A stretch of 64,000 bases of DNA from Mizugakiibacter sediminis (GTDB lineage Bacteria; Pseudomonadota; Gammaproteobacteria; Xanthomonadales; Rhodanobacteraceae). Below the pieces are notes generated by a model that did no database searches, had not been told where the DNA came from, and worked only from the letters and a program-made list of their open reading frames with translations. This document shows positions 1 to 64,000 of the stretch, piece by piece (positions within the stretch are counted from its first letter, which is position 1; every line of letters starts with the position of its first letter). The stretch spans positions 4,041 through 68,040 of the forward strand of contig NZ_DF970239.1 of the NCBI RefSeq assembly GCF_000953855.2, written 5' to 3'. The position numbers and the translations under genes were made by a program.

Positions 1-34
1 GGTCGAGTTCTAGCAACCGTGGACGGGTCGCGGC

Positions 35-48
35 TTGAGATGGATCAA
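35..48. promoter_or_regulatory. FNR/Anr-type box 1
   Basis: The sequence is TTGAGATGGATCAA, two perfect half sites TTGA and TCAA separated by 6 bases. A -10-like TAGAAC lies on the minus strand at 12-7, 23 bases beyond the box, while no matching hexamer is seen on the plus strand at that distance. The box therefore probably drives a gene leftwards, outside the window, and may also influence the regulator gene starting at 171. Confidence 0.65.
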
Positions 49-170
49 TCCCGTCCGGCGCCGGGGCGAGGCGCCGTTACGCGCCGTTACACGGCGTGAC
101 CGCGCGGTGGCACGGTTGCGCGACGCCCGCGCTAGGGTGGACGCGTGGCCCCTTCCCCGAGACGCTCGTC

Positions 171-887
171 ATGACCACACGTCCTCCGATCGACCTCTCC
201 TCCGCCCGCAACCTCGCCGACGCCGCCCTGCAGCGCAGCGCGCTGGGACGCTGCCTGGCCGGCTACTCCGCGCAGACGACCCTGCACGTCGTGCGCCTGC
301 AGAAGGGCGAACACATCGTGCACGCCGGGGATCCGTTCGAATCGCTGTTCCTGCTGTCCAGCGGCTCGGCCAAGGCGGTGCGCATCGGCATCGACGGCCG
401 CGAGCAGGTGACCCGGTTCTATTTCGCCGAGGACCTGCTGGGCCTGGACGCGCTGGATGCGGAGGTGCATCCGACCTCGATCCGCGCGCTCGAGTACAGC
501 GTCGCCATCGAAGTGCCGCTGCGCCGCCTGGAGCGCATGGGCATCGACGTGCGCACGCTGAACGAGGCGCTGATCCGCAAGCTGGCGCACGAGCTCCAGC
601 ACGAGCAGATGACCATGCTGCTGCTCGGCTCGACCACCGCCGAGGAGCGCCTGGCCACGTTCCTGCTCGATCTCGGCCGGCGCTACGCGGCGCGCGGCTA
701 CTCCGGCACCGAGTACGTGCTGAAGATGACCCGCGAGGACATCGCCAGCTACCTCGGCCTCAAGCTGGAGACGATCAGCCGCGGCCTGAGCCGCTTCAAC
801 CGCGAAGGCACGGTGCAGGTGGAAGGCCGGCACATCAGCATCCGCGACCGCGAGCGGCTGGGCCGCGCCGCCGCCTGGGCGGCCTGA
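171..887 (+). CDS. CRP/FNR-family transcriptional regulator without Fe-S cysteines
   Basis: A 238-residue CRP/FNR-fold regulator. An N-terminal cyclic-nucleotide-binding-like beta barrel (about residues 25-125) is followed by a long dimer helix and a C-terminal HTH_Crp domain (about 155-225). The recognition helix carries E200, S203 and R204, the same E-x-x-S-R pattern by which E. coli FNR reads TTGAT half sites, so the many TTGA-N6-TCAA boxes in the next 31 kb are likely targets. Only one cysteine (C28) is present, so the four-cysteine 4Fe-4S sensor of FNR cannot form. It could sense through haem (Dnr-like) or another ligand, or act below another sensor. The ATG at 171 is preferred because the longer upstream reading from 96 adds low-complexity residues absent from the family. 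The gene is convergent with the kinase gene ending at 905. Confidence 0.88.
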   Translation: MTTRPPIDLSSARNLADAALQRSALGRCLAGYSAQTTLHVVRLQKGEHIVHAGDPFESLFLLSSGSAKAVRIGIDGREQVTRFYFAEDLLGLDALDAEVHPTSIRALEYSVAIEVPLRRLERMGIDVRTLNEALIRKLAHELQHEQMTMLLLGSTTAEERLATFLLDLGRRYAARGYSGTEYVLKMTREDIASYLGLKLETISRGLSRFNREGTVQVEGRHISIRDRERLGRAAAWAA

Positions 888-904
888 GGCGCGGGGGCTC
901 CGCG

Positions 905-2950
905 TCAGTCCGCGCGCGGCCGCACCAGCGCGTCGCGCAGGGCCGTCGCGAGCTGTTCGCGGCTGAACGGCTTGGCCAGCAGGCTGGCCACGGCCGGATG
1001 ATCGCCCAGCCGTGCGCTCAGCGAGGCCGCGTAACCTGAGGTCAGCACGACCGGCAGGGAAGGGCGGCTGCGGCGCAGTTCGTCGGCGAGGTCGATGCCG
1101 TCGGCGGGGCCGCCCAGCGCCACGTCGCTGAAGACGATCGCGATGTCGGCGCGGCACGCCAGTTCCGCGCGCGCGGCGGCCACCGAATCCACGGCCGCCA
1201 CGGCGTAGCCGAGATCCTCCAGCAGCAGCGTGGTGGTCTCGCGCACCGCCTCGTCGTCCTCGACCAGCAGCACGCGCTCGCCCGCGCCGCGCGGGGCCTC
1301 GGTGCGGCTGCCCGAGACGGCGGTCCTCGCCACCGGGAAGTACAGCTTGACCACCGTGCCGAAGCCGGCCGCGCTGTGCAGCGTCAGGCAGCCGCCGATC
1401 TGGTGCATCAGCGAGCGCACCAGCACCAGGCCGAGGCCGGTGCCGCGGCCGGCTTCCTTGGTGGTGAAGAAAGGCTCGAAGGCGCGCCGCCGCACTTCCT
1501 CGGTCATGCCGCAGCCGGTATCGGCGACCGCCACCACGACGAATTCGCCGGGCGCGAACTGCGCGGCGTGCTCGGGGTCGGGCGCCGCGTCGAGCCGCAC
1601 GAACCCGGCGCCGAGGGTGAGCCGGCCGCCGTCGGGCATGGCGTCGCGCGCGTTGGTGGCGAGGTTGATGATGCAGGCATCCAGCACCGAAGGGTCGAGC
1701 GCAACCGCGGGCAGGTCGGACGGCACGTCGAGCAGCACCTCGATGCGCTCGCCGACCGCGCGCGTCACCAGTTCGGCCAGGCCCGGCAGCAATTGCTGGA
1801 TGTGGTAGGCGGCGACCTTGGCCGGCTGCTTGTGCGCCAGCATCAGCAGGCGCTTGGTCAGCTCGCCGCCGCGGCGGGTGGCGCGCAGCGCGGCGCGCAC
1901 CATCTTCTCCATCGAGGCGTTGTCCTGCAGGCGCGCGCTGAGGATCTCCAGGTTGCCGGCCATGATGCTGAGCAGGTTGTTGAACTCGTGGGCGATGCCG
2001 CTGCTCAACTGGCCGAGCGCCTCCATCTGCGCCGCCGCGACCAGCAGCTGGTCCGACTGGCTGCGCGCCAGCGCGTGCGCCAGCAGGTGGGCCACGCTCT
2101 GCGCCACGTAGATGTCGTCGCTGCCGAACCAGGCGCCGGCCGGGCGCGCGATGGTGAGCGCGCCGAGGATGCCGGTGTGCGCGCGCAGCGACAGCACCAG
2201 TTCGACGCCCTGCGCGTCGTTGTACAGCCGCATCGCCACCGCCGGCGCGGCGGTGGCGGCGGCGTCGGTTTCGTCCTGCAGCAGCGCTGCCACCTGCGGC
2301 AGCGCGGCGAGATCGACCCAGATCGGGTTGCCGTCGGCGTCGGTGTCGTAGGCCACGCGCACCAGGCGGGAGCCGCGGCCGGGGGCGAATTCGTACACGC
2401 AGATGCGGCGCGCGGCGAGCGCGTCGCGCACGCCCTGCACGGTGACGCGGCAGGCCGCGTCGAAGGACGAGCTGCGCAGCGTCTGCTCCCACATCGCCAG
2501 AAGCATTTCCTGCTGGCGCAGGCGGCGCTGGTCTTCCTCGGCGCGCAGCTTGGCGCCGATGTCGCGCACCGAGGCGATCACGTAGGCGCCGCCGCCGATC
2601 GTCACCGCGTTCAGGCTGACCTCGATCGGCACTTCCGTGCCGTCGCTGCGCAGGCCGCGCAGTTCCATGCCGATGCCCATCGGGCGGCGCTGCGGTTGCT
2701 GCATGTAGCGCCCGCGGTGCGCGCGGTGGGCGTCGGCCAGGCGCGCCGGCACCAGCGTCTCGACGGAGCGGCCACGGATGGCGTCCTCGCCGTAGCCGAA
2801 CAGTTTTTCCGCCTCGGTGTTCCAGTAGCGGATCGCGCCGCCGGCGTCGACGATCAGCATCGCGTCCGGCGCCGAGTCGAGCACCTGACGCAGCACCGCC
2901 AGGCTGCCGAACGCCTGTTCGAACGGCGTCGGCGCCGGCCGCTCGTTCAC
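905..2950 (-). CDS. Hybrid sensor histidine kinase (PAS-GAF-HisKA-HATPase-REC)
   Basis: A 681-residue soluble hybrid kinase with no membrane segment. In order it has a PAS domain (about 13-130), a GAF-like domain (about 155-305), the dimerisation helix with the phospho-acceptor histidine in AHEFNNLL (about 320), a HATPase domain with the G-rich GTGLGL motif (about 420-545) and a C-terminal receiver domain (about 560-675, starting VLLVEDDEAV). The GTG at 2950 is chosen because it overlaps the stop of the response-regulator gene (GTGA), indicating translational coupling; the upstream part of the open frame is arginine-rich non-coding-like sequence. It is presumably the partner of the OmpR-type regulator, phosphorylating it in response to a cytoplasmic redox or energy signal. 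The signal is not identifiable from sequence. Confidence 0.9.
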   Translation of the reverse strand: MNERPAPTPFEQAFGSLAVLRQVLDSAPDAMLIVDAGGAIRYWNTEAEKLFGYGEDAIRGRSVETLVPARLADAHRAHRGRYMQQPQRRPMGIGMELRGLRSDGTEVPIEVSLNAVTIGGGAYVIASVRDIGAKLRAEEDQRRLRQQEMLLAMWEQTLRSSSFDAACRVTVQGVRDALAARRICVYEFAPGRGSRLVRVAYDTDADGNPIWVDLAALPQVAALLQDETDAAATAAPAVAMRLYNDAQGVELVLSLRAHTGILGALTIARPAGAWFGSDDIYVAQSVAHLLAHALARSQSDQLLVAAAQMEALGQLSSGIAHEFNNLLSIMAGNLEILSARLQDNASMEKMVRAALRATRRGGELTKRLLMLAHKQPAKVAAYHIQQLLPGLAELVTRAVGERIEVLLDVPSDLPAVALDPSVLDACIINLATNARDAMPDGGRLTLGAGFVRLDAAPDPEHAAQFAPGEFVVVAVADTGCGMTEEVRRRAFEPFFTTKEAGRGTGLGLVLVRSLMHQIGGCLTLHSAAGFGTVVKLYFPVARTAVSGSRTEAPRGAGERVLLVEDDEAVRETTTLLLEDLGYAVAAVDSVAAARAELACRADIAIVFSDVALGGPADGIDLADELRRSRPSLPVVLTSGYAASLSARLGDHPAVASLLAKPFSREQLATALRDALVRPRAD

Positions 2951-3684
2951 GGCACGCGCTCGACCGCGGCGGAGAACCAGTAGCCCTGGCCGCGCACGGT
3001 CTTGATCAGTTGCGGGGCGGCGGCGTCGGTCTCGATCTTGCGGCGCAGGCGGCCGATCTGCATGTCGACGCTGCGGTCGAACGGACCGCCGTCGCGGCCG
3101 CGCGTCCATTCGAGGATCTGGTCGCGCGAGAGCAGACGGTTGGGGTGGTACAGGAACATCTCCAGCATCTGCAGTTCGCCGCTGGTTAGCTCCACGGTCG
3201 TGCCTTCGCGCGTCTGCAGGCGGCGCTGGCGCGGATAGAACACGTAGCCGCCGAAGCGCAGGCTGGGCTCGTCCGCCGCCGCGTGCGCCTGCCGCGAACG
3301 CCGCAGCACCGAGCGCGCGCGGGCGTGCAGCTCGGCCAGCTCGAATGGCTTGGTGACGTAGTCGTCGGCGCCGAGCTCCAGCGCCAGCACCTTGTCGACG
3401 GTGGCGGCGCGGCCGCTGAGGATGATGAGCGGCGTGGTCGTGGTGCGGCGCAACTCGCGCGCGAGGTCGATGCCGTCCTCGCCCGGCAGGCCGAGGTCGA
3501 GCATCACCAGGTCGACGCGGTGCTCGGCCAGGATGCGGCGCAGGTCCGTGCCGGAGTGGCCGCCGATCACGCGCATCCGGCGTTCGGCGAAGTACGTCTC
3601 GACCAGTTCGACGATTTCCACTTCGTCGTCGATGACGACGACGATCGGCGCCGATTCGGTAGCTGGGTCGTCAGGGCCTCTCAT
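2947..3684 (-). CDS. OmpR-family response regulator
   Basis: A 245-residue response regulator with an N-terminal receiver domain (acidic pair in VVVIDDE, phospho-acceptor Asp in VMLDLGLPG, conserved Lys in YVTKPF) and a C-terminal winged helix (about residues 145-240, ending with the GYWF signature typical of OmpR/PhoB proteins). The start at 3684 is preferred over one at 3726 because a GGGAGA ribosome site lies just upstream. The gene overlaps the hybrid kinase gene by 4 bases. It lies 59 bases downstream of the universal stress protein gene on the same strand, so all three may be transcribed from the FNR-type promoter at 4291-4304. Target genes are unknown. Confidence 0.9.
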   Translation of the reverse strand: MRGPDDPATESAPIVVVIDDEVEIVELVETYFAERRMRVIGGHSGTDLRRILAEHRVDLVMLDLGLPGEDGIDLARELRRTTTTPLIILSGRAATVDKVLALELGADDYVTKPFELAELHARARSVLRRSRQAHAAADEPSLRFGGYVFYPRQRRLQTREGTTVELTSGELQMLEMFLYHPNRLLSRDQILEWTRGRDGGPFDRSVDMQIGRLRRKIETDAAAPQLIKTVRGQGYWFSAAVERVP

Positions 3685-3743
3685 GGCGGTCTCCCGCGGC
3701 TCCCTCCGCCGAAGTACGGCCATCATGGCACCGAACGGGGGCG

Positions 3744-4226
3744 CTAACCAGTCCAGGCTGGCGCCGCGGCCGGCTCCGCCGCGGCGCCGACGACCAGCAC
3801 GGGGATGCTGCCGCGCACCAGCGTCGAGGCCGTCTCGCGGCCGGGCGGGACGCGGCCGCCGCGTTCGTCCCGGCCGCCGCCCAGGACGATCAGGTCGCAG
3901 GCGTCCCGCTGCGCCTGCAGCAGCAGCGCCTGGTGCGGCTCGGCGGCGAACTCCAGCACGGTGCGGCAGGGCACGCCGCGCGCCTCGGCGGCGTCGGTCA
4001 GCGCCGCGACCTCGCGCTGCGCGGCGGCCAGGATGGCCGATTCGTAGGCGTTGCGCGAAGGCAGGTCGCGCATCTCCTTCGTGCCGGCGAACACGCGCTC
4101 GTACGTGGCCAGCACCTGCATCACGGTGAGCGCGCCGCCGAGGCGGACGGCCATTTCCAGCGCCGTGCCGAAGCCGCGCCGCGACGATTCGGAGCCGTCG
4201 AAACCCACCAGGATGTGCTTGAACAT
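3744..4226 (-). CDS. Universal stress protein (UspA family)
   Basis: A 160-residue single-domain Usp protein beginning MFKHILVGFDGSESS, the usual UspA start with the nucleotide-contacting Asp after the first strand. The C-terminal half has the D-L-I-V-L-G-G-G segment and ends with IPVLVVG. The canonical G-x2-G-x9-G-S/T loop is altered (DERGGRVPPGRETAS), so ATP binding is uncertain. It is the first gene of a probable usp-response regulator-kinase unit. Its promoter would be the FNR-type box at 4291-4304 with -10-like TAAGGT at 4269-4264. Usp proteins of this kind are hallmarks of FNR/Anr and DosR hypoxia regulons. No clear ribosome site precedes the ATG. Confidence 0.9.
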   Translation of the reverse strand: MFKHILVGFDGSESSRRGFGTALEMAVRLGGALTVMQVLATYERVFAGTKEMRDLPSRNAYESAILAAAQREVAALTDAAEARGVPCRTVLEFAAEPHQALLLQAQRDACDLIVLGGGRDERGGRVPPGRETASTLVRGSIPVLVVGAAAEPAAAPAWTG

Positions 4227-4290
4227 GGAGGCGCGACCATGAAAGCGGCGGGGCACTTTTCCAACCTTAGCCGGCCCCGAGCGGGACGGA

Positions 4291-4304
4291 TTGATGCAGG
4301 TCAA
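4291..4304 (-). promoter_or_regulatory. FNR/Anr-type box 2 (usp side)
   Basis: TTGATGCAGGTCAA. A -10-like TAAGGT on the minus strand starts at 4269, 22 bases beyond the box. The usp ATG is at 4226, so the box would be centred near -41 of a transcript with a leader of about 30 bases. It shares the divergent spacer with box 3. Confidence 0.75.
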
Positions 4305-4326
4305 CGCACCGCCGCGGGCGCGCGCC

Positions 4327-4340
4327 TTGATCGCCATCAA
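4327..4340 (+). promoter_or_regulatory. FNR/Anr-type box 3 (acyl-CoA synthetase side)
   Basis: TTGATCGCCATCAA, an exact match to the E. coli FNR consensus TTGAT-N4-ATCAA. It lies 54 bases before the ATG at 4395. A weak -10-like GAGCAT lies at 4363-4368, 23 bases beyond the box. Confidence 0.8.
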
Positions 4341-4394
4341 CACGCGGTGACGCGCCCAGGCCGAGCATCGCCGCAACGGATCGAGGAGCCCCGC

Positions 4395-7079
4395 ATGCAG
4401 ACCACGCGACCCGCCGGCGCGGGACGATCGGCGCTGTCCGCGCTGCTGGAACCGCGGGCGATCGCCGTCGTCGGCGCCTCGGCGCGGGAAGGGGCGGTCG
4501 GCGCGGCCGTCTACCGCAACCTCGTCGCCGGCGATTACGCCGGCGACGTGTTTGCGGTCAACCCGCGCCGCGCCGAGCTGTCCGGCCGGCCCTGCTTTCC
4601 CTCGCTGCAAGCGCTGCCGCGCCCCGTCGACCTCGCCGTGATCGCGGTGCCGGCGGATGCGGTGGAGCAGGTGGTCGGCGACTGCGTGCGCGCGCGCATT
4701 CCCGCCGCGGCCGTGCTGAGCGGCGGCTTCGCCGAGAGCGACGACAGCGGCCGCGAACGGCAGGCGCGCGTGCTGCGCATCGCGCGCGAGGGCGGCGTGC
4801 GCCTGCTCGGCCCGAACAGCTTCGGCGTGGTGCGGCCGCACGTCGGCCTGAACGCGACCTTCGCGGTGGCGCGGCCGCAGCCCGGCGGGCTGGCGCTGGT
4901 GACGCAGTCGGGCGCGCTGTGCGCGGCGATGATGGACTGGGCCGAGGGCGGGCGCGTCGGCATGTCGGCGGCGGTGGCGCTGGGCGCCGCGGCGGACATC
5001 GGTTTCGGCGAGGTCGTCGACTACCTGGCCGACGACCCTTTCACGCGCGCGATCGTGCTCTACGTCGAGGGCGTCAACGACGCGCGCCGCTTCGTCTCCG
5101 CGCTGCGCCGCGCGGCGTGCATCAAGCCGGTGGTGGCGATGAAGGCGGGCCGCCATGCCGAAGGCGAGCGCGCGATCGGCTCGCACACCGCGGCGCTGCT
5201 CGGCGACGACGCCGTGTTCGACGCCGCGCTGCGCCGTTGCGGCGTGCCGCGCCTGCGCTCGCTGGCCGAACTGTACGCTGCGGCCGGCGCGCTGGCGCTG
5301 CTGGACCTGCCGGCCGGCCACCGTTTCGTCGTGGTCAGCAACGGCGGCGGTCCGGCCGCGCTGGCCGCCGACGCGGCGCGCGACTATGGCGTGGCGCTGG
5401 CGGAGCTGTCGCCGGAAACGCAGCGCGCGCTGCGCCGGCGTCTGCCGGCCGCCGCCGCCGTGGCCAATCCGGTCGACGTGCTGGGCGACGCCGGCGCCGA
5501 ACGCTTCGCCGCCGCGCTGGACACGGTGCTGGCCGACCCGGCGGTCGACGGCGCGGCTGCGCTGTACGTGCCGCTGCGCGGCGACGACCCCGCCGAGATC
5601 GCCGACGTGCTGGCCGACGCCGGCGCGCATCACGCCAAGCCGGTGGTCGGCGCCTGGCTGGGCGACGCCCACGTCGCCGCCGCGCACGAGCGCTGCAAGG
5701 CGCTGGGCGTGGCGCACGTGCGCCAGCCGGAGGAGGCAATCGCGGCGCTGGCCGCGCTGGCGGCGTTCGCGCGGCCGCGGCGCGAATCCGCGGCGCCGGC
5801 GGAAGCGGCGGAAACGCCGCCGCGGCCGGACCTCGGCGCCGCGCTCGCCATCCGCCAGCGCGCGCTGGCGGAGGAGCGCACGCAGCTCTACACGCACGAG
5901 GCGCACGCGCTGCTGGCCGCGTTCGGCATCGCCACGCCGCCGTGCGCCTCGGCGACGACCGCCGATGAGGCGGTGCAAGCGGCGCGCGCGCTGGGCTATC
6001 CGGTCGCGCTCAAGCTCGAGTCGCCCGACGTGGTGCACAAGAGCGACGTCGGCGGCGTGCGGCTGAACCTCGCCGACGCGGACGCGGTGCGCGGCGCTTT
6101 CGCGCGCCTGCTGGCGATCTCCACGTCCGCGGCGCCGGAACCGCGCATCGCCGGCGTGATGGTGCAGCCGATGTTGCGCCTCGCGCACGCGCGCGAGCTG
6201 ATGGCCGGCGTGGCCACCGACCCCGCCTTCGGCCGCGTGCTCTGCTTCGGCGCCGGCGGCGTGGCGGTGGAGCAGTTGCGCGACGTCGCCTTCGCGCTGC
6301 CGCCGCTGGACCGGCGCGCCGCCGCCGACCTGGTCGAGCGCACGCGCGTCGCCGCGCTGCTGCGCGCCTACCGCAACGAGCCGGCGGTCGAGCGCGAAGC
6401 GCTGGTGGAGATGCTGCTGCGGCTGTCCGACCTGGTCTGCGCGTTGCCGTGGGTGCGCGAGCTCGACATCAACCCGCTGGTGGCCGCTGCGCAGGGCTGC
6501 ATCGCGCTGGACGCGCGCGTGGTGATCGATCCGGGCGCGCCGACCGCGACCGCCGGCTATCCGCACCTGGCCGTGCACCCGTATCCGCACGACTGGTCGC
6601 GCGAGGTGACGCTGGGCGACGGCACGCGCTGCCTGTTGCGGCCGCTGCGGCCGCAGGACCTGCCGGCGGCGCGCGCGCTGCTCGAGGCCGGCCCCGAGCG
6701 CGACTGGCTGCCCGCCGACGGCGAGCGCCTGTGGAGCTGCCCGCGCGCGATCGACTACGCGCGCGACATGGGCTTCGTGCTGCTGCCGCACGGCGCGGAC
6801 GCGCCGGCCGGGGTCGCCCGCTACGCGTTCGGCGCGACGGCGGGCACGGCCGGCTTCGCGCTGGCGGTGGCCGCCGACTGGCGGCGCCGCGGCGCCTCGC
6901 GCGCGCTGCTCGACGTGCTGCGCGATTACGCCGCCGCCCATGGCTGCGCGCGCCTGATCGGCCACGTCGACGCCGGCGATGCCGCGGCATTGCGCTGGGC
7001 GGAACGCATGGGCGCCGAGGTGGCGGTGCCGGCGGACACCGCGGCAGCGGCCGCGCAGGTGGCGTTCGCCACCCGTTGA
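4395..7079 (+). CDS. ADP-forming acyl-CoA synthetase fused to GNAT domain (Pat-like or acetate-forming)
   Basis: An 894-residue protein with a CoA-binding domain (about 15-140), succinyl-CoA-ligase-like domain (about 150-300), ATP-grasp domain (about 480-700) and a C-terminal GNAT acetyltransferase domain (about 735-890, with RRRGAS near the acetyl-CoA loop). The layout is that of the Pat/PatZ lysine acetyltransferases, whose synthetase half is regarded as catalytically dead, and also of active ADP-forming acyl-CoA synthetases. The phospho-histidine position is kept here (H264 in IGSHTAALLG), so the synthetase could be active and make acetate plus ATP from acetyl-CoA. A ribosome site GAGGAG precedes the ATG at 4395. 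The upstream FNR consensus box and the neighbouring fermentation genes favour an anaerobic ATP-yielding or acetylation-control role. Confidence 0.85.
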   Translation: MQTTRPAGAGRSALSALLEPRAIAVVGASAREGAVGAAVYRNLVAGDYAGDVFAVNPRRAELSGRPCFPSLQALPRPVDLAVIAVPADAVEQVVGDCVRARIPAAAVLSGGFAESDDSGRERQARVLRIAREGGVRLLGPNSFGVVRPHVGLNATFAVARPQPGGLALVTQSGALCAAMMDWAEGGRVGMSAAVALGAAADIGFGEVVDYLADDPFTRAIVLYVEGVNDARRFVSALRRAACIKPVVAMKAGRHAEGERAIGSHTAALLGDDAVFDAALRRCGVPRLRSLAELYAAAGALALLDLPAGHRFVVVSNGGGPAALAADAARDYGVALAELSPETQRALRRRLPAAAAVANPVDVLGDAGAERFAAALDTVLADPAVDGAAALYVPLRGDDPAEIADVLADAGAHHAKPVVGAWLGDAHVAAAHERCKALGVAHVRQPEEAIAALAALAAFARPRRESAAPAEAAETPPRPDLGAALAIRQRALAEERTQLYTHEAHALLAAFGIATPPCASATTADEAVQAARALGYPVALKLESPDVVHKSDVGGVRLNLADADAVRGAFARLLAISTSAAPEPRIAGVMVQPMLRLAHARELMAGVATDPAFGRVLCFGAGGVAVEQLRDVAFALPPLDRRAAADLVERTRVAALLRAYRNEPAVEREALVEMLLRLSDLVCALPWVRELDINPLVAAAQGCIALDARVVIDPGAPTATAGYPHLAVHPYPHDWSREVTLGDGTRCLLRPLRPQDLPAARALLEAGPERDWLPADGERLWSCPRAIDYARDMGFVLLPHGADAPAGVARYAFGATAGTAGFALAVAADWRRRGASRALLDVLRDYAAAHGCARLIGHVDAGDAAALRWAERMGAEVAVPADTAAAAAQVAFATR

Positions 7080-7099
7080 CGGAACGGGCGCGCCGCGCC

Positions 7100-7543
7100 T
7101 CAGCGCAGCGCCCGCTCGCCGATGTGCACGCGGATCTGCTCGGGCGTCATCGCGGTGAGGTTGCGCCGCACTTCGGCGACCACGTGGCTGCGCACGTTCT
7201 TGCCCAACGCGCCGTGCAGCGCGCCGAGGAAGCGCGGCGGCGCCACCAGCACCAGCTGGTCGTACCGGTGCTGCACGCGCCCCTGTTCCAGCGCGTCGTG
7301 CAGGCGGCGCGCAAAGCGCTCGGCGTACTTCGTCTCCGGCGTGGTGTGCGGCTCGATCGCGTGGCGCGCGCCGCCGACGCTCTCGATGCTGCGCGTCGGC
7401 CGCATGTCGCCGCGCGAGCCCGCCGGATCGCGCCCCTCGGGATTGACGAAAGCCTCGACCTCGTTCAGCGCGGCATTGCCGCTTTCGAGCTCGAACAGCC
7501 GCGCGCGTACGCGATCGGCGACCAGGACCCATGTCTTGCCCAT
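7100..7543 (-). CDS. Host-attachment-protein family protein (COG5622-like)
   Basis: A 147-residue protein starting MGKTWVLVADRVRARLFE, matching the bacterial family annotated as protein required for attachment to host cells. That family is related to the eRF1/Rok-like release-factor fold and its molecular role here is unknown. The family core V-L-V-A-D-x-x-R-A-R-L-F and the C-terminal segment P-P-R-F-L-G-x-L are present. The start at 7543 is chosen over an in-frame ATG at 7552 because the GAGG ribosome site lies at a suitable distance only for the inner start. It is the second gene after the SDR gene on the same strand (37-base gap), so it is probably expressed from the FNR-type promoter at 8405-8418. 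In this setting the attachment name should not be taken literally. Confidence 0.75.
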   Translation of the reverse strand: MGKTWVLVADRVRARLFELESGNAALNEVEAFVNPEGRDPAGSRGDMRPTRSIESVGGARHAIEPHTTPETKYAERFARRLHDALEQGRVQHRYDQLVLVAPPRFLGALHGALGKNVRSHVVAEVRRNLTAMTPEQIRVHIGERALR

Positions 7544-7580
7544 CGAACCCATCCTCGTGCGGGGCGGCGCGCCTGCCGTC

Positions 7581-8351
7581 TCAATGGCAGGTGTAGCCGC
7601 CGTCGATCACCAGTTCGGCGCCGGTGACGAAGCGCGCCTCGTCCGACGCCAGATAGACCACGCCCCAGGCGATGTCGTCCGGTTCGCCCATGTGGCCGAG
7701 CGGATGCAGCGCGTCGGTTTCGCGGCGATGCTGCTCGAGGTCGCCGCCCATGCCGCGCAGGTGCTGCTCGACCATCGGCGTCCAGACGAAACCCGGGTGC
7801 ACCGAGTTCACGCGGATGCGGTCGGCGGCGTACAGCATCGCGTCGGTCTTGCTCATCAGCCGCACCGCGCCCTTGGAGGCGTGGTAGGGCGGCGAGTCCG
7901 CCGCGCCGACCAAGCCGTAGATCGACGACAGGTTGACGATGCAGCCGCCGCCGGCGTCGCGCAGGTGCGGGATCGCGTGCTTGGTGCAGAAGAACACGCC
8001 CTTCACGTTGACCGCCTGCACGCGGTCCCATTCCGCCTCGGTCAGTTCATGCGTCGGCTTGTTCGCGCCGGCGATGCCGGCATTGTTGACCAGCACGTCG
8101 ATGCGCCCGAACGCCTCGGCGGCGCCGTCCATCAGCGCGGCCACCTCGGCTTCGGCGGCAACGTCGCAGTGGAAGTAGCGCACGTCGAGGCCTTGCGCGC
8201 GCAGCTCGGCGGCGCGGTCGCGGCCGTCGGCGTCGTGCACGTCCGCCATCGCCACGCGCGCGCCTTCCTCGGCCATGCGCCGCACGCAGGCGAGACCGAT
8301 GCCCCGGGCGCCGCCGGTGACCACCGCAACCTTGCCCGCGAGTCTGTCCAC
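7581..8351 (-). CDS. Short-chain dehydrogenase/reductase (NAD-type)
   Basis: A 256-residue classical SDR. The cofactor loop TGGARGIG is at about residues 12-19, NNAG at about 90, and the catalytic Ser and YxxxK motif appear in NLSSIY...YHASK. An acidic residue after the second strand (MADVHD) suggests NAD(H) preference. The substrate is unknown; the family includes alcohol, 3-hydroxyacyl and sugar dehydrogenases. Translation begins at a GTG (8351) preceded by AGAGAGGTAA, a strong ribosome site. The promoter is predicted at FNR-type box 4 with TACGCT starting at 8383. An NADH-linked dehydrogenase fits an anaerobic redox-balancing role, which is inference. Confidence 0.88.
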   Translation of the reverse strand: MDRLAGKVAVVTGGARGIGLACVRRMAEEGARVAMADVHDADGRDRAAELRAQGLDVRYFHCDVAAEAEVAALMDGAAEAFGRIDVLVNNAGIAGANKPTHELTEAEWDRVQAVNVKGVFFCTKHAIPHLRDAGGGCIVNLSSIYGLVGAADSPPYHASKGAVRLMSKTDAMLYAADRIRVNSVHPGFVWTPMVEQHLRGMGGDLEQHRRETDALHPLGHMGEPDDIAWGVVYLASDEARFVTGAELVIDGGYTCH

Positions 8352-8404
8352 GCGCTTACCTCTCTGCCGTTGCGCGCAGCGTAGACGCGCGCGCCGGGAC
8401 GAGT

Positions 8405-8418
8405 TTGACGTGCATCAA
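8405..8418. promoter_or_regulatory. FNR/Anr-type box 4
   Basis: TTGACGTGCATCAA, between the divergent SDR gene (start 8351) and the phosphoribosyltransferase-hydrolase gene (start near 8530). On the minus strand TACGCT starts at 8383, exactly 22 bases beyond the box. On the plus strand only a weaker TGTGCT (8441-8446) is seen, so leftward activation is better supported. Confidence 0.75.
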
Positions 8419-8529
8419 GGAGGCCGGATCGCATCGAGGCTGTGCTAAGGACGGCCCGCATCCGTCGACGTCGCGGCCGCGACTGCGCGCGCTTTCGCGG
8501 GCATGACGGCATGTCCAATGGAACGATCG

Positions 8530-9819
8530 ATGCCACAACTGCCCTATCGCGATCGCGTCGACGCGGCGCAGCAGCTCGCCGCGGCGTTGTCGGCGTACCG
8601 CGGCCGCCATCCGCTGGTGCTGGCCATCCCGCGCGGCGCGGTGCCGATGGGACGCGTGCTCGCCGATGCGCTGGGCGGCGACCTCGACGTCGTGCTGGTG
8701 CACAAGCTGGGTGCGCCCGGCAATCCCGAGTTCGCGGTGGGCGCGATCGACGAGCGCGGCTCGGTGTGGCTGGCGCCGCATGCCGCGAGCGCCGGCGCCG
8801 ACGCCGCCTACGTCGAGCGCGAGAGCGCGCGCCGGCTGGCGCAGATCCGCGAACGCCGGCAGCGCTGGCGCGGCGGCGCGCCGTCGCTGGATGCGGCGGG
8901 GCGCACGGCGATCGTCGTCGACGACGGGCTGGCGACCGGCGCGACCATGGCGGCCGCGCTGCGCGCGGTGCGCGCGCAGGGGCCGGCGCGCCTGGTCTGC
9001 GCCGTGCCGGTGGCCGCGCGCGACAGCCTGGCGCGGGTCGAGCCGCTGGCCGACGAGGTGGTGTGCCTGGCGACGCCGCTGGACTTCTATGCCGTCGGCG
9101 CCTTCTACCGGCACTTCCCGCCGGTGGACGACGCCGAGGTGGCCGCGCTGCTGGGCGCGTCGCCGGCCGCGTCGGCGTCCGGCGAACGCGCCGTGCGCGT
9201 TCCCGCCGACGGCGTCGTGCTCGAAGGCGACCTGCGCGTGCCGGCGCTGCCGCGCGGCCTGGTGCTGTTCGCGCACGGCAGCGGCAGCGGGCGGCACAGC
9301 CCGCGCAACCGCAGCGTCGCCGAGGCGCTGCACGCCGCCGGCATCGCCACGCTGCTGCTCGACCTGCTGACGGTGGACGAAGACCGCCAACGCGCGATGC
9401 GCTTCGACATCCCGCTGCTGACCGCGCGCCTGGGCGCGACGCTGGCGTGGGCGCGCGCGGAACCGCCGCTGCGGGCGCTGCCGCTGGGCCTGTTCGGCGC
9501 GAGCACCGGCGCGGCGGCGGCGCTGGCGACCGCGGCCGCGCATCCCGAGGCGGTCGCCGCCGTGGTCTCGCGCGGCGGCCGGCCGGATCTCGCCGGCGCG
9601 GAGGTGTTGGCCGCGGTGCGCGCGCCGACGCTGCTGATCGTCGGCGGCGCCGACGCCGAAGTGCTGGCGCTCAACCGCGAGGCGCTGGCGCGGCTGCGCG
9701 CGCCCGCCGAACTGATCGTCGTGCCCGGCGCCACGCACCTGTTCGAGGAGCCCGGCGCGCTGGCGCAGGTGGCGCGGCAGGCGGCGGCCTGGTTCGGGCG
9801 CTGGTTCGCGCCGTCATGA
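8530..9819 (+). CDS. Phosphoribosyltransferase-alpha/beta hydrolase fusion
   Basis: A 429-residue two-domain protein. The N-terminal half (about 1-205) is a type I phosphoribosyltransferase-like domain with the PRPP motif VVDDGLATGATM. The C-terminal half (about 215-425) is a dienelactone-hydrolase-like alpha/beta hydrolase with nucleophile elbow GASTG and a late catalytic-His candidate in GATHLFEEPG. The same fusion is known from hypoxia loci, including Rv0571c of the mycobacterial DosR regulon; its reaction is not established. The start at 8530 is preferred (GGAAC upstream); in-frame ATGs at 8503 and 8518 are possible. It lies divergent to the SDR gene and shares the FNR-type box region. 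It is convergent with the flavodoxin gene. Confidence 0.85.
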   Translation: MPQLPYRDRVDAAQQLAAALSAYRGRHPLVLAIPRGAVPMGRVLADALGGDLDVVLVHKLGAPGNPEFAVGAIDERGSVWLAPHAASAGADAAYVERESARRLAQIRERRQRWRGGAPSLDAAGRTAIVVDDGLATGATMAAALRAVRAQGPARLVCAVPVAARDSLARVEPLADEVVCLATPLDFYAVGAFYRHFPPVDDAEVAALLGASPAASASGERAVRVPADGVVLEGDLRVPALPRGLVLFAHGSGSGRHSPRNRSVAEALHAAGIATLLLDLLTVDEDRQRAMRFDIPLLTARLGATLAWARAEPPLRALPLGLFGASTGAAAALATAAAHPEAVAAVVSRGGRPDLAGAEVLAAVRAPTLLIVGGADAEVLALNREALARLRAPAELIVVPGATHLFEEPGALAQVARQAAAWFGRWFAPS

Positions 9820-9845
9820 GCGCGGCCGTGCGGCGGCCGCAGGCG

Positions 9846-10379
9846 TCACGGGTGCACGGAGCCCGCGGCGGCGCCGTGCGCATGCAGGAACGACGGCGCG
9901 ACGAACGCGGCCGCGCGCAGGAAACCGGCGAGATGCTCCAGGGTGCGGTAATGCGTCTGCTCGGCGATCTCGCGGTCGGCGAACGCCGCCTGCGTCACCG
10001 GCGCCATGTCCAGCGCCTCGCTCATGTCCTCGAACGCATGCTGGGCGCCGCGCCCGCCCATGGTGCAGAAGAAGGCGGCGCGGCGGATGCGCCCGCGGTT
10101 CGCCTGCAGGTAGCTGCGCACGGGGCTGGAGACGCGGCCGAACCACACCGGCGTGCCGATCACCACCAGGTCGTACTTCGACGGATCGTGGCGCGGCGTC
10201 AGCAGCGGCGGCAACGCCTCGCGGCGCGCTTCCAGCGCCGAGCGCAGCCAGCCGCGCACGCCGCGGCGGGACGCGGCTTCCTCGATCGGCGAGAGGTCGG
10301 CGTCGAGCCGCACGGCCAGCGACTCGGCCAGGCTGCGGGTGATGCCGGTCCGACTGTAGTAGACAACCAGGATGCGCAT
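9846..10379 (-). CDS. Flavodoxin-family protein
   Basis: A 177-residue flavodoxin-like protein. The FMN phosphate loop is in YYSRTGITRSLA near the N terminus and the second FMN-contact region in VVIGTPVWFGRVSSPVRSYL. It resembles flavodoxin_4/protoporphyrinogen-oxidase-like proteins. The length is close to single-domain flavodoxins, so it probably shuttles electrons or reduces small molecules rather than being a full reductase. The ATG at 10379 is chosen because it begins the flavodoxin first strand; the longer in-frame extension to 10445 would run into the FNR-type box. The box at 10437-10450 with GAGGAT (10415-10410) is the likely promoter. Confidence 0.85.
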   Translation of the reverse strand: MRILVVYYSRTGITRSLAESLAVRLDADLSPIEEAASRRGVRGWLRSALEARREALPPLLTPRHDPSKYDLVVIGTPVWFGRVSSPVRSYLQANRGRIRRAAFFCTMGGRGAQHAFEDMSEALDMAPVTQAAFADREIAEQTHYRTLEHLAGFLRAAAFVAPSFLHAHGAAAGSVHP

Positions 10380-10436
10380 CGTGGCGGCCCTCCGTGGGGA
10401 TGCGCCTGCATCCTCGCGCGCGGCGCCCGCGGCGGC

Positions 10437-10450
10437 TTGACGCACGTCAA
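10437..10450. promoter_or_regulatory. FNR/Anr-type box 5
   Basis: TTGACGCACGTCAA, in the divergent spacer between the flavodoxin gene (ATG 10379) and the P-type ATPase gene (GTG 10487). GAGGAT starts at 10415 on the minus strand, 22 bases beyond the box. No -10-like hexamer is seen at that distance on the plus strand, where the ATPase start is only 36 bases away. Confidence 0.7.
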
Positions 10451-10486
10451 CGATGCGCGCGGCGCCGCGCGGAAGGGCGGCCGCGC

Positions 10487-13051
10487 GTGAACGACGCCCG
10501 CGAGGATCCGCGCGCGGCGGCGGTCGCCGCGCCGATCGCCGCGGCGTGGAGCGCGCTGGCGTCGACGCCGCAGGGGCTCGACAGCGCCGAGGCCGAGCGC
10601 CGCCTCGCGCGCCACGGGCCCAACGAGGCCGCGCCGCGGCGGCGCGGCGCGGCGGCGCTGGCGCTGCTCGCGTTCCTCGGCAATCCGCTGGTGCTGATCC
10701 TGCTGCTGGCCGCCGCCGTCTCGGCGCTGCTGCGCGAGTTCGCCGAGGCGGCGATCATCGCGGTGATCGTCGCGCTGAGCGTGCTGCTGAATTTCTTCCT
10801 GAGCTACCGCTCGCAGCGCGCCGCGGAGCGGCTGCGCGAGGAGATCGCGCCGACGGCCTGCGTGCGCCGCGACGGCGCATGGCGCGAGCTGCCGCGGCAC
10901 CGGCTGGTGCCGGGCGACGTGATCCGCCTCGGCGCCGGCGACCGCGTGCCGGCCGACGCGCGGCTGTTCGACGCGCGCGGGCTGTACGTGCAGCAGGCGG
11001 CGCTGACCGGCGAATCGGCGCCGGCCGAGAAGGCGCCGGCGGACGCGCCGCCGCCGACGACCGCGCTGGCGGAGGCGCGCCACGTGGTGCTGCTCGGCAC
11101 CTCGGTGGTGGTCGGCACCGCGCAGGCGGTGGTGTTCGCCACCGGCCGCGCCACCGCCTTCGGCGACGTCGCCGAGCTGTTGTCGGCACGCCCGCCCGAG
11201 ACCGAGTTCGAGCGCGGTCTGGTGCGCTTCGCCGGCCTGATCATGCGCACGGTGGTGTTCCTCGTGCTGGCCACGCTGCTGATCGCGCTGGCGCGCGGCC
11301 GCGAGCCGTTCGAATCGCTGATGTTCGCCGTGGCGCTGGCGGTGGGGCTGACGCCGGAATTCCTGCCGATGATCGTTACCGTGACGCTGGCGCGTGGCGC
11401 CGTGCGCATGGCGCGGCGGCGGGTGATCGTCAAGCACCTGGCGGCGATCGAGGACTTCGGCAGCATGCAGCTGCTGCTGTGCGACAAGACCGCGACGCTG
11501 ACCACCGGCGAGATGCGCGTGGAGGAGGGACTGGACATCGACGGCCACGCCGCGAGGCGGCCGCTGGAGTTCGCCTATCTGAACAGCCTGTACGAGAGCG
11601 GCATCCGCAGCCCGTTCGACGCCGCGATCCTCGCCCACGGCGACGTGGCCGGGGCGGAAGGTTACGGCAAGGTCGACGAGATTCCGTTCGACTTCGAACG
11701 GCGCCGGCTGTCGGTGGTCGCCGCGCGCGCCGGCGCGCGCATCCTGGTGACCAAGGGCGCGCCCGCCCACGTGCTGGCGTGCTGCACGGCCTGCGAGCGC
11801 GGCGACCGCCGCGAGCCGCTGGACGAAGCGCTGCGCGCGCGCTGCCTGCGCCTCGCCGAGGACTGCGGCAGGCGCGGTCTGCGCGTGCTGGCGGTGGCGT
11901 GGCGCGACGTGCCGGCGCAGCCCGCGTACCGCGTCGAGGACGAGACCGGGCTGGTGTTCGCCGGCTTCGTCACCTTCGCCGACCCGCTGGTGCCGGGCAT
12001 CGCGGCGACGCTGGCGGCGCTGCGCCGCGACGGCGTGCAGGTGAAGATCCTCAGCGGCGACGACGCGCCGCTGGTGCAGCGCGTGTGCGAGCAGGTCGGG
12101 CTGGGCACGCAGCCGGCGGTGACCGGCGTCGAGGTCGACCGCCTGGGCGACGCCGCGCTCGGCCGCGCGGCCGAGCGCGCGACGGCGTTCGCGCGCGTGT
12201 CGCCGGCGCAGAAGCACCGCATCCTGCTGGCGCTGAAGGCGCGTCGTCACGTCATCGGCTTCCTCGGCGACGGCGTCAACGACGCGCCCTCGCTGCACGC
12301 CGCCGATGTCGGCATCTCCGTGGCCAACGCGGTGGACGTGGCCAAGGACAGCGCCGACATCGTGCTGCGCGAGCGCGACCTCGGCGTGCTGCACGACGGC
12401 GTGCTGGAAGGCCGTCGCGCCTTCGCCAACGTGATGAAGTACCTGCTGATGGCGACCAGCTCCAACTTCGGCAACATGGCCAGCATGGCGGCCGGCATGC
12501 TGTTCCTGCCGTTCCTGCCGATGACGCCGGTACAGATCCTGCTGAACAACTTCCTCTACGACATCGCGCAGGCCACGCTGCCCACCGATACCGTCGACGC
12601 CAGCGCGATCCGCCGGCCGCAGCGCTGGAACGTCGCGCAGATCCGCAACTTCATGCTGGCGATCGGCCCGATCAGCTCGCTGTACGACTTCCTGACCTTC
12701 TACGTGCTGCTGGCGGTGTTCGGCGCCTCGGCGCCGCTGTTCCAGAGCGGCTGGTTCGTCGAGTCGCTGACCACGCAAACGCTGGTGGTGTTCGTGATCC
12801 GCACGCTGGGCAAGGCGCGGCGCAGCCGGCCCGGCACGCCGCTGATCCTGGCCAGCGCCGCGGTGGTGTGCCTCGCCTGGCTGCTGCCGCTGACGCCGCT
12901 GGCGCCGGCGCTCGGCTTCGTGCGGCCGCCGGCCGGCTACTACGCGTTCGTCGCCGCCGCCGCGGCGACCTACCTCGCGCTGGTCGCCGCCGTGCACCGG
13001 CGCGTACTGGCGTGGCGCGTGCCTGCGCGGCGCCGGCGCTGGCGCCCGTGA
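10487..13051 (+). CDS. mgtA: MgtA-like P-type ATPase with DKTATLT motif
   Basis: An 854-residue P3B-type ATPase. It has an N-terminal cation-ATPase domain, membrane pairs at about 57-80 and 88-106, the actuator motif TGES (174-177), membrane pair 4 with VGLTPEFLPMIVT, the phosphorylation site D333 and the hinge motif GDGVNDAPS, followed by six C-terminal membrane segments. The segment around TM4 (LARGAVRMARRRVIVKHLAAIEDFG, described in parts: V-I-V-K-H-L-A-A-I) is typical of the Mg2+ importers MgtA/MgtB. The phosphorylation motif reads DKTATLT instead of DKTGTLT (A336 for Gly). The GTG at 10487 has GGAAGG upstream. Being in an FNR-type island suggests Mg2+ or ion supply under anoxia. Substrate assignment is by family only. 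Confidence 0.88.
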   Translation: MNDAREDPRAAAVAAPIAAAWSALASTPQGLDSAEAERRLARHGPNEAAPRRRGAAALALLAFLGNPLVLILLLAAAVSALLREFAEAAIIAVIVALSVLLNFFLSYRSQRAAERLREEIAPTACVRRDGAWRELPRHRLVPGDVIRLGAGDRVPADARLFDARGLYVQQAALTGESAPAEKAPADAPPPTTALAEARHVVLLGTSVVVGTAQAVVFATGRATAFGDVAELLSARPPETEFERGLVRFAGLIMRTVVFLVLATLLIALARGREPFESLMFAVALAVGLTPEFLPMIVTVTLARGAVRMARRRVIVKHLAAIEDFGSMQLLLCDKTATLTTGEMRVEEGLDIDGHAARRPLEFAYLNSLYESGIRSPFDAAILAHGDVAGAEGYGKVDEIPFDFERRRLSVVAARAGARILVTKGAPAHVLACCTACERGDRREPLDEALRARCLRLAEDCGRRGLRVLAVAWRDVPAQPAYRVEDETGLVFAGFVTFADPLVPGIAATLAALRRDGVQVKILSGDDAPLVQRVCEQVGLGTQPAVTGVEVDRLGDAALGRAAERATAFARVSPAQKHRILLALKARRHVIGFLGDGVNDAPSLHAADVGISVANAVDVAKDSADIVLRERDLGVLHDGVLEGRRAFANVMKYLLMATSSNFGNMASMAAGMLFLPFLPMTPVQILLNNFLYDIAQATLPTDTVDASAIRRPQRWNVAQIRNFMLAIGPISSLYDFLTFYVLLAVFGASAPLFQSGWFVESLTTQTLVVFVIRTLGKARRSRPGTPLILASAAVVCLAWLLPLTPLAPALGFVRPPAGYYAFVAAAAATYLALVAAVHRRVLAWRVPARRRRWRP

Positions 13052-13053
13052 TC

Positions 13054-13067
13054 TTGACGGGCATCAA
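13054..13067 (+). promoter_or_regulatory. FNR/Anr-type box 6
   Basis: TTGACGGGCATCAA, only a few bases after the ATPase stop. TAGCCT at 13089-13094 starts 22 bases beyond the box, and the aldolase/phosphatase ATG follows at 13134. This gives the gene its own promoter despite lying directly behind mgtA on the same strand. Confidence 0.78.
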
Positions 13068-13133
13068 CACGCTCGCGCGCGCGCGGCCTAGCCTCGAGAC
13101 ATGGCAAGGCGCCGTGCGCGCACGAGGTGGCAG

Positions 13134-14270
13134 ATGAAAACGACGCTCAGCGTGATCAAGGCCGACATCGGCTCGATCGGCGGCCACATCCGGCCGTCGC
13201 AGGCATTGCTGGACGCGGTGCGCTCGCGCATCCACGCCCATCGCGGCAACCATCTGCTGATCGACGCGCGGGTCAGCGCCACCGGCGACGACATCGCCAT
13301 CCTGATGACGCACCGCCACGGCGTCGGCGATCCGGCGGTGCACAAGCTGGCCTGGGACGCCTTCCGCGGCGGCACCGACGTCGCCCGCCGCCAGGGCCTG
13401 TACGGCGCCGGCCAGGACCTGCTGAAGGACGCGTTCTCCGGCAACGTGCGCGGCATGGGACCGGCGGTGGCCGAGATGGAGTTCGAGGAGCGCCCGGCCG
13501 AACCGTTCCTGTTCTTCGCCGCCGACAAGACCGATCCCGGCGCGTTCAACCTGCCGCTGTACCTCGCGTTCGCCGATCCGATGAACACGCCCGGCCTGTT
13601 GCTTTCGCCGGAGCTGTCGCAGGGCTTCCGCTTCGTGATCATGGACGTCGGCCACACCGAGGGCGACCGCGTGATCGAACTGAACGCGCCCGAGGACATG
13701 TACCGCATCGCCGCGCTGCTGCGCGACACCGAGCGCTACGTGGTCGAGTCGGTGTGGTCGCGCGCCACCGGCGAGCAGGCGGTGGCGGCGTGCACCACGC
13801 GCCTGCACAACATCGCCGGCAAGTACACCGGCAAGGACGACCCGGTGATGCTGGTGCGCGTGCAGAAGAATTTCCCCGCCACCGGCGAGGTGCTGGCGCC
13901 CTACGCGATCGGCGCGCTGGTCGCCGGCGGCATGCGCGGCTCGCACAACATGCCGCTGATGCCGGTGCCGCAGGAGTCCGGCGTCAGCTATTTCGACGGA
14001 CCGCCGGTGGTGAGCTGCGCGGCGTTGTGCATGCACGACGGCCGCCTGACCGAGGCCGAGGACGCGTTCGCGCATCCGTTCTGGGACCGCGTGCGCGACC
14101 AGGTGGCGGCGAAGGCGATCGAGCTGCGCCGCCAGGGCTTCTTCGGCGCGGCGATGCTGCCGATGGCCGAGCTCGAGTACACCGGCGTCACCGCGATGCT
14201 GGCCGAGCTGGAGCCGCGCTTCAGGCTGCGCGAGGAAGCGCGGCCGCAGGTGGCGATGCGCGCCGGGTGA
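13134..14270 (+). CDS. fbp: Archaeal-type fructose-1,6-bisphosphate aldolase/phosphatase
   Basis: A 378-residue member of the FBP aldolase/phosphatase family (PF01950, class V FBPase). That family makes fructose 6-phosphate from dihydroxyacetone phosphate and glyceraldehyde 3-phosphate in one irreversible two-step reaction. The start MKTTLSVIKADIGSIGGH, the segment DLLKDAFSGNVRGMGP, and the GKYTGKDDP loop match archaeal enzymes; Y231 and K234 correspond to the catalytic Tyr and Schiff-base Lys of the characterised proteins. Multiple metal-binding Asp and His residues (D11, H18, D52, D53, D131) are kept. It has its own FNR-type promoter. Most gammaproteobacteria use type I/II FBPases and separate aldolases, so acquisition by transfer is plausible. 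Placed with phosphoketolase, transaldolase and acetate kinase, it would close a redox-neutral carbon cycle. Confidence 0.93.
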   Translation: MKTTLSVIKADIGSIGGHIRPSQALLDAVRSRIHAHRGNHLLIDARVSATGDDIAILMTHRHGVGDPAVHKLAWDAFRGGTDVARRQGLYGAGQDLLKDAFSGNVRGMGPAVAEMEFEERPAEPFLFFAADKTDPGAFNLPLYLAFADPMNTPGLLLSPELSQGFRFVIMDVGHTEGDRVIELNAPEDMYRIAALLRDTERYVVESVWSRATGEQAVAACTTRLHNIAGKYTGKDDPVMLVRVQKNFPATGEVLAPYAIGALVAGGMRGSHNMPLMPVPQESGVSYFDGPPVVSCAALCMHDGRLTEAEDAFAHPFWDRVRDQVAAKAIELRRQGFFGAAMLPMAELEYTGVTAMLAELEPRFRLREEARPQVAMRAG

Positions 14271-14277
14271 GGATGCC

Positions 14278-17094
<2,817 letters not shown>

Positions 17095-17137
17095 GGCCTC
17101 GTGCCTCGATTGCTAACGGACCGCGCGGCTCGCCGGC

Positions 17138-17151
17138 TTGACGCACGTCAA
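17138..17151 (-). promoter_or_regulatory. FNR/Anr-type box 7
   Basis: TTGACGCACGTCAA, identical to box 5. TTAGCA starts at 17116 on the minus strand, 22 bases beyond the box, before the acyl-AMP ligase ATG at 17094. The plus-strand side leads only into a decayed permease fragment. Confidence 0.75.
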
Positions 17152-17247
17152 CGCCGCGGTTGCGCGCGCTGCCGGCCAACCGCGGCGATGTTGATCGAGG
17201 CCAGTCCGGTTTCGCGGCGAACGGGGACGCTGCCTGCGACGCCAATC

Positions 17248-17586
17248 GGCGGCATCGCCAGCATGAACATCATGTTGGTTTCGGTCACCGAGCGTACGCG
17301 CGAGATCGGCGTGCGCGTCGCGATCGGTGCGCGCCGGCGCGACCTCCTGATGCAGTTCCTGCTCGAGGCGGTGACGCTTTCGGTGGCGGGTTGCCTGGCC
17401 GGTGCGCTCGTCGGCGCGGCGGCGGCGGTCGCGGTCAACCTGGTCGCGGGCATGACGATGGTCGTCGGCCTGGTTGCGGTCGCGGCGGCGTTCCTGATCG
17501 CCTCCCTGCTGGGCGTGTTCTTCGGGCTGTATCCGGCGCGGCGAGCATCCAGGCTGGAGCCGATCGAGGCGCCGGCTTATCGGTAG
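17248..17586 (+). pseudogene. C-terminal fragment of a MacB/FtsX-type ABC permease
   Basis: About 112 codons in one frame encode the last part of a MacB-like permease. The cytoplasmic motif MNIMLVSVTERTREIG is followed by V-R-V-A-I-G-A-R-R-R-D and two hydrophobic segments, ending with F-G-L-Y-P-A-R-R-A-S and a stop at 17584-17586. Complete MacB proteins are around 650 residues and the matching upstream exporter sequence is absent; the preceding sequence is the acyl-AMP ligase promoter. The fragment therefore looks like a remnant left by insertion of the island genes or by deletion. It has no convincing start or ribosome site. Confidence 0.72.
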
Positions 17587-17605
17587 GTCGTCGCCGCGCG
17601 GCAGG

Positions 17606-17619
17606 TTGATGCAGGTCAA
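17606..17619 (+). promoter_or_regulatory. FNR/Anr-type box 8
   Basis: TTGATGCAGGTCAA, identical to box 2. TAGCCT starts at 17642, 23 bases beyond the box. The OmpA-like lipoprotein gene begins at 17744, implying a leader of about 90 bases. Confidence 0.78.
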
Positions 17620-17743
17620 TCCCGCTTCGAGACGAGGCTCCTAGCCTGAACGAACAGTGAGTCCGGAGCCACGAAATCTTGCGGTCGGCGCGGCGCGACT
17701 TGCAGGATGGGGCCCCCGCCGCAGGCTGAAGAGGAGAAGAGCC

Positions 17744-18352
17744 ATGGCCAGCAAAGCGTTCCGGTTCGTGATTGTTCCGTTAAGCCTCGCGGCAATCGCA
17801 CTCGGCGGCTGCGCACAGTACGTCAAGAAAACGGATTTCGACGCCGCCATCGCCGAGCTGCGGGCCAACGACCAGAAGCAGCAGCAGCAGATCGACGCGC
17901 TGACGCAGGAGATGCGGCAGAAGTTCGCGCAGTACGACGCCAAGATCGCCGAGATGGGCGGCCGCGTGCGCGTCGACGCGATCGCGCACTTCGCCTTCAA
18001 CGACGCGACGCTGCGCGACCAGGACAAGCCGCTGCTCGACGACTTCGCCAAGGTCGTCGGCGGCCGCTATCCGAACGCCGTCGTCACCGTGGAAGGTTTC
18101 GCCGATCCGGCCGGTTCGGCGGGCTACAACCTGCGCCTCGGCATGAAGCGCGCGCAGGCCGTGCGCGACTATCTGGTGAACACCGGCGGCATGTCCGCGG
18201 ACAAGGTGCGCACCGTCAGCTACGGCGAGGCGGTCAGCCGCCAGGTCGATCGCGGCAAGACGCACGACGAGGGCGAGAACAATCGCCGCGTCACGCTGGT
18301 GGTCGATTTCGCCGGCGCGTCGTCCGGCAGCGCCGCGCCGGCCGCACCGTAA
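17744..18352 (+). CDS. OmpA-family lipoprotein
   Basis: A 202-residue lipoprotein. The signal peptide ends in a lipobox with C23 (ALGGC), then comes a Q/K-rich coiled-coil stretch (about 35-75) and an OmpA/MotB peptidoglycan-binding domain (about 85-195) with the usual N-L-R-L-G-x-x-R-A-x-A-V-x-x-Y-L segment and N-x-R-V-x-L-V. It should sit in the outer membrane and hold peptidoglycan, in the manner of Pal or YiaD. The ATG at 17744 is preceded by GAGGAGA (17731-17737); longer in-frame starts would mask the signal peptide. It has its own FNR-type promoter, suggesting envelope stabilisation under the same condition as the fermentation genes. Confidence 0.88.
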   Translation: MASKAFRFVIVPLSLAAIALGGCAQYVKKTDFDAAIAELRANDQKQQQQIDALTQEMRQKFAQYDAKIAEMGGRVRVDAIAHFAFNDATLRDQDKPLLDDFAKVVGGRYPNAVVTVEGFADPAGSAGYNLRLGMKRAQAVRDYLVNTGGMSADKVRTVSYGEAVSRQVDRGKTHDEGENNRRVTLVVDFAGASSGSAAPAAP

Positions 18353-18366
18353 GCCGCACGGGTTTT

Positions 18367-18396
18367 GCCCGGCGGCCCGCGCCGGCGCCGCCGGGC
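18367..18396 (+). terminator. GC-rich hairpin after the OmpA-like gene
   Basis: A 10-bp perfect stem (18367-18376 with 18387-18396) with a 10-base loop lies 14 bases after the lipoprotein stop. No T-run follows on the plus strand, so it may be a Rho-dependent pause or an mRNA-stabilising hairpin rather than a true intrinsic terminator. Confidence 0.35.
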
Positions 18397-18494
18397 CCCG
18401 GGACCGCACGCGGCAACGCGCGCGGCGCGGGCGGACAGCCGCGCGCCACGCCGTCCGCCGCGGAATCACGCCGCGCCTCGCCGCGGCGCACGGC

Positions 18495-18508
18495 TTGACC
18501 GAAATCAA
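18495..18508 (+). promoter_or_regulatory. FNR/Anr-type box 9
   Basis: TTGACCGAAATCAA. TAGCGT at 18530-18535 starts 22 bases beyond the box. The phosphoketolase GTG start is at 18598. Confidence 0.78.
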
Positions 18509-18597
18509 GCCGCGCGTCGCACCGAAGCGTAGCGTCGATCGCGATTCGCACGGGCCGCGCGGCGGCGCCGTCGGCGGATCCTCCGACAGGTGATGCC

Positions 18598-20991
18598 GTG
18601 CGGGACGATACAGCGCTGCGCGCCACCGGCGCGTCCGAAACGCTCGATGCGGAAACGCTGCGCCGCATCGACGCCTGGTGGCGCGCCGCCAACTACCTTT
18701 CGGTGGGGCAGATCTACCTGCTCGACAATCCGCTGCTGCGCGAGCCGCTGACGCTCGACCACGTCAAACCGCGGCTGCTCGGCCATTGGGGCACGACGCC
18801 CGGCTTGAACTTCGTCTACGCGCATCTCAACCGCGCGATCCGCGCCCGCGACCTCGACATGATCTTCGTCGCCGGGCCCGGCCACGGCGGACCGGCGCTG
18901 GTCGCCAACACCTATCTCGAAGGCAGCTACAGCGAGCTGTATCCGAACGTCGGCCGCGACGCCGAAGGCATGCGCCGCTTGTTCCGGCAGTTTTCCTTTC
19001 CCGGCGGCATCCCCAGTCACGCCGCGCCGGAGACGCCGGGCTCGATCCACGAAGGCGGCGAACTGGGCTACGCATTGGCGCACGCCTTCGGCGCCGTGTT
19101 CGACCACCCGGGGCTGATCGCCTGCTGCGTGGTCGGCGACGGCGAGGCCGAGACCGGGCCGGCGGCCGCCGCCTGGCATTCCAACAAGTTCCTCGATCCG
19201 GCGAACGACGGCGCGGTGCTGCCGATCCTGCATCTCAACGGCTACAAGATCGCCAACCCCGCCGTGCTGGCGCGCATCGACGGCGCATCGCTGGTCAAGC
19301 TGTTCGAAGGTTACGGCTACCGACCGTACCTGGTCGAAGGCGACGAACCTGCCGCGATGCATCAGCGCATGGCGGCGACGCTGGACGCCGTGCTCGACGA
19401 CATCCATGCGATCCGGCTGGCGGCGCGCGAACGCGGCGCACGCGGCCTGCCGCGCTGGCCGATGATCGTCCTGCGCACGCCGAAAGGCTGGACCGGGCCG
19501 AAGCGCGTCGACGGCCTGAAAGTGGAGGGGAGCTGGCGCTCGCACCAGGTGCCGCTGGCGGAGCTGGCCGCGAAGCCGGAACACCTGCGCATGTTGGAAG
19601 AATGGATGCGCAGCTACCGGCCCGAGGAGCTGTTCGACGAGCACGGCGCGCTGCGGCCGGAACTCGCCGCGCTGGCGCCGGCGGGCGCGCGCCGCATGGG
19701 CGCGAATCCGCACGCCAACGGCGGCCTGCTGCTCGAGGATCTCGACCTGCCCGACTTCCGCGACTATGCGGTCGCCGTGCCGCGCCCCGGCCAGACGCAG
19801 GCCGAGGCCACGCGCGTGCTCGGCGCGCTGCTGCGCGACGTGATGAAGCGCAACGCCGCGCGACGCAACTTCCGCGTGTTCGGCCCCGACGAAACCGCAT
19901 CCAATCGTCTGGACGCGCTGTTCGAGGCGACCGACCGCACCTGGATGGCCGAACGCCTGGACGACGACGACCACCTGGCGCCGGACGGCCGCGTGATGGA
20001 GATCCTCAGCGAGCACACCTGCCAGGGTTGGCTGGAGGGCTACCTGCTGAGCGGCCGCCACGGCCTGTTCTCCTGCTACGAGGCGTTCATCCACATCGTC
20101 GATTCGATGTTCAATCAGCACGCCAAGTGGTTGAAAGTCAGCAAGAACATCCCCTGGCGGCGGCCGGTGGCCTCGCTCAACTACCTGCTGACCTCGCACG
20201 TCTGGCGCCAGGACCACAACGGCTTCTCGCACCAGGACCCCGGCTTCATCGACCACGTGGTCAACAAGAAGGCGGACATCATCCGCGTCTACCTGCCGCC
20301 GGACGCGAACACGCTGCTGTGCGTCGCCGACCGCTGCCTGCGCAGCCGCGACCTGGTCAACGTGATCGTCGCCGGCAAGCAATCGCAGCCGCAGTGGTTG
20401 AGCATGGACGCCGCGGTGAAGCATTGCAGCGCCGGCATCGGCATCTGGGCCTGGGCGAGCAACGACCAGGGCGTCGAGCCGGACGTGGTGATGGCCTGCG
20501 CCGGCGACGTGCCCACCATCGAGACGCTGGCGGCGGTGGACCTGCTGCGCCAGCACATGCCGCAGTTGAAGATCCGCGTGGTCAACGTGGTCGACCTGAT
20601 GACGCTGCAGCCGCGCGAGGAGCATCCGCACGGACTGCCGGACCGCGAATTCGACGCGATGTTCCCGGTCGACACGCCGGTGATCTTCGCTTACCACGGC
20701 TATCCGTGGCTGATCCACCGCCTGGCCTACCGCCGCCACAACCACGACCACCTGCACGTGCGCGGCTACAAGGAAGAGGGCACCACCACCACGCCGTTCG
20801 ACATGGCGGTGCGCAACGACCTCGACCGCTTCCACCTCGCCGGCGACGTGCTCGACCGCCTGCCGGGCCTCGGCGGGCGCATCGGCCACGTCAAGCAGGT
20901 GCTGCGTGACCGCCTGACCGAGCACCGCGAGTACATCGTCGCGCACGGCCGCGACATGCCCGACATCAGCGGCTGGCAGTGGCCGTACTGA
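18598..20991 (+). CDS. xfp: Phosphoketolase (Xfp type)
   Basis: A 797-residue thiamine-diphosphate phosphoketolase that cleaves xylulose 5-phosphate and/or fructose 6-phosphate with phosphate to acetyl phosphate plus glyceraldehyde 3-phosphate or erythrose 4-phosphate. Family signatures seen are the N-terminal YLSVGQIYL and [18 protein letters not shown], the [19 protein letters not shown] segment, and the ThDP/Mg motif [10 protein letters not shown]. The length equals typical phosphoketolases (about 790-825). It starts at a GTG with AGGTGA upstream; the FNR-type box 9 and TAGCGT form its promoter. Transaldolase, glucan phosphorylase and acetate kinase follow on the same strand behind a separate FNR-type box, giving a direct route from stored glucan to acetyl phosphate and ATP. 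Confidence 0.95.
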
Positions 20992-21013
20992 CCGCGGTCC
21001 GCACAGCCGGAAC

Positions 21014-21027
21014 TTGACAGCGATCAA
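21014..21027 (+). promoter_or_regulatory. FNR/Anr-type box 10
   Basis: TTGACAGCGATCAA, 22 bases after the phosphoketolase stop. TACGGT at 21049-21054 starts 22 bases beyond the box. The first gene behind it is the DUF2934 gene at 21084, followed by tal, glgP and ackA. Confidence 0.78.
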
Positions 21028-21083
21028 CACGCAGGCGTCCGCGCCGGCTACGGTGCGGTGGAGGCCGTATCAGCGGGTGCCGC

Positions 21084-21320
21084 ATGCGCAGGAGCTCCAT
21101 CGGACTGCACGCACCGAGCGGACGCCGCGCGGCGGCGTCCTCGGAGCCGTCGGACGCCGCGTCCCGGGCGGACGAAATGCGGGTGGATGCGGAGACGCGG
21201 CACGCGATGATCGCGCTGGCGGCGTACTTCCGCGCCGAACGGCGCGGCTTCGCGCCCGGGCGCGAACTGGACGATTGGCTGGAGGCCGAGCGCGAGGTCG
21301 CGGCCATGCTGGACGGTTGA
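21084..21320 (+). CDS. Small DUF2934 protein
   Basis: A 78-residue protein whose C-terminal half (about 40-76) matches DUF2934: I-A-L-A-A-Y-F-R-A-E-R-R-G-F followed by PGRELDDWLEAEREV. The function of the family is unknown; such proteins are often encoded beside glycogen and carbohydrate enzymes, which also fits here. No signal peptide or membrane segment is seen. It is the first gene after FNR-type box 10 and stands 45 bases before transaldolase, so it is probably co-transcribed with tal-glgP-ackA. The ribosome site is weak, and the N-terminal 30 residues are low-complexity. Confidence 0.75.
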   Translation: MRRSSIGLHAPSGRRAAASSEPSDAASRADEMRVDAETRHAMIALAAYFRAERRGFAPGRELDDWLEAEREVAAMLDG

Positions 21321-21365
21321 CGGGGTCCGAATGCGGCGGCCATCGACGGCTGCGGACGAGGTGCC

Positions 21366-22514
21366 ATGCGATCCAATCCTCTGCTGACGCTGCGTCAACT
21401 CGGCCAGAGCGTGTGGCTGGACGCGCTGGGGCGCGGGTTGCTCGCCTCGGGCAGGCTGGCGCGCCTGATCGAGGAGGACGGCGTCTCCGGGGTGACATCC
21501 AATCCCGCGATCTTCGAGCGCGCGATCGCCGCAAACCGCGACTACGACGCCGCGATCGTGCGGCTCGCCCGCCGCGGCGAGACCGACGCGGCCATCATGC
21601 GCGCGCTGGTGCTGCGCGACGTCGCCGAGGCGGCCGACCAGCTGCATGCCCGCCACGTGCGCAGCGCGGGGGACGACGGCTTCGTCAGCGTCGAGGTGTC
21701 GCCGCATCTCGCCTACGACACCGCGGCGACCATCCGCGAGGGCTGCGCGCTATGGACCGCGCTGCGTCGCCCCAACGTGCTGATCAAGGTGCCCGCGACC
21801 GCCGCCGGCGTGCCGGCCGCGCGTGCGCTGCTCGCGGAAGGCATCAACGTGAACGTCACGCTGCTGTTCGGCACGAAGCGCTACGCGGAAGTCGTCGACG
21901 CCTACTTCTCGGCGCTGGAGGAGCGCCGCGCCGGCGGCAAGCCGCTGCACGCCGTCGTCTCGGTGGCGAGCTTCTTCGTCAGCCGCATCGACACGCTGGT
22001 CGACGCCATGCTCGACCGCATCGCCGCCGGCCGCGGCGCGGGCGCGGGACGCGCGGCCGCGCTGCGCGGGCGCGCCGCGACGGCCTGCGCCTGCGACGCC
22101 TTCCGCCTGTTCATGGAGAGCATCGCCGGCGCGCGCTTCCGCGCACTGCGCGACGCCGGCGCCCGCCCGCAGCGGCTGGTGTGGGCGAGCACCGGCACCA
22201 AGGATCCGGCCTATCCGGACACCAAGTACGTCGACGCGCTGGTCGCGGCGGACACCATCAGCACCCTGCCGCCGGAAACCCTGGAAGCGTATCGCGCGCA
22301 CGGGCGGCCGCGGCGGCGACTGCCGGACGCGGTTCGCGAGGGCAGGGCGACGCTGCGCGACCTCGCGCTGCTGGGCATCGGTCTCGACGAGGCGGCCGTG
22401 CAGCTCGAGCGCGAGGGCGTGCGGAAGTTCCAGGCCGCCCACGATCGCCTGCGGGCGGCCATCGCGCTGCGGCGCTCGGCGGTTCCGGAGCAGGAACCAT
22501 GCGTCTCGGCATGA
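21366..22514 (+). CDS. tal: Transaldolase
   Basis: A 382-residue transaldolase of the longer bacterial type. The Schiff-base lysine is K141 in VLIKVPAT, the N-terminal region has the GVTSNPAIF motif and the later W-A-S-T-G-T-K-D-P segment is present. It interconverts fructose 6-phosphate plus erythrose 4-phosphate with sedoheptulose 7-phosphate plus glyceraldehyde 3-phosphate, the step needed to recycle the erythrose 4-phosphate released by phosphoketolase. The ATG at 21366 has ACGAGG upstream. It lies between the DUF2934 gene and glucan phosphorylase (50-base gap) in one transcription unit. No transketolase is encoded in the window, so that partner would have to come from elsewhere. Confidence 0.93.
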   Translation: MRSNPLLTLRQLGQSVWLDALGRGLLASGRLARLIEEDGVSGVTSNPAIFERAIAANRDYDAAIVRLARRGETDAAIMRALVLRDVAEAADQLHARHVRSAGDDGFVSVEVSPHLAYDTAATIREGCALWTALRRPNVLIKVPATAAGVPAARALLAEGINVNVTLLFGTKRYAEVVDAYFSALEERRAGGKPLHAVVSVASFFVSRIDTLVDAMLDRIAAGRGAGAGRAAALRGRAATACACDAFRLFMESIAGARFRALRDAGARPQRLVWASTGTKDPAYPDTKYVDALVAADTISTLPPETLEAYRAHGRPRRRLPDAVREGRATLRDLALLGIGLDEAAVQLEREGVRKFQAAHDRLRAAIALRRSAVPEQEPCVSA

Positions 22515-22564
22515 GGCGGCGTGCGGCGTCGCCGCGGCGTCCGCGCAGCGCCTAGGACGGCGCC

Positions 22565-25075
22565 GTGCCCAGCGCAACGCCTCGACCCCTGCCGGACAGC
22601 CTGGTCGCGCTGCGCGAGCTCGCGCTCAACCTGCACTGGACCTGGAGCCACGCCAGCGACGTGCTGTGGCGGCGCATCGACGACGAGCTGTGGCAGCGCA
22701 CCGAGAACCCGTGGGCGCTGTTGCAGAACGTGCCGCAGTCGCGCCTGGAGAAGCTCGCCGAGGACGCCGCCTTCGCCGGGGAGCTGCGGCACGCCATCGA
22801 CGAGCATCGCAGCTACCTGCAGGAAGCCGGCTGGTACGCGCGCCAGCCCGAGCAGGACCTGGGCACGGTGGCGTACTTCAGCATGGAGTTCGGTCTCAGC
22901 GAGGCGGTGTCGCTGTACGCCGGCGGCCTGGGCGTGCTGGCCGGGGATTTCCTCAAGACCGCGAGCGATCTCGGCCTGCCGGTGGTCGGCGTCGGCCTGC
23001 TGTACCAGGAAGGCTATTTCCGCCAGATCATCGACGCCGGCGGCAGGCAGACCGAGGCGTACCCGAACAACGAGCCGGCCAGCCTGCCGATCCAGCCCGC
23101 GCTCGGCGCCGACGGCGAGTGGCTGAAGGTCGGCCTGCGGCTGCCCGGACGCACGCTGTTCCTGCGCGTGTGGCAGGCGAACGTGGGGCGCGTGCGGCTC
23201 TACCTGCTGGACAGCAACGACATCCGCAACGGTGCGGCGGACCGCGGCATCACCGCGCAGCTCTACGGCGGCGGCGCCGAGATGCGCCTGCTGCAGGAAA
23301 TCGTGCTCGGCGTCGGCGGCTTGGCGATGCTGGAAGCGCTCGGCGTCGAGCCGACGGTGTGCCACCTCAACGAGGGCCACGCGGCGCTGGTGACGCTGGA
23401 GCGGGCGCGTAGGTTCATGCGGCGCGCGGGCACGTCGTTCTGGGAAGCGTGGTGGGCGACGCGCGCCGGCAACGTGTTCACCACGCACACGCCGGTCGCG
23501 GCGGGTTTCGACGCGTTCCCGCCGTCGCTGGTCTACAAGTACTCGCGCGACTACGTCGGCGATTTCGCCATCCCGCCGCGCGAGCTGCTGGCGCTGGGGC
23601 GCCGCGATCCGCGCGACGACGACGAACCGTTCAACATGGTCCACCTCGCCCTGCGCGGCTGCGCGCAGACCAACGCGGTGAGCGCGCTGCACGGCGAGGT
23701 CAGCCGCCACCTGTTCGGGCCGCTGTACCCGCGCTGGCCGACGCGCGAAGTGCCGCTGCGGCACGTCACCAACGGCGTGCACGTGCCGTCGTGGGATTCG
23801 GTGTGGTCCGACCGGCTGTGGACGACCTGCTGCGGCAAGGAGCGCTGGCGCGGCGAGCTGGACGTGCTGCCGGAGAGCATCGCCGCGGCCGACGACGAGA
23901 CGCTGTGGGCGCTGGCCACGACGCAGCGCCGCGACCTGGTGGATTACGCGCGCGAGCGGCTGGCCTGGCACCTCGGTCAGCGCGGCGAATCGCCGGCGCT
24001 GGTGGCGGAGGCGGCGCAGGTGCTCGATCCGAACATCCTCACGCTCGGCCTGGCGCGCCGCTTCGCCGGCTACAAGCGGCCCAACCTGCTGCTGCACGAC
24101 GCCGATCGCCTGGCACGCCTGCTCTGCGACGCGCAACGCCCGGTGCAGCTGATCGTCGCCGGCAAGGCGCACCCGCAGGACGAGCAGGGCAAGCGGCTGA
24201 TCCATGCGTGGATCGAGTTCATGCGCCGTCCCGGCGTGCGCATGCGCGCGGTCTTCCTCGAGGACTACGACATGGCGCTGGCGCAGCGCCTGGTGCAGGG
24301 CGTCGACGTCTGGATCAACACGCCGCAGCCGCCGTGGGAGGCCTGCGGCACCAGCGGCATGAAGGTGCTGGTGAACGGCGGACTGAACCTGTCGGTGCTG
24401 GACGGCTGGTGGGCCGAGGCGTACGACCCCGCCTGCGGCTGGGGCATCGAAAGCGCCGCCGGACGCGACGACGCCGGCGCCGACGCCGCGGACGCCGATT
24501 GCCTCTACCGCATCCTGGAACGCGAAGTGGTGCCCGACTTCTACGATCGCGACGCGCGCGGCGTGCCGCGCCGCTGGGTGGCGCGCATGCGCGCGAGCAT
24601 GTCGCGCCTCGCGCCGCGCTTCAGCAGCAACCGCATGCTGCGCGAGTATCTGCAACGGTTCTATCGCGTCGCCGCCGCCGCCTTGCGCAGGCGGACGGAC
24701 GACGGCGCACGGCTGGCGCGCGATCTGCGCGCCTGGCAGACGGCGGTGGAGGCGCGCTGGCACGAGGTCCGCCTCGGCGACGTGGAGGCGAAGCGCGAAG
24801 AGGGCGCGTGGCGATTGAGCGTGCCGGTCTACCTAGGCGGACTGACGCCGGACATGGTGCGGGTGGAGGCGTACGCGGATCCGGCGCCGGAGCGCGAAGG
24901 CGCATGCGAGCCGATGCGCTGCGGCGACGCGATCCCGGGCAGCGTGCACGGCTATCTCTACGAAGCGCGGGTGCCCGATGCGCGCCCGGCGGCCGATTAC
25001 ACGCCGCGCATCCGGCCCTGGCATGCCGAAGCGTTCCTGCCGGCGGAACTCGCGCTGATCACATGGCAGCGCTGA
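22565..25075 (+). CDS. glgP: Alpha-glucan phosphorylase
   Basis: An 836-residue glycogen/maltodextrin phosphorylase of the family-35 type with an N-terminal DUF3417 region, as in Thermotoga-like alpha-glucan phosphorylases. It releases glucose 1-phosphate from glycogen with phosphate, saving one ATP. Seen are FSMEFGLSEAVSLYAGGLGVLAGD, HLNEGHAAL, YKRPNLLL, and the PLP-lysine segment GTSGMKVLVNGGLN (written here in two family motifs). It starts at a GTG at 22565. It sits between transaldolase and acetate kinase (16-base gap to ackA), so the operon links glucan breakdown to substrate-level phosphorylation. Confidence 0.93.
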   Translation: MPSATPRPLPDSLVALRELALNLHWTWSHASDVLWRRIDDELWQRTENPWALLQNVPQSRLEKLAEDAAFAGELRHAIDEHRSYLQEAGWYARQPEQDLGTVAYFSMEFGLSEAVSLYAGGLGVLAGDFLKTASDLGLPVVGVGLLYQEGYFRQIIDAGGRQTEAYPNNEPASLPIQPALGADGEWLKVGLRLPGRTLFLRVWQANVGRVRLYLLDSNDIRNGAADRGITAQLYGGGAEMRLLQEIVLGVGGLAMLEALGVEPTVCHLNEGHAALVTLERARRFMRRAGTSFWEAWWATRAGNVFTTHTPVAAGFDAFPPSLVYKYSRDYVGDFAIPPRELLALGRRDPRDDDEPFNMVHLALRGCAQTNAVSALHGEVSRHLFGPLYPRWPTREVPLRHVTNGVHVPSWDSVWSDRLWTTCCGKERWRGELDVLPESIAAADDETLWALATTQRRDLVDYARERLAWHLGQRGESPALVAEAAQVLDPNILTLGLARRFAGYKRPNLLLHDADRLARLLCDAQRPVQLIVAGKAHPQDEQGKRLIHAWIEFMRRPGVRMRAVFLEDYDMALAQRLVQGVDVWINTPQPPWEACGTSGMKVLVNGGLNLSVLDGWWAEAYDPACGWGIESAAGRDDAGADAADADCLYRILEREVVPDFYDRDARGVPRRWVARMRASMSRLAPRFSSNRMLREYLQRFYRVAAAALRRRTDDGARLARDLRAWQTAVEARWHEVRLGDVEAKREEGAWRLSVPVYLGGLTPDMVRVEAYADPAPEREGACEPMRCGDAIPGSVHGYLYEARVPDARPAADYTPRIRPWHAEAFLPAELALITWQR

Positions 25076-25091
25076 GCGGCGGAGGCGGCCC

Positions 25092-26267
25092 GTGGGCGAT
25101 ACGCGCAGCGTCCTGGTGTTCAACGCAGGCTCCTCGAGCCTGAAGTTCGCCGCCTATCGCGGCGCCGCCGACGCGCCGTCGCTGCGCGGCGCGATCGAGC
25201 GCATCGGCGCCGGGGCGCGCCTCGTGCTGCACGCGCCCGCGGCGGAGGCGCTCGGCGATACCGCCGACCTGCCGGCGGACGGCAGCCTCGAACACCTGGC
25301 GCGCTGGCTGATGGTGCGCCTGCGCCGGCACCTCGCCGACGCCGAGCCGGCCGCGATCGGCCATCGCATCGTGCACGGCGGCGCGACGTTCGCCGCGCCG
25401 GCACGCCTGGACGAGGCGGCGCTCGACGCGCTGGAGCGCCTGATCCCGCTGGCGCCGCAGCACCAGCCGTACGGCCTCGCGGTGGTGCGCGCGGCGATGG
25501 CGTGCTGGCCCGCGTCGCCGCAGATCGCCTGCTTCGACACCGCCTTCCATCGCGGCCAGCCGCGGCTGGCGCAATTGTTCGCGCTGCCGCGCGCGTTGAC
25601 CGACGCCGGCATCGTGCGCTACGGCTTCCACGGCCTGTCCTACGCCTACATCGCCGGCCGCCTGTCCGAGTTGCTCGGCGCGCGCGCGGACGGCCGCGTG
25701 CTGGTGGCGCACCTCGGCCACGGCGCCAGCCTGTGCGCGATGCGCGGGCGGCGCAGCATCGCCACGACCATGGGCTTCACGGTGATGGACGGGCTGATGA
25801 TGGCGCGCCGCTGCGGCGCGCTCGATCCCGGCGTGCTGCTGTACCTGATGCAGGAGCGCGGCATGGACCCGGCGCGGCTGGTCGAGCTGCTGAACGAACG
25901 CAGCGGCCTGCTCGGCGTCTCCGGGTTGAGCGACGACGTGCGCGAACTGGAGGCGAGCGGCGATCCGCATGCGGAGGAGGCGCTGGAGCTGTTCGCCTAT
26001 CGTGCGGCCGGCGAGATCGGCGCGATGGTCGCCGCGCTGGGCGGCCTCGATGCGCTGGTGTTCACCGCCGGCATCGGCGAGCGTTCCGCGGCGATGCGCC
26101 GGCGCATCTGCGCGCGGCTGCGCTGGCTGGGCGTGGAACTGGATGCGCAGGCCAACGCGCGCCATGCGCCGCGCATCGGCGCGCCGCAGACGGCGGTGGA
26201 CGTGCTGGTCGTGCCGACCGACGAGGAGATCGTGATCGCGCGGGCCGCGCGCGCCGCGGTGGCGTAG
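25092..26267 (+). CDS. ackA: Acetate kinase
   Basis: A 391-residue acetate kinase that converts acetyl phosphate and ADP to acetate and ATP. The N-terminal VFNAGSSSLKF phosphate motif, HRIVHGG, DTAFH, GHGAS, TMGFTVMDGLMM and FTAGIGERS motifs are all present. The start is a GTG with GGAGG directly upstream. As the last gene of the DUF2934-tal-glgP-ackA unit it would consume the acetyl phosphate made by phosphoketolase. No phosphotransacetylase is present nearby, which points to phosphoketolase rather than acetyl-CoA as the acetyl-phosphate source. It is convergent with the ACP gene (10-base gap). Confidence 0.95.
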   Translation: MGDTRSVLVFNAGSSSLKFAAYRGAADAPSLRGAIERIGAGARLVLHAPAAEALGDTADLPADGSLEHLARWLMVRLRRHLADAEPAAIGHRIVHGGATFAAPARLDEAALDALERLIPLAPQHQPYGLAVVRAAMACWPASPQIACFDTAFHRGQPRLAQLFALPRALTDAGIVRYGFHGLSYAYIAGRLSELLGARADGRVLVAHLGHGASLCAMRGRRSIATTMGFTVMDGLMMARRCGALDPGVLLYLMQERGMDPARLVELLNERSGLLGVSGLSDDVRELEASGDPHAEEALELFAYRAAGEIGAMVAALGGLDALVFTAGIGERSAAMRRRICARLRWLGVELDAQANARHAPRIGAPQTAVDVLVVPTDEEIVIARAARAAVA

Positions 26268-26277
26268 GGGCGCGGCG

Positions 26278-26532
26278 TCAAGCGGCCCGCCAGCCGTGCT
26301 CCTCGAGATAGCGCGCGCAATCGCGCAACGACTGCAGCCGCGGGTAGTCGCGCTCGGGGATGTCGAGGCCGGTGGTCTTGGCGAGGCCGGCGACGAAGTG
26401 CATGAAGTCCATCGAGTCGAAGTCGAACTGGTCGCGGAACGGCGTGTCCGGCTCGATGCGTTCGCCGGCGAGATCGGGCGCCACCCCTAGCAGGGCGGCC
26501 CGCGCCAGTTCGACGGGATCGCGCGCGTTCAC
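26278..26532 (-). CDS. Acyl carrier protein-like protein behind the E2 gene
   Basis: An 84-residue acyl-carrier-like protein with the phosphopantetheine attachment serine in F-D-F-D-S-M-D-F-M (about residue 40) and the usual acidic helices. The GTG start at 26532 overlaps the stop of the E2 gene (GTGA), so it is translationally coupled and is the last gene of the acs-E1alpha-E1beta-E2-ACP operon. A dedicated ACP in a 2-oxo-acid dehydrogenase operon is unusual. It might accept an acyl group from the E2 lipoyl arm or from the AMP-forming synthetase, which is inference. It shows no extra domain. Confidence 0.82.
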   Translation of the reverse strand: MNARDPVELARAALLGVAPDLAGERIEPDTPFRDQFDFDSMDFMHFVAGLAKTTGLDIPERDYPRLQSLRDCARYLEEHGWRAA

Positions 26533-27662
26533 AGCGCCTCCGGCGCCTGCAGCAGCTCGCCGACGCGGGCGAGGAAGCGGGCGGCGCTGCGGCCGTCGCT
26601 GACGCGGTGGTCGCCGGCGACGGTGATCGTCATCGCCGGCCGCACCGCCAGCGCGCCGTCGACCGCCCACGGCCGCGGCGCGATCTGCCCGCAGCCGACG
26701 ATGGCCACCTGCGGCGGGTAGATCACCGGCAGCAGCGCATCGGCGGTGCGTTCGCCGAGGTTGGACACGGTGATGGTGGGATCGGCCAGTTCCGAACCGC
26801 GCAGCCGTCCGCCGCGCACGCGCAGCACGAGGTCGTCCAGCTTCGCCATCAACGCGTCGAGGTCGAGGCGGTCGACGCCGTGGATCGCCGGCGCGATCAG
26901 GCCGCCGCCGCGCAGGGCCACGGCGACGCCGATGTGCACGGCTTCCGCGCGCACGAAGCGGCCGTCGACGAAGTGGCCGTTCAGTTCGGGAACGGCGGCG
27001 AGCGCGCGCGCCATCGCCTTCAGCAACGGCACCAGGTACAGCAGCCGCGCGGCGGGCGGACGGGCGGCGTTGACGTGCTCCAGCCACGCCAGCAGCGTCG
27101 ACAATTCCAGCGTCGAGCCGACGAAGTAGTGCGGAATCTCGCGCTGCGAACGCGCCATCGCCGCGGCGATCGCCTGGCGCATGGCGACGAGGTCGAGGCC
27201 GCGCTCGGCGGGCGTCCGCGCCGTCGGCGCGGGCGCGAACGGTCGCGCGGCGCGCGCGGCTTCCACCTCGGCGAGGCCGATGTTGCCGTCCGCGCCGGGG
27301 TGCAGCGCCGCGACGTCGATGCCCTCCGCTTCGGCCAGCCGGCGCGCGGCCGGGGAGATGCGCACGCCGGGCAGCGCGGGCGGCGCCATCGGCCGCGCGG
27401 CGGCCCGCGCCGGCGCGGCCGCTTCGTCCTCGCCGCGGATCAGCGCCAGCACTTCGCCGACCGGCACGCGCCGGCCGACGTCGACGCGGATCTCCGCCAG
27501 CACCCCCGGCTGGAACGACTCGATCTCGATCGCGCCCTTCTGCGTTTCCACCACCGCGACCGGATCGCCGCGGGCGATGCGCTCGCCCGGCCGCTTCAAC
27601 CATTCGACCAGCGTGCCGGCCTCCATGTCGGCGCCGAGCGCGGGCATGCGGAACTCGATCAT
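26529..27662 (-). CDS. Dihydrolipoamide acyltransferase (E2)
   Basis: A 377-residue E2 with one lipoyl domain (1-78, lipoyl lysine K42 in [11 protein letters not shown]), a peripheral-subunit-binding domain (about 105-140) and a catalytic acyltransferase domain (about 155-375) ending with the active-site motif GDHRVSDGR. It takes the acyl group made by E1 to CoA. ATGA overlaps with the E1beta gene upstream and GTGA with the ACP gene downstream show tight coupling. Substrate could be pyruvate or acetoin; sequence alone does not decide. No E3 (lipoamide dehydrogenase) gene is in the window. Confidence 0.92.
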
Positions 27663-28648
27663 CGCCGCATCAGGCCGCGCGCCGCGGCGACGATGGTGTC
27701 GACCTGCGGCGTGGCGGCTTCCTCGAGATGGCGCGGGTAGGGGATCGGCACCTCGGCGCTGCACACGCGGCGCACCGGCGCGTCGAGGTCGAAGAACGCC
27801 TGTTCGGCGATGCGCGCGGCGATCTCGCCGGCCAGGCTGCCGCTGCGCCAGCCTTCGTCGACGATCAGCGCGCGGTGCGTCCTGCGTACCGAGGCGAGGA
27901 GGGTTTCTTCGTCCAGCGGGCGCAGCGTGCGCAGGTCGATCACCTCGCAGTCGATGCGCTCGCCGGCCAGCGTCTCGGCCGCGGCCAGCGCCTTCTTCAG
28001 GCTGCCGCCGTAGGTGATCAGGCTGAGATCGGCGCCGGCGCGGCGGATCGCCGCGCGGTCGATGTCGACGGCGAACTCGCCTCCGGCCGGCACCTCGCCC
28101 TCGTCGCTGTACAGCGTGGCGTGCTCGAAGATCACCACCGGGTTCGGCTCCTGCAGCGCCGTCCACAGCATGCCGCGCGCGTCGGCGATGGTGGCCGGTG
28201 CGACGGCGCGGATGCCCGGCACGTGCGCGTACCAGCATTCCAGGCTGTGCGAATGCTGCGCGGCGAGCTGGCGGCCGGCGCCGGTGGCCATGCGGATCAC
28301 CACCGGCACGGCGATCTGCCCGCCGGACATGTGCCGCAACGTGGCGGCGTTGTTGACGATCTGGTCCAGCGCCAGCAGGCTGAAGTTGATCGTCATCACC
28401 TCGACGATCGGCCGCATGCCGCCGATCGCTGCGCCGATGCCGGCGCCGACGAAGGCCGATTCGCTGAGCGGCGTGTCGCGGATGCGCTCCTCGCCGAATT
28501 CCGCCAGCAGGCCGCTGGAACAGGCGTAGGCGCCGCCGTAGCGGCCGACGTCCTCGCCCATCAGGAACACGCGCGGATCGCGCAGCAGCGCCTCGCGCAG
28601 CGCTTCGCGCACCGCCTCGCGATAGGTGATGCGGCGCGTCGCGCTCAT
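27659..28648 (-). CDS. 2-oxo acid/acetoin dehydrogenase E1 beta subunit
   Basis: A 329-residue transketolase-type beta subunit of a heterotetrameric E1. It begins [15 protein letters not shown], has [25 protein letters not shown] and the C-terminal transketolase domain with TYGGSL...[11 protein letters not shown]. With the alpha subunit it decarboxylates pyruvate (or cleaves acetoin) and acylates the E2 lipoyl group. Both ends overlap neighbours by 4 bases (ATGA), so subunits are translated in a coupled manner. It would be driven by the FNR-type promoter at 31457-31470. Confidence 0.92.
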
Positions 28649-29661
28649 GGCGCGGGCGGCTCCGGCGCGGCGGGGCGGGGCGCGTAGACGTCGCGCAGCA
28701 GGTCCTCGACCGGCTCCGGCGGTGCGGCTTCGGCGAAGGCGACCGCGTCCGCGATCGTCTGCGCCGTCTCCGCTTCGATGGCGTCGATGTCCGCCTGGTG
28801 CAGCGTGCCGGTCTCGAGCACCCATTGCGAGAAGCGCACGATCGGGCCGCGTTTCTTCCACGTCTCCACCTCGGCCTTGTCGCGATAGAGGTCAGGGTCG
28901 AACATCGAGTGCGCGCGGAAGCGGTAGGTGTGGTTTTCGAGGAAGCGCGGCCCCTCGCCGGCGCGCACCGCCTCCGCGGCGCGGCGCGCGGCGACTTCGA
29001 CGTCGACCACGTTCATGCCGTCGACGGTTTCCGAGGCGATGCCGTAGACCTCGGCGTGACGGCGGATGTCCGGCACCGACTCCGAGCGCTCGATGGCCGT
29101 ACCCATCGCGTAGCGGTTGTTTTCGCAGACGAACAGCACCGGAAGTTTCCACAGCGCCGCCAGGTTCAGCGATTCGTGGAACTCGCCCTCGGCGGCGGCG
29201 CCTTCGCCGAAGATGCAGCAGGTCACGCGCGCCAGCCCGCGCAACTTGTCGGCCAGCGCCAGCCCGACCGCCAGCGGCAGGCCGCCGCCGACGATGGCGT
29301 TGCCGCCGTAGAAGCGCCTCGACGCGTCGAACAGGTGCATCGAGCCGCCGCGGCCGCGGCTGCAACCGGCGGCCTTGCCGAACATCTCGGCCATCACGGC
29401 GGTCGCCGGAATGCCGCGGATCAGCGCGTGGCCGTGCTCGCGGTAGGTGGCGACGACGGCGTCCTCGGGCGTCAGCGCCTGCATCACGCCGACGGCATTC
29501 GCTTCCTCGCCGATGTAGAGGTGCAGGAAGCCGCGGATCTTCTGCGCGCCGTACTGCTCGACGCAGGCCTCCTCGAAGCGCCGCACCAGGATCATCTGCC
29601 GCAGCAGCTCGCGCGCGTGCTCGCGCGTCACCCGCACCTTGTGCGGCGCGGGCGCGCTCAT
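28645..29661 (-). CDS. 2-oxo acid/acetoin dehydrogenase E1 alpha subunit
   Basis: A 338-residue ThDP-binding E1 alpha subunit. The start region [13 protein letters not shown], the YREHGHAL segment, the phosphorylation-loop-like region R-G-R-G-G-S-M-H, and the ThDP motif beginning [13 protein letters not shown] are present, with the E-N-N-R-Y-A-M-G-T segment that follows in pyruvate and acetoin enzymes. It works with the beta subunit encoded next. It overlaps the acs gene and the beta gene by ATGA. The coupling of E1 to an AMP-forming acetyl-CoA synthetase in one operon suggests control of the acetyl-CoA/acetate pool at low oxygen, which is inference. Confidence 0.92.
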
Positions 29662-31400
29662 GCGCTTTCCTCCAGCGTGGACAGGTCGCCCTCGGGCAGA
29701 CCGAGTTCGCGTGCCTTCAGCAGGCGGCGCATGATCTTGCCGGAGCGCGTGCGGGGCAGGGACGGGCGGAAGTCGATCGCACGCGGCGCCACCGCCGGCC
29801 CCAGTCGCTTGCGCGCGTGCGCCAGCAGTTCGCTGCGCAGCGTCTCGCTCGGCGCGTAGCCCGGGTTCAGCGCGACGAACGCCTTCACCACTTCGAGCGC
29901 CATCGGGTCGGGCACGCCGATCACGCCGGCCTCGGCCACCGCCGGATGCTCCATCAGCACGCTCTCGACCTCGAACGGCCCGATCAGGTGACCGGCCGAC
30001 TTGATCACGTCGTCGGCGCGGCCGACGAACCAGAAATAGCCGTCGGCGTCGCGGCGGGCAAGGTCGCCGCTGAGATACCAGCCGTCGGCGAAACACTTGG
30101 CGTAGCGCTCGTCTTCCCTGAGGTAGCCGCGGAACATCGCCGGCCAGCCGGGGCGCAGCGCGAGTTCGCCTTCGGTGTCCGGCGCGGCGATCGCTTCGAC
30201 GCCGCGCCCGGTGCGGCGCACGATCGCCGCTTCGATGCCCGGCAGCGGGCGGCCCATCGAACCGGGCTTGATGTCCATCGCCGCGTAGTTGGCGATCATG
30301 ATCCCGCCGGTTTCGGTCTGCCACCAGTTGTCGTGGATCGGCAGGCCGAGCGCGCGCTCGCCCCACAGCACGGCCTCCGGATTGAGCGGTTCGCCGACGC
30401 TGGCGACGAAGCGCAGCGCGGAGAGGTCGTGGCGCGCGGGCAGCTCCGCGCCCGCCTTCATCAGCATGCGGATCGCGGTCGGCGCGGTGTACCACACGCC
30501 GACGCGCTGCCCGGCGAGGATGCGGTACCAGCGCTCGGCGTCGAATTCCTCCTCGTCGACGATCATCGTGCAGCCGATCGCCAGCGGCCCGACGATGCCG
30601 TAGGAGGTGCCGGTGACCCAGCCCGGATCGGCGGTGCACCAGAAGACGTCGTTCTCGTCGAGGTCGAGCGCATAACGCGCGGTGATGCGGTGCGCGACCA
30701 CCGCCTCGTGCACGTGCATCGCCCCCTTCGGCCGTCCGGTGGTGCCGCTGGTGAAGTGCAGGGTGGCGAGGTCGCCGGGCGCGGTGCGCGCCGTCTCGTA
30801 GCCGTCCGCAGCGGCATCGAGCAGCGTTTTCCAGTCCAGGCCGCCGTCGCCGCCGTCCGTCAGGACGACCGCCTTGAGGAAAGGCAGCTCGGCGCGGATC
30901 GGCGCCACCTTGCGGCGGTACAGCTGCGCCGAGGTCACCAGCACGGCCGGCTCGGCGATCGCCATGCGCGCGCGGATCGGCTCCGGCCCGAACACCGAGA
31001 ACAGCGGACACAGCACCGCACCGCGCTTCCAGGTGCCGAGCGCGGCGACGTACAGCTCGGGCACGCGCCCGAGCAGGGTGAACACGCGCTCGCCGCGGCC
31101 GACGCCGAGCGCCTCCAGCGCATGCGCGAAGCGGCTGCTGAGCGCGGCCAGTTCGGCATAGCGCAGGTCGCGCACGCTCCAGTCGCGCGCGATCAGCCGC
31201 AGCGCGACGCGGTCGCCGCGGCCTTCGGCGACGTGCCGGTCGACCGCCTCGTGCGCGATGTTGATGCTGCCGCCGGGCAGGCCGGCGAGCTCCGCGCGCG
31301 CGGCCTCCCAGCGGAAGGCGCGGCAGGTCCCGGCGTAGTCCGCGAGGTGCGGCGCGCGCCGCCCGGCGTCGTGACGCTTGTGGATGACCGGATGATCCAT
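29658..31400 (-). CDS. AMP-forming acetyl-CoA synthetase-like enzyme
   Basis: A 580-residue ANL-superfamily ligase resembling acetyl-CoA synthetase. ATP-binding motif [11 protein letters not shown] is near residue 225, the acetate-pocket tryptophan motif WWQTETGG near 375, [12 protein letters not shown] near 450, and the conserved C-terminal lysine motif RSGKIMRR near 555, which is the site of regulatory acetylation in Acs enzymes. It is shorter than E. coli Acs (652) and closer in size to AcsA-type enzymes. It is the first gene of the acs-E1alpha-E1beta-E2-ACP operon. The FNR-type box 11 stands 56 bases upstream. The acetylation lysine links it logically to the GNAT-containing protein at 4395, but that is inference. 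Confidence 0.88.
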
Positions 31401-31456
31401 GCCTGCGGGCCGCCTCTGGCATCGGCGCCAGCGTCGCCGATGCGGGATGCGGCGTC

Positions 31457-31470
31457 TTGACCGCGGTCAA
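31457..31470 (-). promoter_or_regulatory. FNR/Anr-type box 11
   Basis: TTGACCGCGGTCAA, a perfect 14-base palindrome. On the minus strand GACGCT starts at 31435, 22 bases beyond the box, and the acs ATG is at 31400. It is the rightmost box found; none was noticed in the remaining half of the window. Confidence 0.75.
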
Positions 31471-31494
31471 CCCGCGCGGGGGCGGGCGCGGCCG

Positions 31495-32871
<1,377 letters not shown>

Positions 32872-33030
32872 GGACGAATGTGCCGGGGCGGTGCAGCGGG
32901 GCCGGGTGGACTACTTTCGCGCCATCGAATGGCGTTGCCATGCCGGACGGAGCTGCCTGCAAGGCAAGCAAGCATGGTGCCAGAACGGCAGCCGAGCGTG
33001 ATGGCGAGCCGCCCGAAGCCGGGGCATCGT

Positions 33031-33414
33031 TCAGCGGACGCCGTCGTGGCGCTCACGGAAAGCCCGCGCCTGCGCCACCAGCAGGCCCCACCACGCCACC
33101 TCGCCGACGCGGTAGGCGAACCCTTCCGGCGACCACAGCGCGTCGCCGTCGATCCGCCAGCCGTCCCACGCCGGCGCCAGCGCGCCCAGGTCGCCGAGGC
33201 GCTTGAGCCGCAGCAGGCGCACCGCCGCCCACGGCACGCGCTGACGGCCACGGTCCCAGCGGCGCACCGTGTCCACGCTGACACCGAGGAACGCCGCCGC
33301 CGTGCGCCGGCTCAGCAGGCAGGACAACCGCAGTTCGCGGAAGCCTTCCGCGCTGACCAACCACACGCGCCGACGCCGTCGCCGAGAGGGGGGCACTTGT
33401 CCGGGAGCAGACAC
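33031..33414 (-). CDS. Phage-associated HTH protein of VC1465/DUF3653 type
   Basis: A 127-residue basic protein. After an arginine-rich start comes F-R-E-L-R-L-S-C, then an HTH region (A-A-A-F-L-G-V-S-V-D-T-V-R-R-W-D) and the family tail G-D-L-G-A-L-A-P-A-W-D-G-W. I recognise this as the small protein family linked to filamentous phages and other elements that integrate at dif, some of which (XafT-like) activate XerCD recombination. The reading begins at a GTG at 33414. The candidate dif site lies only 38 bases upstream of this start. No other phage genes are seen, so it is either a remnant of an integrated element or a resident protein of the dif region. Confidence 0.7.
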   Translation of the reverse strand: MSAPGQVPPSRRRRRRVWLVSAEGFRELRLSCLLSRRTAAAFLGVSVDTVRRWDRGRQRVPWAAVRLLRLKRLGDLGALAPAWDGWRIDGDALWSPEGFAYRVGEVAWWGLLVAQARAFRERHDGVR

Positions 33415-33451
33415 AGCAACGGCCGCCCGCTCAGGCGCTTGGCCTTCCTGT

Positions 33452-33479
33452 GCTTCGCATAATGCATATTATGTAAAAT
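33452..33479 (+). other. Candidate XerCD dif site
   Basis: The 28 bases read as an XerC arm GCTTCGCATAA, a centre TGCATA and an XerD arm TTATGTAAAAT. By eye this is 24 of 28 identical to E. coli dif (9/11, 5/6, 10/11). It stands out as an AT-rich patch in very GC-rich DNA, and a VC1465-type gene lies beside it. The direction of most genes changes here: minus-strand genes dominate to the right. It could be the chromosomal dif or an attachment site left by an integrated phage. Confidence 0.82.
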
Positions 33480-33581
33480 TATACGGGCGGCCCGATGCGG
33501 CGCGACGAAACCGTTCGCCATTCGCTGCCCTGTCGCACTGACAGCCCGCGGCCTGCGCTGCCGAAAGAGCCCGGTCCGAAC

Positions 33582-33965
33582 TCAGGTGCAGGATGCGCGG
33601 CAATCGCCGGGAGGCTGCGGCGGATAGGGTTCGATCACCGTCACGCCGCCCTGCTTGTGTATCCAGTACAGCTTGCCGCCGACACAGCGGACGATGCCGT
33701 TGCGGCGATGTCCGCCCGTCGCGTGCGGATCGTCGCCAGCGGAGGCGGCCGCGGCCCCGGACACGGCCGGCGCGCCGGCGCGCGACGGTTCGTCCGCCCG
33801 CACGGGCGCCTCGGGCAGCGGCGGGACGGTGGCCGCAGCGACGCCGCCTGACGGTACGGGCACGGACCTGCCGGACGGCTGGCTGTGGCCGACATAGGCG
33901 ACTACCGCGAAACCGCAGCCGAGGCCGAACAGCAAGCCCACGGCCAATTCGCTGGCCCGAAGCAT
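33582..33965 (-). CDS. Membrane-anchored hypothetical protein
   Basis: A 127-residue protein I do not recognise. It has one N-terminal membrane segment (about residues 7-26, L-A-V-G-L-L-F-G-L-G-C-G-F-A-V-V-A-Y), a Pro/Ala-rich linker (30-80) and a short C-terminal domain with G-I-V-R-C-V-G-G-K-L-Y-W-I, a pair of nearby cysteines and the ending D-C-R-A-S-C-T. The C-terminal part would be periplasmic. The ATG at 33965 has AGGGGG upstream. A CRP-type palindrome lies 18 bases before the start. Confidence 0.65.
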   Translation of the reverse strand: MLRASELAVGLLFGLGCGFAVVAYVGHSQPSGRSVPVPSGGVAAATVPPLPEAPVRADEPSRAGAPAVSGAAAASAGDDPHATGGHRRNGIVRCVGGKLYWIHKQGGVTVIEPYPPQPPGDCRASCT

Positions 33966-33982
33966 GAAGGGACCCCCTAGAC

Positions 33983-33998
33983 TGTGATTTGTATCACA
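33983..33998 (-). promoter_or_regulatory. CRP/Clp-type site
   Basis: TGTGATTTGTATCACA matches the CRP consensus TGTGA-N6-TCACA exactly in both half sites. Xanthomonads have the CRP homologue Clp, which reads such sites. It lies 18 bases before the ATG of the hypothetical gene, so occupancy would more likely repress than activate. Confidence 0.55.
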
Positions 33999-34043
33999 TT
34001 TTCACAATCTGGGGGCTTCGGATGACGCCGCGCCTCCCCGGAT

Positions 34044-34538
34044 TCAACGCCGCCGGCGGAAGAAATCCCGCAGCAGCGTCGAGGCCTCCTCGGCCAGCAG
34101 CCCGCCCTGTACCGCGATGCGGTGGTTGTGGCGGTCGGAGATCAGCGTGTCGAAAACGCTTCCGGCCGCGCCGGTCTTGGGATCGGCGGCCGCGTAGACC
34201 ACGCGTGCGACGCGGGCGTGGATCAGTGCCATGGCACACATGGCGCAGGGTTCGAGGGTGACGTAGAGCGTGGCCCCGGGGAAACGGTAATTTCCGAGTC
34301 TCCGGCCTGCCGCGCGCAACGCATTCACCTCGGCGTGGGCGGTGGGATCGCTCAGCGTGATATTGCGGTTCCAGCCCTCGCCTACCGCTTCTCCGTCCAG
34401 CACCAGGACGGCACCGACCGGGACCTCGTCGTCGTGGTCGCGGGCGTGGACCGCCAGCGACAGGGCGCGACGCATCCAGCGTTCGTCGGCGGCGTCGAAG
34501 TCGTCGCCCGTGGCAGGTGCCTGGCTGTCCTTATGCAT
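34044..34538 (-). CDS. tadA: tRNA-specific adenosine deaminase
   Basis: A 164-residue zinc deaminase that converts A34 of tRNA-Arg(ACG) to inosine. The zinc and catalytic motifs are H68-A-E70 and P97-C98-A-M-C101, exactly as in TadA. Length is normal for the family (about 160-170). It stands alone between guaA (78-base gap) and the hypothetical membrane protein on the same strand. Confidence 0.95.
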   Translation of the reverse strand: MHKDSQAPATGDDFDAADERWMRRALSLAVHARDHDDEVPVGAVLVLDGEAVGEGWNRNITLSDPTAHAEVNALRAAGRRLGNYRFPGATLYVTLEPCAMCAMALIHARVARVVYAAADPKTGAAGSVFDTLISDRHNHRIAVQGGLLAEEASTLLRDFFRRRR

Positions 34539-34616
34539 CAGCGGGTTGGCGGCAAATCTTGCTGCGTGCGGCGACGGTGCATGCGGCCGCCGCGCGGCGC
34601 AAGTGCTTGTTTCCGC

Positions 34617-36257
<1,641 letters not shown>

Positions 36258-36402
36258 CGGGACTCGGGACTCGGGACTCGGGACTCGGGATCCCTGCCCT
36301 CAGTGTTGTGAGCACCACCGCCGGTCCGTCGCCGCACGTAGAGCGGCGTTCGATCCGCCTCGCTCTTTCAGCCGGGTCCCGAGTCCCGAGTCCCGAGTCC
36401 CG
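36258..36402. repeat. Inverted heptamer-array hairpin between guaB and guaA
   Basis: Left arm 36258-36290 has more than four tandem copies of CGGGACT; right arm 36377-36402 has nearly four copies of the reverse complement AGTCCCG. Twenty-six bases pair perfectly across a loop of about 86 bases. The element fills almost the whole spacer, touching the guaA ATG on one side and ending 8 bases from the guaB stop. A sister element with GGGAGAC/GGGAGAT units lies at 52270-52345. Confidence 0.85.
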
Positions 36403-36410
36403 GCTCCACC

Positions 36411-38808
<2,398 letters not shown>

Positions 38809-38832
38809 GGCGTGGACATGCGGGAAGCGCGC

Positions 38833-38861
38833 ATTATCCTCGTTCATGTGGCGCCGCACAA
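38833..38861 (-). promoter_or_regulatory. Predicted folD promoter
   Basis: On the minus strand TTGTGC (38861-38856) is separated by 17 bases from GATAAT (38838-38833), with the folD ATG 24 bases further. This supports 38808 as the start. Confidence 0.45.
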
Positions 38862-38891
38862 ACCTCCGGCAGCGGCGCCGGGAGGCATGGC

Positions 38892-39188
38892 ATGAGCGAC
38901 ATCACCACCGAACTCGAGGCCGCCGCGTTCCGGCGTCTGCTCGAACACCTGCGCAAGCGCAGCGACGTGCAGAACATCGAACTGATGACGCTGGCCGGTT
39001 TCTGCCGCAACTGTCTGGCCGACTGGTACCGCGAGGCGGCGGCGGAGCGCGGCGTCGAGATCGGCAAGGACGAGGCGCGCGAACGCGTCTACGGCATGCC
39101 TTACGCCGAGTGGCGCGCGTTGTTCCAGAAGGAGGCGACGCCGGAACAGGTCGCCGCGTTCGAGGCGGCGCAGAAGCGCCACCCCTGA
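38892..39188 (+). CDS. DUF1244 family protein
   Basis: A 98-residue protein of the DUF1244 (SMc04008-like) family of unknown function. The family core [16 protein letters not shown], then [11 protein letters not shown] and G-K-D-E-A-R-E-x-V-Y-G-M-P-Y, is complete. The two cysteines in FCRNC are conserved in the family. The ATG at 38892 has GGGAGG upstream. It is divergent from folD and convergent with moeB. Confidence 0.88.
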
Positions 39189-39201
39189 CGGGCGGCGCGC
39201 T

Positions 39202-40371
39202 TCAGCCGGCGGCGGCGCAGATCTGCGCGATGTCCTCGTAACCGGAGAACGCGGCGCGCGCGCCGCAGCCCGGGCAATCGGCGTCGCGCGGCAGGCGCAG
39301 CTCGCGGAAGCGCGCGGCCAGCGCGTCGAAGGCGAGCAGGCGGCCGACCAGCGGCTCGCCGCTGCCGAGGATCAGCTTCAGCGCCTCGCTGGCCTGCAGC
39401 AGGCCGACGATGCCGGGCAGCACGCCCAGCACGCCCGCTTCGCTGCAGTTCGGCGCTTCCGCCGCCGACGGCGGCTCGGGGAACAGGCAGCGGTAGCACG
39501 GCGAGTCCTCGCGACGCGGATCGAACACGCTGACCTGCCCCTCGAAGCGCTGCACGGCGCCGTAGACCATCGGCAGGCGCAGGCGCACGCTGGCGGCGGC
39601 CAGCAGGTAGCGCGTCGGGAAGTTGTCGGCGCCGTCGATCACCAGATCGTGGCCGGAGAGCAGCGCCTCGACGTTGGCTGCGCGCAGGCGCTCCGCGCGC
39701 GTCTCGATGCGCACGCGCGGATTGAGTGCCTGCAGGGTCATGCGCGCCGATTCGGTCTTGGCCATGCCGACCCGCGCGTCGGCGTGGATCACCTGGCGGT
39801 GCAGGTTGGAGCGCTCGACGCGGTCGTCGTCGATCAGCGTCAGCGTGCCGACGCCGGCCGCGGCGAGGTACAGCGCCGCCGGCGAGCCCAGGCCGCCGGT
39901 ACCGATCAGCGCCACGCGCGCGGCGGCCAGGCGCGCCTGGCCCGCTTCGCCGACTTCCGGCAGCCGCAGCTGGCGCGCGTAGCGCTCCACGCTGTCGCCA
40001 TCCAGCGCGCCGGCGTCGACCGGCAGCCCTTCCGCCTTCCAGCGCTCGAAGCCGCCGCTGACCGAGCGCACGTCGCGATAGCCCATGCCGCGCAGCGCGG
40101 CGGCGGCGAGCAGCGAGCGCTGGCCGCTGCCGCACAGGGTGAGGATGGTGTGATCGCGGTCCGGCACCAGCTGTTCGATGCGCAGTTCGAGGAAGCCGCG
40201 CGACAGACCCACGGCGTTGCGCGGCACGCCGGCCGCACGCTCGGCATCCTCGCGCACGTCGATCAGCACGGCGCCGGCGGCCTGCAGCGCCAGCGCCTCG
40301 ACCGGGGTCACTTCGGCGGTCTGCGCTCGGGCCTGGGCCAGCAGGACATCGCGGGTGGGAGGCGTGTTCAT
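39202..40371 (-). CDS. moeB: Rhodanese-MoeB/ThiF-type adenylyltransferase
   Basis: A 389-residue protein with an N-terminal rhodanese domain (about 15-115, active Cys in LTLCGSGQRS) and a MoeB/ThiF E1-like domain (about 125-375). The ATP loop GTGGLGS, the zinc-binding C-Y-R-C and C-P-G-C pairs and the E-A-G-V-L-G-V-L-P-G segment are present. It would adenylate the C terminus of MoaD or a related sulphur carrier and may supply sulphur from its rhodanese domain. In the eukaryotic homologue MOCS3 the rhodanese is C-terminal; here it is N-terminal. It starts 1 base after the mobA-moeA stop, so it belongs to the der-mobA/moeA-moeB unit. Confidence 0.92.
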   Translation of the reverse strand: MNTPPTRDVLLAQARAQTAEVTPVEALALQAAGAVLIDVREDAERAAGVPRNAVGLSRGFLELRIEQLVPDRDHTILTLCGSGQRSLLAAAALRGMGYRDVRSVSGGFERWKAEGLPVDAGALDGDSVERYARQLRLPEVGEAGQARLAAARVALIGTGGLGSPAALYLAAAGVGTLTLIDDDRVERSNLHRQVIHADARVGMAKTESARMTLQALNPRVRIETRAERLRAANVEALLSGHDLVIDGADNFPTRYLLAAASVRLRLPMVYGAVQRFEGQVSVFDPRREDSPCYRCLFPEPPSAAEAPNCSEAGVLGVLPGIVGLLQASEALKLILGSGEPLVGRLLAFDALAARFRELRLPRDADCPGCGARAAFSGYEDIAQICAAAG

Positions 40372-40372
40372 G

Positions 40373-42199
<1,827 letters not shown>

Positions 42200-42201
42200 G
42201 C

Positions 42202-43602
42202 TCAGCCCTTGCGGCGGACGTAGCGCACCAGCCGCTGGCGCTTGCGCTTCTGCCGCTCGGTCAGCGGGTTCTTGCGGCCGGCGTAGGGATTCTCGCCCTC
42301 GCGGAACTCGATGCGGATCGGCGTGCCCTCGAGGCGGAAGCGCTTGCGGAAGAAATTCTCGAGATAGCGGCGGTAGCCGTCGGCGATGTGCGCGGTGCGC
42401 GTGCCGTGGATCACGATCGTCGGCGGATTGTGCCCGCCCGGATGCGCGTAGCGCAGCTTCGGCGCGTGGCCGCGCACCAGCGGCGGCTGGTAGCCCTGGT
42501 AGGCCTGTTCCAGCGCGCGGGTCAGTTCCGAGGAGGTCATCTCGCGCGTCGCCGAGGCGTGCGCGCGGTCGACGGCGCGCATCAGTTCCTTCAGGCCGGA
42601 GCCGTGCCGGGCGGAGATGAACACCTGCTTCGCCCAGCCGACGAAATCCAGCTTGCGCTCCAGCGCCTTGCGGCACTGCTCGCGTTCGTAGGCCGGCAGG
42701 CCGTCCCATTTGTTGACCGCGATCACCAGCGCCCTGCCCTCGTCCAGCACGTGGCCGGCGAGGGTGAGGTCCTGCTCGGAGACGGGCTCGCGCGCGTCGA
42801 GCATCAGCACCACCACCTGCGCCGCGGCCATCGACTGCAGCGTCTTGATCACGCTGAACTTCTCGATGGCCTCCTCGACGCGCGCGCGGCGGCGCACGCC
42901 GGCGGTGTCGATCAGCGTGTAGCGGCGGCCGTCGCGTTCCAGCGGCACGCGGATCGGGTCGCGCGTGGTGCCGGCGACCTCGGAGACGACCACGCGCTCC
43001 TCGCCGAGCAGGCGGTTGACCAGGGTGGACTTGCCGACGTTCGGCCGGCCGACGATGGCCACGCGCACGCCGCCCTCGGCATCCTCCTCGTCGACGGACG
43101 GCTCGCCGTCGGCGGGCAGCAGCGGCAGCACGGCGGCGAGCAGCGCGTCGACGCCGCGCGCGTGCGCCGCGGCCAACGGCAGCGTGGCGGCGACGCCGAA
43201 GGCGGCGAACTCGGCCAGCGCGGCGTGCTCGTCGATGCCGTCGATCTTGTTGACCGCCAGCACCACCGGCTTGCCGCTGCGGCGAAGCTCGTCGAGGATG
43301 GCGCGATCCTGCGGCAGCAGGCCGTCGCGCGCGTCGACCACCAGCACGGCGACGCTGGACTCGGCGATCGCCAGCCGCACCTGCTGCGCGGTCAGCGCGT
43401 CGAGCCCCTGCTCCTCGCCGGTCAGGCCGCCGGTGTCGACGACGACGAAGGGCCGCGCGCCGCTGCGGCACACGCCGTAATGGCGGTCGCGCGTCACCCC
43501 GGGCAGGTCGGCCACCAGGGCGTCGCGCGAGCGCGTCAGGACGTTGAACAGCGTCGACTTGCCGACGTTGGGACGACCGACCAGGGCGACGACGGGCAGC
43601 AT
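42202..43602 (-). CDS. der: Ribosome-biogenesis GTPase Der
   Basis: A 466-residue double-GTPase. Two G domains with P-loops GRPNVGKSTLFN and GRPNVGKSTLVN, each with N-K-x-D (VNKID, VNKWD), are followed by the C-terminal KH-like domain (R-F-R-L-E-G-T-P-I-R-I-E-F). It assists 50S subunit maturation. The ATG at 43602 (MLPVVALVGRP) is chosen; the upstream extension to 43632 starts at TTG and overlaps bamB. It lies in the conserved rlmN-pilW-rodZ-yfgM-bamB-der neighbourhood. Confidence 0.96.
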   Translation of the reverse strand: MLPVVALVGRPNVGKSTLFNVLTRSRDALVADLPGVTRDRHYGVCRSGARPFVVVDTGGLTGEEQGLDALTAQQVRLAIAESSVAVLVVDARDGLLPQDRAILDELRRSGKPVVLAVNKIDGIDEHAALAEFAAFGVAATLPLAAAHARGVDALLAAVLPLLPADGEPSVDEEDAEGGVRVAIVGRPNVGKSTLVNRLLGEERVVVSEVAGTTRDPIRVPLERDGRRYTLIDTAGVRRRARVEEAIEKFSVIKTLQSMAAAQVVVLMLDAREPVSEQDLTLAGHVLDEGRALVIAVNKWDGLPAYEREQCRKALERKLDFVGWAKQVFISARHGSGLKELMRAVDRAHASATREMTSSELTRALEQAYQGYQPPLVRGHAPKLRYAHPGGHNPPTIVIHGTRTAHIADGYRRYLENFFRKRFRLEGTPIRIEFREGENPYAGRKNPLTERQKRKRQRLVRYVRRKG

Positions 43603-43621
43603 GGCCGGCGCATCCGTCCGC

Positions 43622-44818
43622 TCACTGGCCAACGACGCGATACGCGGCGAGGTGACCCTCCACGTCCTCGACGTACACCGTGTCGCCCACCACCAGCGGA
43701 CGGGCGCGGATGGCGTCGCGCGACAGGCGCTCGCGCGCGGCGATCTTGCCGTCGGCGAGGTCGAGCCAGTGCACGTAGCCCTGCAGGTCGCCGACGACGA
43801 CGTGCGCTTGCTGGATCGCCGGCGCGGTCAGCCAGCGGTGCAGCAGCGCGTCCTGCTTCCACAGGTCGCTGCCGGTGTTGCGGTCGAACGCCCAGACGTT
43901 GCTGTCCTCGTCCACCGCCACCACAGTGGTGCCGGAGACGTCGGGGCCGGTATAGCTGGAGAAGGCGCGGTTCCACAGCGGGCGGCCGGTCGGCGCCTGC
44001 AGGTCGACCAACTGGCCGTGATAGGCGGTGGCGAACAGCTCGGCGCCGTCGAGCACGAGCATGCCGTCGGAATCGTTGAGCCGTTCGATTTCGGTGCGGC
44101 CATCGCTGCTGGCCACGACCTGCTCCCACTGCGGCACGCCCGTCTCGATGCGGAGGGCTTCGATCTTGCCGTCGTCGGTGCCGAAGAACACGCCGCCGCC
44201 GGCCACGACCATGTCGCCGTTGCCGCGCAGGCTGAGCGGCGGCACCTGGCCGCGGTCGTACACCCACTTGCGCTCGCCGTTGGCGGCATCCAGCGCGGTG
44301 ACGTGGCCGTCCTCGGTGCGCACCAGGACCAGGTTGCCGGCGATCGCCGGCGCGGCGATCACCTCGGAGTTCAGCTGGGCCTCCCAGCGCGGCTTGCCGT
44401 CCGCGGCGCCGAACGCGTAGACGTGGCCGTCGAGGGTGCCGACCGCCAGCAGGTCGCCGGACACCGTCGGACCGCCGGCGTAACCGGTGTCCGCCTTGCC
44501 CTTGCGTCCGAACAGGTGCCAGCCGGCGCGGTGCTTCCACAGCGTCTTGCCCGACTTGGCGTCGAGGGCGAGCAGCACCCCGTCGGTGCCGGCGGCGTAG
44601 ATCACGCCGGCGGCGTAGGCCGGGCGCATGCGGATGCCGGACTTGCCGGCGCCGTCGCCGACGCTGGTCTTCCACAGCCGTTCGACCTTGATCGTCGGCG
44701 TGATCTCGGTGAGCTCGCGCGGCGGCTGGATGTTCTCGCGCTTGGCGCGCTTGATCGCACTGCAACCGCCGCCGGCGACCAGCGCGGCCAGGGCGAGAAT
44801 CAGGATGCCACGCTTCAT
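43622..44818 (-). CDS. bamB: Outer-membrane assembly lipoprotein BamB
   Basis: A 398-residue lipoprotein with signal peptide and lipobox Cys C19 (VAGGGC), followed by an eight-bladed PQQ/WD40-like propeller with repeated A-L-D-A-x-x-G-K-x-x-W blades. It is the accessory subunit of the BAM complex that folds outer-membrane beta barrels. The start codon overlaps the yfgM stop (ATGA). Length matches E. coli BamB (392). Confidence 0.95.
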   Translation of the reverse strand: MKRGILILALAALVAGGGCSAIKRAKRENIQPPRELTEITPTIKVERLWKTSVGDGAGKSGIRMRPAYAAGVIYAAGTDGVLLALDAKSGKTLWKHRAGWHLFGRKGKADTGYAGGPTVSGDLLAVGTLDGHVYAFGAADGKPRWEAQLNSEVIAAPAIAGNLVLVRTEDGHVTALDAANGERKWVYDRGQVPPLSLRGNGDMVVAGGGVFFGTDDGKIEALRIETGVPQWEQVVASSDGRTEIERLNDSDGMLVLDGAELFATAYHGQLVDLQAPTGRPLWNRAFSSYTGPDVSGTTVVAVDEDSNVWAFDRNTGSDLWKQDALLHRWLTAPAIQQAHVVVGDLQGYVHWLDLADGKIAARERLSRDAIRARPLVVGDTVYVEDVEGHLAAYRVVGQ

Positions 44819-45465
44819 CACTTGCTGCCTCCGGCGGGCGTCGTGTCGTCGAGTTTGACCTGCAGCAGGCTGCGCTGTGGCGCATCCTCCGGCAGTGCGG
44901 CCAGCGCGGCCGCATAAGCGGCATGCGCATCGCTGCCGCGCCCAAGCTTGACCAGCGCGTCGCCGCGCAGTTCCTGCGCCAGCGCGACGTAGGTGCCGGC
45001 CGGCAGCGTGCCGAGCCGCGCCAGGGCGGCGTCGGCCTTGCCCTGGGCAAGGTCCACTCGGGCCAGGCGCAGCGTGAACAGCGACTTCAGCGCGGCATCG
45101 CCGGCATGGGCCTCGGCCCATGCCAGCGCGGTGCGCGCTTGGTCGAACTGGCCCTTGTCGATCAGGCGCGCCGCGCGCTCGCCGGCGGCGAACGCCGCGT
45201 ACGGCGTGTCGGCGTAATCCTTCATCAGCTGGTCGGTGAGCGTGTCGGCCTGTTCGGTCTGCTGCGCGTCCGCCGCCATCTGCAGGGCGTCGTAGCGGGC
45301 CGCGGCCTCGGCGCGGTGCTGCGCGCGGTGCGAGCGCCACTGCTGCCAGCCGAAGATCAGCAGCAGGCCGAGGACAATGCCGACCGCGATGGACAGCCCG
45401 TTCTCGCGCAGCCACTGGCGCAGCTTCTCGCTCTGTTCGTACTCGTCGTAAGCCTCGAATGCCAT
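44818..45465 (-). CDS. yfgM: YfgM-type SecYEG-associated tetratricopeptide protein
   Basis: A 215-residue protein with a single N-terminal membrane segment (about 23-41, S-I-A-V-G-I-V-L-G-L-L-L-I-F-G-W) and a periplasmic TPR-like region. It matches YfgM, an ancillary subunit of the SecYEG translocon linked to periplasmic chaperones. It overlaps bamB by 4 bases and is in the order rodZ-yfgM-bamB-der. The ispG and hisS genes that lie between rodZ and yfgM in E. coli are absent here; a 201-base spacer with a hairpin takes their place. Confidence 0.92.
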   Translation of the reverse strand: MAFEAYDEYEQSEKLRQWLRENGLSIAVGIVLGLLLIFGWQQWRSHRAQHRAEAAARYDALQMAADAQQTEQADTLTDQLMKDYADTPYAAFAAGERAARLIDKGQFDQARTALAWAEAHAGDAALKSLFTLRLARVDLAQGKADAALARLGTLPAGTYVALAQELRGDALVKLGRGSDAHAAYAAALAALPEDAPQRSLLQVKLDDTTPAGGSK

Positions 45466-45540
45466 GTCTCACCTGTGGGACCGCGCGGAATCCGCGCCGG
45501 ACGGCGCGTCGTCGGTCGGAATGCGTAAGGGCCGCGCAAA

Positions 45541-45573
45541 GCGCGACGGCCCGGCTGGAATCGCCGGGCCGTC
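45541..45573 (-). terminator. Strong hairpin between rodZ and yfgM
   Basis: A 13-bp perfect stem (45541-45553 with 45561-45573) with a 7-base loop. On the minus strand it is followed by TTTGCGCGG, a short T-run, so it may terminate the pilW-rodZ transcript. It sits in a 201-base gene-free spacer. Confidence 0.5.
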
Positions 45574-45666
45574 GCCAAGGATAACCCAAGGACCGTCGAA
45601 CCCGTACCGCGGGCACGACCGGCGCGCTGCGGCGCGTCGTGCGCCGCGGCGCCGTCGTGCTCGCGC

Positions 45667-46680
45667 TCAGCCGTCCGCGGCAGCCGCCGCGGACGTCTTG
45701 AACAGTTGCAGGTGGGCCACGTTGGCGTGACGGTACGGGGCCAGGTCGAGCGGCTTGCCGTCGGCCTCGACGCTGGCCGCGTCGGCGTTGCCGATGCGCA
45801 CTTCGAGCGGTTCGTCGCTGTGGAACTCGCGGTCGCTGCCGGCCGGCAGCAGACCGTATTCGAGGCGCGTGCCGTCGGCCCGTGTGACCTCGACCCAGCT
45901 CTCCGCATCCAGATGGATGCGCAGCGAGTGTTTCGCGGGCGCCGCCTCCGCCGCGGCCGGCGGTGCGGTCTCCATCGCCGAGAACGGAGCGATCGACGCC
46001 ATCAGCGGCTTGTCGCCGTCGGCGGCCGCCGGCGCCCGCGGCGGCGTGGCGGGCGGCGCGACCGTCCGGGGCCTCGGCGCCGCGGCGGGCGCCGGCGCGC
46101 GGCCGGCGGGCATGTCGAGCGGCGCGATATGGGTGAGCTTGGTGTCCAAGCCGCCGCGCAGGCCCAGCCAAAGCAGCGGTACGGCGATCAGGGCCGTCAG
46201 CACCGCATAGGTGGCGCCCGCCGCATAGCGCTCGACCAGATAGCGGCCGCGCGGCATGGTGCCGGTGGCCACCAGGGTCGGCTGCTCGGGCGCCAGCTCG
46301 TCCAGCGCCCGCTCGACGTCGGCCAGCGGGATGTCCAGCAGGCGCGCATAGCTGCCGAGGTAGCTGGCGAGGTACACCCGTGAATCGATGCCCGAGTAGT
46401 CCTCGGCCTCGATCTTGCGCAGCACGCGCAGCGGCAGTTTCAGCGCGGCGGCACAGGCTTCGAGGCTGAGGCCGCGCGCCGCGCGTGCGGCCGCCAGGCG
46501 CGCGCCGATTCCCCCGTGGCCGCCGGTTTCCCCGTATTCTGCCAAACGCATGTCGTCACCCTCTCCCCCGAGAGATTCCGCCTGTCGCACCGGCGCCGCG
46601 GCGCCGGGCTGCGCCGTTGCGGTGCGGCGCGCCGATTCCGCGGAATCTAGTTCCGCGTGCTGTTCCGGTTTGTGACTCAT
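45667..46680 (-). CDS. rodZ: RodZ-like cell-shape protein
   Basis: A 337-residue protein with a Ser/Ala-rich N-terminal leader, a Cro/C1-type HTH_25 domain (about 58-125), one membrane segment (about 156-174) and a C-terminal periplasmic DUF4115 domain (about 250-335) after a Pro/Ala-rich linker. This is the RodZ layout: the HTH binds MreB and the periplasmic part joins the elongasome. The gene order next to pilW and yfgM supports it. The ATG overlaps the pilW stop by 4 bases. Confidence 0.92.
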   Translation of the reverse strand: MSHKPEQHAELDSAESARRTATAQPGAAAPVRQAESLGGEGDDMRLAEYGETGGHGGIGARLAAARAARGLSLEACAAALKLPLRVLRKIEAEDYSGIDSRVYLASYLGSYARLLDIPLADVERALDELAPEQPTLVATGTMPRGRYLVERYAAGATYAVLTALIAVPLLWLGLRGGLDTKLTHIAPLDMPAGRAPAPAAAPRPRTVAPPATPPRAPAAADGDKPLMASIAPFSAMETAPPAAAEAAPAKHSLRIHLDAESWVEVTRADGTRLEYGLLPAGSDREFHSDEPLEVRIGNADAASVEADGKPLDLAPYRHANVAHLQLFKTSAAAAADG

Positions 46681-47436
46681 CTCATGTTGCCGGCGTGATC
46701 GAGGCTGCGCGCCTGTTCCGAATCCGGGAACTGGCTGCGCAGCCGCTTCGCGTAGTCCTGGGCCCCCTCCGCGTTGCCCAGTCCGGTTTCGATGTCGTGC
46801 CCCAGCAGCAGCGATTCTGCGGTGGGCTGGTTGAGGCTGTCGAAACGCTGCAGGAAGGCACGGGCATGGAACAAGTCGCGCTTGCCGTAGAGCACGCGGG
46901 CGAGCTGGAAAAGCGCCTCGCGGTTCTGCGGGTTGGCCTGCACGGCCTTGCGGAAATCCGCCTCCGCCGCCTCGGCCTGGTTGAGCTTCAGCTCGCAGGT
47001 GCCGGCGTTGGTGTAGGCGGTGTCCGGCGTGGCGTAGAACGGGTCGGCGATCGCCTTGCGGAAATAGCGCAGCGACTCCTCGACCTTGCCCTCGCGGCAG
47101 AGGAAGGCGCCGAGGTTGTTGTTGGGGATGCCCTTCTGCGGCTCCAGTTCCACAGCCTTGCGGTAATGCTGCTCCGCCCGCTCGTTCTGGCCGATGCGCT
47201 CGTAGACCACCGCGATCACGGTGTGCGCCGGAGCGTAGTTCGGGTCGAACTGCAACGCCTTGGTCAGCTTGTCCAGCGCGGTCTTCAGGTCGCCCTGCTC
47301 CAGATAGGACTGGCCGAGCTGGGTGTGGATCTGCGCCGCTTCCTCGCGCTTGTCCGCAGCGTTCGAGCGGGGCGAACCTCCCGGCGTCGAGCAGGCGGCC
47401 AGCAGTGCTGCGAGGAATGCGATGGCGATCAGCTTC

Positions 47437-47447
<11 letters not shown>
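46677..47447 (-). CDS. pilW: Type IV pilus biogenesis lipoprotein PilF/PilW
   Basis: A 256-residue lipoprotein: signal peptide with lipobox Cys C19 (LLAAC), then six TPR-like repeats ([26 protein letters not shown]). It matches PilF/PilW, which pilots secretin (PilQ) assembly for type IV pili. The start overlaps the rlmN reading by 11 bases, and the stop overlaps the rodZ start. Confidence 0.94.
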
Positions 47448-48552
<1,105 letters not shown>

Positions 48553-48562
48553 GTCGTTTCCC

Positions 48563-48991
48563 TCAGCCGCGCGGGCAGAGCTCCGTTTCGGCGAAGAAAT
48601 AGGCGATCTCGGCCTTGGCCGTGTCCGCGCCGTCGGAGCCGTGCACCGCGTTGGCGTCGATGCTCTGAGCGAAATCCGCGCGGATGGTTCCCGGCGCCGC
48701 CTTCTTCGGATCGGTGGCGCCCATCAGGTCGCGGTTCTTCATGATCGCGCCCTCGCCTTCCAGCACCTGGATCATCACCGGCCCGGAGATCATGAACTCG
48801 ACCAGCGGCTTGAAGAACGGACGCTCGCGGTGCACGGCGTAGAAGCCTTCGGCCTCGCGGCGCGAGAGGTGCTTCATCTTCGCGGCGACGATCCTGAGGC
48901 CCGCCTTCTCGAAGCGCGCGTAGATCTCGCCGATCGCGTTCTTCGCGACGGCATCGGGTTTGATGATGGAAAGCGTGCGCTCCAGCGCCAT
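48563..48991 (-). CDS. ndk: Nucleoside diphosphate kinase
   Basis: A 142-residue NDK that transfers the gamma phosphate among nucleotides via phospho-His H117 (NAVHGSD), with the start [11 protein letters not shown] typical of the family. It heads the ndk-rlmN-pilW-rodZ unit. Length is that of the E. coli enzyme (143). Confidence 0.97.
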
Positions 48992-49153
48992 GCGTCATGC
49001 TCCGGATGGTGGTAGGCGTGAGGGTGTGCGCCGGCGTACCGGCGAGACTAGGCCAAAATCCCGCAGGGATGCGGATTTAGCTCACGATATCTTGACGAAT
49101 TCTAGCTCAGGTGCAAGGCCCGCGACCAGCCCGGCGGATGCGGCCGGGCTGGT

Positions 49154-49182
49154 TTGACCGGGCCGGCGGGCGTTCGTATGAT
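49154..49182 (+). promoter_or_regulatory. Predicted sigma-70 promoter of the psrA-like gene
   Basis: TTGACC (49154-49159) and TATGAT (49177-49182) are separated by exactly 17 bases, each 5 of 6 with the consensus. The start point would fall inside the adjacent palindromic operator (near 49189), so binding there should block transcription. Confidence 0.7.
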
Positions 49183-49198
49183 TCAAACGAACGTTTGA
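49183..49198. promoter_or_regulatory. PsrA-type operator
   Basis: TCAAACGAACGTTTGA is a perfect palindrome that fits the known PsrA consensus (G/C)AAAC-N2-4-GTTTG(C/G), with N4. It abuts the -10 element, indicating autorepression released by long-chain acyl ligands. Confidence 0.75.
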
Positions 49199-49215
49199 TG
49201 CCGCTTCCCGCCCGC

Positions 49216-49836
49216 ATGCTCGCCCAGCATTTTTCCACCAAGGAACGCATCCTCGGCGCCGCCGAGGACCTGTTCGCCCGCCACGGCTTCGCCGGCGCCT
49301 CGCTGCGCCAGGTCACCGCCGCCGCCAACGTCAACCTGGCCGCGGTCAACTACCACTTCGGCTCTAAAGAGAACCTGATCGAGGAGGTGTTCCGCCGCCG
49401 CCTCGACGAGCTGAACGCGCGGCGGCTGGCCGCGCTCGCCGCGGCCAATGCCGACGGCCAGGCCGATCTCGAACAGGTGCTGGCCGCCTTCATCCGTCCG
49501 GCCCTGGAGCTGTCGCTGGACAAGAACGGCGGTTCCGCCTTCGTGCGCGTGCTGGCGCGCGCCTACGCCGAGCACAACGCGCGCCTGCGCCGCTTCCTCT
49601 CCGACAACTACGGCCACGTGCTGAAGGAATTCGCCAACGCCTTCGCCCGCCTGCTGCCACACCTCGGCAAGGAAGAGCTGTACTGGCGCCTCGACATCGT
49701 CTCCGGCGCGCTGACCTACGCGATGGCCGACTTCGGCGTGATCAAGCGCAAGAGCGGCGTGTCCGAGCAGACCCACCGCGAGCGCGCCGCCGAGCACCTG
49801 ATCCGCTTCGCCGCCGCCGGGCTGCGTGCGCCCTGA
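49216..49836 (+). CDS. psrA: PsrA-like TetR regulator of fatty-acid oxidation
   Basis: A 206-residue TetR-family repressor. The HTH (about 8-50) has S-L-R-Q-V-T-A-A-A-N-V-N-L-A-A-V-N-Y-H-F-G-S-K-E (written in single residues), nearly the same as PsrA of pseudomonads, followed by an alpha-helical ligand domain. It stands directly before the beta-oxidation genes and has a PsrA-type operator in its own promoter, so it probably represses itself and fadBA until fatty acids appear. The start at 49216 leaves a short leader after the predicted start point; an in-frame ATG at 49198 overlaps the operator and would be nearly leaderless. No strong ribosome site is visible for either. Confidence 0.85.
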   Translation: MLAQHFSTKERILGAAEDLFARHGFAGASLRQVTAAANVNLAAVNYHFGSKENLIEEVFRRRLDELNARRLAALAAANADGQADLEQVLAAFIRPALELSLDKNGGSAFVRVLARAYAEHNARLRRFLSDNYGHVLKEFANAFARLLPHLGKEELYWRLDIVSGALTYAMADFGVIKRKSGVSEQTHRERAAEHLIRFAAAGLRAP

Positions 49837-49889
49837 CCCTCCGCCCCGACGCGGGACGCCCGTTTCACTCCGTTTCCACGGGAGCACCG

Positions 49890-52262
49890 ATGGACCTCCA
49901 ACCTCTCCGCATCCGCAAGGCCGCCGTGCTCGGCGCGGGCGTGATGGGCGCGCAGATCGCCGCGCACCTGGTCAACGCCGACGTCGATACCGTGCTGTTC
50001 GATCTCGCCGCCAAGGAAGGGCCGAAGAACGGCATCGCGCAAAGGGCGATCGCCAATCTCGCCAAGCTGTCGCCCGCGCCGCTGGCCGAGAGAACGCGCG
50101 GCGCCGCGATCGTGCCGGCCGACTACGACGAACATCTCGACCTGCTGAAGGACTGCGACCTGGTGATCGAGGCGATCGCCGAGCGCATGGACTGGAAGCT
50201 CGACCTCTACCGCAGGATCGCGCCGCACCTGCCGGCGCACGCGATCGTCGCCAGCAACACCTCCGGCCTGTCGATCAACACGCTGGCCGAGGCGGTGCCG
50301 GAAGCGATCCGCCACCGCTTCTGCGGCGTGCACTTCTTCAACCCGCCGCGCTACATGCACCTGGTCGAGCTGATCCCCAACCGGCTGACCGACCGCGCGG
50401 TGCTGGAGGGCCTCGAGGCATTCCTCACCACCACGCTGGGCAAGGGCGTGGTCTACGCCAAGGACACGCCGAACTTCATCGGCAACCGCATCGGCGTGTT
50501 CTCGATCCTGGCGACGATGCACCACACCGAGCGGTTCGGGCTCGGCTTCGACGTCGTCGACGCGCTGACCGGTCCGGCGATCGGCCGTCCGAAGAGCGCG
50601 ACCTACCGCACCGCGGACGTGGTCGGCCTCGACACCATGGCGCACGTGATCAAGACCATGGCCGACACGCTGCCGGACGATCCCTGGCACGGCTACTTCA
50701 AGTCGCCGGCGTGGCTGCAGGCGCTGATCGACCAGGGCGCGCTCGGCCAGAAGAGCGGCGCCGGCTTCTACCGCAAGGCCGGCAAGGACATCGTCGTGCT
50801 CGATCTCGCCAAGCGCGACTACCGGCCGTCCGCGCAGAAGGCTTCCGACGAGGTCGCCGCGATCCTGGCGATCAAGGACCCCGCCGGGAAGTTCGCCAAA
50901 CTGCGCGCCTCCGCCGACCGAGAGGCGCAGTTCCTGTGGGCGGTGTTCCGCGACCTGTTCCACTACACCGCCTACCACCTCGCCGACATCGCCGACACCG
51001 CGCGCGACGTCGACTTCGCGATCCGCTGGGGCTACGGCTGGAAGCTCGGTCCGTTCGAGACCTGGCAGGCCGCGGGCTGGCGGCAGGTCGCCGGCTGGAT
51101 CGCCGAGGACATCGCCGCCGGCAAGGCGATGAGCCGGGCGCCGCTGCCCGCCTGGGTGACCGACGGCCGCGAGGGCGTGCACGACCGGGACGGCTCGTTC
51201 GCGCCGCGCAGCGGCAAGCTCGAGGCGCGCTCGCGGCATCCGGTGTACCGGCGCCAGCTGTTCCCCGATCCGCTGCTGGGCGAGCGGTTCGATACCGGGA
51301 CGACGATCTGGGAGAACGACGGCATCCGCCTGTGGCACCTCGGCGACGACATCGCCATCACCTCGTTCAAGACCAAGATGAACACGGTCAACGACGCGGT
51401 GCTGGACGGCCTGCAGCGCGCGGTCGAGGAGGCCGAGCGCGGCTGCAAGGCGCTGGTGCTGTGGCAGACCGGCGAGCCGTTCTCCGCCGGCGCCGACCTG
51501 AAGGGCGCGATGGGCCTGCTGCAGGCCGGCAAGCTGGCCGAGTTCGAGGCGATGATCGCCAACTTCCAGGCCACCAGCATGAAGCTGAAGTACGCGCTGG
51601 TGCCGGTGGTGGCCGCGATCCGCGGCATGGCGCTGGGCGGCGGCTGCGAGTTCCAGATGCACAGCGCGCGCACCGTCGCCGCGCTGGAGAGCTACATCGG
51701 CCTGGTCGAGGCCGGCGTCGGCCTGCTGCCCGCGGGCGGCGGCCTGAAGGAGATCGCGCTGCGCTGCTCGCGGGCGGCGCCGGACGGCGACCCGTTCCCG
51801 CAGATCAAGCGCTGGTTCGAGACGGTGGCGATGGCCAAGGTTTCCGGCTCGGCGCTGGAGGCGAAGCAGATGGGCCTGCTGCGCGACAGCGACGTGGTCG
51901 TGTTCAACGGCCACGAGCTGCTGTACGTGGCGAAGCAGGTCGCCGCGGCGATGGCGGAATCGGGTTACCGCCCGCCCCTGCCCGCGCGCGACATCGTCGT
52001 CGCCGGCGACGTCGGCGCGGCCAGCCTGAAGATGATGCTGGTCAACATGCTGGAGGGCCGCTTCGTCTCGCCGCACGACTACGAGGTCGCCTCGCGCATC
52101 GCCGACACGCTGTGCGGCGGCCAGATCGAACGCGGCTCGCAGGTCGACGAGGCCTGGCTGCTCGACCTCGAGCGCAAGCACTTCGTGCAGCTGGCGCAGA
52201 TGCCGAAGACGCAGGAGCGCATCGTGCACACGCTGGCTACCGGCAAGCCGCTGCGCAACTGA
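49890..52262 (+). CDS. fadB: 3-hydroxyacyl-CoA dehydrogenase/enoyl-CoA hydratase
   Basis: A 790-residue multifunctional beta-oxidation enzyme. The order is NAD-binding 3-hydroxyacyl-CoA dehydrogenase first (Rossmann loop GAGVMGAQIA near 15-24, C-terminal helical domains to about 430) and enoyl-CoA hydratase second (about 490-690, oxyanion loop segment A-A-I-R-G-M-A-L-G-G-G). This is the FadN-type order, the reverse of E. coli FadB. It hydrates enoyl-CoA and oxidises the product to 3-ketoacyl-CoA for the thiolase encoded next. It lies 53 bases after the psrA-like gene. Confidence 0.93.
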   Translation: MDLQPLRIRKAAVLGAGVMGAQIAAHLVNADVDTVLFDLAAKEGPKNGIAQRAIANLAKLSPAPLAERTRGAAIVPADYDEHLDLLKDCDLVIEAIAERMDWKLDLYRRIAPHLPAHAIVASNTSGLSINTLAEAVPEAIRHRFCGVHFFNPPRYMHLVELIPNRLTDRAVLEGLEAFLTTTLGKGVVYAKDTPNFIGNRIGVFSILATMHHTERFGLGFDVVDALTGPAIGRPKSATYRTADVVGLDTMAHVIKTMADTLPDDPWHGYFKSPAWLQALIDQGALGQKSGAGFYRKAGKDIVVLDLAKRDYRPSAQKASDEVAAILAIKDPAGKFAKLRASADREAQFLWAVFRDLFHYTAYHLADIADTARDVDFAIRWGYGWKLGPFETWQAAGWRQVAGWIAEDIAAGKAMSRAPLPAWVTDGREGVHDRDGSFAPRSGKLEARSRHPVYRRQLFPDPLLGERFDTGTTIWENDGIRLWHLGDDIAITSFKTKMNTVNDAVLDGLQRAVEEAERGCKALVLWQTGEPFSAGADLKGAMGLLQAGKLAEFEAMIANFQATSMKLKYALVPVVAAIRGMALGGGCEFQMHSARTVAALESYIGLVEAGVGLLPAGGGLKEIALRCSRAAPDGDPFPQIKRWFETVAMAKVSGSALEAKQMGLLRDSDVVVFNGHELLYVAKQVAAAMAESGYRPPLPARDIVVAGDVGAASLKMMLVNMLEGRFVSPHDYEVASRIADTLCGGQIERGSQVDEAWLLDLERKHFVQLAQMPKTQERIVHTLATGKPLRN

Positions 52263-52269
52263 CAAAGCC

Positions 52270-52345
52270 GGGAGACGGGAGATGGGAGACGGGGGACGGG
52301 CAAGCACGCGCATGTCGCTTTTCCTTCTCCCATCTCCCGTCTCCC
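52270..52345. repeat. Inverted heptamer-array hairpin between fadB and fadA
   Basis: Left arm 52270-52289 carries GGGAGAC, GGGAGAT and GGGAGA units; right arm 52326-52345 is its exact reverse complement (20 bp) across a 36-base loop. The left array extends further with degenerate units to about 52300. The layout copies that of the guaB-guaA element at 36258-36402, with a different heptamer. The fadA ribosome site GAGGAG follows at 52351. Confidence 0.85.
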
Positions 52346-52363
52346 CGATCGAGGAGCGAGATC

Positions 52364-53560
52364 ATGAGCAAGCAGATCCAGGACGCCTACATCGTCGCCG
52401 CCGTGCGCACGCCGCTCGGCAAGGCCCCGCGCGGCGTCTTCCGCAACACCCGCCCCGACGACATGCTGGCGCACGTGCTGCGCGCGGTGCTGGAGCAGGC
52501 GCCGGGCGTCGATCCGCAGCGCATCGGCGACGTCATCGTCGGCTGCGCCATGCCGGAGGCGGAGCAAGGCATGAACGTGGCGCGCATCGGCGCGCTGCTG
52601 GCCGGCCTGCCGGACGGCGTGCCGGGCATGACCATCAACCGCTTCTGTTCCTCCGGCGTGCAGGCGGTGGCGCTGGCCGCCGACCGCATCCGCATGGGCG
52701 ACGCCGACCTGATGCTGGCCGGCGGCACCGAGTCGATGAGCATGGTGCCGATGATGGGCCACAAGATCGCGATGAATCCCGCGGTGTTCCAGGACGAGAA
52801 CGTCGCCATCGCCTACGGCATGGGCATCACCGCGGAGAAGGTCGCCGAGCGCTGGAAGGTCACGCGCGAGGAGCAGGACGCGTTCGCCCTGCAGAGCCAC
52901 CAGCGCGCGATCGCGGCGATCGAGCGCGGCGACTTCCGCGACGAGATCGCGCCGTACCGGCTGGACGACCGCTATCCCGACCTCGCCAACCGCAGCGCGC
53001 GCGAGGACCAGCGTCTGATCGACACCGACGAGGGCCCGCGCAAGGACACCAGCGCGGAGGCGCTGGCCAAGCTGAAGCCGGTGTTCCGCATGGGCGGCAG
53101 CGTCACCGCCGGCAACTCCTCGCAGATGTCCGACGGCGCCGGCGCCGTGCTGCTGGCCAGCGAGGCGGCGATCAAGGAGTACGGCCTCACCCCGCTGGCG
53201 CGCTTCGTCGGCTTCGCCGTCGCCGGCGTGCCGCCGGAGATCATGGGCATCGGCCCGAAGGAAGCGATCCCGAAGGCGCTCAAGGCCGCCGGTATGCGGC
53301 AGGACGACCTCGACTGGATCGAGCTGAACGAGGCGTTCGCCGCGCAGTCGCTGGCGGTGATCAAGGACCTCGGCCTCGACCCGGCCAAGGTCAATCCGCT
53401 GGGCGGCGCGATCGCGCTCGGCCATCCGCTGGGCGCCACCGGCGCGATCCGCACCGCCACCCTGGTGCACGGCCTGCGCCGCCGCCGGCAGAAGTACGGC
53501 ATGGTGACGATGTGCATCGGCACCGGCATGGGCGCGGCGGGGATCTTCGAGGCGCTCTGA
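52364..53560 (+). CDS. fadA: Acetyl-CoA acyltransferase (3-ketoacyl-CoA thiolase)
   Basis: A 398-residue thiolase completing the beta-oxidation cycle. The nucleophilic Cys is in N-R-F-C-S-S-G-V-Q, the second Cys in M-C-I-G-T-G-M-G, and the conserved His in A-L-G-H-P-L-G-A-T-G-A. The ATG at 52364 has GAGGAG at 52351-52356. It follows the fadB-like gene after the repeat hairpin and is convergent with the csaA-like gene. Confidence 0.95.
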   Translation: MSKQIQDAYIVAAVRTPLGKAPRGVFRNTRPDDMLAHVLRAVLEQAPGVDPQRIGDVIVGCAMPEAEQGMNVARIGALLAGLPDGVPGMTINRFCSSGVQAVALAADRIRMGDADLMLAGGTESMSMVPMMGHKIAMNPAVFQDENVAIAYGMGITAEKVAERWKVTREEQDAFALQSHQRAIAAIERGDFRDEIAPYRLDDRYPDLANRSAREDQRLIDTDEGPRKDTSAEALAKLKPVFRMGGSVTAGNSSQMSDGAGAVLLASEAAIKEYGLTPLARFVGFAVAGVPPEIMGIGPKEAIPKALKAAGMRQDDLDWIELNEAFAAQSLAVIKDLGLDPAKVNPLGGAIALGHPLGATGAIRTATLVHGLRRRRQKYGMVTMCIGTGMGAAGIFEAL

Positions 53561-53561
53561 G

Positions 53562-53583
53562 CGACGCGCGGCGCGGCGCGTCG
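53562..53583. terminator. Hairpin between convergent fadA and csaA
   Basis: An 8-bp perfect stem (53562-53569 with 53576-53583, CGACGCGC/GCGCGTCG) with a 6-base loop follows the fadA stop directly. No T-run is seen on either strand; it may serve as a bidirectional barrier. Confidence 0.35.
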
Positions 53584-53597
53584 GCCTTCGCGGCGGA

Positions 53598-53930
53598 TCA
53601 GGCCAACCGCGTCCCGTTCGGCACCGCGCGTTCGGGCGTGGTGATCACCACGCCCTGCTCCGTCGGGAAGCCGGTCAGCAGGAATTCGGAGCGGAACGGG
53701 CCGACCTGCTTGGGCGGGAAGTTGATCACGCCGACGATCTGGCGGCCGAGCAGGTCTTCCGGCCGGTACAGCGCGGTGACCTGGGCGCTGGTCTTCTTCT
53801 CGCCGTAGGGGCCGAAGTCGGCCCAGATCCGGTAGGCCGGCTTGCGCGCCTCGGGAAACGGCTCGACGCGGGTGACGGTGCCGACTGCGATCAGCACCTT
53901 TTCGAAATCGGTCCAGGCGATGGTGTCCAT
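53598..53930 (-). CDS. csaA: CsaA-like tRNA-binding-domain protein
   Basis: A 110-residue protein consisting of one OB-fold tRNA-binding domain ([25 protein letters not shown], ending P-N-G-T-R-L-A). It equals B. subtilis CsaA in length (110), a secretion-linked chaperone. The start at 53930 has GAGGGAA upstream and is preferred over an ATG at 53966. Confidence 0.88.
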
Positions 53931-54002
53931 CTGCGTTCCCTCATCGGTCGCCAAGGTCGGCAGCATGGCGCAGGCGGCCGTACCTCGTCTTGACCGCGCG
54001 TC

Positions 54003-55289
54003 TCAGCCTTCCAGCACCTCGCGCAGCAGATCGCGCAGTTCGGCCCACCAATAGCTGGCCTGCGCGGCGAGGAAGCCGGCCGGGCGGAAGGCGGCGGTCA
54101 GGCCGAACGTGCCGAACGCGCGCCACGCCGGATCGCCCTCGGCGATGGCCGCGGCCAGCAGTTCGCCGGCCGCCGTGGTCGGCGCCACGCCGTGTCCGCC
54201 GAAGGCCTGCGCCCACCACAGGCCGTCGCCGGCGGTGCCGATCTGCGGCATCTTGTGGCGCGCGTAGCTCATCAGGCCGGACCAGGCATAGTCGATCTTC
54301 ACGCCCGCGAGCTGCGGGAACACCTTCAGCAGGTCGCGCGTCAGCAGTCGGCGCACCTGCGCGGGCGAGCGGTCGAGGATCGAGATGCGTCCGCCCCACA
54401 AGAGACGCGTGTCCTTCAGCGGCCGGTAGTAGTCGAAGGCGAAGCGCGTGTCGTAGATCGCCGCGGACGTCGTCAGGCATTCGCGCAAGCGTTCGCCCAG
54501 CGGCTCGGTCGCCATCACGTAGGTGGCGATCGGCAGCACCGCGCGGTCGACCTTGCGCTCGAGGCCGGCGAGATAGCCGCCACAGGCCAGCACGACCTGT
54601 TCGGCATGCACCTCGCCGTCGGCGGTGGCGACGCGCCAGCCGGCGCCGTCGCGTGCCAGGGCGCGCACGCCGCTGGTCTCGTGGATGCGCACCCCCCGCC
54701 CCGCGGCCGCCTGCGCCAGGCCGATCGCGTAATTCAGCGGGTGCATGTGCAGCGCGTTGCGTTCCAGCAGTCCGTCGCTGTAGCGCGGACTGCGTACCAG
54801 CTCGCGCAGATAGGCCTTCGGCAGCCATTCCCATTCGACGCCGAACTGTTCGGCGAGGAAGCGGCGGCGCGCGCTGAGGATCTCCGGGTCGCGGAACCAG
54901 TTGGCCCAGATCACGCCATGATCGACGACGTCGCAGGTGATCGCGTACTCGGCGATGCGCCGGCGTATCAGTTCGACCGCGCGCACGGTGTGCTGGAACA
55001 GCTCGCGCGCGGCGATGCGCCCGAGCTTCGCCACCAGCGCCTCCTCGCCCAGCGAGTAGCCGGCGAAGGCGAAACCGCCGTTGCGGCCGGAGGCGCCGTG
55101 GCCGATGCGCTCGCGTTCCAGCAGGACGACGTCGCGCACGCCGCGCTCGGCCAGGCCGAGCGCGGTGTTCAAGCCCGCGTAGCCGCCGCCGACGATGACG
55201 ACGCGCGCATCGTGGCGTCCCTGCAGCGGTGCGAAAGGCGCGTACGCGGTGGCGGTCGCGCGGTAATAGCCGACGGTCGCTTCCGGCAT
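54003..55289 (-). CDS. FAD-dependent amine oxidoreductase (PuuB-like)
   Basis: A 428-residue DAO-family oxidoreductase. The N-terminal leader Y-Y-R-A-T-A-T-A-Y-A-P-F, the FAD loop V-V-I-V-G-G-G-Y-A-G-L-N-T-A and the motif G-A-S-G-R-N-G-G are those of PuuB-type gamma-glutamylputrescine oxidases. Its exact substrate is uncertain; no other putrescine genes are nearby. The start at 55289 (MPEATVGYY) is preferred over 55325. Confidence 0.85.
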   Translation of the reverse strand: MPEATVGYYRATATAYAPFAPLQGRHDARVVIVGGGYAGLNTALGLAERGVRDVVLLERERIGHGASGRNGGFAFAGYSLGEEALVAKLGRIAARELFQHTVRAVELIRRRIAEYAITCDVVDHGVIWANWFRDPEILSARRRFLAEQFGVEWEWLPKAYLRELVRSPRYSDGLLERNALHMHPLNYAIGLAQAAAGRGVRIHETSGVRALARDGAGWRVATADGEVHAEQVVLACGGYLAGLERKVDRAVLPIATYVMATEPLGERLRECLTTSAAIYDTRFAFDYYRPLKDTRLLWGGRISILDRSPAQVRRLLTRDLLKVFPQLAGVKIDYAWSGLMSYARHKMPQIGTAGDGLWWAQAFGGHGVAPTTAAGELLAAAIAEGDPAWRAFGTFGLTAAFRPAGFLAAQASYWWAELRDLLREVLEG

Positions 55290-55364
55290 GGCAGCGGCCT
55301 GCTCCCGATTCCCCCGAAGTGCCAAAGCATAGCGCCGCCGGCGAGCGCGCTCTTGGGCAGGAAG

Positions 55365-56534
55365 TCAGACTCGGTCCAACGCCTGCGCGAGATCGGCGAT
55401 CAGCACGTCCGGTTCCTCGAGGCCGATCGACAGGCGCACCAGGTTGGCCGGCACCTGTCCCGCTTTCGCCGCAGCCGATGTCCCCGCGGGCAGGAAGGCG
55501 GCGATCGGACAAGCGAGCGACTCGTAGCCGCCCCAGGAGACGCTCATCAGGAAGCGCCGCAACGCGTCGCAGAAACGTTCCACGCCGGACACGTCCTCGC
55601 AACGGATCGCCAGCGACAGCAGGCCGCTGCCGCCGCGCATCTGCCGCAATGCCAGCGCATGCTGCGGATGCGAGGGCAGATGCGGGTACCACACGCGCTC
55701 GACCTTGGGGTGCGCTTCGAGGAACGCCGCCACCTGCAGCGCCGTGGCGGCGCAGCGCCGCATGCGCAGCGGCAGCGTGCGCAGGCCGCGCAGCAGCAGC
55801 CAGGCGTCGTGCGGCGACGGGATCGCGCCGAGCGTCATGTACGGTCCGCGGAACACCTCGCGCAGCAGCGCCTGCGGGCCGCACAGCGCACCGGCGACCA
55901 CGTCGCCGTGCCCGCCGATGTACTTGGTCGCCGAATGCGCCACCAGGTCGATGCCGAACGCGAGCGGCGACTGGTTCAGCGGGCTGGCGTAGCTGTTGTC
56001 GCACAATGTGCGGACGCCGCGCGGGCGGGCGACCGCCGCCAGCGCGGCGAGATCCTGCAGCTCGAAGGTCAGCGTGTTGGGGCTTTCCAGCACGAGCAGG
56101 CGCGTGCCGGGCGTCAGCGCCGCCTCGACCGATCCCGCGTCGGCGGCGTCGACGAACGTGGTCGTGACGGCGAAGCGCGGCAACAGGTCGGCGAGCAGGC
56201 GCCGGGTCCAGCTGTACGGTTTCTGCACGCAGACGACGTGGTCGCCTGCGGACACGCTGGCGATCACCGCGGCGGCGATCGCCGCGGCGCCGGAGCCGAA
56301 CACCAGGCAGTCTTCCGCGCCTTCCAGCGCCGCCAGTTTGCGACGCAGGATCTCGACCGTGGGGTTGTTGCCGCGCGTGTAGAAGTGATGGCCGAACTCG
56401 TCGCCTGCCTGCGCGCGCATGTCCGCCACCGTCGGGAAGGCAAAGTTGGACGACTGCAGCAGCGGCGGCGCGACCGCGCCGAAGTAGCGTTCGCGCTCCT
56501 CGCCCAGATGGTTGAGGATCCAGTCGAGGTCCAT
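55365..56534 (-). CDS. Cys/Met-metabolism PLP enzyme (cystathionine lyase/synthase family)
   Basis: A 389-residue trans-sulphuration PLP enzyme. The PLP lysine is in H-S-A-T-K-Y-I-G-G-H, the N-terminal Y-T-R-G-N-N-P-T and the C-terminal S-x-G-L-E-x-P-D are present. Reaction could be cystathionine gamma-synthase, beta- or gamma-lyase; substrate residues do not let me choose. It stands alone between galU and the FAD oxidoreductase on the same strand. Confidence 0.9.
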   Translation of the reverse strand: MDLDWILNHLGEERERYFGAVAPPLLQSSNFAFPTVADMRAQAGDEFGHHFYTRGNNPTVEILRRKLAALEGAEDCLVFGSGAAAIAAAVIASVSAGDHVVCVQKPYSWTRRLLADLLPRFAVTTTFVDAADAGSVEAALTPGTRLLVLESPNTLTFELQDLAALAAVARPRGVRTLCDNSYASPLNQSPLAFGIDLVAHSATKYIGGHGDVVAGALCGPQALLREVFRGPYMTLGAIPSPHDAWLLLRGLRTLPLRMRRCAATALQVAAFLEAHPKVERVWYPHLPSHPQHALALRQMRGGSGLLSLAIRCEDVSGVERFCDALRRFLMSVSWGGYESLACPIAAFLPAGTSAAAKAGQVPANLVRLSIGLEEPDVLIADLAQALDRV

Positions 56535-56573
56535 GCGCGCGAACGCCTGCGTCGTGGCGGTGGGACCGGCCGT

Positions 56574-57443
56574 TCAGTGCGAGGCGATGTACTTGCGCGC
56601 GGCCGCGGCCAGTTGCGGATCCTGCAGCGCGAAGTGTAGCGTCGCCTGCACCAGCCCGAGCTTGTTGCCGCAGTCGAAGCGCTCGCCCTCGAAGCGGTAG
56701 GCCAGCACGTTCTGCTGGGTCAGCAGGCCTTCGATGGCGTCGGTGAGCTGGATCTCGCCGCCGGCGCCCGGCCGCGTCTGCTCCAGCAATTCGAAGATGC
56801 GGCCGGGCAGCACGTAGCGGCCGACCACGGCGAGGTTGGACGGCGCCTCGGCCGGCTTCGGCTTCTCCACCATGTGGGTGATGCGCGCGGCGCGCGTGGC
56901 CGACGGCTCGGTGGCGACGATGCCGTACTTGTGGGTGTCCTCGCGCGGCACTTCTTCCACCGCGATCACCGCGGCGTGCTTGCTGGCGGCGAGGTCGGCC
57001 ATCTGCTTCAGCGCGCCCGGCCCTTTGTTCCAGATCAGGTCGTCGGGCAGCATCACGCCGAACGGCTCGTCGCCGACCACCGCCTTGGCGCACAGCACGG
57101 CGTGGCCGAGGCCGAGCGCCTCCGGCTGGGTGACGAACACGGCGCGCACGTGCCGCGGCAACGTGCCCTGCACCAACGCCAGCAGCTCGTCCTTGCCTTT
57201 TTCCGCCAGCTTCGCCTCGAGCTCGTAGGCCTTGTCGAAGTAGTCGGCGATGGCGTGCTTGTAGCGGTTGGTGACGAACACCAGGGTGTCCGCGCCCGCC
57301 TCCACCGCTTCGTCGACGGCGTACTGGATCAGCGGCCGGTCCAGCACCGGCAGCATCTCCTTGGCCACCACCTTGGTGGCGGGCAGGAACCGCGTGCCGA
57401 GACCGGCGACCGGGAACACCACCTTGCGCAAACGCTTGGTCAT
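56574..57443 (-). CDS. galU: UTP-glucose-1-phosphate uridylyltransferase
   Basis: A 289-residue nucleotidyltransferase making UDP-glucose. The start is R-K-V-V-F-P-V-A-G-L-G-T-R-F-L-P-A-T-K with the later L-P-D-D-L-I and E-K-P-K-P motifs, as in GalU. The ATG overlaps the stop of the WbpM-like gene (ATGA), so both serve surface-glycan synthesis together. Confidence 0.96.
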   Translation of the reverse strand: MTKRLRKVVFPVAGLGTRFLPATKVVAKEMLPVLDRPLIQYAVDEAVEAGADTLVFVTNRYKHAIADYFDKAYELEAKLAEKGKDELLALVQGTLPRHVRAVFVTQPEALGLGHAVLCAKAVVGDEPFGVMLPDDLIWNKGPGALKQMADLAASKHAAVIAVEEVPREDTHKYGIVATEPSATRAARITHMVEKPKPAEAPSNLAVVGRYVLPGRIFELLEQTRPGAGGEIQLTDAIEGLLTQQNVLAYRFEGERFDCGNKLGLVQATLHFALQDPQLAAAARKYIASH

Positions 57444-59341
57444 CCTGCTTCCTCTGCATCATGGCGCCGGAACGGCACCACGTTGTTGTCTTGGACTTCG
57501 CGCCAGCTGTACGACGGCAGAATGCTGGACACGCACTGCTTGAGGGCGTCTTCGTCGAAAGCTGCGACGGCATGGGCGGCGCGCGCGAGCTGCGCTTCCA
57601 GCAGCTCCCAGGCCACGGTGCGCGGCTGCGCCAGGAAGATCTTGGCGTGCGTCGTGGCGCTGTAGTTCTCCAGCGGATGGAACAGCTCCTCGAACAGCTT
57701 CTCGCCCGGCCGCAGCCCCGTGTAGACGATCGCCACGTCGCGTCCCGGCATCTTGCCGGCCAGGCGGATCATCTGTTCGGCGAGGTCGCGGATCTTCACC
57801 GGCTCGCCCATGTCCAGCGCGAAGATCTCGCCGCCCTTGCCCAGGGTCGCCGCCTGCAGGATCAGCTGGCAGGCTTCCGGAATGGTCATGAAGTAGCGCG
57901 AGATCTCCGGGTGGGTGACGGTGACCGGGCCGCCGCGGCGGATCTGCTCGCGGAACAGCGGCACGACCGAGCCGGCCGAATCGAGCACGTTGCCGAACCG
58001 CACGGTGATGAAGCGCGTGCGCGAGCGCGCCGCCAGATTCTGGCACCAGATCTCGGCGATGCGCTTGCACGCGCCCATCACGCTGGTCGGATTGACCGCC
58101 TTGTCGGTGGAGATCAGCACGAAGGTCTCGGCGCCGTGGCGGTCGGCGGCGTCCGCCACGCAGCGCGTGCCCAGCACGTTGTTGCGGAACGCCTCGCGCA
58201 ACTGCCCCTGCAGCAGCGGCACGTGCTTGTAGGCGGCGGCGTGAAACACCGCCTGCGGGCGCGCTGCCGCGAAGGCGCGCTCCACCGCGGCGGCGTCGCT
58301 GGCATCGGCGAGAATCGGCTGGATTTCCAGTTCGGGATAGGTCGTGCGCAGCTCGAGCTCGATGCGGTAGAGGTTGTACTCCGAGGTCTCCAGCACGGTC
58401 AGCGAGGCGGCGCCGAGGCGCGCGACCTGGCGGCACAGCTCCGAACCGATCGAGCCGCCGCCGCCCGTCACCATCACCCGGCGTCCGCTGATCTGCCGGC
58501 GGATCGCGGTCCAGTCGAGGGTGACGGTTTCGCGTCCGAGCAGATCCTCGATCGCGACTTCCTTCAGTTCGTTGAACTGCGCGCGGCCGGCGATCACGTC
58601 GTCGAGGCGCGGCACGGTGCGAAAAGGAAGCCCGGTCGCCTCGCACTTCTGCACCACGCGCCGCATCTGCGCCGCGCTCGCCGAGGGCATCGCGATCAGC
58701 AGCATCTCCGCGGCGACCTCGCGCGCCAGCATGCCGAGGTCCTTCAGCTCGCCGAGGACGGGGACGCCGTGCACGCGCGCGCCCATCAGCTTGGCGCTGT
58801 CGTCGATGAAGCCCACCGGCTCGTAGCGGGTATCGCGGCGCAGGTCGCGCACCAGCGTCTCGCCGGCGCGGCCGGCGCCGAGGATCAGCACGCGCTTGGC
58901 CGGCGTGGTCTGGAACAGGTCCACCCGGCTGTCCTTCCAGTAGCGATAGGCCAGCCGCGGGGCGCCGAGCAGCACGCACAGCAGCAGCGGGTAAATCAGC
59001 AGCACGGAACGCGGCACGCCGGCCAGGCGGCTGTACAGGAACAGCGCCAGCCCGATGCCCACCGAGCCGACGACGCTGGCCCGCACGATATTCCACAGAT
59101 CCGGCAGGCTGGCGAAGCGCCAGAGCCCCTTGTACAGCCCGGTCCAGGCGAACACGCCGCCCTGCACCGCCAGCACGATCAGCAGATCGGGCGACGACAG
59201 CCAGGAAATCGGCTGCGCATTCGGCACCAGCGCGTAGCGCGCCGCGTTGGACAGCGTCCAGGCGACGACCACCATCAGCAGGTCGTGCAGCACCACGGCG
59301 CTGCGCGGATGGATCGCGCGGATCAGTTTACGCAAGCTCAT
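57440..59341 (-). CDS. WbpM/CapD-like membrane nucleotide-sugar dehydratase
   Basis: A 633-residue protein with four N-terminal membrane segments (about 17-36, 52-70, 88-105, 112-128), a first Rossmann region (GAGRAGE 155-161) and the SDR-type dehydratase domain (TGGGGSIGS 292-300). The catalytic triad has Met instead of Tyr (T-S-V-M-G-A-C-K), as in the long-form FlaA1/WbpM/PglF 4,6-dehydratases that act on UDP-GlcNAc. It would make the first sugar of O-antigen or a related glycan. It overlaps the WecA/WbpL-like gene by 14 bases. Confidence 0.92.
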   Translation of the reverse strand: MSLRKLIRAIHPRSAVVLHDLLMVVVAWTLSNAARYALVPNAQPISWLSSPDLLIVLAVQGGVFAWTGLYKGLWRFASLPDLWNIVRASVVGSVGIGLALFLYSRLAGVPRSVLLIYPLLLCVLLGAPRLAYRYWKDSRVDLFQTTPAKRVLILGAGRAGETLVRDLRRDTRYEPVGFIDDSAKLMGARVHGVPVLGELKDLGMLAREVAAEMLLIAMPSASAAQMRRVVQKCEATGLPFRTVPRLDDVIAGRAQFNELKEVAIEDLLGRETVTLDWTAIRRQISGRRVMVTGGGGSIGSELCRQVARLGAASLTVLETSEYNLYRIELELRTTYPELEIQPILADASDAAAVERAFAAARPQAVFHAAAYKHVPLLQGQLREAFRNNVLGTRCVADAADRHGAETFVLISTDKAVNPTSVMGACKRIAEIWCQNLAARSRTRFITVRFGNVLDSAGSVVPLFREQIRRGGPVTVTHPEISRYFMTIPEACQLILQAATLGKGGEIFALDMGEPVKIRDLAEQMIRLAGKMPGRDVAIVYTGLRPGEKLFEELFHPLENYSATTHAKIFLAQPRTVAWELLEAQLARAAHAVAAFDEDALKQCVSSILPSYSWREVQDNNVVPFRRHDAEEAG

Positions 59342-60401
59342 GCAGTGTCCTCCGCTGCACGCGCGCGATGCAGGCGCGCTTGCCGATCATCCATGCCAGG
59401 CCGCTCAAGCCGTAGAAACCGATGCAGATCGCCGCCGCGAGGTGCGGCCAGTTCGCCGCCGCCACGGTGGCCGGCGCGACCGCGAGCAGGTTCCAGCCCA
59501 GGTAACGCCCGTCCGCTCCGGCGTGTGAGCAGCCGCTGCGCACCAGCCATTGGTAGAGGTGCTCGCGGTGCGCAGTGTACCAAGCCCGCCCGCGCATCAC
59601 GCGATCGAGCAGGGTGAGCGTGGCGTCCACCGCGAAGGCGGAGACCAGCACCAGCACGGCCCACGCCAGTTGCGGATGGCGGACCGCCTGCATGCCGGCC
59701 AGCGCGGCCAGCCACAGCCCCAGCGCCCCGCTGCCGACGTCGCCCATGAAGATGCGGGCGGGAGGCAGGTTGAAGAGCAGGAAGCCCAAGCTGGCCGACG
59801 CCGTGACCAGACCCGCGCCGGCCAAGGCGACGTCGCCCTTGCCCGCCGCCAACAGTGCGAGGCCGGCGCCGACGAAGACGGTCTGCAGGCCGAGCAGGCC
59901 GTCGATGCCGTCCATGAAATTGTGCAGGTTGATCGACCAGGCGGCCCATGCCGCGGCCGGCAGCAGCCACAGCACGCGCCCCGGCGGAATGCCGTCGAGC
60001 GCTCCCGGCGGCGCGCTCCACAGCACCGCCGCGGCGGCCAGGAATGCGGCCAGCATGTGCACGCCGAGCCGTGGCAGCACGGCCAGCGGCCGGTGGTCGT
60101 CCCACCAGCCGATCGCGGCCACCATCGCCGTGGCGAGAACGAGGGCGACCGCGGTGAGCGGCCCGATGCCGCCGGGCAGGCCCAGCAACACCGCGGGCGC
60201 CGCCAGCAGCAGACCGACGACCAGCCCGAGGCCGCCGCCGCGCGGCGTCGGCGCGGTGTGGGAGCGGCGGCGGCCGGGGTGATCGAGCATGCCGCGCCGG
60301 TGCGCATACGCCATCGCCGCCCGGACCAGCAGCGCGGACGTGCCGAACGCCGCCGCACAGGCCAGCAGGATGGCGGCTGCCTGCGGCGCCATCGTCGTCA
60401 T
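59328..60401 (-). CDS. WecA/WbpL-type polyprenyl-phosphate sugar-phosphate transferase
   Basis: A 357-residue multi-span membrane protein (about ten hydrophobic segments) of the MraY/WecA family. Motifs are H-N-F-M-D-G-I-D-G-L, F-M-G-D-V-G-S-G and the cytoplasmic H-R-E-H-L-Y-Q-W. It should transfer a sugar 1-phosphate to undecaprenyl phosphate and start O-antigen synthesis, using the product of the WbpM-like enzyme encoded next. It starts 3 bases after lapB. Confidence 0.9.
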   Translation of the reverse strand: MTTMAPQAAAILLACAAAFGTSALLVRAAMAYAHRRGMLDHPGRRRSHTAPTPRGGGLGLVVGLLLAAPAVLLGLPGGIGPLTAVALVLATAMVAAIGWWDDHRPLAVLPRLGVHMLAAFLAAAAVLWSAPPGALDGIPPGRVLWLLPAAAWAAWSINLHNFMDGIDGLLGLQTVFVGAGLALLAAGKGDVALAGAGLVTASASLGFLLFNLPPARIFMGDVGSGALGLWLAALAGMQAVRHPQLAWAVLVLVSAFAVDATLTLLDRVMRGRAWYTAHREHLYQWLVRSGCSHAGADGRYLGWNLLAVAPATVAAANWPHLAAAICIGFYGLSGLAWMIGKRACIARVQRRTLHELA

Positions 60402-60404
60402 GCC

Positions 60405-61580
60405 TCACTCGTTGGCGACGCCGTGGATCGGCCGCACGCTGCCCCAGCTCTTGCAGCTCGGGCACTGCCAGTGATGCGCCTTGGCGCCGAATCCGCACTT
60501 GCTGCAACGGTACATCGCCTGCCCTTCCAGCAGTTTGCGCGTGAGGTCGCGCAGGATCAGGAAATTCTCGCGGGCCTCGCCGGTGGTCTTGTCGAGGGTC
60601 GCGTCGATCAGCGCCATCAGGCCGCGCACCGACGGCCGCTGGCGCAACTGGTGGGTGAGGAAGTCGATGGCCGCGCGCTCGCCGTCGCGCCCCGCGTACA
60701 GCCGCGTCAGCGCCAGCACCGGCGAGATGCCCTGGTAGCGTTCGAGGATCTCGGTGAGGAACGCTTCGGCACGCGCCATGCGCTGCGCCCGTGCATAGCA
60801 GTCCAGCAGCGGCGGCAGGATCTCCGGCACGAACTCGACGTCGCAGCGCGCGGCGCGTTCGAAGGCCTCGATCGCGCCGTCGTGATCGCCCTCGTCGGCG
60901 CGCAGGTGGCCGCAGATCAGGTGCGCGCGCACGCAGTCGGGCTGGCTGGCGAACGCCTGGTCGAGATACGCGTGCGCTTCCGCGCGCGCGCCGTGGGTGC
61001 GCGACTGTTCCGCCAGCTCGCAGTAGAACTGCGCGATCACCGCCGCCTGCGACTCGCCGGTCATCTGCTCGAGGCGGCGCGCGTGGTCGATCGCCTTGTG
61101 CCAGTCGCGCTCATGCTGGTAGATGGCGATCAGGTGCTTCAGCGCCGACGGCGCGTGCGCGTTCATCGCCACCAGGTCGGAGAACAACGTCTCGGCGCGG
61201 TCGAGCAGGCCGGCGCGCATGTAGTCCTCGCCCAGTTCCAGCAGGGCGACGGTCTTCTCGCGGTCGCTGAGGTTGGGGCGCGCGATCAAGTGCTGATGCA
61301 CGCGGATCGCGCGCTCGACCTCGCCGCGCCGGCGGAACAGGTTGCCCAGCGCCAGGTGCGTCTCGACCGTGTCGCGGTTGAACTCCGCCAGCTGCAGGAA
61401 CACCTCGATGGCCTTGTCCTGTTGCTCGTTCAGCAGGTAGTTGAGGCCGCGGAAGTAGCTGGACGACAGCTCGTTGACGCGCGCGCCCGAGCTGCGCGCG
61501 AGGCTGCGCCGCCCGATCAGCCACCCCGACCAGGCCGCCACCGGCAGCAGCAGGCACAACAGCACGTACATGGGCGTCAT
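60405..61580 (-). CDS. lapB: LPS assembly protein LapB
   Basis: A 391-residue protein with one N-terminal membrane segment (about 3-22), nine or so TPR units and a C-terminal rubredoxin-like zinc site (Y-R-C-S-K-C ... Q-C-P-S-C). This is LapB/YciM, which controls LpxC turnover and LPS export. The start overlaps the lapA stop (ATGA). The link of lapAB to O-antigen initiation genes is consistent with LPS work. Confidence 0.95.
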   Translation of the reverse strand: MTPMYVLLCLLLPVAAWSGWLIGRRSLARSSGARVNELSSSYFRGLNYLLNEQQDKAIEVFLQLAEFNRDTVETHLALGNLFRRRGEVERAIRVHQHLIARPNLSDREKTVALLELGEDYMRAGLLDRAETLFSDLVAMNAHAPSALKHLIAIYQHERDWHKAIDHARRLEQMTGESQAAVIAQFYCELAEQSRTHGARAEAHAYLDQAFASQPDCVRAHLICGHLRADEGDHDGAIEAFERAARCDVEFVPEILPPLLDCYARAQRMARAEAFLTEILERYQGISPVLALTRLYAGRDGERAAIDFLTHQLRQRPSVRGLMALIDATLDKTTGEARENFLILRDLTRKLLEGQAMYRCSKCGFGAKAHHWQCPSCKSWGSVRPIHGVANE

Positions 61581-61846
61581 GCGCGTGCTTCGGGAGCGCC
61601 GGCCGCCTCGGCGCGCGAGCGCGCGAGGTCGCGCATCCGGCGCCGGTGCCGGGACGTCAGCCCCGCCCAGGCGAGCACGCCGCCGAGCATCCAGCCGAGC
61701 AGCAGCGCGGCCAGCAGGGCCGCACCCTTCGGCAACTCGACGCTGCCGACCAGGAAGTCGTAGGTAACGCTGTCGGCGTTGACGGCGCCGAACGCCGCGC
61801 CGAGCACGGCGAACAGCAGCAGGATGATGACGATGGCGAGGCGCAT
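61577..61846 (-). CDS. lapA: LPS assembly protein LapA
   Basis: An 89-residue two-span membrane protein (about 2-22 and 42-65) of the LapA/DUF1049 family with the D-S-V-T-Y-D-F-L-V-G-S-V-E-L-P segment between helices. It is the usual partner of LapB, encoded next with a 4-base overlap. GAGGGAA precedes the ATG. Confidence 0.93.
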   Translation of the reverse strand: MRLAIVIILLLFAVLGAAFGAVNADSVTYDFLVGSVELPKGAALLAALLLGWMLGGVLAWAGLTSRHRRRMRDLARSRAEAAGAPEARA

Positions 61847-61925
61847 TGACGTTCCCTCAACGCGCCGACTTTACCCGAACGGATGCGGCACGCACAGGCG
61901 CGCCGGGCGGATTTTCCGGGTCGAT

Positions 61926-62231
61926 TCAGGCAACCGGCTCGCCGGCGCCCGCGGAATGGTTGACGCGTTCGCGCATTTCCTTGCCGGGCTTGAAGTGCGG
62001 AACGTACTTGCCGGGCAACGCGACGGTGGCGCCGGTCTTCGGGTTGCGACCCATGCGCGGCGGCCGGTAGTGCAGCGAGAAGCTGCCGAAGCCGCGCACC
62101 TCGATGCGTTCGCCGGAGGACAGCGCGTGGCTCATCTGTTCGAGCAGGCTCTTGACCGCCAGTTCGACATCGCCGAACGCAAGATGGTTCTGGCGCCTGG
62201 CGAGCGCTTCGATCAGTTCGGACTTGGTCAT
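61926..62231 (-). CDS. ihfB: Integration host factor beta subunit
   Basis: A 101-residue DNA-bending protein starting [11 protein letters not shown], with the arm motif G-R-N-P-K-T-G and ending [10 protein letters not shown]. It is the IHF beta chain. The ATG at 62231 is the standard start; the longer frame to 62264 adds spacer sequence. It follows rpsA as in most gammaproteobacteria. Confidence 0.97.
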
Positions 62232-62292
62232 GGCTCCCCTGTTCCCGTCGGGGTCACTGCGCATGCATGCGCGGTTTCGCTCACTGGAAACG

Positions 62293-62317
62293 GCGGGGCG
62301 GCACGACGCCGCCCCGC
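62293..62317 (-). terminator. Hairpin between rpsA and ihfB
   Basis: A 10-bp perfect GC stem (62293-62302 with 62308-62317) with a 5-base loop. On the minus strand it is followed by CGTTTCC, a weak T-run. It may partly terminate rpsA transcription ahead of ihfB. Confidence 0.5.
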
Positions 62318-62328
62318 TTGCTGCCTCG

Positions 62329-63999
62329 TTACTCCGACTTGTTCATCTGTTCTTTCAGCAGGGCGCCGAGCTTGGTGGTGCCGCCCGAGGCGTTCTGGTA
62401 TTCCTCGAGCGCCTGCTGCAGTTCCTCTTCGTCCTTGGCGCGGATCGACAGCTGCAGCATGCGGCCCTTGCGGTCCATGCCGACGAACTTGGCCTCGACC
62501 TTGTCGCCGACCTTGAGGTGCTGGGTGGCGTCCTCGATGCGCTGCTTGGCGATGTCGTTGGCGCGCAGGTAGCCCTCGATGCCGTCGCCGAGGTCGATCA
62601 CCGCGCCGCGCGGGTCGACTTCCTTGACCGTGCCGGTCAGCACCGTGCCGCGCGGATGGCCGGCCATGAACTGGCCGAACGGATCCTGCTCGAGCTGCTT
62701 GATGCCGAGGCTGATGCGCTCGCGCTCCGGGTCGACCGCCAGCACCACGGCCTCGACCTCGTCGCCCTTCTTGAAGTTGCGCACCAGGTCTTCGCCGGTG
62801 GTCTGCCAGGAGATGTCGCTCAGGTGCACCAGGCCGTCGATGCCGCCCTCCAGGCCGACGAAGATGCCGAAGTCGGTGATCGACTTGATGCTGCCGGTGA
62901 CGCGGTCGCCCTTCTTGTGCGTGGCGGCGAACGCCTCCCACGGGTTGGCGCGGGTCTGCTTGATGCCGAGCGAGATGCGGCGGCGCTCCTCGTCGACGTC
63001 CAGCACCATCACCTCGACCTCGTCGCCCACCTGCACGACCTTGGCCGGGTTGACGTTCTTGTTGGTCCAGTCCATCTCGGAGACGTGCACCAGGCCCTCG
63101 ACGCCCGGCTCGATCTCGACGAAGCAGCCGTAGTCGGTGACGTTGGAGACCTTGCCGAACAGGCGGGTGCCGACCGGGTAGCGGCGGGCGATGTTGACCC
63201 ACGGGTCGTCGCCGAGCTGCTTCAGGCCGAGCGAGACGCGGTTGCGCTCGCGGTCGAACTTCAGCACGCGCACGTCCAGCTCGTCGCCGACGTTGACCAC
63301 CTCGGACGGATGGCGCACGCGCTTCCACGCCATGTCGGTGATGTGCAGCAGGCCGTCGATGCCGCCGAGGTCGACGAATGCGCCGTAGTCGGTGAGGTTC
63401 TTGACCACGCCCTTGACCACCGCGCCTTCCTTGAGGCGCTCGAGCAGTTTCTCGCGCTCCTCGGAGAACTCGCTCTCGACCACCGCACGGCGGCTGACCA
63501 CCACGTTGTTGCGCTTGCGGTCGAGCTTGATGATCTTGAACTCGAGGTCCTTGCCCTCGAGGTACACCGGGTCGCGCACCGGGCGCACGTCGACCAGCGA
63601 GCCCGGCAGGAACGCGCGCACGTCCTTGATGTCGACGGTGAAGCCGCCCTTGACCTTGCCGGAGATCTTGCCGGTGACGGTCTCGTTCTTCTCGAACGCT
63701 TCCTCCAGCACGTCCCACACCATCGCGCGCTTGGCCTTCTCGCGCGACAGCTTGGTTTCGCCGAAGCCGTCCTCGAGCGCGTCGAGGGCGACCTTCACCT
63801 CGTCGCCCACCTGCACTTCGAGCTCGCCGTTCTCGTCGCGGAACTGCTCGATCGGGACGATGCCTTCGCTCTTCAGGCCGGCGTTGATGACGACGACGTC
63901 GGGACGGATCTCGACGACGATGCCGGAGACGATGGAGCCGGGCCGGAGCTTGGCGAGCGACTGGCTCTGTTCAAACAGTTCAGCGAAACTTTCGGTCAT
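62329..63999 (-). CDS. rpsA: 30S ribosomal protein S1
   Basis: A 556-residue S1 with six OB-fold S1 repeats: two N-terminal degenerate ones (from [10 protein letters not shown]) and four canonical repeats each with G-x-F-V-D/G-L-x-G-x-x-G-L-x-H. It recruits mRNA to the 30S subunit. The gene is complete, with its ATG one base inside the window end; its leader lies outside. Confidence 0.97.
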
Positions 64000-64000
64000 G

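Follow-up and report, generated by a model that had tools for sequence, protein, structure and literature searches.

The 64,000-nucleotide stretch of Mizugakiibacter sediminis DNA that was analysed as a whole (the window) encodes P0001, an FNR-type regulator without an iron-sulphur cluster, and the neighbouring DNA strongly suggests that this protein is turned on at low oxygen by a sensor-relay pair of the kind found in root-nodule bacteria. Low oxygen would be passed on by an hFixL-like kinase and an FxkR-like regulator to a K-box operator, and the cluster-less FNR produced from it would activate a gene island; on the sequence data, a probability of about 0.8 was assigned to this reading. The gene order, the domains, the candidate haem ligands, the likeness to FxkR, the K-box, the FNR boxes, the missing cluster ligands and the existence of a true FNR elsewhere in the genome were all read directly, and the adjoining two-component system together with the K-box would explain how an FNR without a sensor can be oxygen-controlled. 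A sequence-only reading of the same DNA, which overlooked the kinase-regulator pair and the K-box, had looked for the signal in NO, haem or a ligand bound by P0001 itself, which is probably wrong. The kinase, regulator and fnr genes are called the module here, and their positions are given in Table 1.

Table 1. Positions in the window of the module genes, the elements of the fnr promoter and the FNR boxes, with gene calls from our own gene-finder script.
Feature	Position	Strand	Remark
FNR-type box TTGAGATGGATCAA	35..48	+	ahead of the fnr gene itself
K-box	76..100	+	GTTAC 76-80, GTTAC 86-90, GTGAC 96-100; 10-bp period
Cluster-less FNR-type regulator P0001	171..887	+	238 aa; complete ORF, ATG to TGA
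Hybrid sensor kinase, hFixL-like	905..2950	-	PAS-HisKA-HATPase-REC; domain order of hFixL type
PAS domain of the kinase	2546..2908	-	residues 15-135
OmpR-type response regulator, FxkR-like	2947..3684	-	Response_reg and Trans_reg_C (Pfam)
Universal stress protein (Usp), presumed target	3744..4226	-	Pfam
FNR box	4291..4304		between Usp gene and CoA-ligase/GNAT gene (4395-7079)
FNR box TTGATCGCCATCAA	4327..4340		between Usp gene and CoA-ligase/GNAT gene
FNR box	8405..8418		between short-chain dehydrogenase-like gene (by eye) and phosphoribosyltransferase-hydrolase gene
FNR box	10437..10450		between flavodoxin gene and P-type ATPase gene
FNR box	13054..13067		before FBPase_3 gene (13134-14270)
FNR box	17138..17151		between AMP-binding/acyltransferase gene (14278-17094) and short ORF
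FNR box	17606..17619		before OmpA-family gene (17744-18352)
FNR box	18495..18508		before phosphoketolase gene (18598-20991)
FNR box	21014..21027		before transaldolase-phosphorylase-acetate kinase genes (21366-26267)
FNR box	31457..31470		before AMP-binding/dehydrogenase genes, - strand (31400-26278)

The identity of P0001 was examined using family models, structures and the translated open reading frame. Pfam placed cNMP_binding, HTH_Crp_2 and Crp on the protein, each above its cut-off, and the top NCBIfam match, Fnr (PRK11161), scored 179 bits, short of its cut-off of 228. The best sequence match in the PDB was the FNR of A. fischeri with 142 bits, followed at a distance by FixK2 with 93 bits. 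The same A. fischeri FNR gave the best superposition on the AlphaFold model of P0001 (mean pLDDT 85, Z about 27), in which two helices, residues 9-22 and 24-33, occupy the place of the FNR cluster loop. P0001 has E200, T201, S203 and R204 in its recognition helix, where E. coli FNR has E209, S212 and R213, and instead of the four cysteine ligands of FNR (CX2-3CX5-7C plus the fourth; C20, C23, C29 and C122 in E. coli) it has a single cysteine, C28. The sequence-only reading had described an FNR-type DNA reader with recognition residues E200, S203 and R204 and one cysteine in all, and the translation agrees with it on each count. The same pattern runs through the module FNRs: the glutamate and the arginine of the E..SR helix are present in 32/32, with serine or threonine at the third position, and the AR3-type loop (a glycine with an arginine next to it) is retained in all of them. 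The position of the fourth cysteine is tryptophan, leucine, isoleucine or valine, cysteine being found in 0/32, and the CxxCx5C motif is present in 0/31, since the one such string, in L217, precedes the start codon.

Among the matches listed, P0001 belongs to seven orthologues, the other six being 63-92% identical to it, which come from the genus of the window, the Dyella group and Oleiagrimonas. The seven share no invariant cysteine, and C28 is missing from the four Dyella-group members. For want of conservation, C28 was ruled out as a redox switch like C183 in FixK2. Their only invariant histidine, H100, is nearly invariant in the four-cysteine relatives as well. These observations bear on whether P0001 might itself sense haem or NO in the way of Dnr, or a small molecule in its cNMP-type pocket, with the two-component genes as mere neighbours. 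Effector binding is frequent among CRP/FNR proteins, the two helices of the model lie where the cluster loop used to be, and the acid retained at the position of D154 (see below) hints that dimer formation may still be under control. Against this, the conserved residues that could serve as ligands come down to an H100 that cluster-bearing relatives share, and the linkage to the kinase and the K-box are conserved across genera. Dnr, the NO regulator of Pseudomonas that reads FNR-like sites, resembles P0001 in being a cluster-less CRP/FNR protein but matches it with 51 bits only, compared with 142 for FNR; no nir or nor genes were recognised in the gene list of the window, and so none in the island beside P0001, and an NO-reductase-like gene lies on contig C33 next to the true FNR instead. 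Sensing by P0001 itself was therefore considered distinctly unlikely, and the Dnr-like mechanism put forward in the sequence-only reading is not supported.

The PAS domain of the neighbouring kinase carries a histidine and a methionine, H75 and M91, that are invariant in 6/6 module kinases. By alignment and residue spacing H75 is in register with the proximal haem histidine of FixL and FG214, equivalent to H196 of hFixL and H156 of FG214, and M91 is at the register of FG214 M172. FG214 is described as a haem PAS protein with His156 as proximal ligand and with His156-Met172 coordination in one crystal form (PMC13060918). Searching the PDB with the window PAS domain gave 14 sequence matches (E up to 0.01), and all 14 were haem PAS domains, of FixL, DosP and FG214 (entry 10jx). 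The PAS domain shares 46 of 133 residues with that of R. etli hFixL in an ungapped alignment, and kinase and receiver together are 40% identical to hFixL over 396 aa. The similarity of the core was dropped as proof of kinship with hFixL because it is unspecific: when hFixL was compared with the whole genome, another hybrid kinase on contig C9 was closer to it in the core (392 bits against 251 for the window kinase). The C9 kinase had no PAS match, and the window PAS domain was the best PAS match. The distal arginine of FixL (R220, with H200 as the haem histidine, in FixL numbering; R216 in hFixL) is absent from 6/6 module PAS domains, the window kinase having M95, which leaves room for a ligand or a redox chemistry other than that of FixL.

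The response regulator was compared with FxkR9, the R. leguminosarum pRL9 protein that lies beside fixK9b (PMC7888657) and that was used as the query. Over the whole genome the regulator of the window came first with 192.6 bits, and the next OmpR-type protein followed with 112.6 bits.

The operator of FxkR, the K-box, has been given as GTTACA-N4-GTTACA (PMC7888657, PMC4999443). Positions 76-91 of the window read GTTACGCGCCGTTACA, which is one mismatch from the published site and lies 95 bp ahead of the fnr ATG; within the 64 kb, GTTAC-N5-GTTAC occurs at the fnr promoter only. Allowing up to two mismatches, the whole genome held 8 sites, with a single mismatch only at 76-91 and on contig C26. 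The C26 site (G000:C26:7961-7976; L229 2962-2977) is 28 bp upstream of an unrelated-looking 357-aa ORF on the minus strand (L229 1861-2934); it may have arisen by chance, or the regulator may have another target there.

A K-box with at most two mismatches was found in 29/31 module fnr promoters, 10 of them with a perfect site, compared with 2/82 promoters of four-cysteine fnr genes. In 27 of the 29 it falls between -90 and -117 relative to the ATG, in most cases accompanied by a third repeat, and the fixKf, fixK9a and fixK9b genes of rhizobia, read likewise, have theirs at -101, -101 and -103. Shuffled sequences gave 0.1/31 and the reversed pattern 0/31. The difference between the two promoter sets has a Fisher p of 3e-22, which overstates independence since the genomes are related and their kinship was not corrected for. 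The starts of the module genes were picked by eye and those of the 82 four-cysteine genes by rule, as the nearest ATG or GTG ahead of the first cysteine; one of the 31 promoters (L221) spans 108 bp only, and two loci from outside the order, G490 and G359, are within the count. Perfect K-boxes were present at 16 sites in 15/119 relative genomes, 11 at module fnr promoters and 5 elsewhere, 4 of the latter in genomes without the module. The best sites of the Variovorax-type loci have 4 (G490), 3 (G359) and 4 (Variovorax) mismatches, so that the operator may have diverged there.

The distribution of the module was surveyed with a profile built from six module kinases, which found 32 full-length copies in 31/119 relatives and, in one further genome (G026), a match to the core only. 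The regulator adjoins 31 of the 32 kinases and an FNR-type gene 29. In G065 the kinase-regulator pair lies at the end of one contig and an FNR gene with a K-box at the start of another, apparently a contig split. At each of the five named orthologue loci the hybrid PAS kinase and the OmpR-type regulator adjoin the cysteine-less fnr, the fnr gene being convergent to the pair in the genus of the window and in Oleiagrimonas and divergent in the Dyella group. No module kinase was found near 75 loci from outside the clade (L053-L127), 74 of them with four cysteines; at L116 a related regulator lies about 8 kb away. In a phylum sample of 398 genomes the matches listed added two loci, those of G490 and G359, at which the module is complete, and the other kinase matches among them were almost all to the core; one weak full-length match, in G283, had nothing interpretable in its flanks. 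A plasmid of Variovorax boronicumulans has the three genes in the same convergent arrangement, flanked by Usp genes.

The two-component system might instead control something else, its linkage to fnr being historical. The kinase and regulator of L230 (G098:C63) have no fnr beside them and lie near a Usp gene, and the second kinase copy of G014 (L231, G014:C12) stands alone among box-carrying genes. This explanation was judged very improbable given the FNR-type gene beside 29 of the 32 kinases, the FxkR-like nature of the regulator and a GTTAC-N5-GTTAC site that the window holds at the fnr promoter alone.

The fnr promoter has a second potential input. An exact FNR box lies upstream of the K-box, at -122 to -188, in 14/31 module fnr promoters including that of the window, three further promoters have a box with one mismatch at -116 to -135, and the reversed pattern was found in 0/31. 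These sites fit autoregulation or activation by the four-cysteine FNR, comparable with the cross-talk between FixK and FnrN described for R. leguminosarum (PMC7888657). Taken further, the boxes could mean that P0001 does no more than amplify the true FNR through box 35-48, in which case the two-component system would be unneeded. Exact boxes are, however, missing from 17/31 promoters, among them those of the four Dyella-group loci and of Oleiagrimonas, all five of which have a K-box, and the conserved linkage of kinase and regulator would be left unexplained. Pure amplification thus appears unlikely, and the FNR box is probably an added layer of control rather than an alternative to the relay.

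The window contains 11 exact TTGA-N6-TCAA boxes compared with a mean of 0.09 in shuffled sequences, which upholds the earlier placing of P0001 at the edge of a box-rich island. Each of the 11 falls between genes; for ten of them the distance to the gene that follows is 43-132 bp, measured from the box centre to the start codon, and the eleventh (21014) is 345 bp ahead of its gene. Over the whole genome 33 such boxes were counted, compared with 9 matches to the reversed pattern. Among the families that Pfam recognised in the island are Usp, flavodoxin, phosphoketolase, transaldolase, acetate kinase and P-type ATPase. Elsewhere in the genome boxes also precede genes identified by eye as ccoN, universal stress protein, cytochrome c peroxidase, alcohol dehydrogenase and small heat-shock protein; where an ORF had no Pfam call, names such as hemN, qNOR, ccoN and small heat-shock protein, among others, are presumptive. 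One 14-mer, TTGATGCAGGTCAA, occurs at four places before different genes, at 4291 and 17606 in the window and at G000:C62:1436 and G000:C111:6731, so that in some boxes conservation extends to the inner six bases. The number of boxes per genome was tried as a tracker of the P0001 orthologue and failed, genomes with the orthologue having 27-57 boxes and many others at least as many.

Three further genes of the island were recorded. Behind the box at 17138 lies a short ORF (17263-17586) that by eye resembles the C-terminal part of a permease of MacB/FtsX type and is probably a gene remnant. A PAS-GAF-GGDEF diguanylate cyclase (31495-32871, Pfam) marks the far edge and could possibly link c-di-GMP to low oxygen. 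Within the island, 7100-7543 encodes a Host_attach/baeRF protein (Pfam), and genes that by eye resemble homologues of it adjoin the module in the Dyella loci and in L170.

The sequence-only reading had suggested searching the genome for a four-cysteine FNR or Anr, and one was found on contig C33 (G000:C33:2954-3715), with the motif CTTCAFSASC and the fourth cysteine. Its neighbours, identified by eye, are hemN and a quinol-NO-reductase-like gene; it is 36% identical to P0001 and presumably reads the same boxes. The 75 comparison loci outside the clade encode proteins of 37-48% identity from Ferrovum, Burkholderia, Cupriavidus, Pseudomonas and others, some of their flanks stopping at contig ends, and a CxxCx5C-type motif is present in 74 of them. 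The exception, L108 of Cupriavidus necator A5-1, has near 9815-10627 an FNR-type gene with neither the cluster motif nor a kinase-regulator pair nearby and is a separate loss of the cluster. Trees placed the P0001 clade on a long stem among the four-cysteine FNRs, apart from FixK; both trees were built with a reduced set of near-identical Burkholderia rows, and in one of them four module rows that were incomplete at locus edges were swapped for full copies. A single clade of module FNRs and FixK was rejected (AU p 0.024), and tree and AU test together rule out the descent of P0001 from FixK. For the module FNRs alone the AU p was 0.29, a value that neither establishes a single origin nor rejects it.

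The feature that leaves most room for a surprise is the acidic residue at position 154. An acid there is described as opposing dimers of E. coli FNR when the cluster is absent, and D154A relieves the effect (PMC5934665); PDB entry 9qlt bears a title naming dimeric apo-D154A FNR. The equivalent residue is E145 in P0001 and aspartate or glutamate in 31/32 module FNRs, compared with alanine in 4/4 FixK proteins, so that constitutive activity is not assured. Either the new helices at the N-terminus or some other contact hold the dimer together, or its formation remains under regulation, or P0001 pairs with the true FNR. That a cluster-free member of the superfamily can activate transcription is known from FixK2, which was active in vitro at 0.5 uM (PMC9104804).

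P0001 may, as a heterodimer subunit or a blocker of boxes, mainly pair with or compete against the four-cysteine FNR that the same genome encodes. The FNR-type dimer helix is kept in the module FNRs, position 151 being hydrophobic in 32/32 beside the acid at 154, and in Herbaspirillum seropedicae an interaction of Fnr1 with Fnr3 has been taken as indicative of heterodimers (PMC5934665). The AR3-type loop in every module FNR is what would be expected of an activator, and an identity of 36% between the two proteins also speaks against a partnership; as the main role of P0001 it was considered rather unlikely.

In the relay favoured here, the hybrid kinase would sense oxygen or redox state with its FixL-type, putatively haem-binding PAS domain and phosphorylate the adjoining OmpR-type regulator. 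The regulator would bind the K-box, a site that is present in the sequence and conserved, and activate fnr. P0001 would be active without an Fe-S cluster and would thus be controlled by its amount, binding TTGA-N6-TCAA to activate the island and probably also the ccoN, Usp and small-heat-shock genes whose sites are seen elsewhere. The four-cysteine FNR, presumably reading the same boxes at lower oxygen, would make the response a two-stage one, and it could feed back on fnr through box 35-48. A wider proposal, which we hold to be evenly balanced, is that hFixL, FxkR and K-box form a portable oxygen front end that was coupled outside rhizobia, independently of FixK and possibly repeatedly, to FNRs that then lost the cluster; with the dimer helix kept, such readers may pair with a true FNR, which would bring mild and severe oxygen limitation together at the same boxes. 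The favoured relay would explain how a non-sensing FNR is controlled in many Xanthomonadales and some Burkholderiales, would extend a relay so far described for Rhizobiaceae to two further proteobacterial classes, and would be a natural repeat of an FNR handing sensing to a two-component system and losing its cluster. The K-box makes the input of the regulon predictable from sequence.

When the system was compared with known regulators, P0001 was found to be like FNR/Anr in sequence, fold, recognition helix, acid at 154 and target boxes and unlike them in having none of the four cluster ligands. The FixLJ-FixK system of Burkholderia dolosa is alike in that, when oxygen is low, a two-component oxygen system switches on a gene of FNR type, while its FixJ differs from the module regulator in its LuxR-type DNA-binding domain, as described (PMC5234846). 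The four-cysteine FNRs of the Burkholderia loci among those compared, which are possible counterparts of B. dolosa fixK, are not accompanied by a module kinase. By description, which is the basis of this comparison, the island also resembles a cluster of Usp and other genes that is raised at low oxygen and has BCAM0049 as its proposed regulator; BCAM0049 is encoded outside its cluster, whereas P0001 is at the island. A search of the open-licence PMC literature, which was not exhaustive, found no hFixL-FxkR-type system outside the Alphaproteobacteria.

The closest parallel is the relay of R. etli and R. leguminosarum, for which the order hFixL-FxkR-FixK, the K-box and a co-existing FnrN are described (PMC7888657). 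By gene layout and K-box P0001 resembles FixK in being a CRP/FNR protein that lacks a cluster and is encoded next to a two-component system of FixL type. Both systems have a hybrid kinase of haem-PAS type, an OmpR-type regulator, a K-box about 100 bp before the start of the cluster-less gene, TTGA-N6-TCAA targets and a separate Fe-S FNR in the same genome. The module differs in its occurrence in Gamma- and Betaproteobacteria, usually as one compact and often convergent three-gene block, and in presumed targets that form an island of stress and fermentation-type genes in place of the rhizobial fix genes. Its reader is FNR-derived, with aspartate or glutamate where FixK has Ala154, and its PAS domain is without the distal arginine of FixL. 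Judged from their sequences, the sensor pair and the operator look like those of the hFixL-FxkR kind, while the reader is not FixK.

Follow-up and report, generated by a model that had tools for sequence, protein, structure and literature searches.

A lone xafT-like gene beside the chromosomal dif site of Mizugakiibacter sediminis, very probably the remnant of a Xer-exploiting mini-element

In a 64-kb stretch of the Mizugakiibacter sediminis genome (hereafter the window), we found that positions 33452-33479 are the terminus dif of the chromosome, the site for dimer resolution, and that the annotated interval 33031-33479 is correct. On the XerC-arm side of this site lies a single gene of the VC1465/XafT family, very probably all that survives of the genes of a TLC-type mini-IMEX.

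A dif site spans 28 bp, consists of an XerC arm, a 6-bp centre and an XerD arm, and occurs once per chromosome. The forward-strand 28-mer GCTTCGCATAATGCATATTATGTAAAAT (33452-33479) divides accordingly into the XerC arm GCTTCGCATAA (33452-33462), the central region TGCATA (33463-33468) and the XerD arm TTATGTAAAAT (33469-33479), with the arm limits set by alignment with E. coli dif and the established dif anatomy. It shares 24 of 28 positions with E. coli dif, as an earlier note on this DNA had counted; the runner-up position in the 64-kb window reaches 16, and the best scores in first-order Markov shuffles of the window (n = 20) were 15-17. The two genomic checks proposed in that note also came out in favor of the site. 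GC skew changes sign across dif on the 160-kb contig (+0.017 to the left, -0.010 to the right), and so does the polarity of KOPS, the motifs that guide and orient FtsK: GGGNAGGG occurs in forward and reverse orientation 6 and 1 times to the left of dif and 1 and 14 times to the right (Fisher p = 6e-4). The congeneric species has ratios of 10:1 on the left and 1:10 on the right, and pooling both species gave p = 5e-8 (Fisher). No second dif was found at ≤3 mismatches in the organism's own draft assembly (3.12 Mb, 149 contigs, 99.9% complete). This genome encodes XerD (354.6 bits, above the curated cut-off) and a second XerD-like recombinase (283 bits) that is probably XerC. The stretch is AT-rich and highly symmetrical, features that a chance palindrome within a GC-rich genome would share, but 24 identities against at most 17 in shuffles, uniqueness in the genome, the KOPS switch at this very point and matches to a strict dif pattern in 148 of 233 related genomes make chance a vanishingly improbable source of the site.

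The adjoining gene (33031-33414, minus strand) encodes 127 amino acids from a GTG at 33414. Its product scored 79.2 bits against NF040522, 'VC1465 family Xer recombination activation factor' (curated cut-off 70), and 26.9 bits against Pfam DUF3653 (cut-off 22.4); the match to HTH_31, at 24 bits, fell under the cut-off of 27. AlphaFold2, run on a 12-row alignment, predicted a confident helical HTH core at residues 22-73, with pLDDT values above 90 in this N-terminal domain and block means of 84-93 over residues 21-70; the strand-helix part that comes after it was predicted with less certainty. The earlier note had assigned this gene to a family linked to elements that integrate at dif, an assignment upheld by this profile match and by the dif and half-dif boundaries of mini-elements in relatives (see below). 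It had placed the gene 38 bases from dif; 37 bases separate the site from the first start codon. A second in-frame GTG lies six codons inside the gene, aligned with the ATG of the congeneric copy, and these two are the only starts ahead of the domain. Upstream of 33414, the frame stays open (YALCEAQ..., 33415-33471, minus strand) through the XerC arm and central region of dif until it is closed by a TAA that occupies bases 1-3 of the XerD arm. The original start codon of the element's gene was presumably replaced by dif at integration. A frameshift relative to the relatives was considered and proved wrong, the gene being in the ordinary YTLCE frame. We found no sigma-70-like promoter upstream of the gene. 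Searches for relatives of the protein returned none in phages and one distant match on a Photobacterium plasmid; a single 17-residue match in IMG/VR was taken as chance. The PHROG family phrog_1668 labels XafT-like proteins 'tail assembly protein', a label that looks wrong.

We surveyed 233 genomes of the host's bacterial family, in which the named loci include Rhodanobacter, Dyella, Frateuria and Fulvimonas. Homologues of xafT were present in 38 genomes and absent from 195. In 35 of the 38, the start of the xafT domain is 6-332 bp from a dif (median 45), and the gene reads away from it; dif was located by the strict pattern in 27 of these genomes and by looser variants in 8. The XerC arm of dif is strongly altered in some genera (L136, L121, L140, L153, L141 and L147); at L121 it reads TTTTGCATATGCATATTATGTAAAAT, and an element copy in the same genome bears the identical altered arm. 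In complete elements adjacent to dif, xafT is invariably on the XerC-arm side, and no complete element of the mirror-image type was seen. Remnants on the XerD-arm side, reading away from dif, do occur (L134, L146, L148, L124:678-977, L126:8027-8146 and L054:7773-7919), and L124, L126 and L054 have one remnant on each side. Two copies appear ectopic, away from any detected dif (L127:7054-8423 in G104 and L125:8001-8417 in G226), the one in G104 being accompanied by an RHH/SEC-C gene and ORF3. Outside this family, XafT-like genes with about 35% identity are found in Nitrosomonas (L234 and L235; betaproteobacteria), and XafT-like IMEXs are said to have been reported widely in gamma- and betaproteobacteria by Midonet et al. 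in 2019.

In about a dozen genomes, xafT sits inside complete mini-elements of 1.5-2.5 kb. Rhodanobacter sp. T12-5 carries tandem copies of a 1485-bp element that are 99.8% identical (L122:1-2970), and G172 carries tandem copies of 1848 bp that are 99.9% identical (L121:8054-11766); in both, the copies contain xafT, an RHH/SEC-C gene and a third small ORF, without Rep. Nine further copies, 1466-2516 bp long, lie between a full dif and a half-site made of the XerC arm and central region with no XerD arm. Boundaries of this dif/half-dif kind were found in ten of the relatives' elements, with the G172 tandem in addition. The elements fall into two classes. Class A (1466-1848 bp) encodes XafT, an RHH/SEC-C protein and a small third ORF, with no recognised Rep; the SEC-C motif of the second protein was identified by PF02810, and its RHH-like N-terminus was assigned by eye and from a weak Arc-like PHROG match. 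This protein is found in 10 of the 233 genomes, every one of which also has xafT. Class B (2097-2516 bp; L131, 2345 bp; L132, 2516 bp; L052, 2380 bp; L057, 2398 bp) combines xafT with a rolling-circle Rep (PF23343) and small ORFs, and its Rep is 34-35% identical to those of the phages Cf1c, phiLf and XacF1. The Rep is related to those of Xanthomonas filamentous phages, but we recognised neither coat nor Zot-type genes in the mini-element circles. The mini-elements are therefore most likely satellites, dependent on a helper for replication or packaging. Two candidates were discarded: ACAACCANAACCGGGG, a shared motif considered as a replication origin, has 48 scattered matches in IMG/VR, and MW202694, a 1.9-kb 'Inoviridae' entry, gave no XafT match and, with the pattern used, no dif-like attP. 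The mini-elements are the newer part of this work, and some of them may already be in the 2019 XafT paper.

When the elements are circularised, the start of xafT precedes the attP core by a few codons and the frame runs through the core in 10 of 11 circles, with ATG as the start codon and GTG in one element. The T12-5 circle, for example, reads MASKAAKA-IHYAK-LKKARRRLWLISPEGF. G172 is the exception among the 11, its xafT start being inside the element. Integration beheads xafT because the start lies on the far side of attP in these ten elements. After insertion, a stop within dif closes the frame in most cases (the XerD-arm TAA, in the YTLCE frame), and among 11 dif-adjacent complete elements 10 have no ATG from dif to the domain and 7 have no start codon there at all. 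Integration should thereby shut off full-length XafT, with a tandem copy keeping it, and we infer from these frames that loss of the start codon acts as a regulatory switch.

No element surrounds the gene in the window. We found no half-dif site at ≤2 mismatches anywhere in the 64 kb, and no second dif. Of the marks of a TLC-type IMEX, the window has no half-dif lacking the XerD arm, and the genome has no replication initiator; neither Rep nor RHH/SEC-C matches were found in it. Zot (PF05707), the pI-type morphogenesis gene that marks an inovirus prophage, also had no match in the genome, and with neither Zot nor Rep a full filamentous phage remnant in the window was ruled out. With half-site and companion genes all missing from the window, it is the relatives that speak for a mini-IMEX origin. 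Stranded genes of this kind are common there: xafT stands without other element genes nearby in 22 of the 35 dif-linked genomes. Many of these copies are cut from the far end at varied points (HMM ends 42, 68, 71, 85 and 94) or broken by stops, frameshifts or deletions; truncated or broken copies occur in G006, G018, G120, G179, G185, G197, G205 and G223. In the gene tree, lone and element copies are intermixed, with 10 changes between the two states, at least 6 of them forced by well supported branches, so the lone genes are repeated remnants. The branch leading to the gene pair of the window is long (0.54), so the parent element of the window copy is not among the elements found. The earlier note had offered as one alternative a terminus with a decayed Xer-using phage. 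The terminus dif and the decayed element are well supported, but the element was most likely a TLC-type mini-IMEX of 1.5-2.5 kb, a satellite, rather than a full filamentous phage.

The following course of events would account for the locus. A circular element of 1.5-2.5 kb, with an attP made of the dif XerC arm and central region and lacking the XerD arm, would be recombined into dif by the host's XerC and XerD, aided by the element's own XafT-like protein; activation of XerD by this protein is extrapolated from the published XafT of V. cholerae, and by the same analogy the protein of the window may activate XerD without FtsK. The product would be a regenerated dif (the element's XerC arm with the host's XerD arm) adjoining xafT, with a half-site closing off the other end of the element. 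As the xafT frame spans attP, integration would cost the gene its start and give it the stop in dif, an automatic off-switch. Later deletions would take out the far half-site and the other genes, and the dif-proximal body of xafT would be kept because it abuts the essential dif. In this genus, a new GTG or ATG start perhaps allows the protein still to be produced, with some selection acting on it, in which case the window copy would be expressed.

Comparison with the congeneric species (two species, one genome each) bears on the present state of the gene. Contigs of both species are collinear on either side of dif, and the block conserved at the locus is xafT plus dif (447 bp, 86.8%). To the left of dif, M. 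sediminis has about 1.2 kb more DNA than its congener; a PAS-GAF-GGDEF gene beside xafT (31495-32871) lies within a stretch that does not align. To the right, the congener (MAG contig JAJFUF010000010.1) has a 17-kb insertion between dif and tadA, containing an IS3-like fragment, an ATPase/helicase defence-like operon and Kdp genes (named by eye); it was rejected as an IMEX from a reading of these proteins. Between the species, dN/dS (NG86) is 0.066/0.292 for xafT and 0.059/0.308 for the neighbouring synthetase gene, differences by codon position in xafT number 11/7/24 (p = 0.004), and there is no indel within the xafT domain. From the collinearity, the substitution rates and the codon-position bias, xafT is vertically inherited and under purifying selection in this genus. 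Retention by the host is possible on these grounds, though unproven.

Three readings of the gene's history and function have to be weighed, two of which are compatible with a mini-IMEX origin. One is that the gene is an undecayed remnant with no present function, which we regard as rather probable: truncation or breakage has affected most of the family's stranded copies, the start codon is removed by integration, and no promoter was found. It has to contend with the significant third-position bias and the intact domain, next to a linker that is only 67% identical between the two species. The other is that the genus has domesticated xafT, which would trigger XerD at dif without FtsK or influence invading IMEXs. 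The common position and left neighbourhood in both species, a dS equal to that of the neighbouring gene with a dN/dS of about 0.1-0.2, the aligned GTG and ATG starts and the restriction of conservation to xafT and dif all speak for it, but the comparison covers two genomes and a short time (dS about 0.3), there is no promoter match, the starts in M. sediminis are GTG, and vertical retention is seen in no other lineage, the lone Rhodanobacter-like copies of G187 and G188 being on opposite sides of dif. We therefore hold domestication to be possible but lean against it.

In the last reading, the family's common ancestor already had xafT as a host gene that served XerCD recombination, and many lineages later lost it. 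The close linkage to dif in 35 genomes and the strong conservation of the protein would fit, but the gene is missing from 195 of 233 genomes, is found inside mobile and sometimes tandem elements, and occurs as lone copies, many of them broken, on either side of dif; these are dispersed over the tree, where at least 6 changes are needed. We consider this reading highly unlikely. The earlier note's second alternative, a host role of the family in XerCD recombination, falls with it, as stranded copies arose repeatedly. Vertical inheritance and purifying selection leave room for a narrower host role, limited to this genus.

The mini-IMEX origin can be set against known users of Xer recombination. 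Acinetobacter Xer (pdif) modules are mostly on plasmids and are not known to carry XafT. Like the mini-elements they are small DNA units bounded by Xer sites, but they are resistance-gene modules flanked by those sites (PMC7399989). Among the closest is TLCphi, a Vibrio cholerae satellite whose activation factor is XafT (VC1465; Midonet et al. 2019, as cited in PMC9765430). In its attP, the XerC site and the centre are almost the same as in dif, the XerD site is degenerate, and recombination is XerD-first (PMC4246890). The relatives' elements resemble it in their XafT-family protein, half-dif attP, integration at dif and tandem copies, and those of class B also carry a replication initiator. 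They differ in size (1.5-2.5 kb) and, in class A, in having no recognised Rep; their xafT frame crosses attP, which may be a further difference. The window differs further in holding a stranded gene alone, without an element. The Xanthomonas phages XacF1, Cf1c and phiLf have a Rep homologous to that of class B, but are full inoviruses of 6-7.3 kb. The attP of XacF1 is a half-dif, CACTTCGCATAATGTATAGAGGG, with the same structure as that of the mini-elements, and lies inside the regulator ORF12, which is split by integration; loss of the 5' part of the split ORF delays integration and destabilises the prophage (PMC5666396). An attP within a coding region that integration splits is thus common to both, although ORF12 has no XafT-family match and only ORF11 gave a weak partial match (21 bits). 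RS1/CTXphi shares Xer-dependent insertion at dif and differs in its folded single-stranded attP, XerC-only catalysis and irreversibility (PMC4246890).

An odd gene beside dif thus leads to the remnant of a family of Xer-using elements that look smaller than those described, and suggests a way in which they could secure their own integrated state. In the boldest form, which we think unlikely as a whole, Xer-exploiting satellites of very small size (down to 1.47 kb, with xafT and two small genes) would carry an off-switch in attP, and the beheaded activator of this genus would have regained a start and been kept by the host, either to drive XerCD independently of FtsK or to influence IMEXs as they arrive. 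The natural series of full, tandem, beheaded, truncated and retained stages offers material for testing what XafT does outside Vibrio. Should the retained gene act on XerD, FtsK would not be the only trigger of chromosome dimer resolution in this genus.
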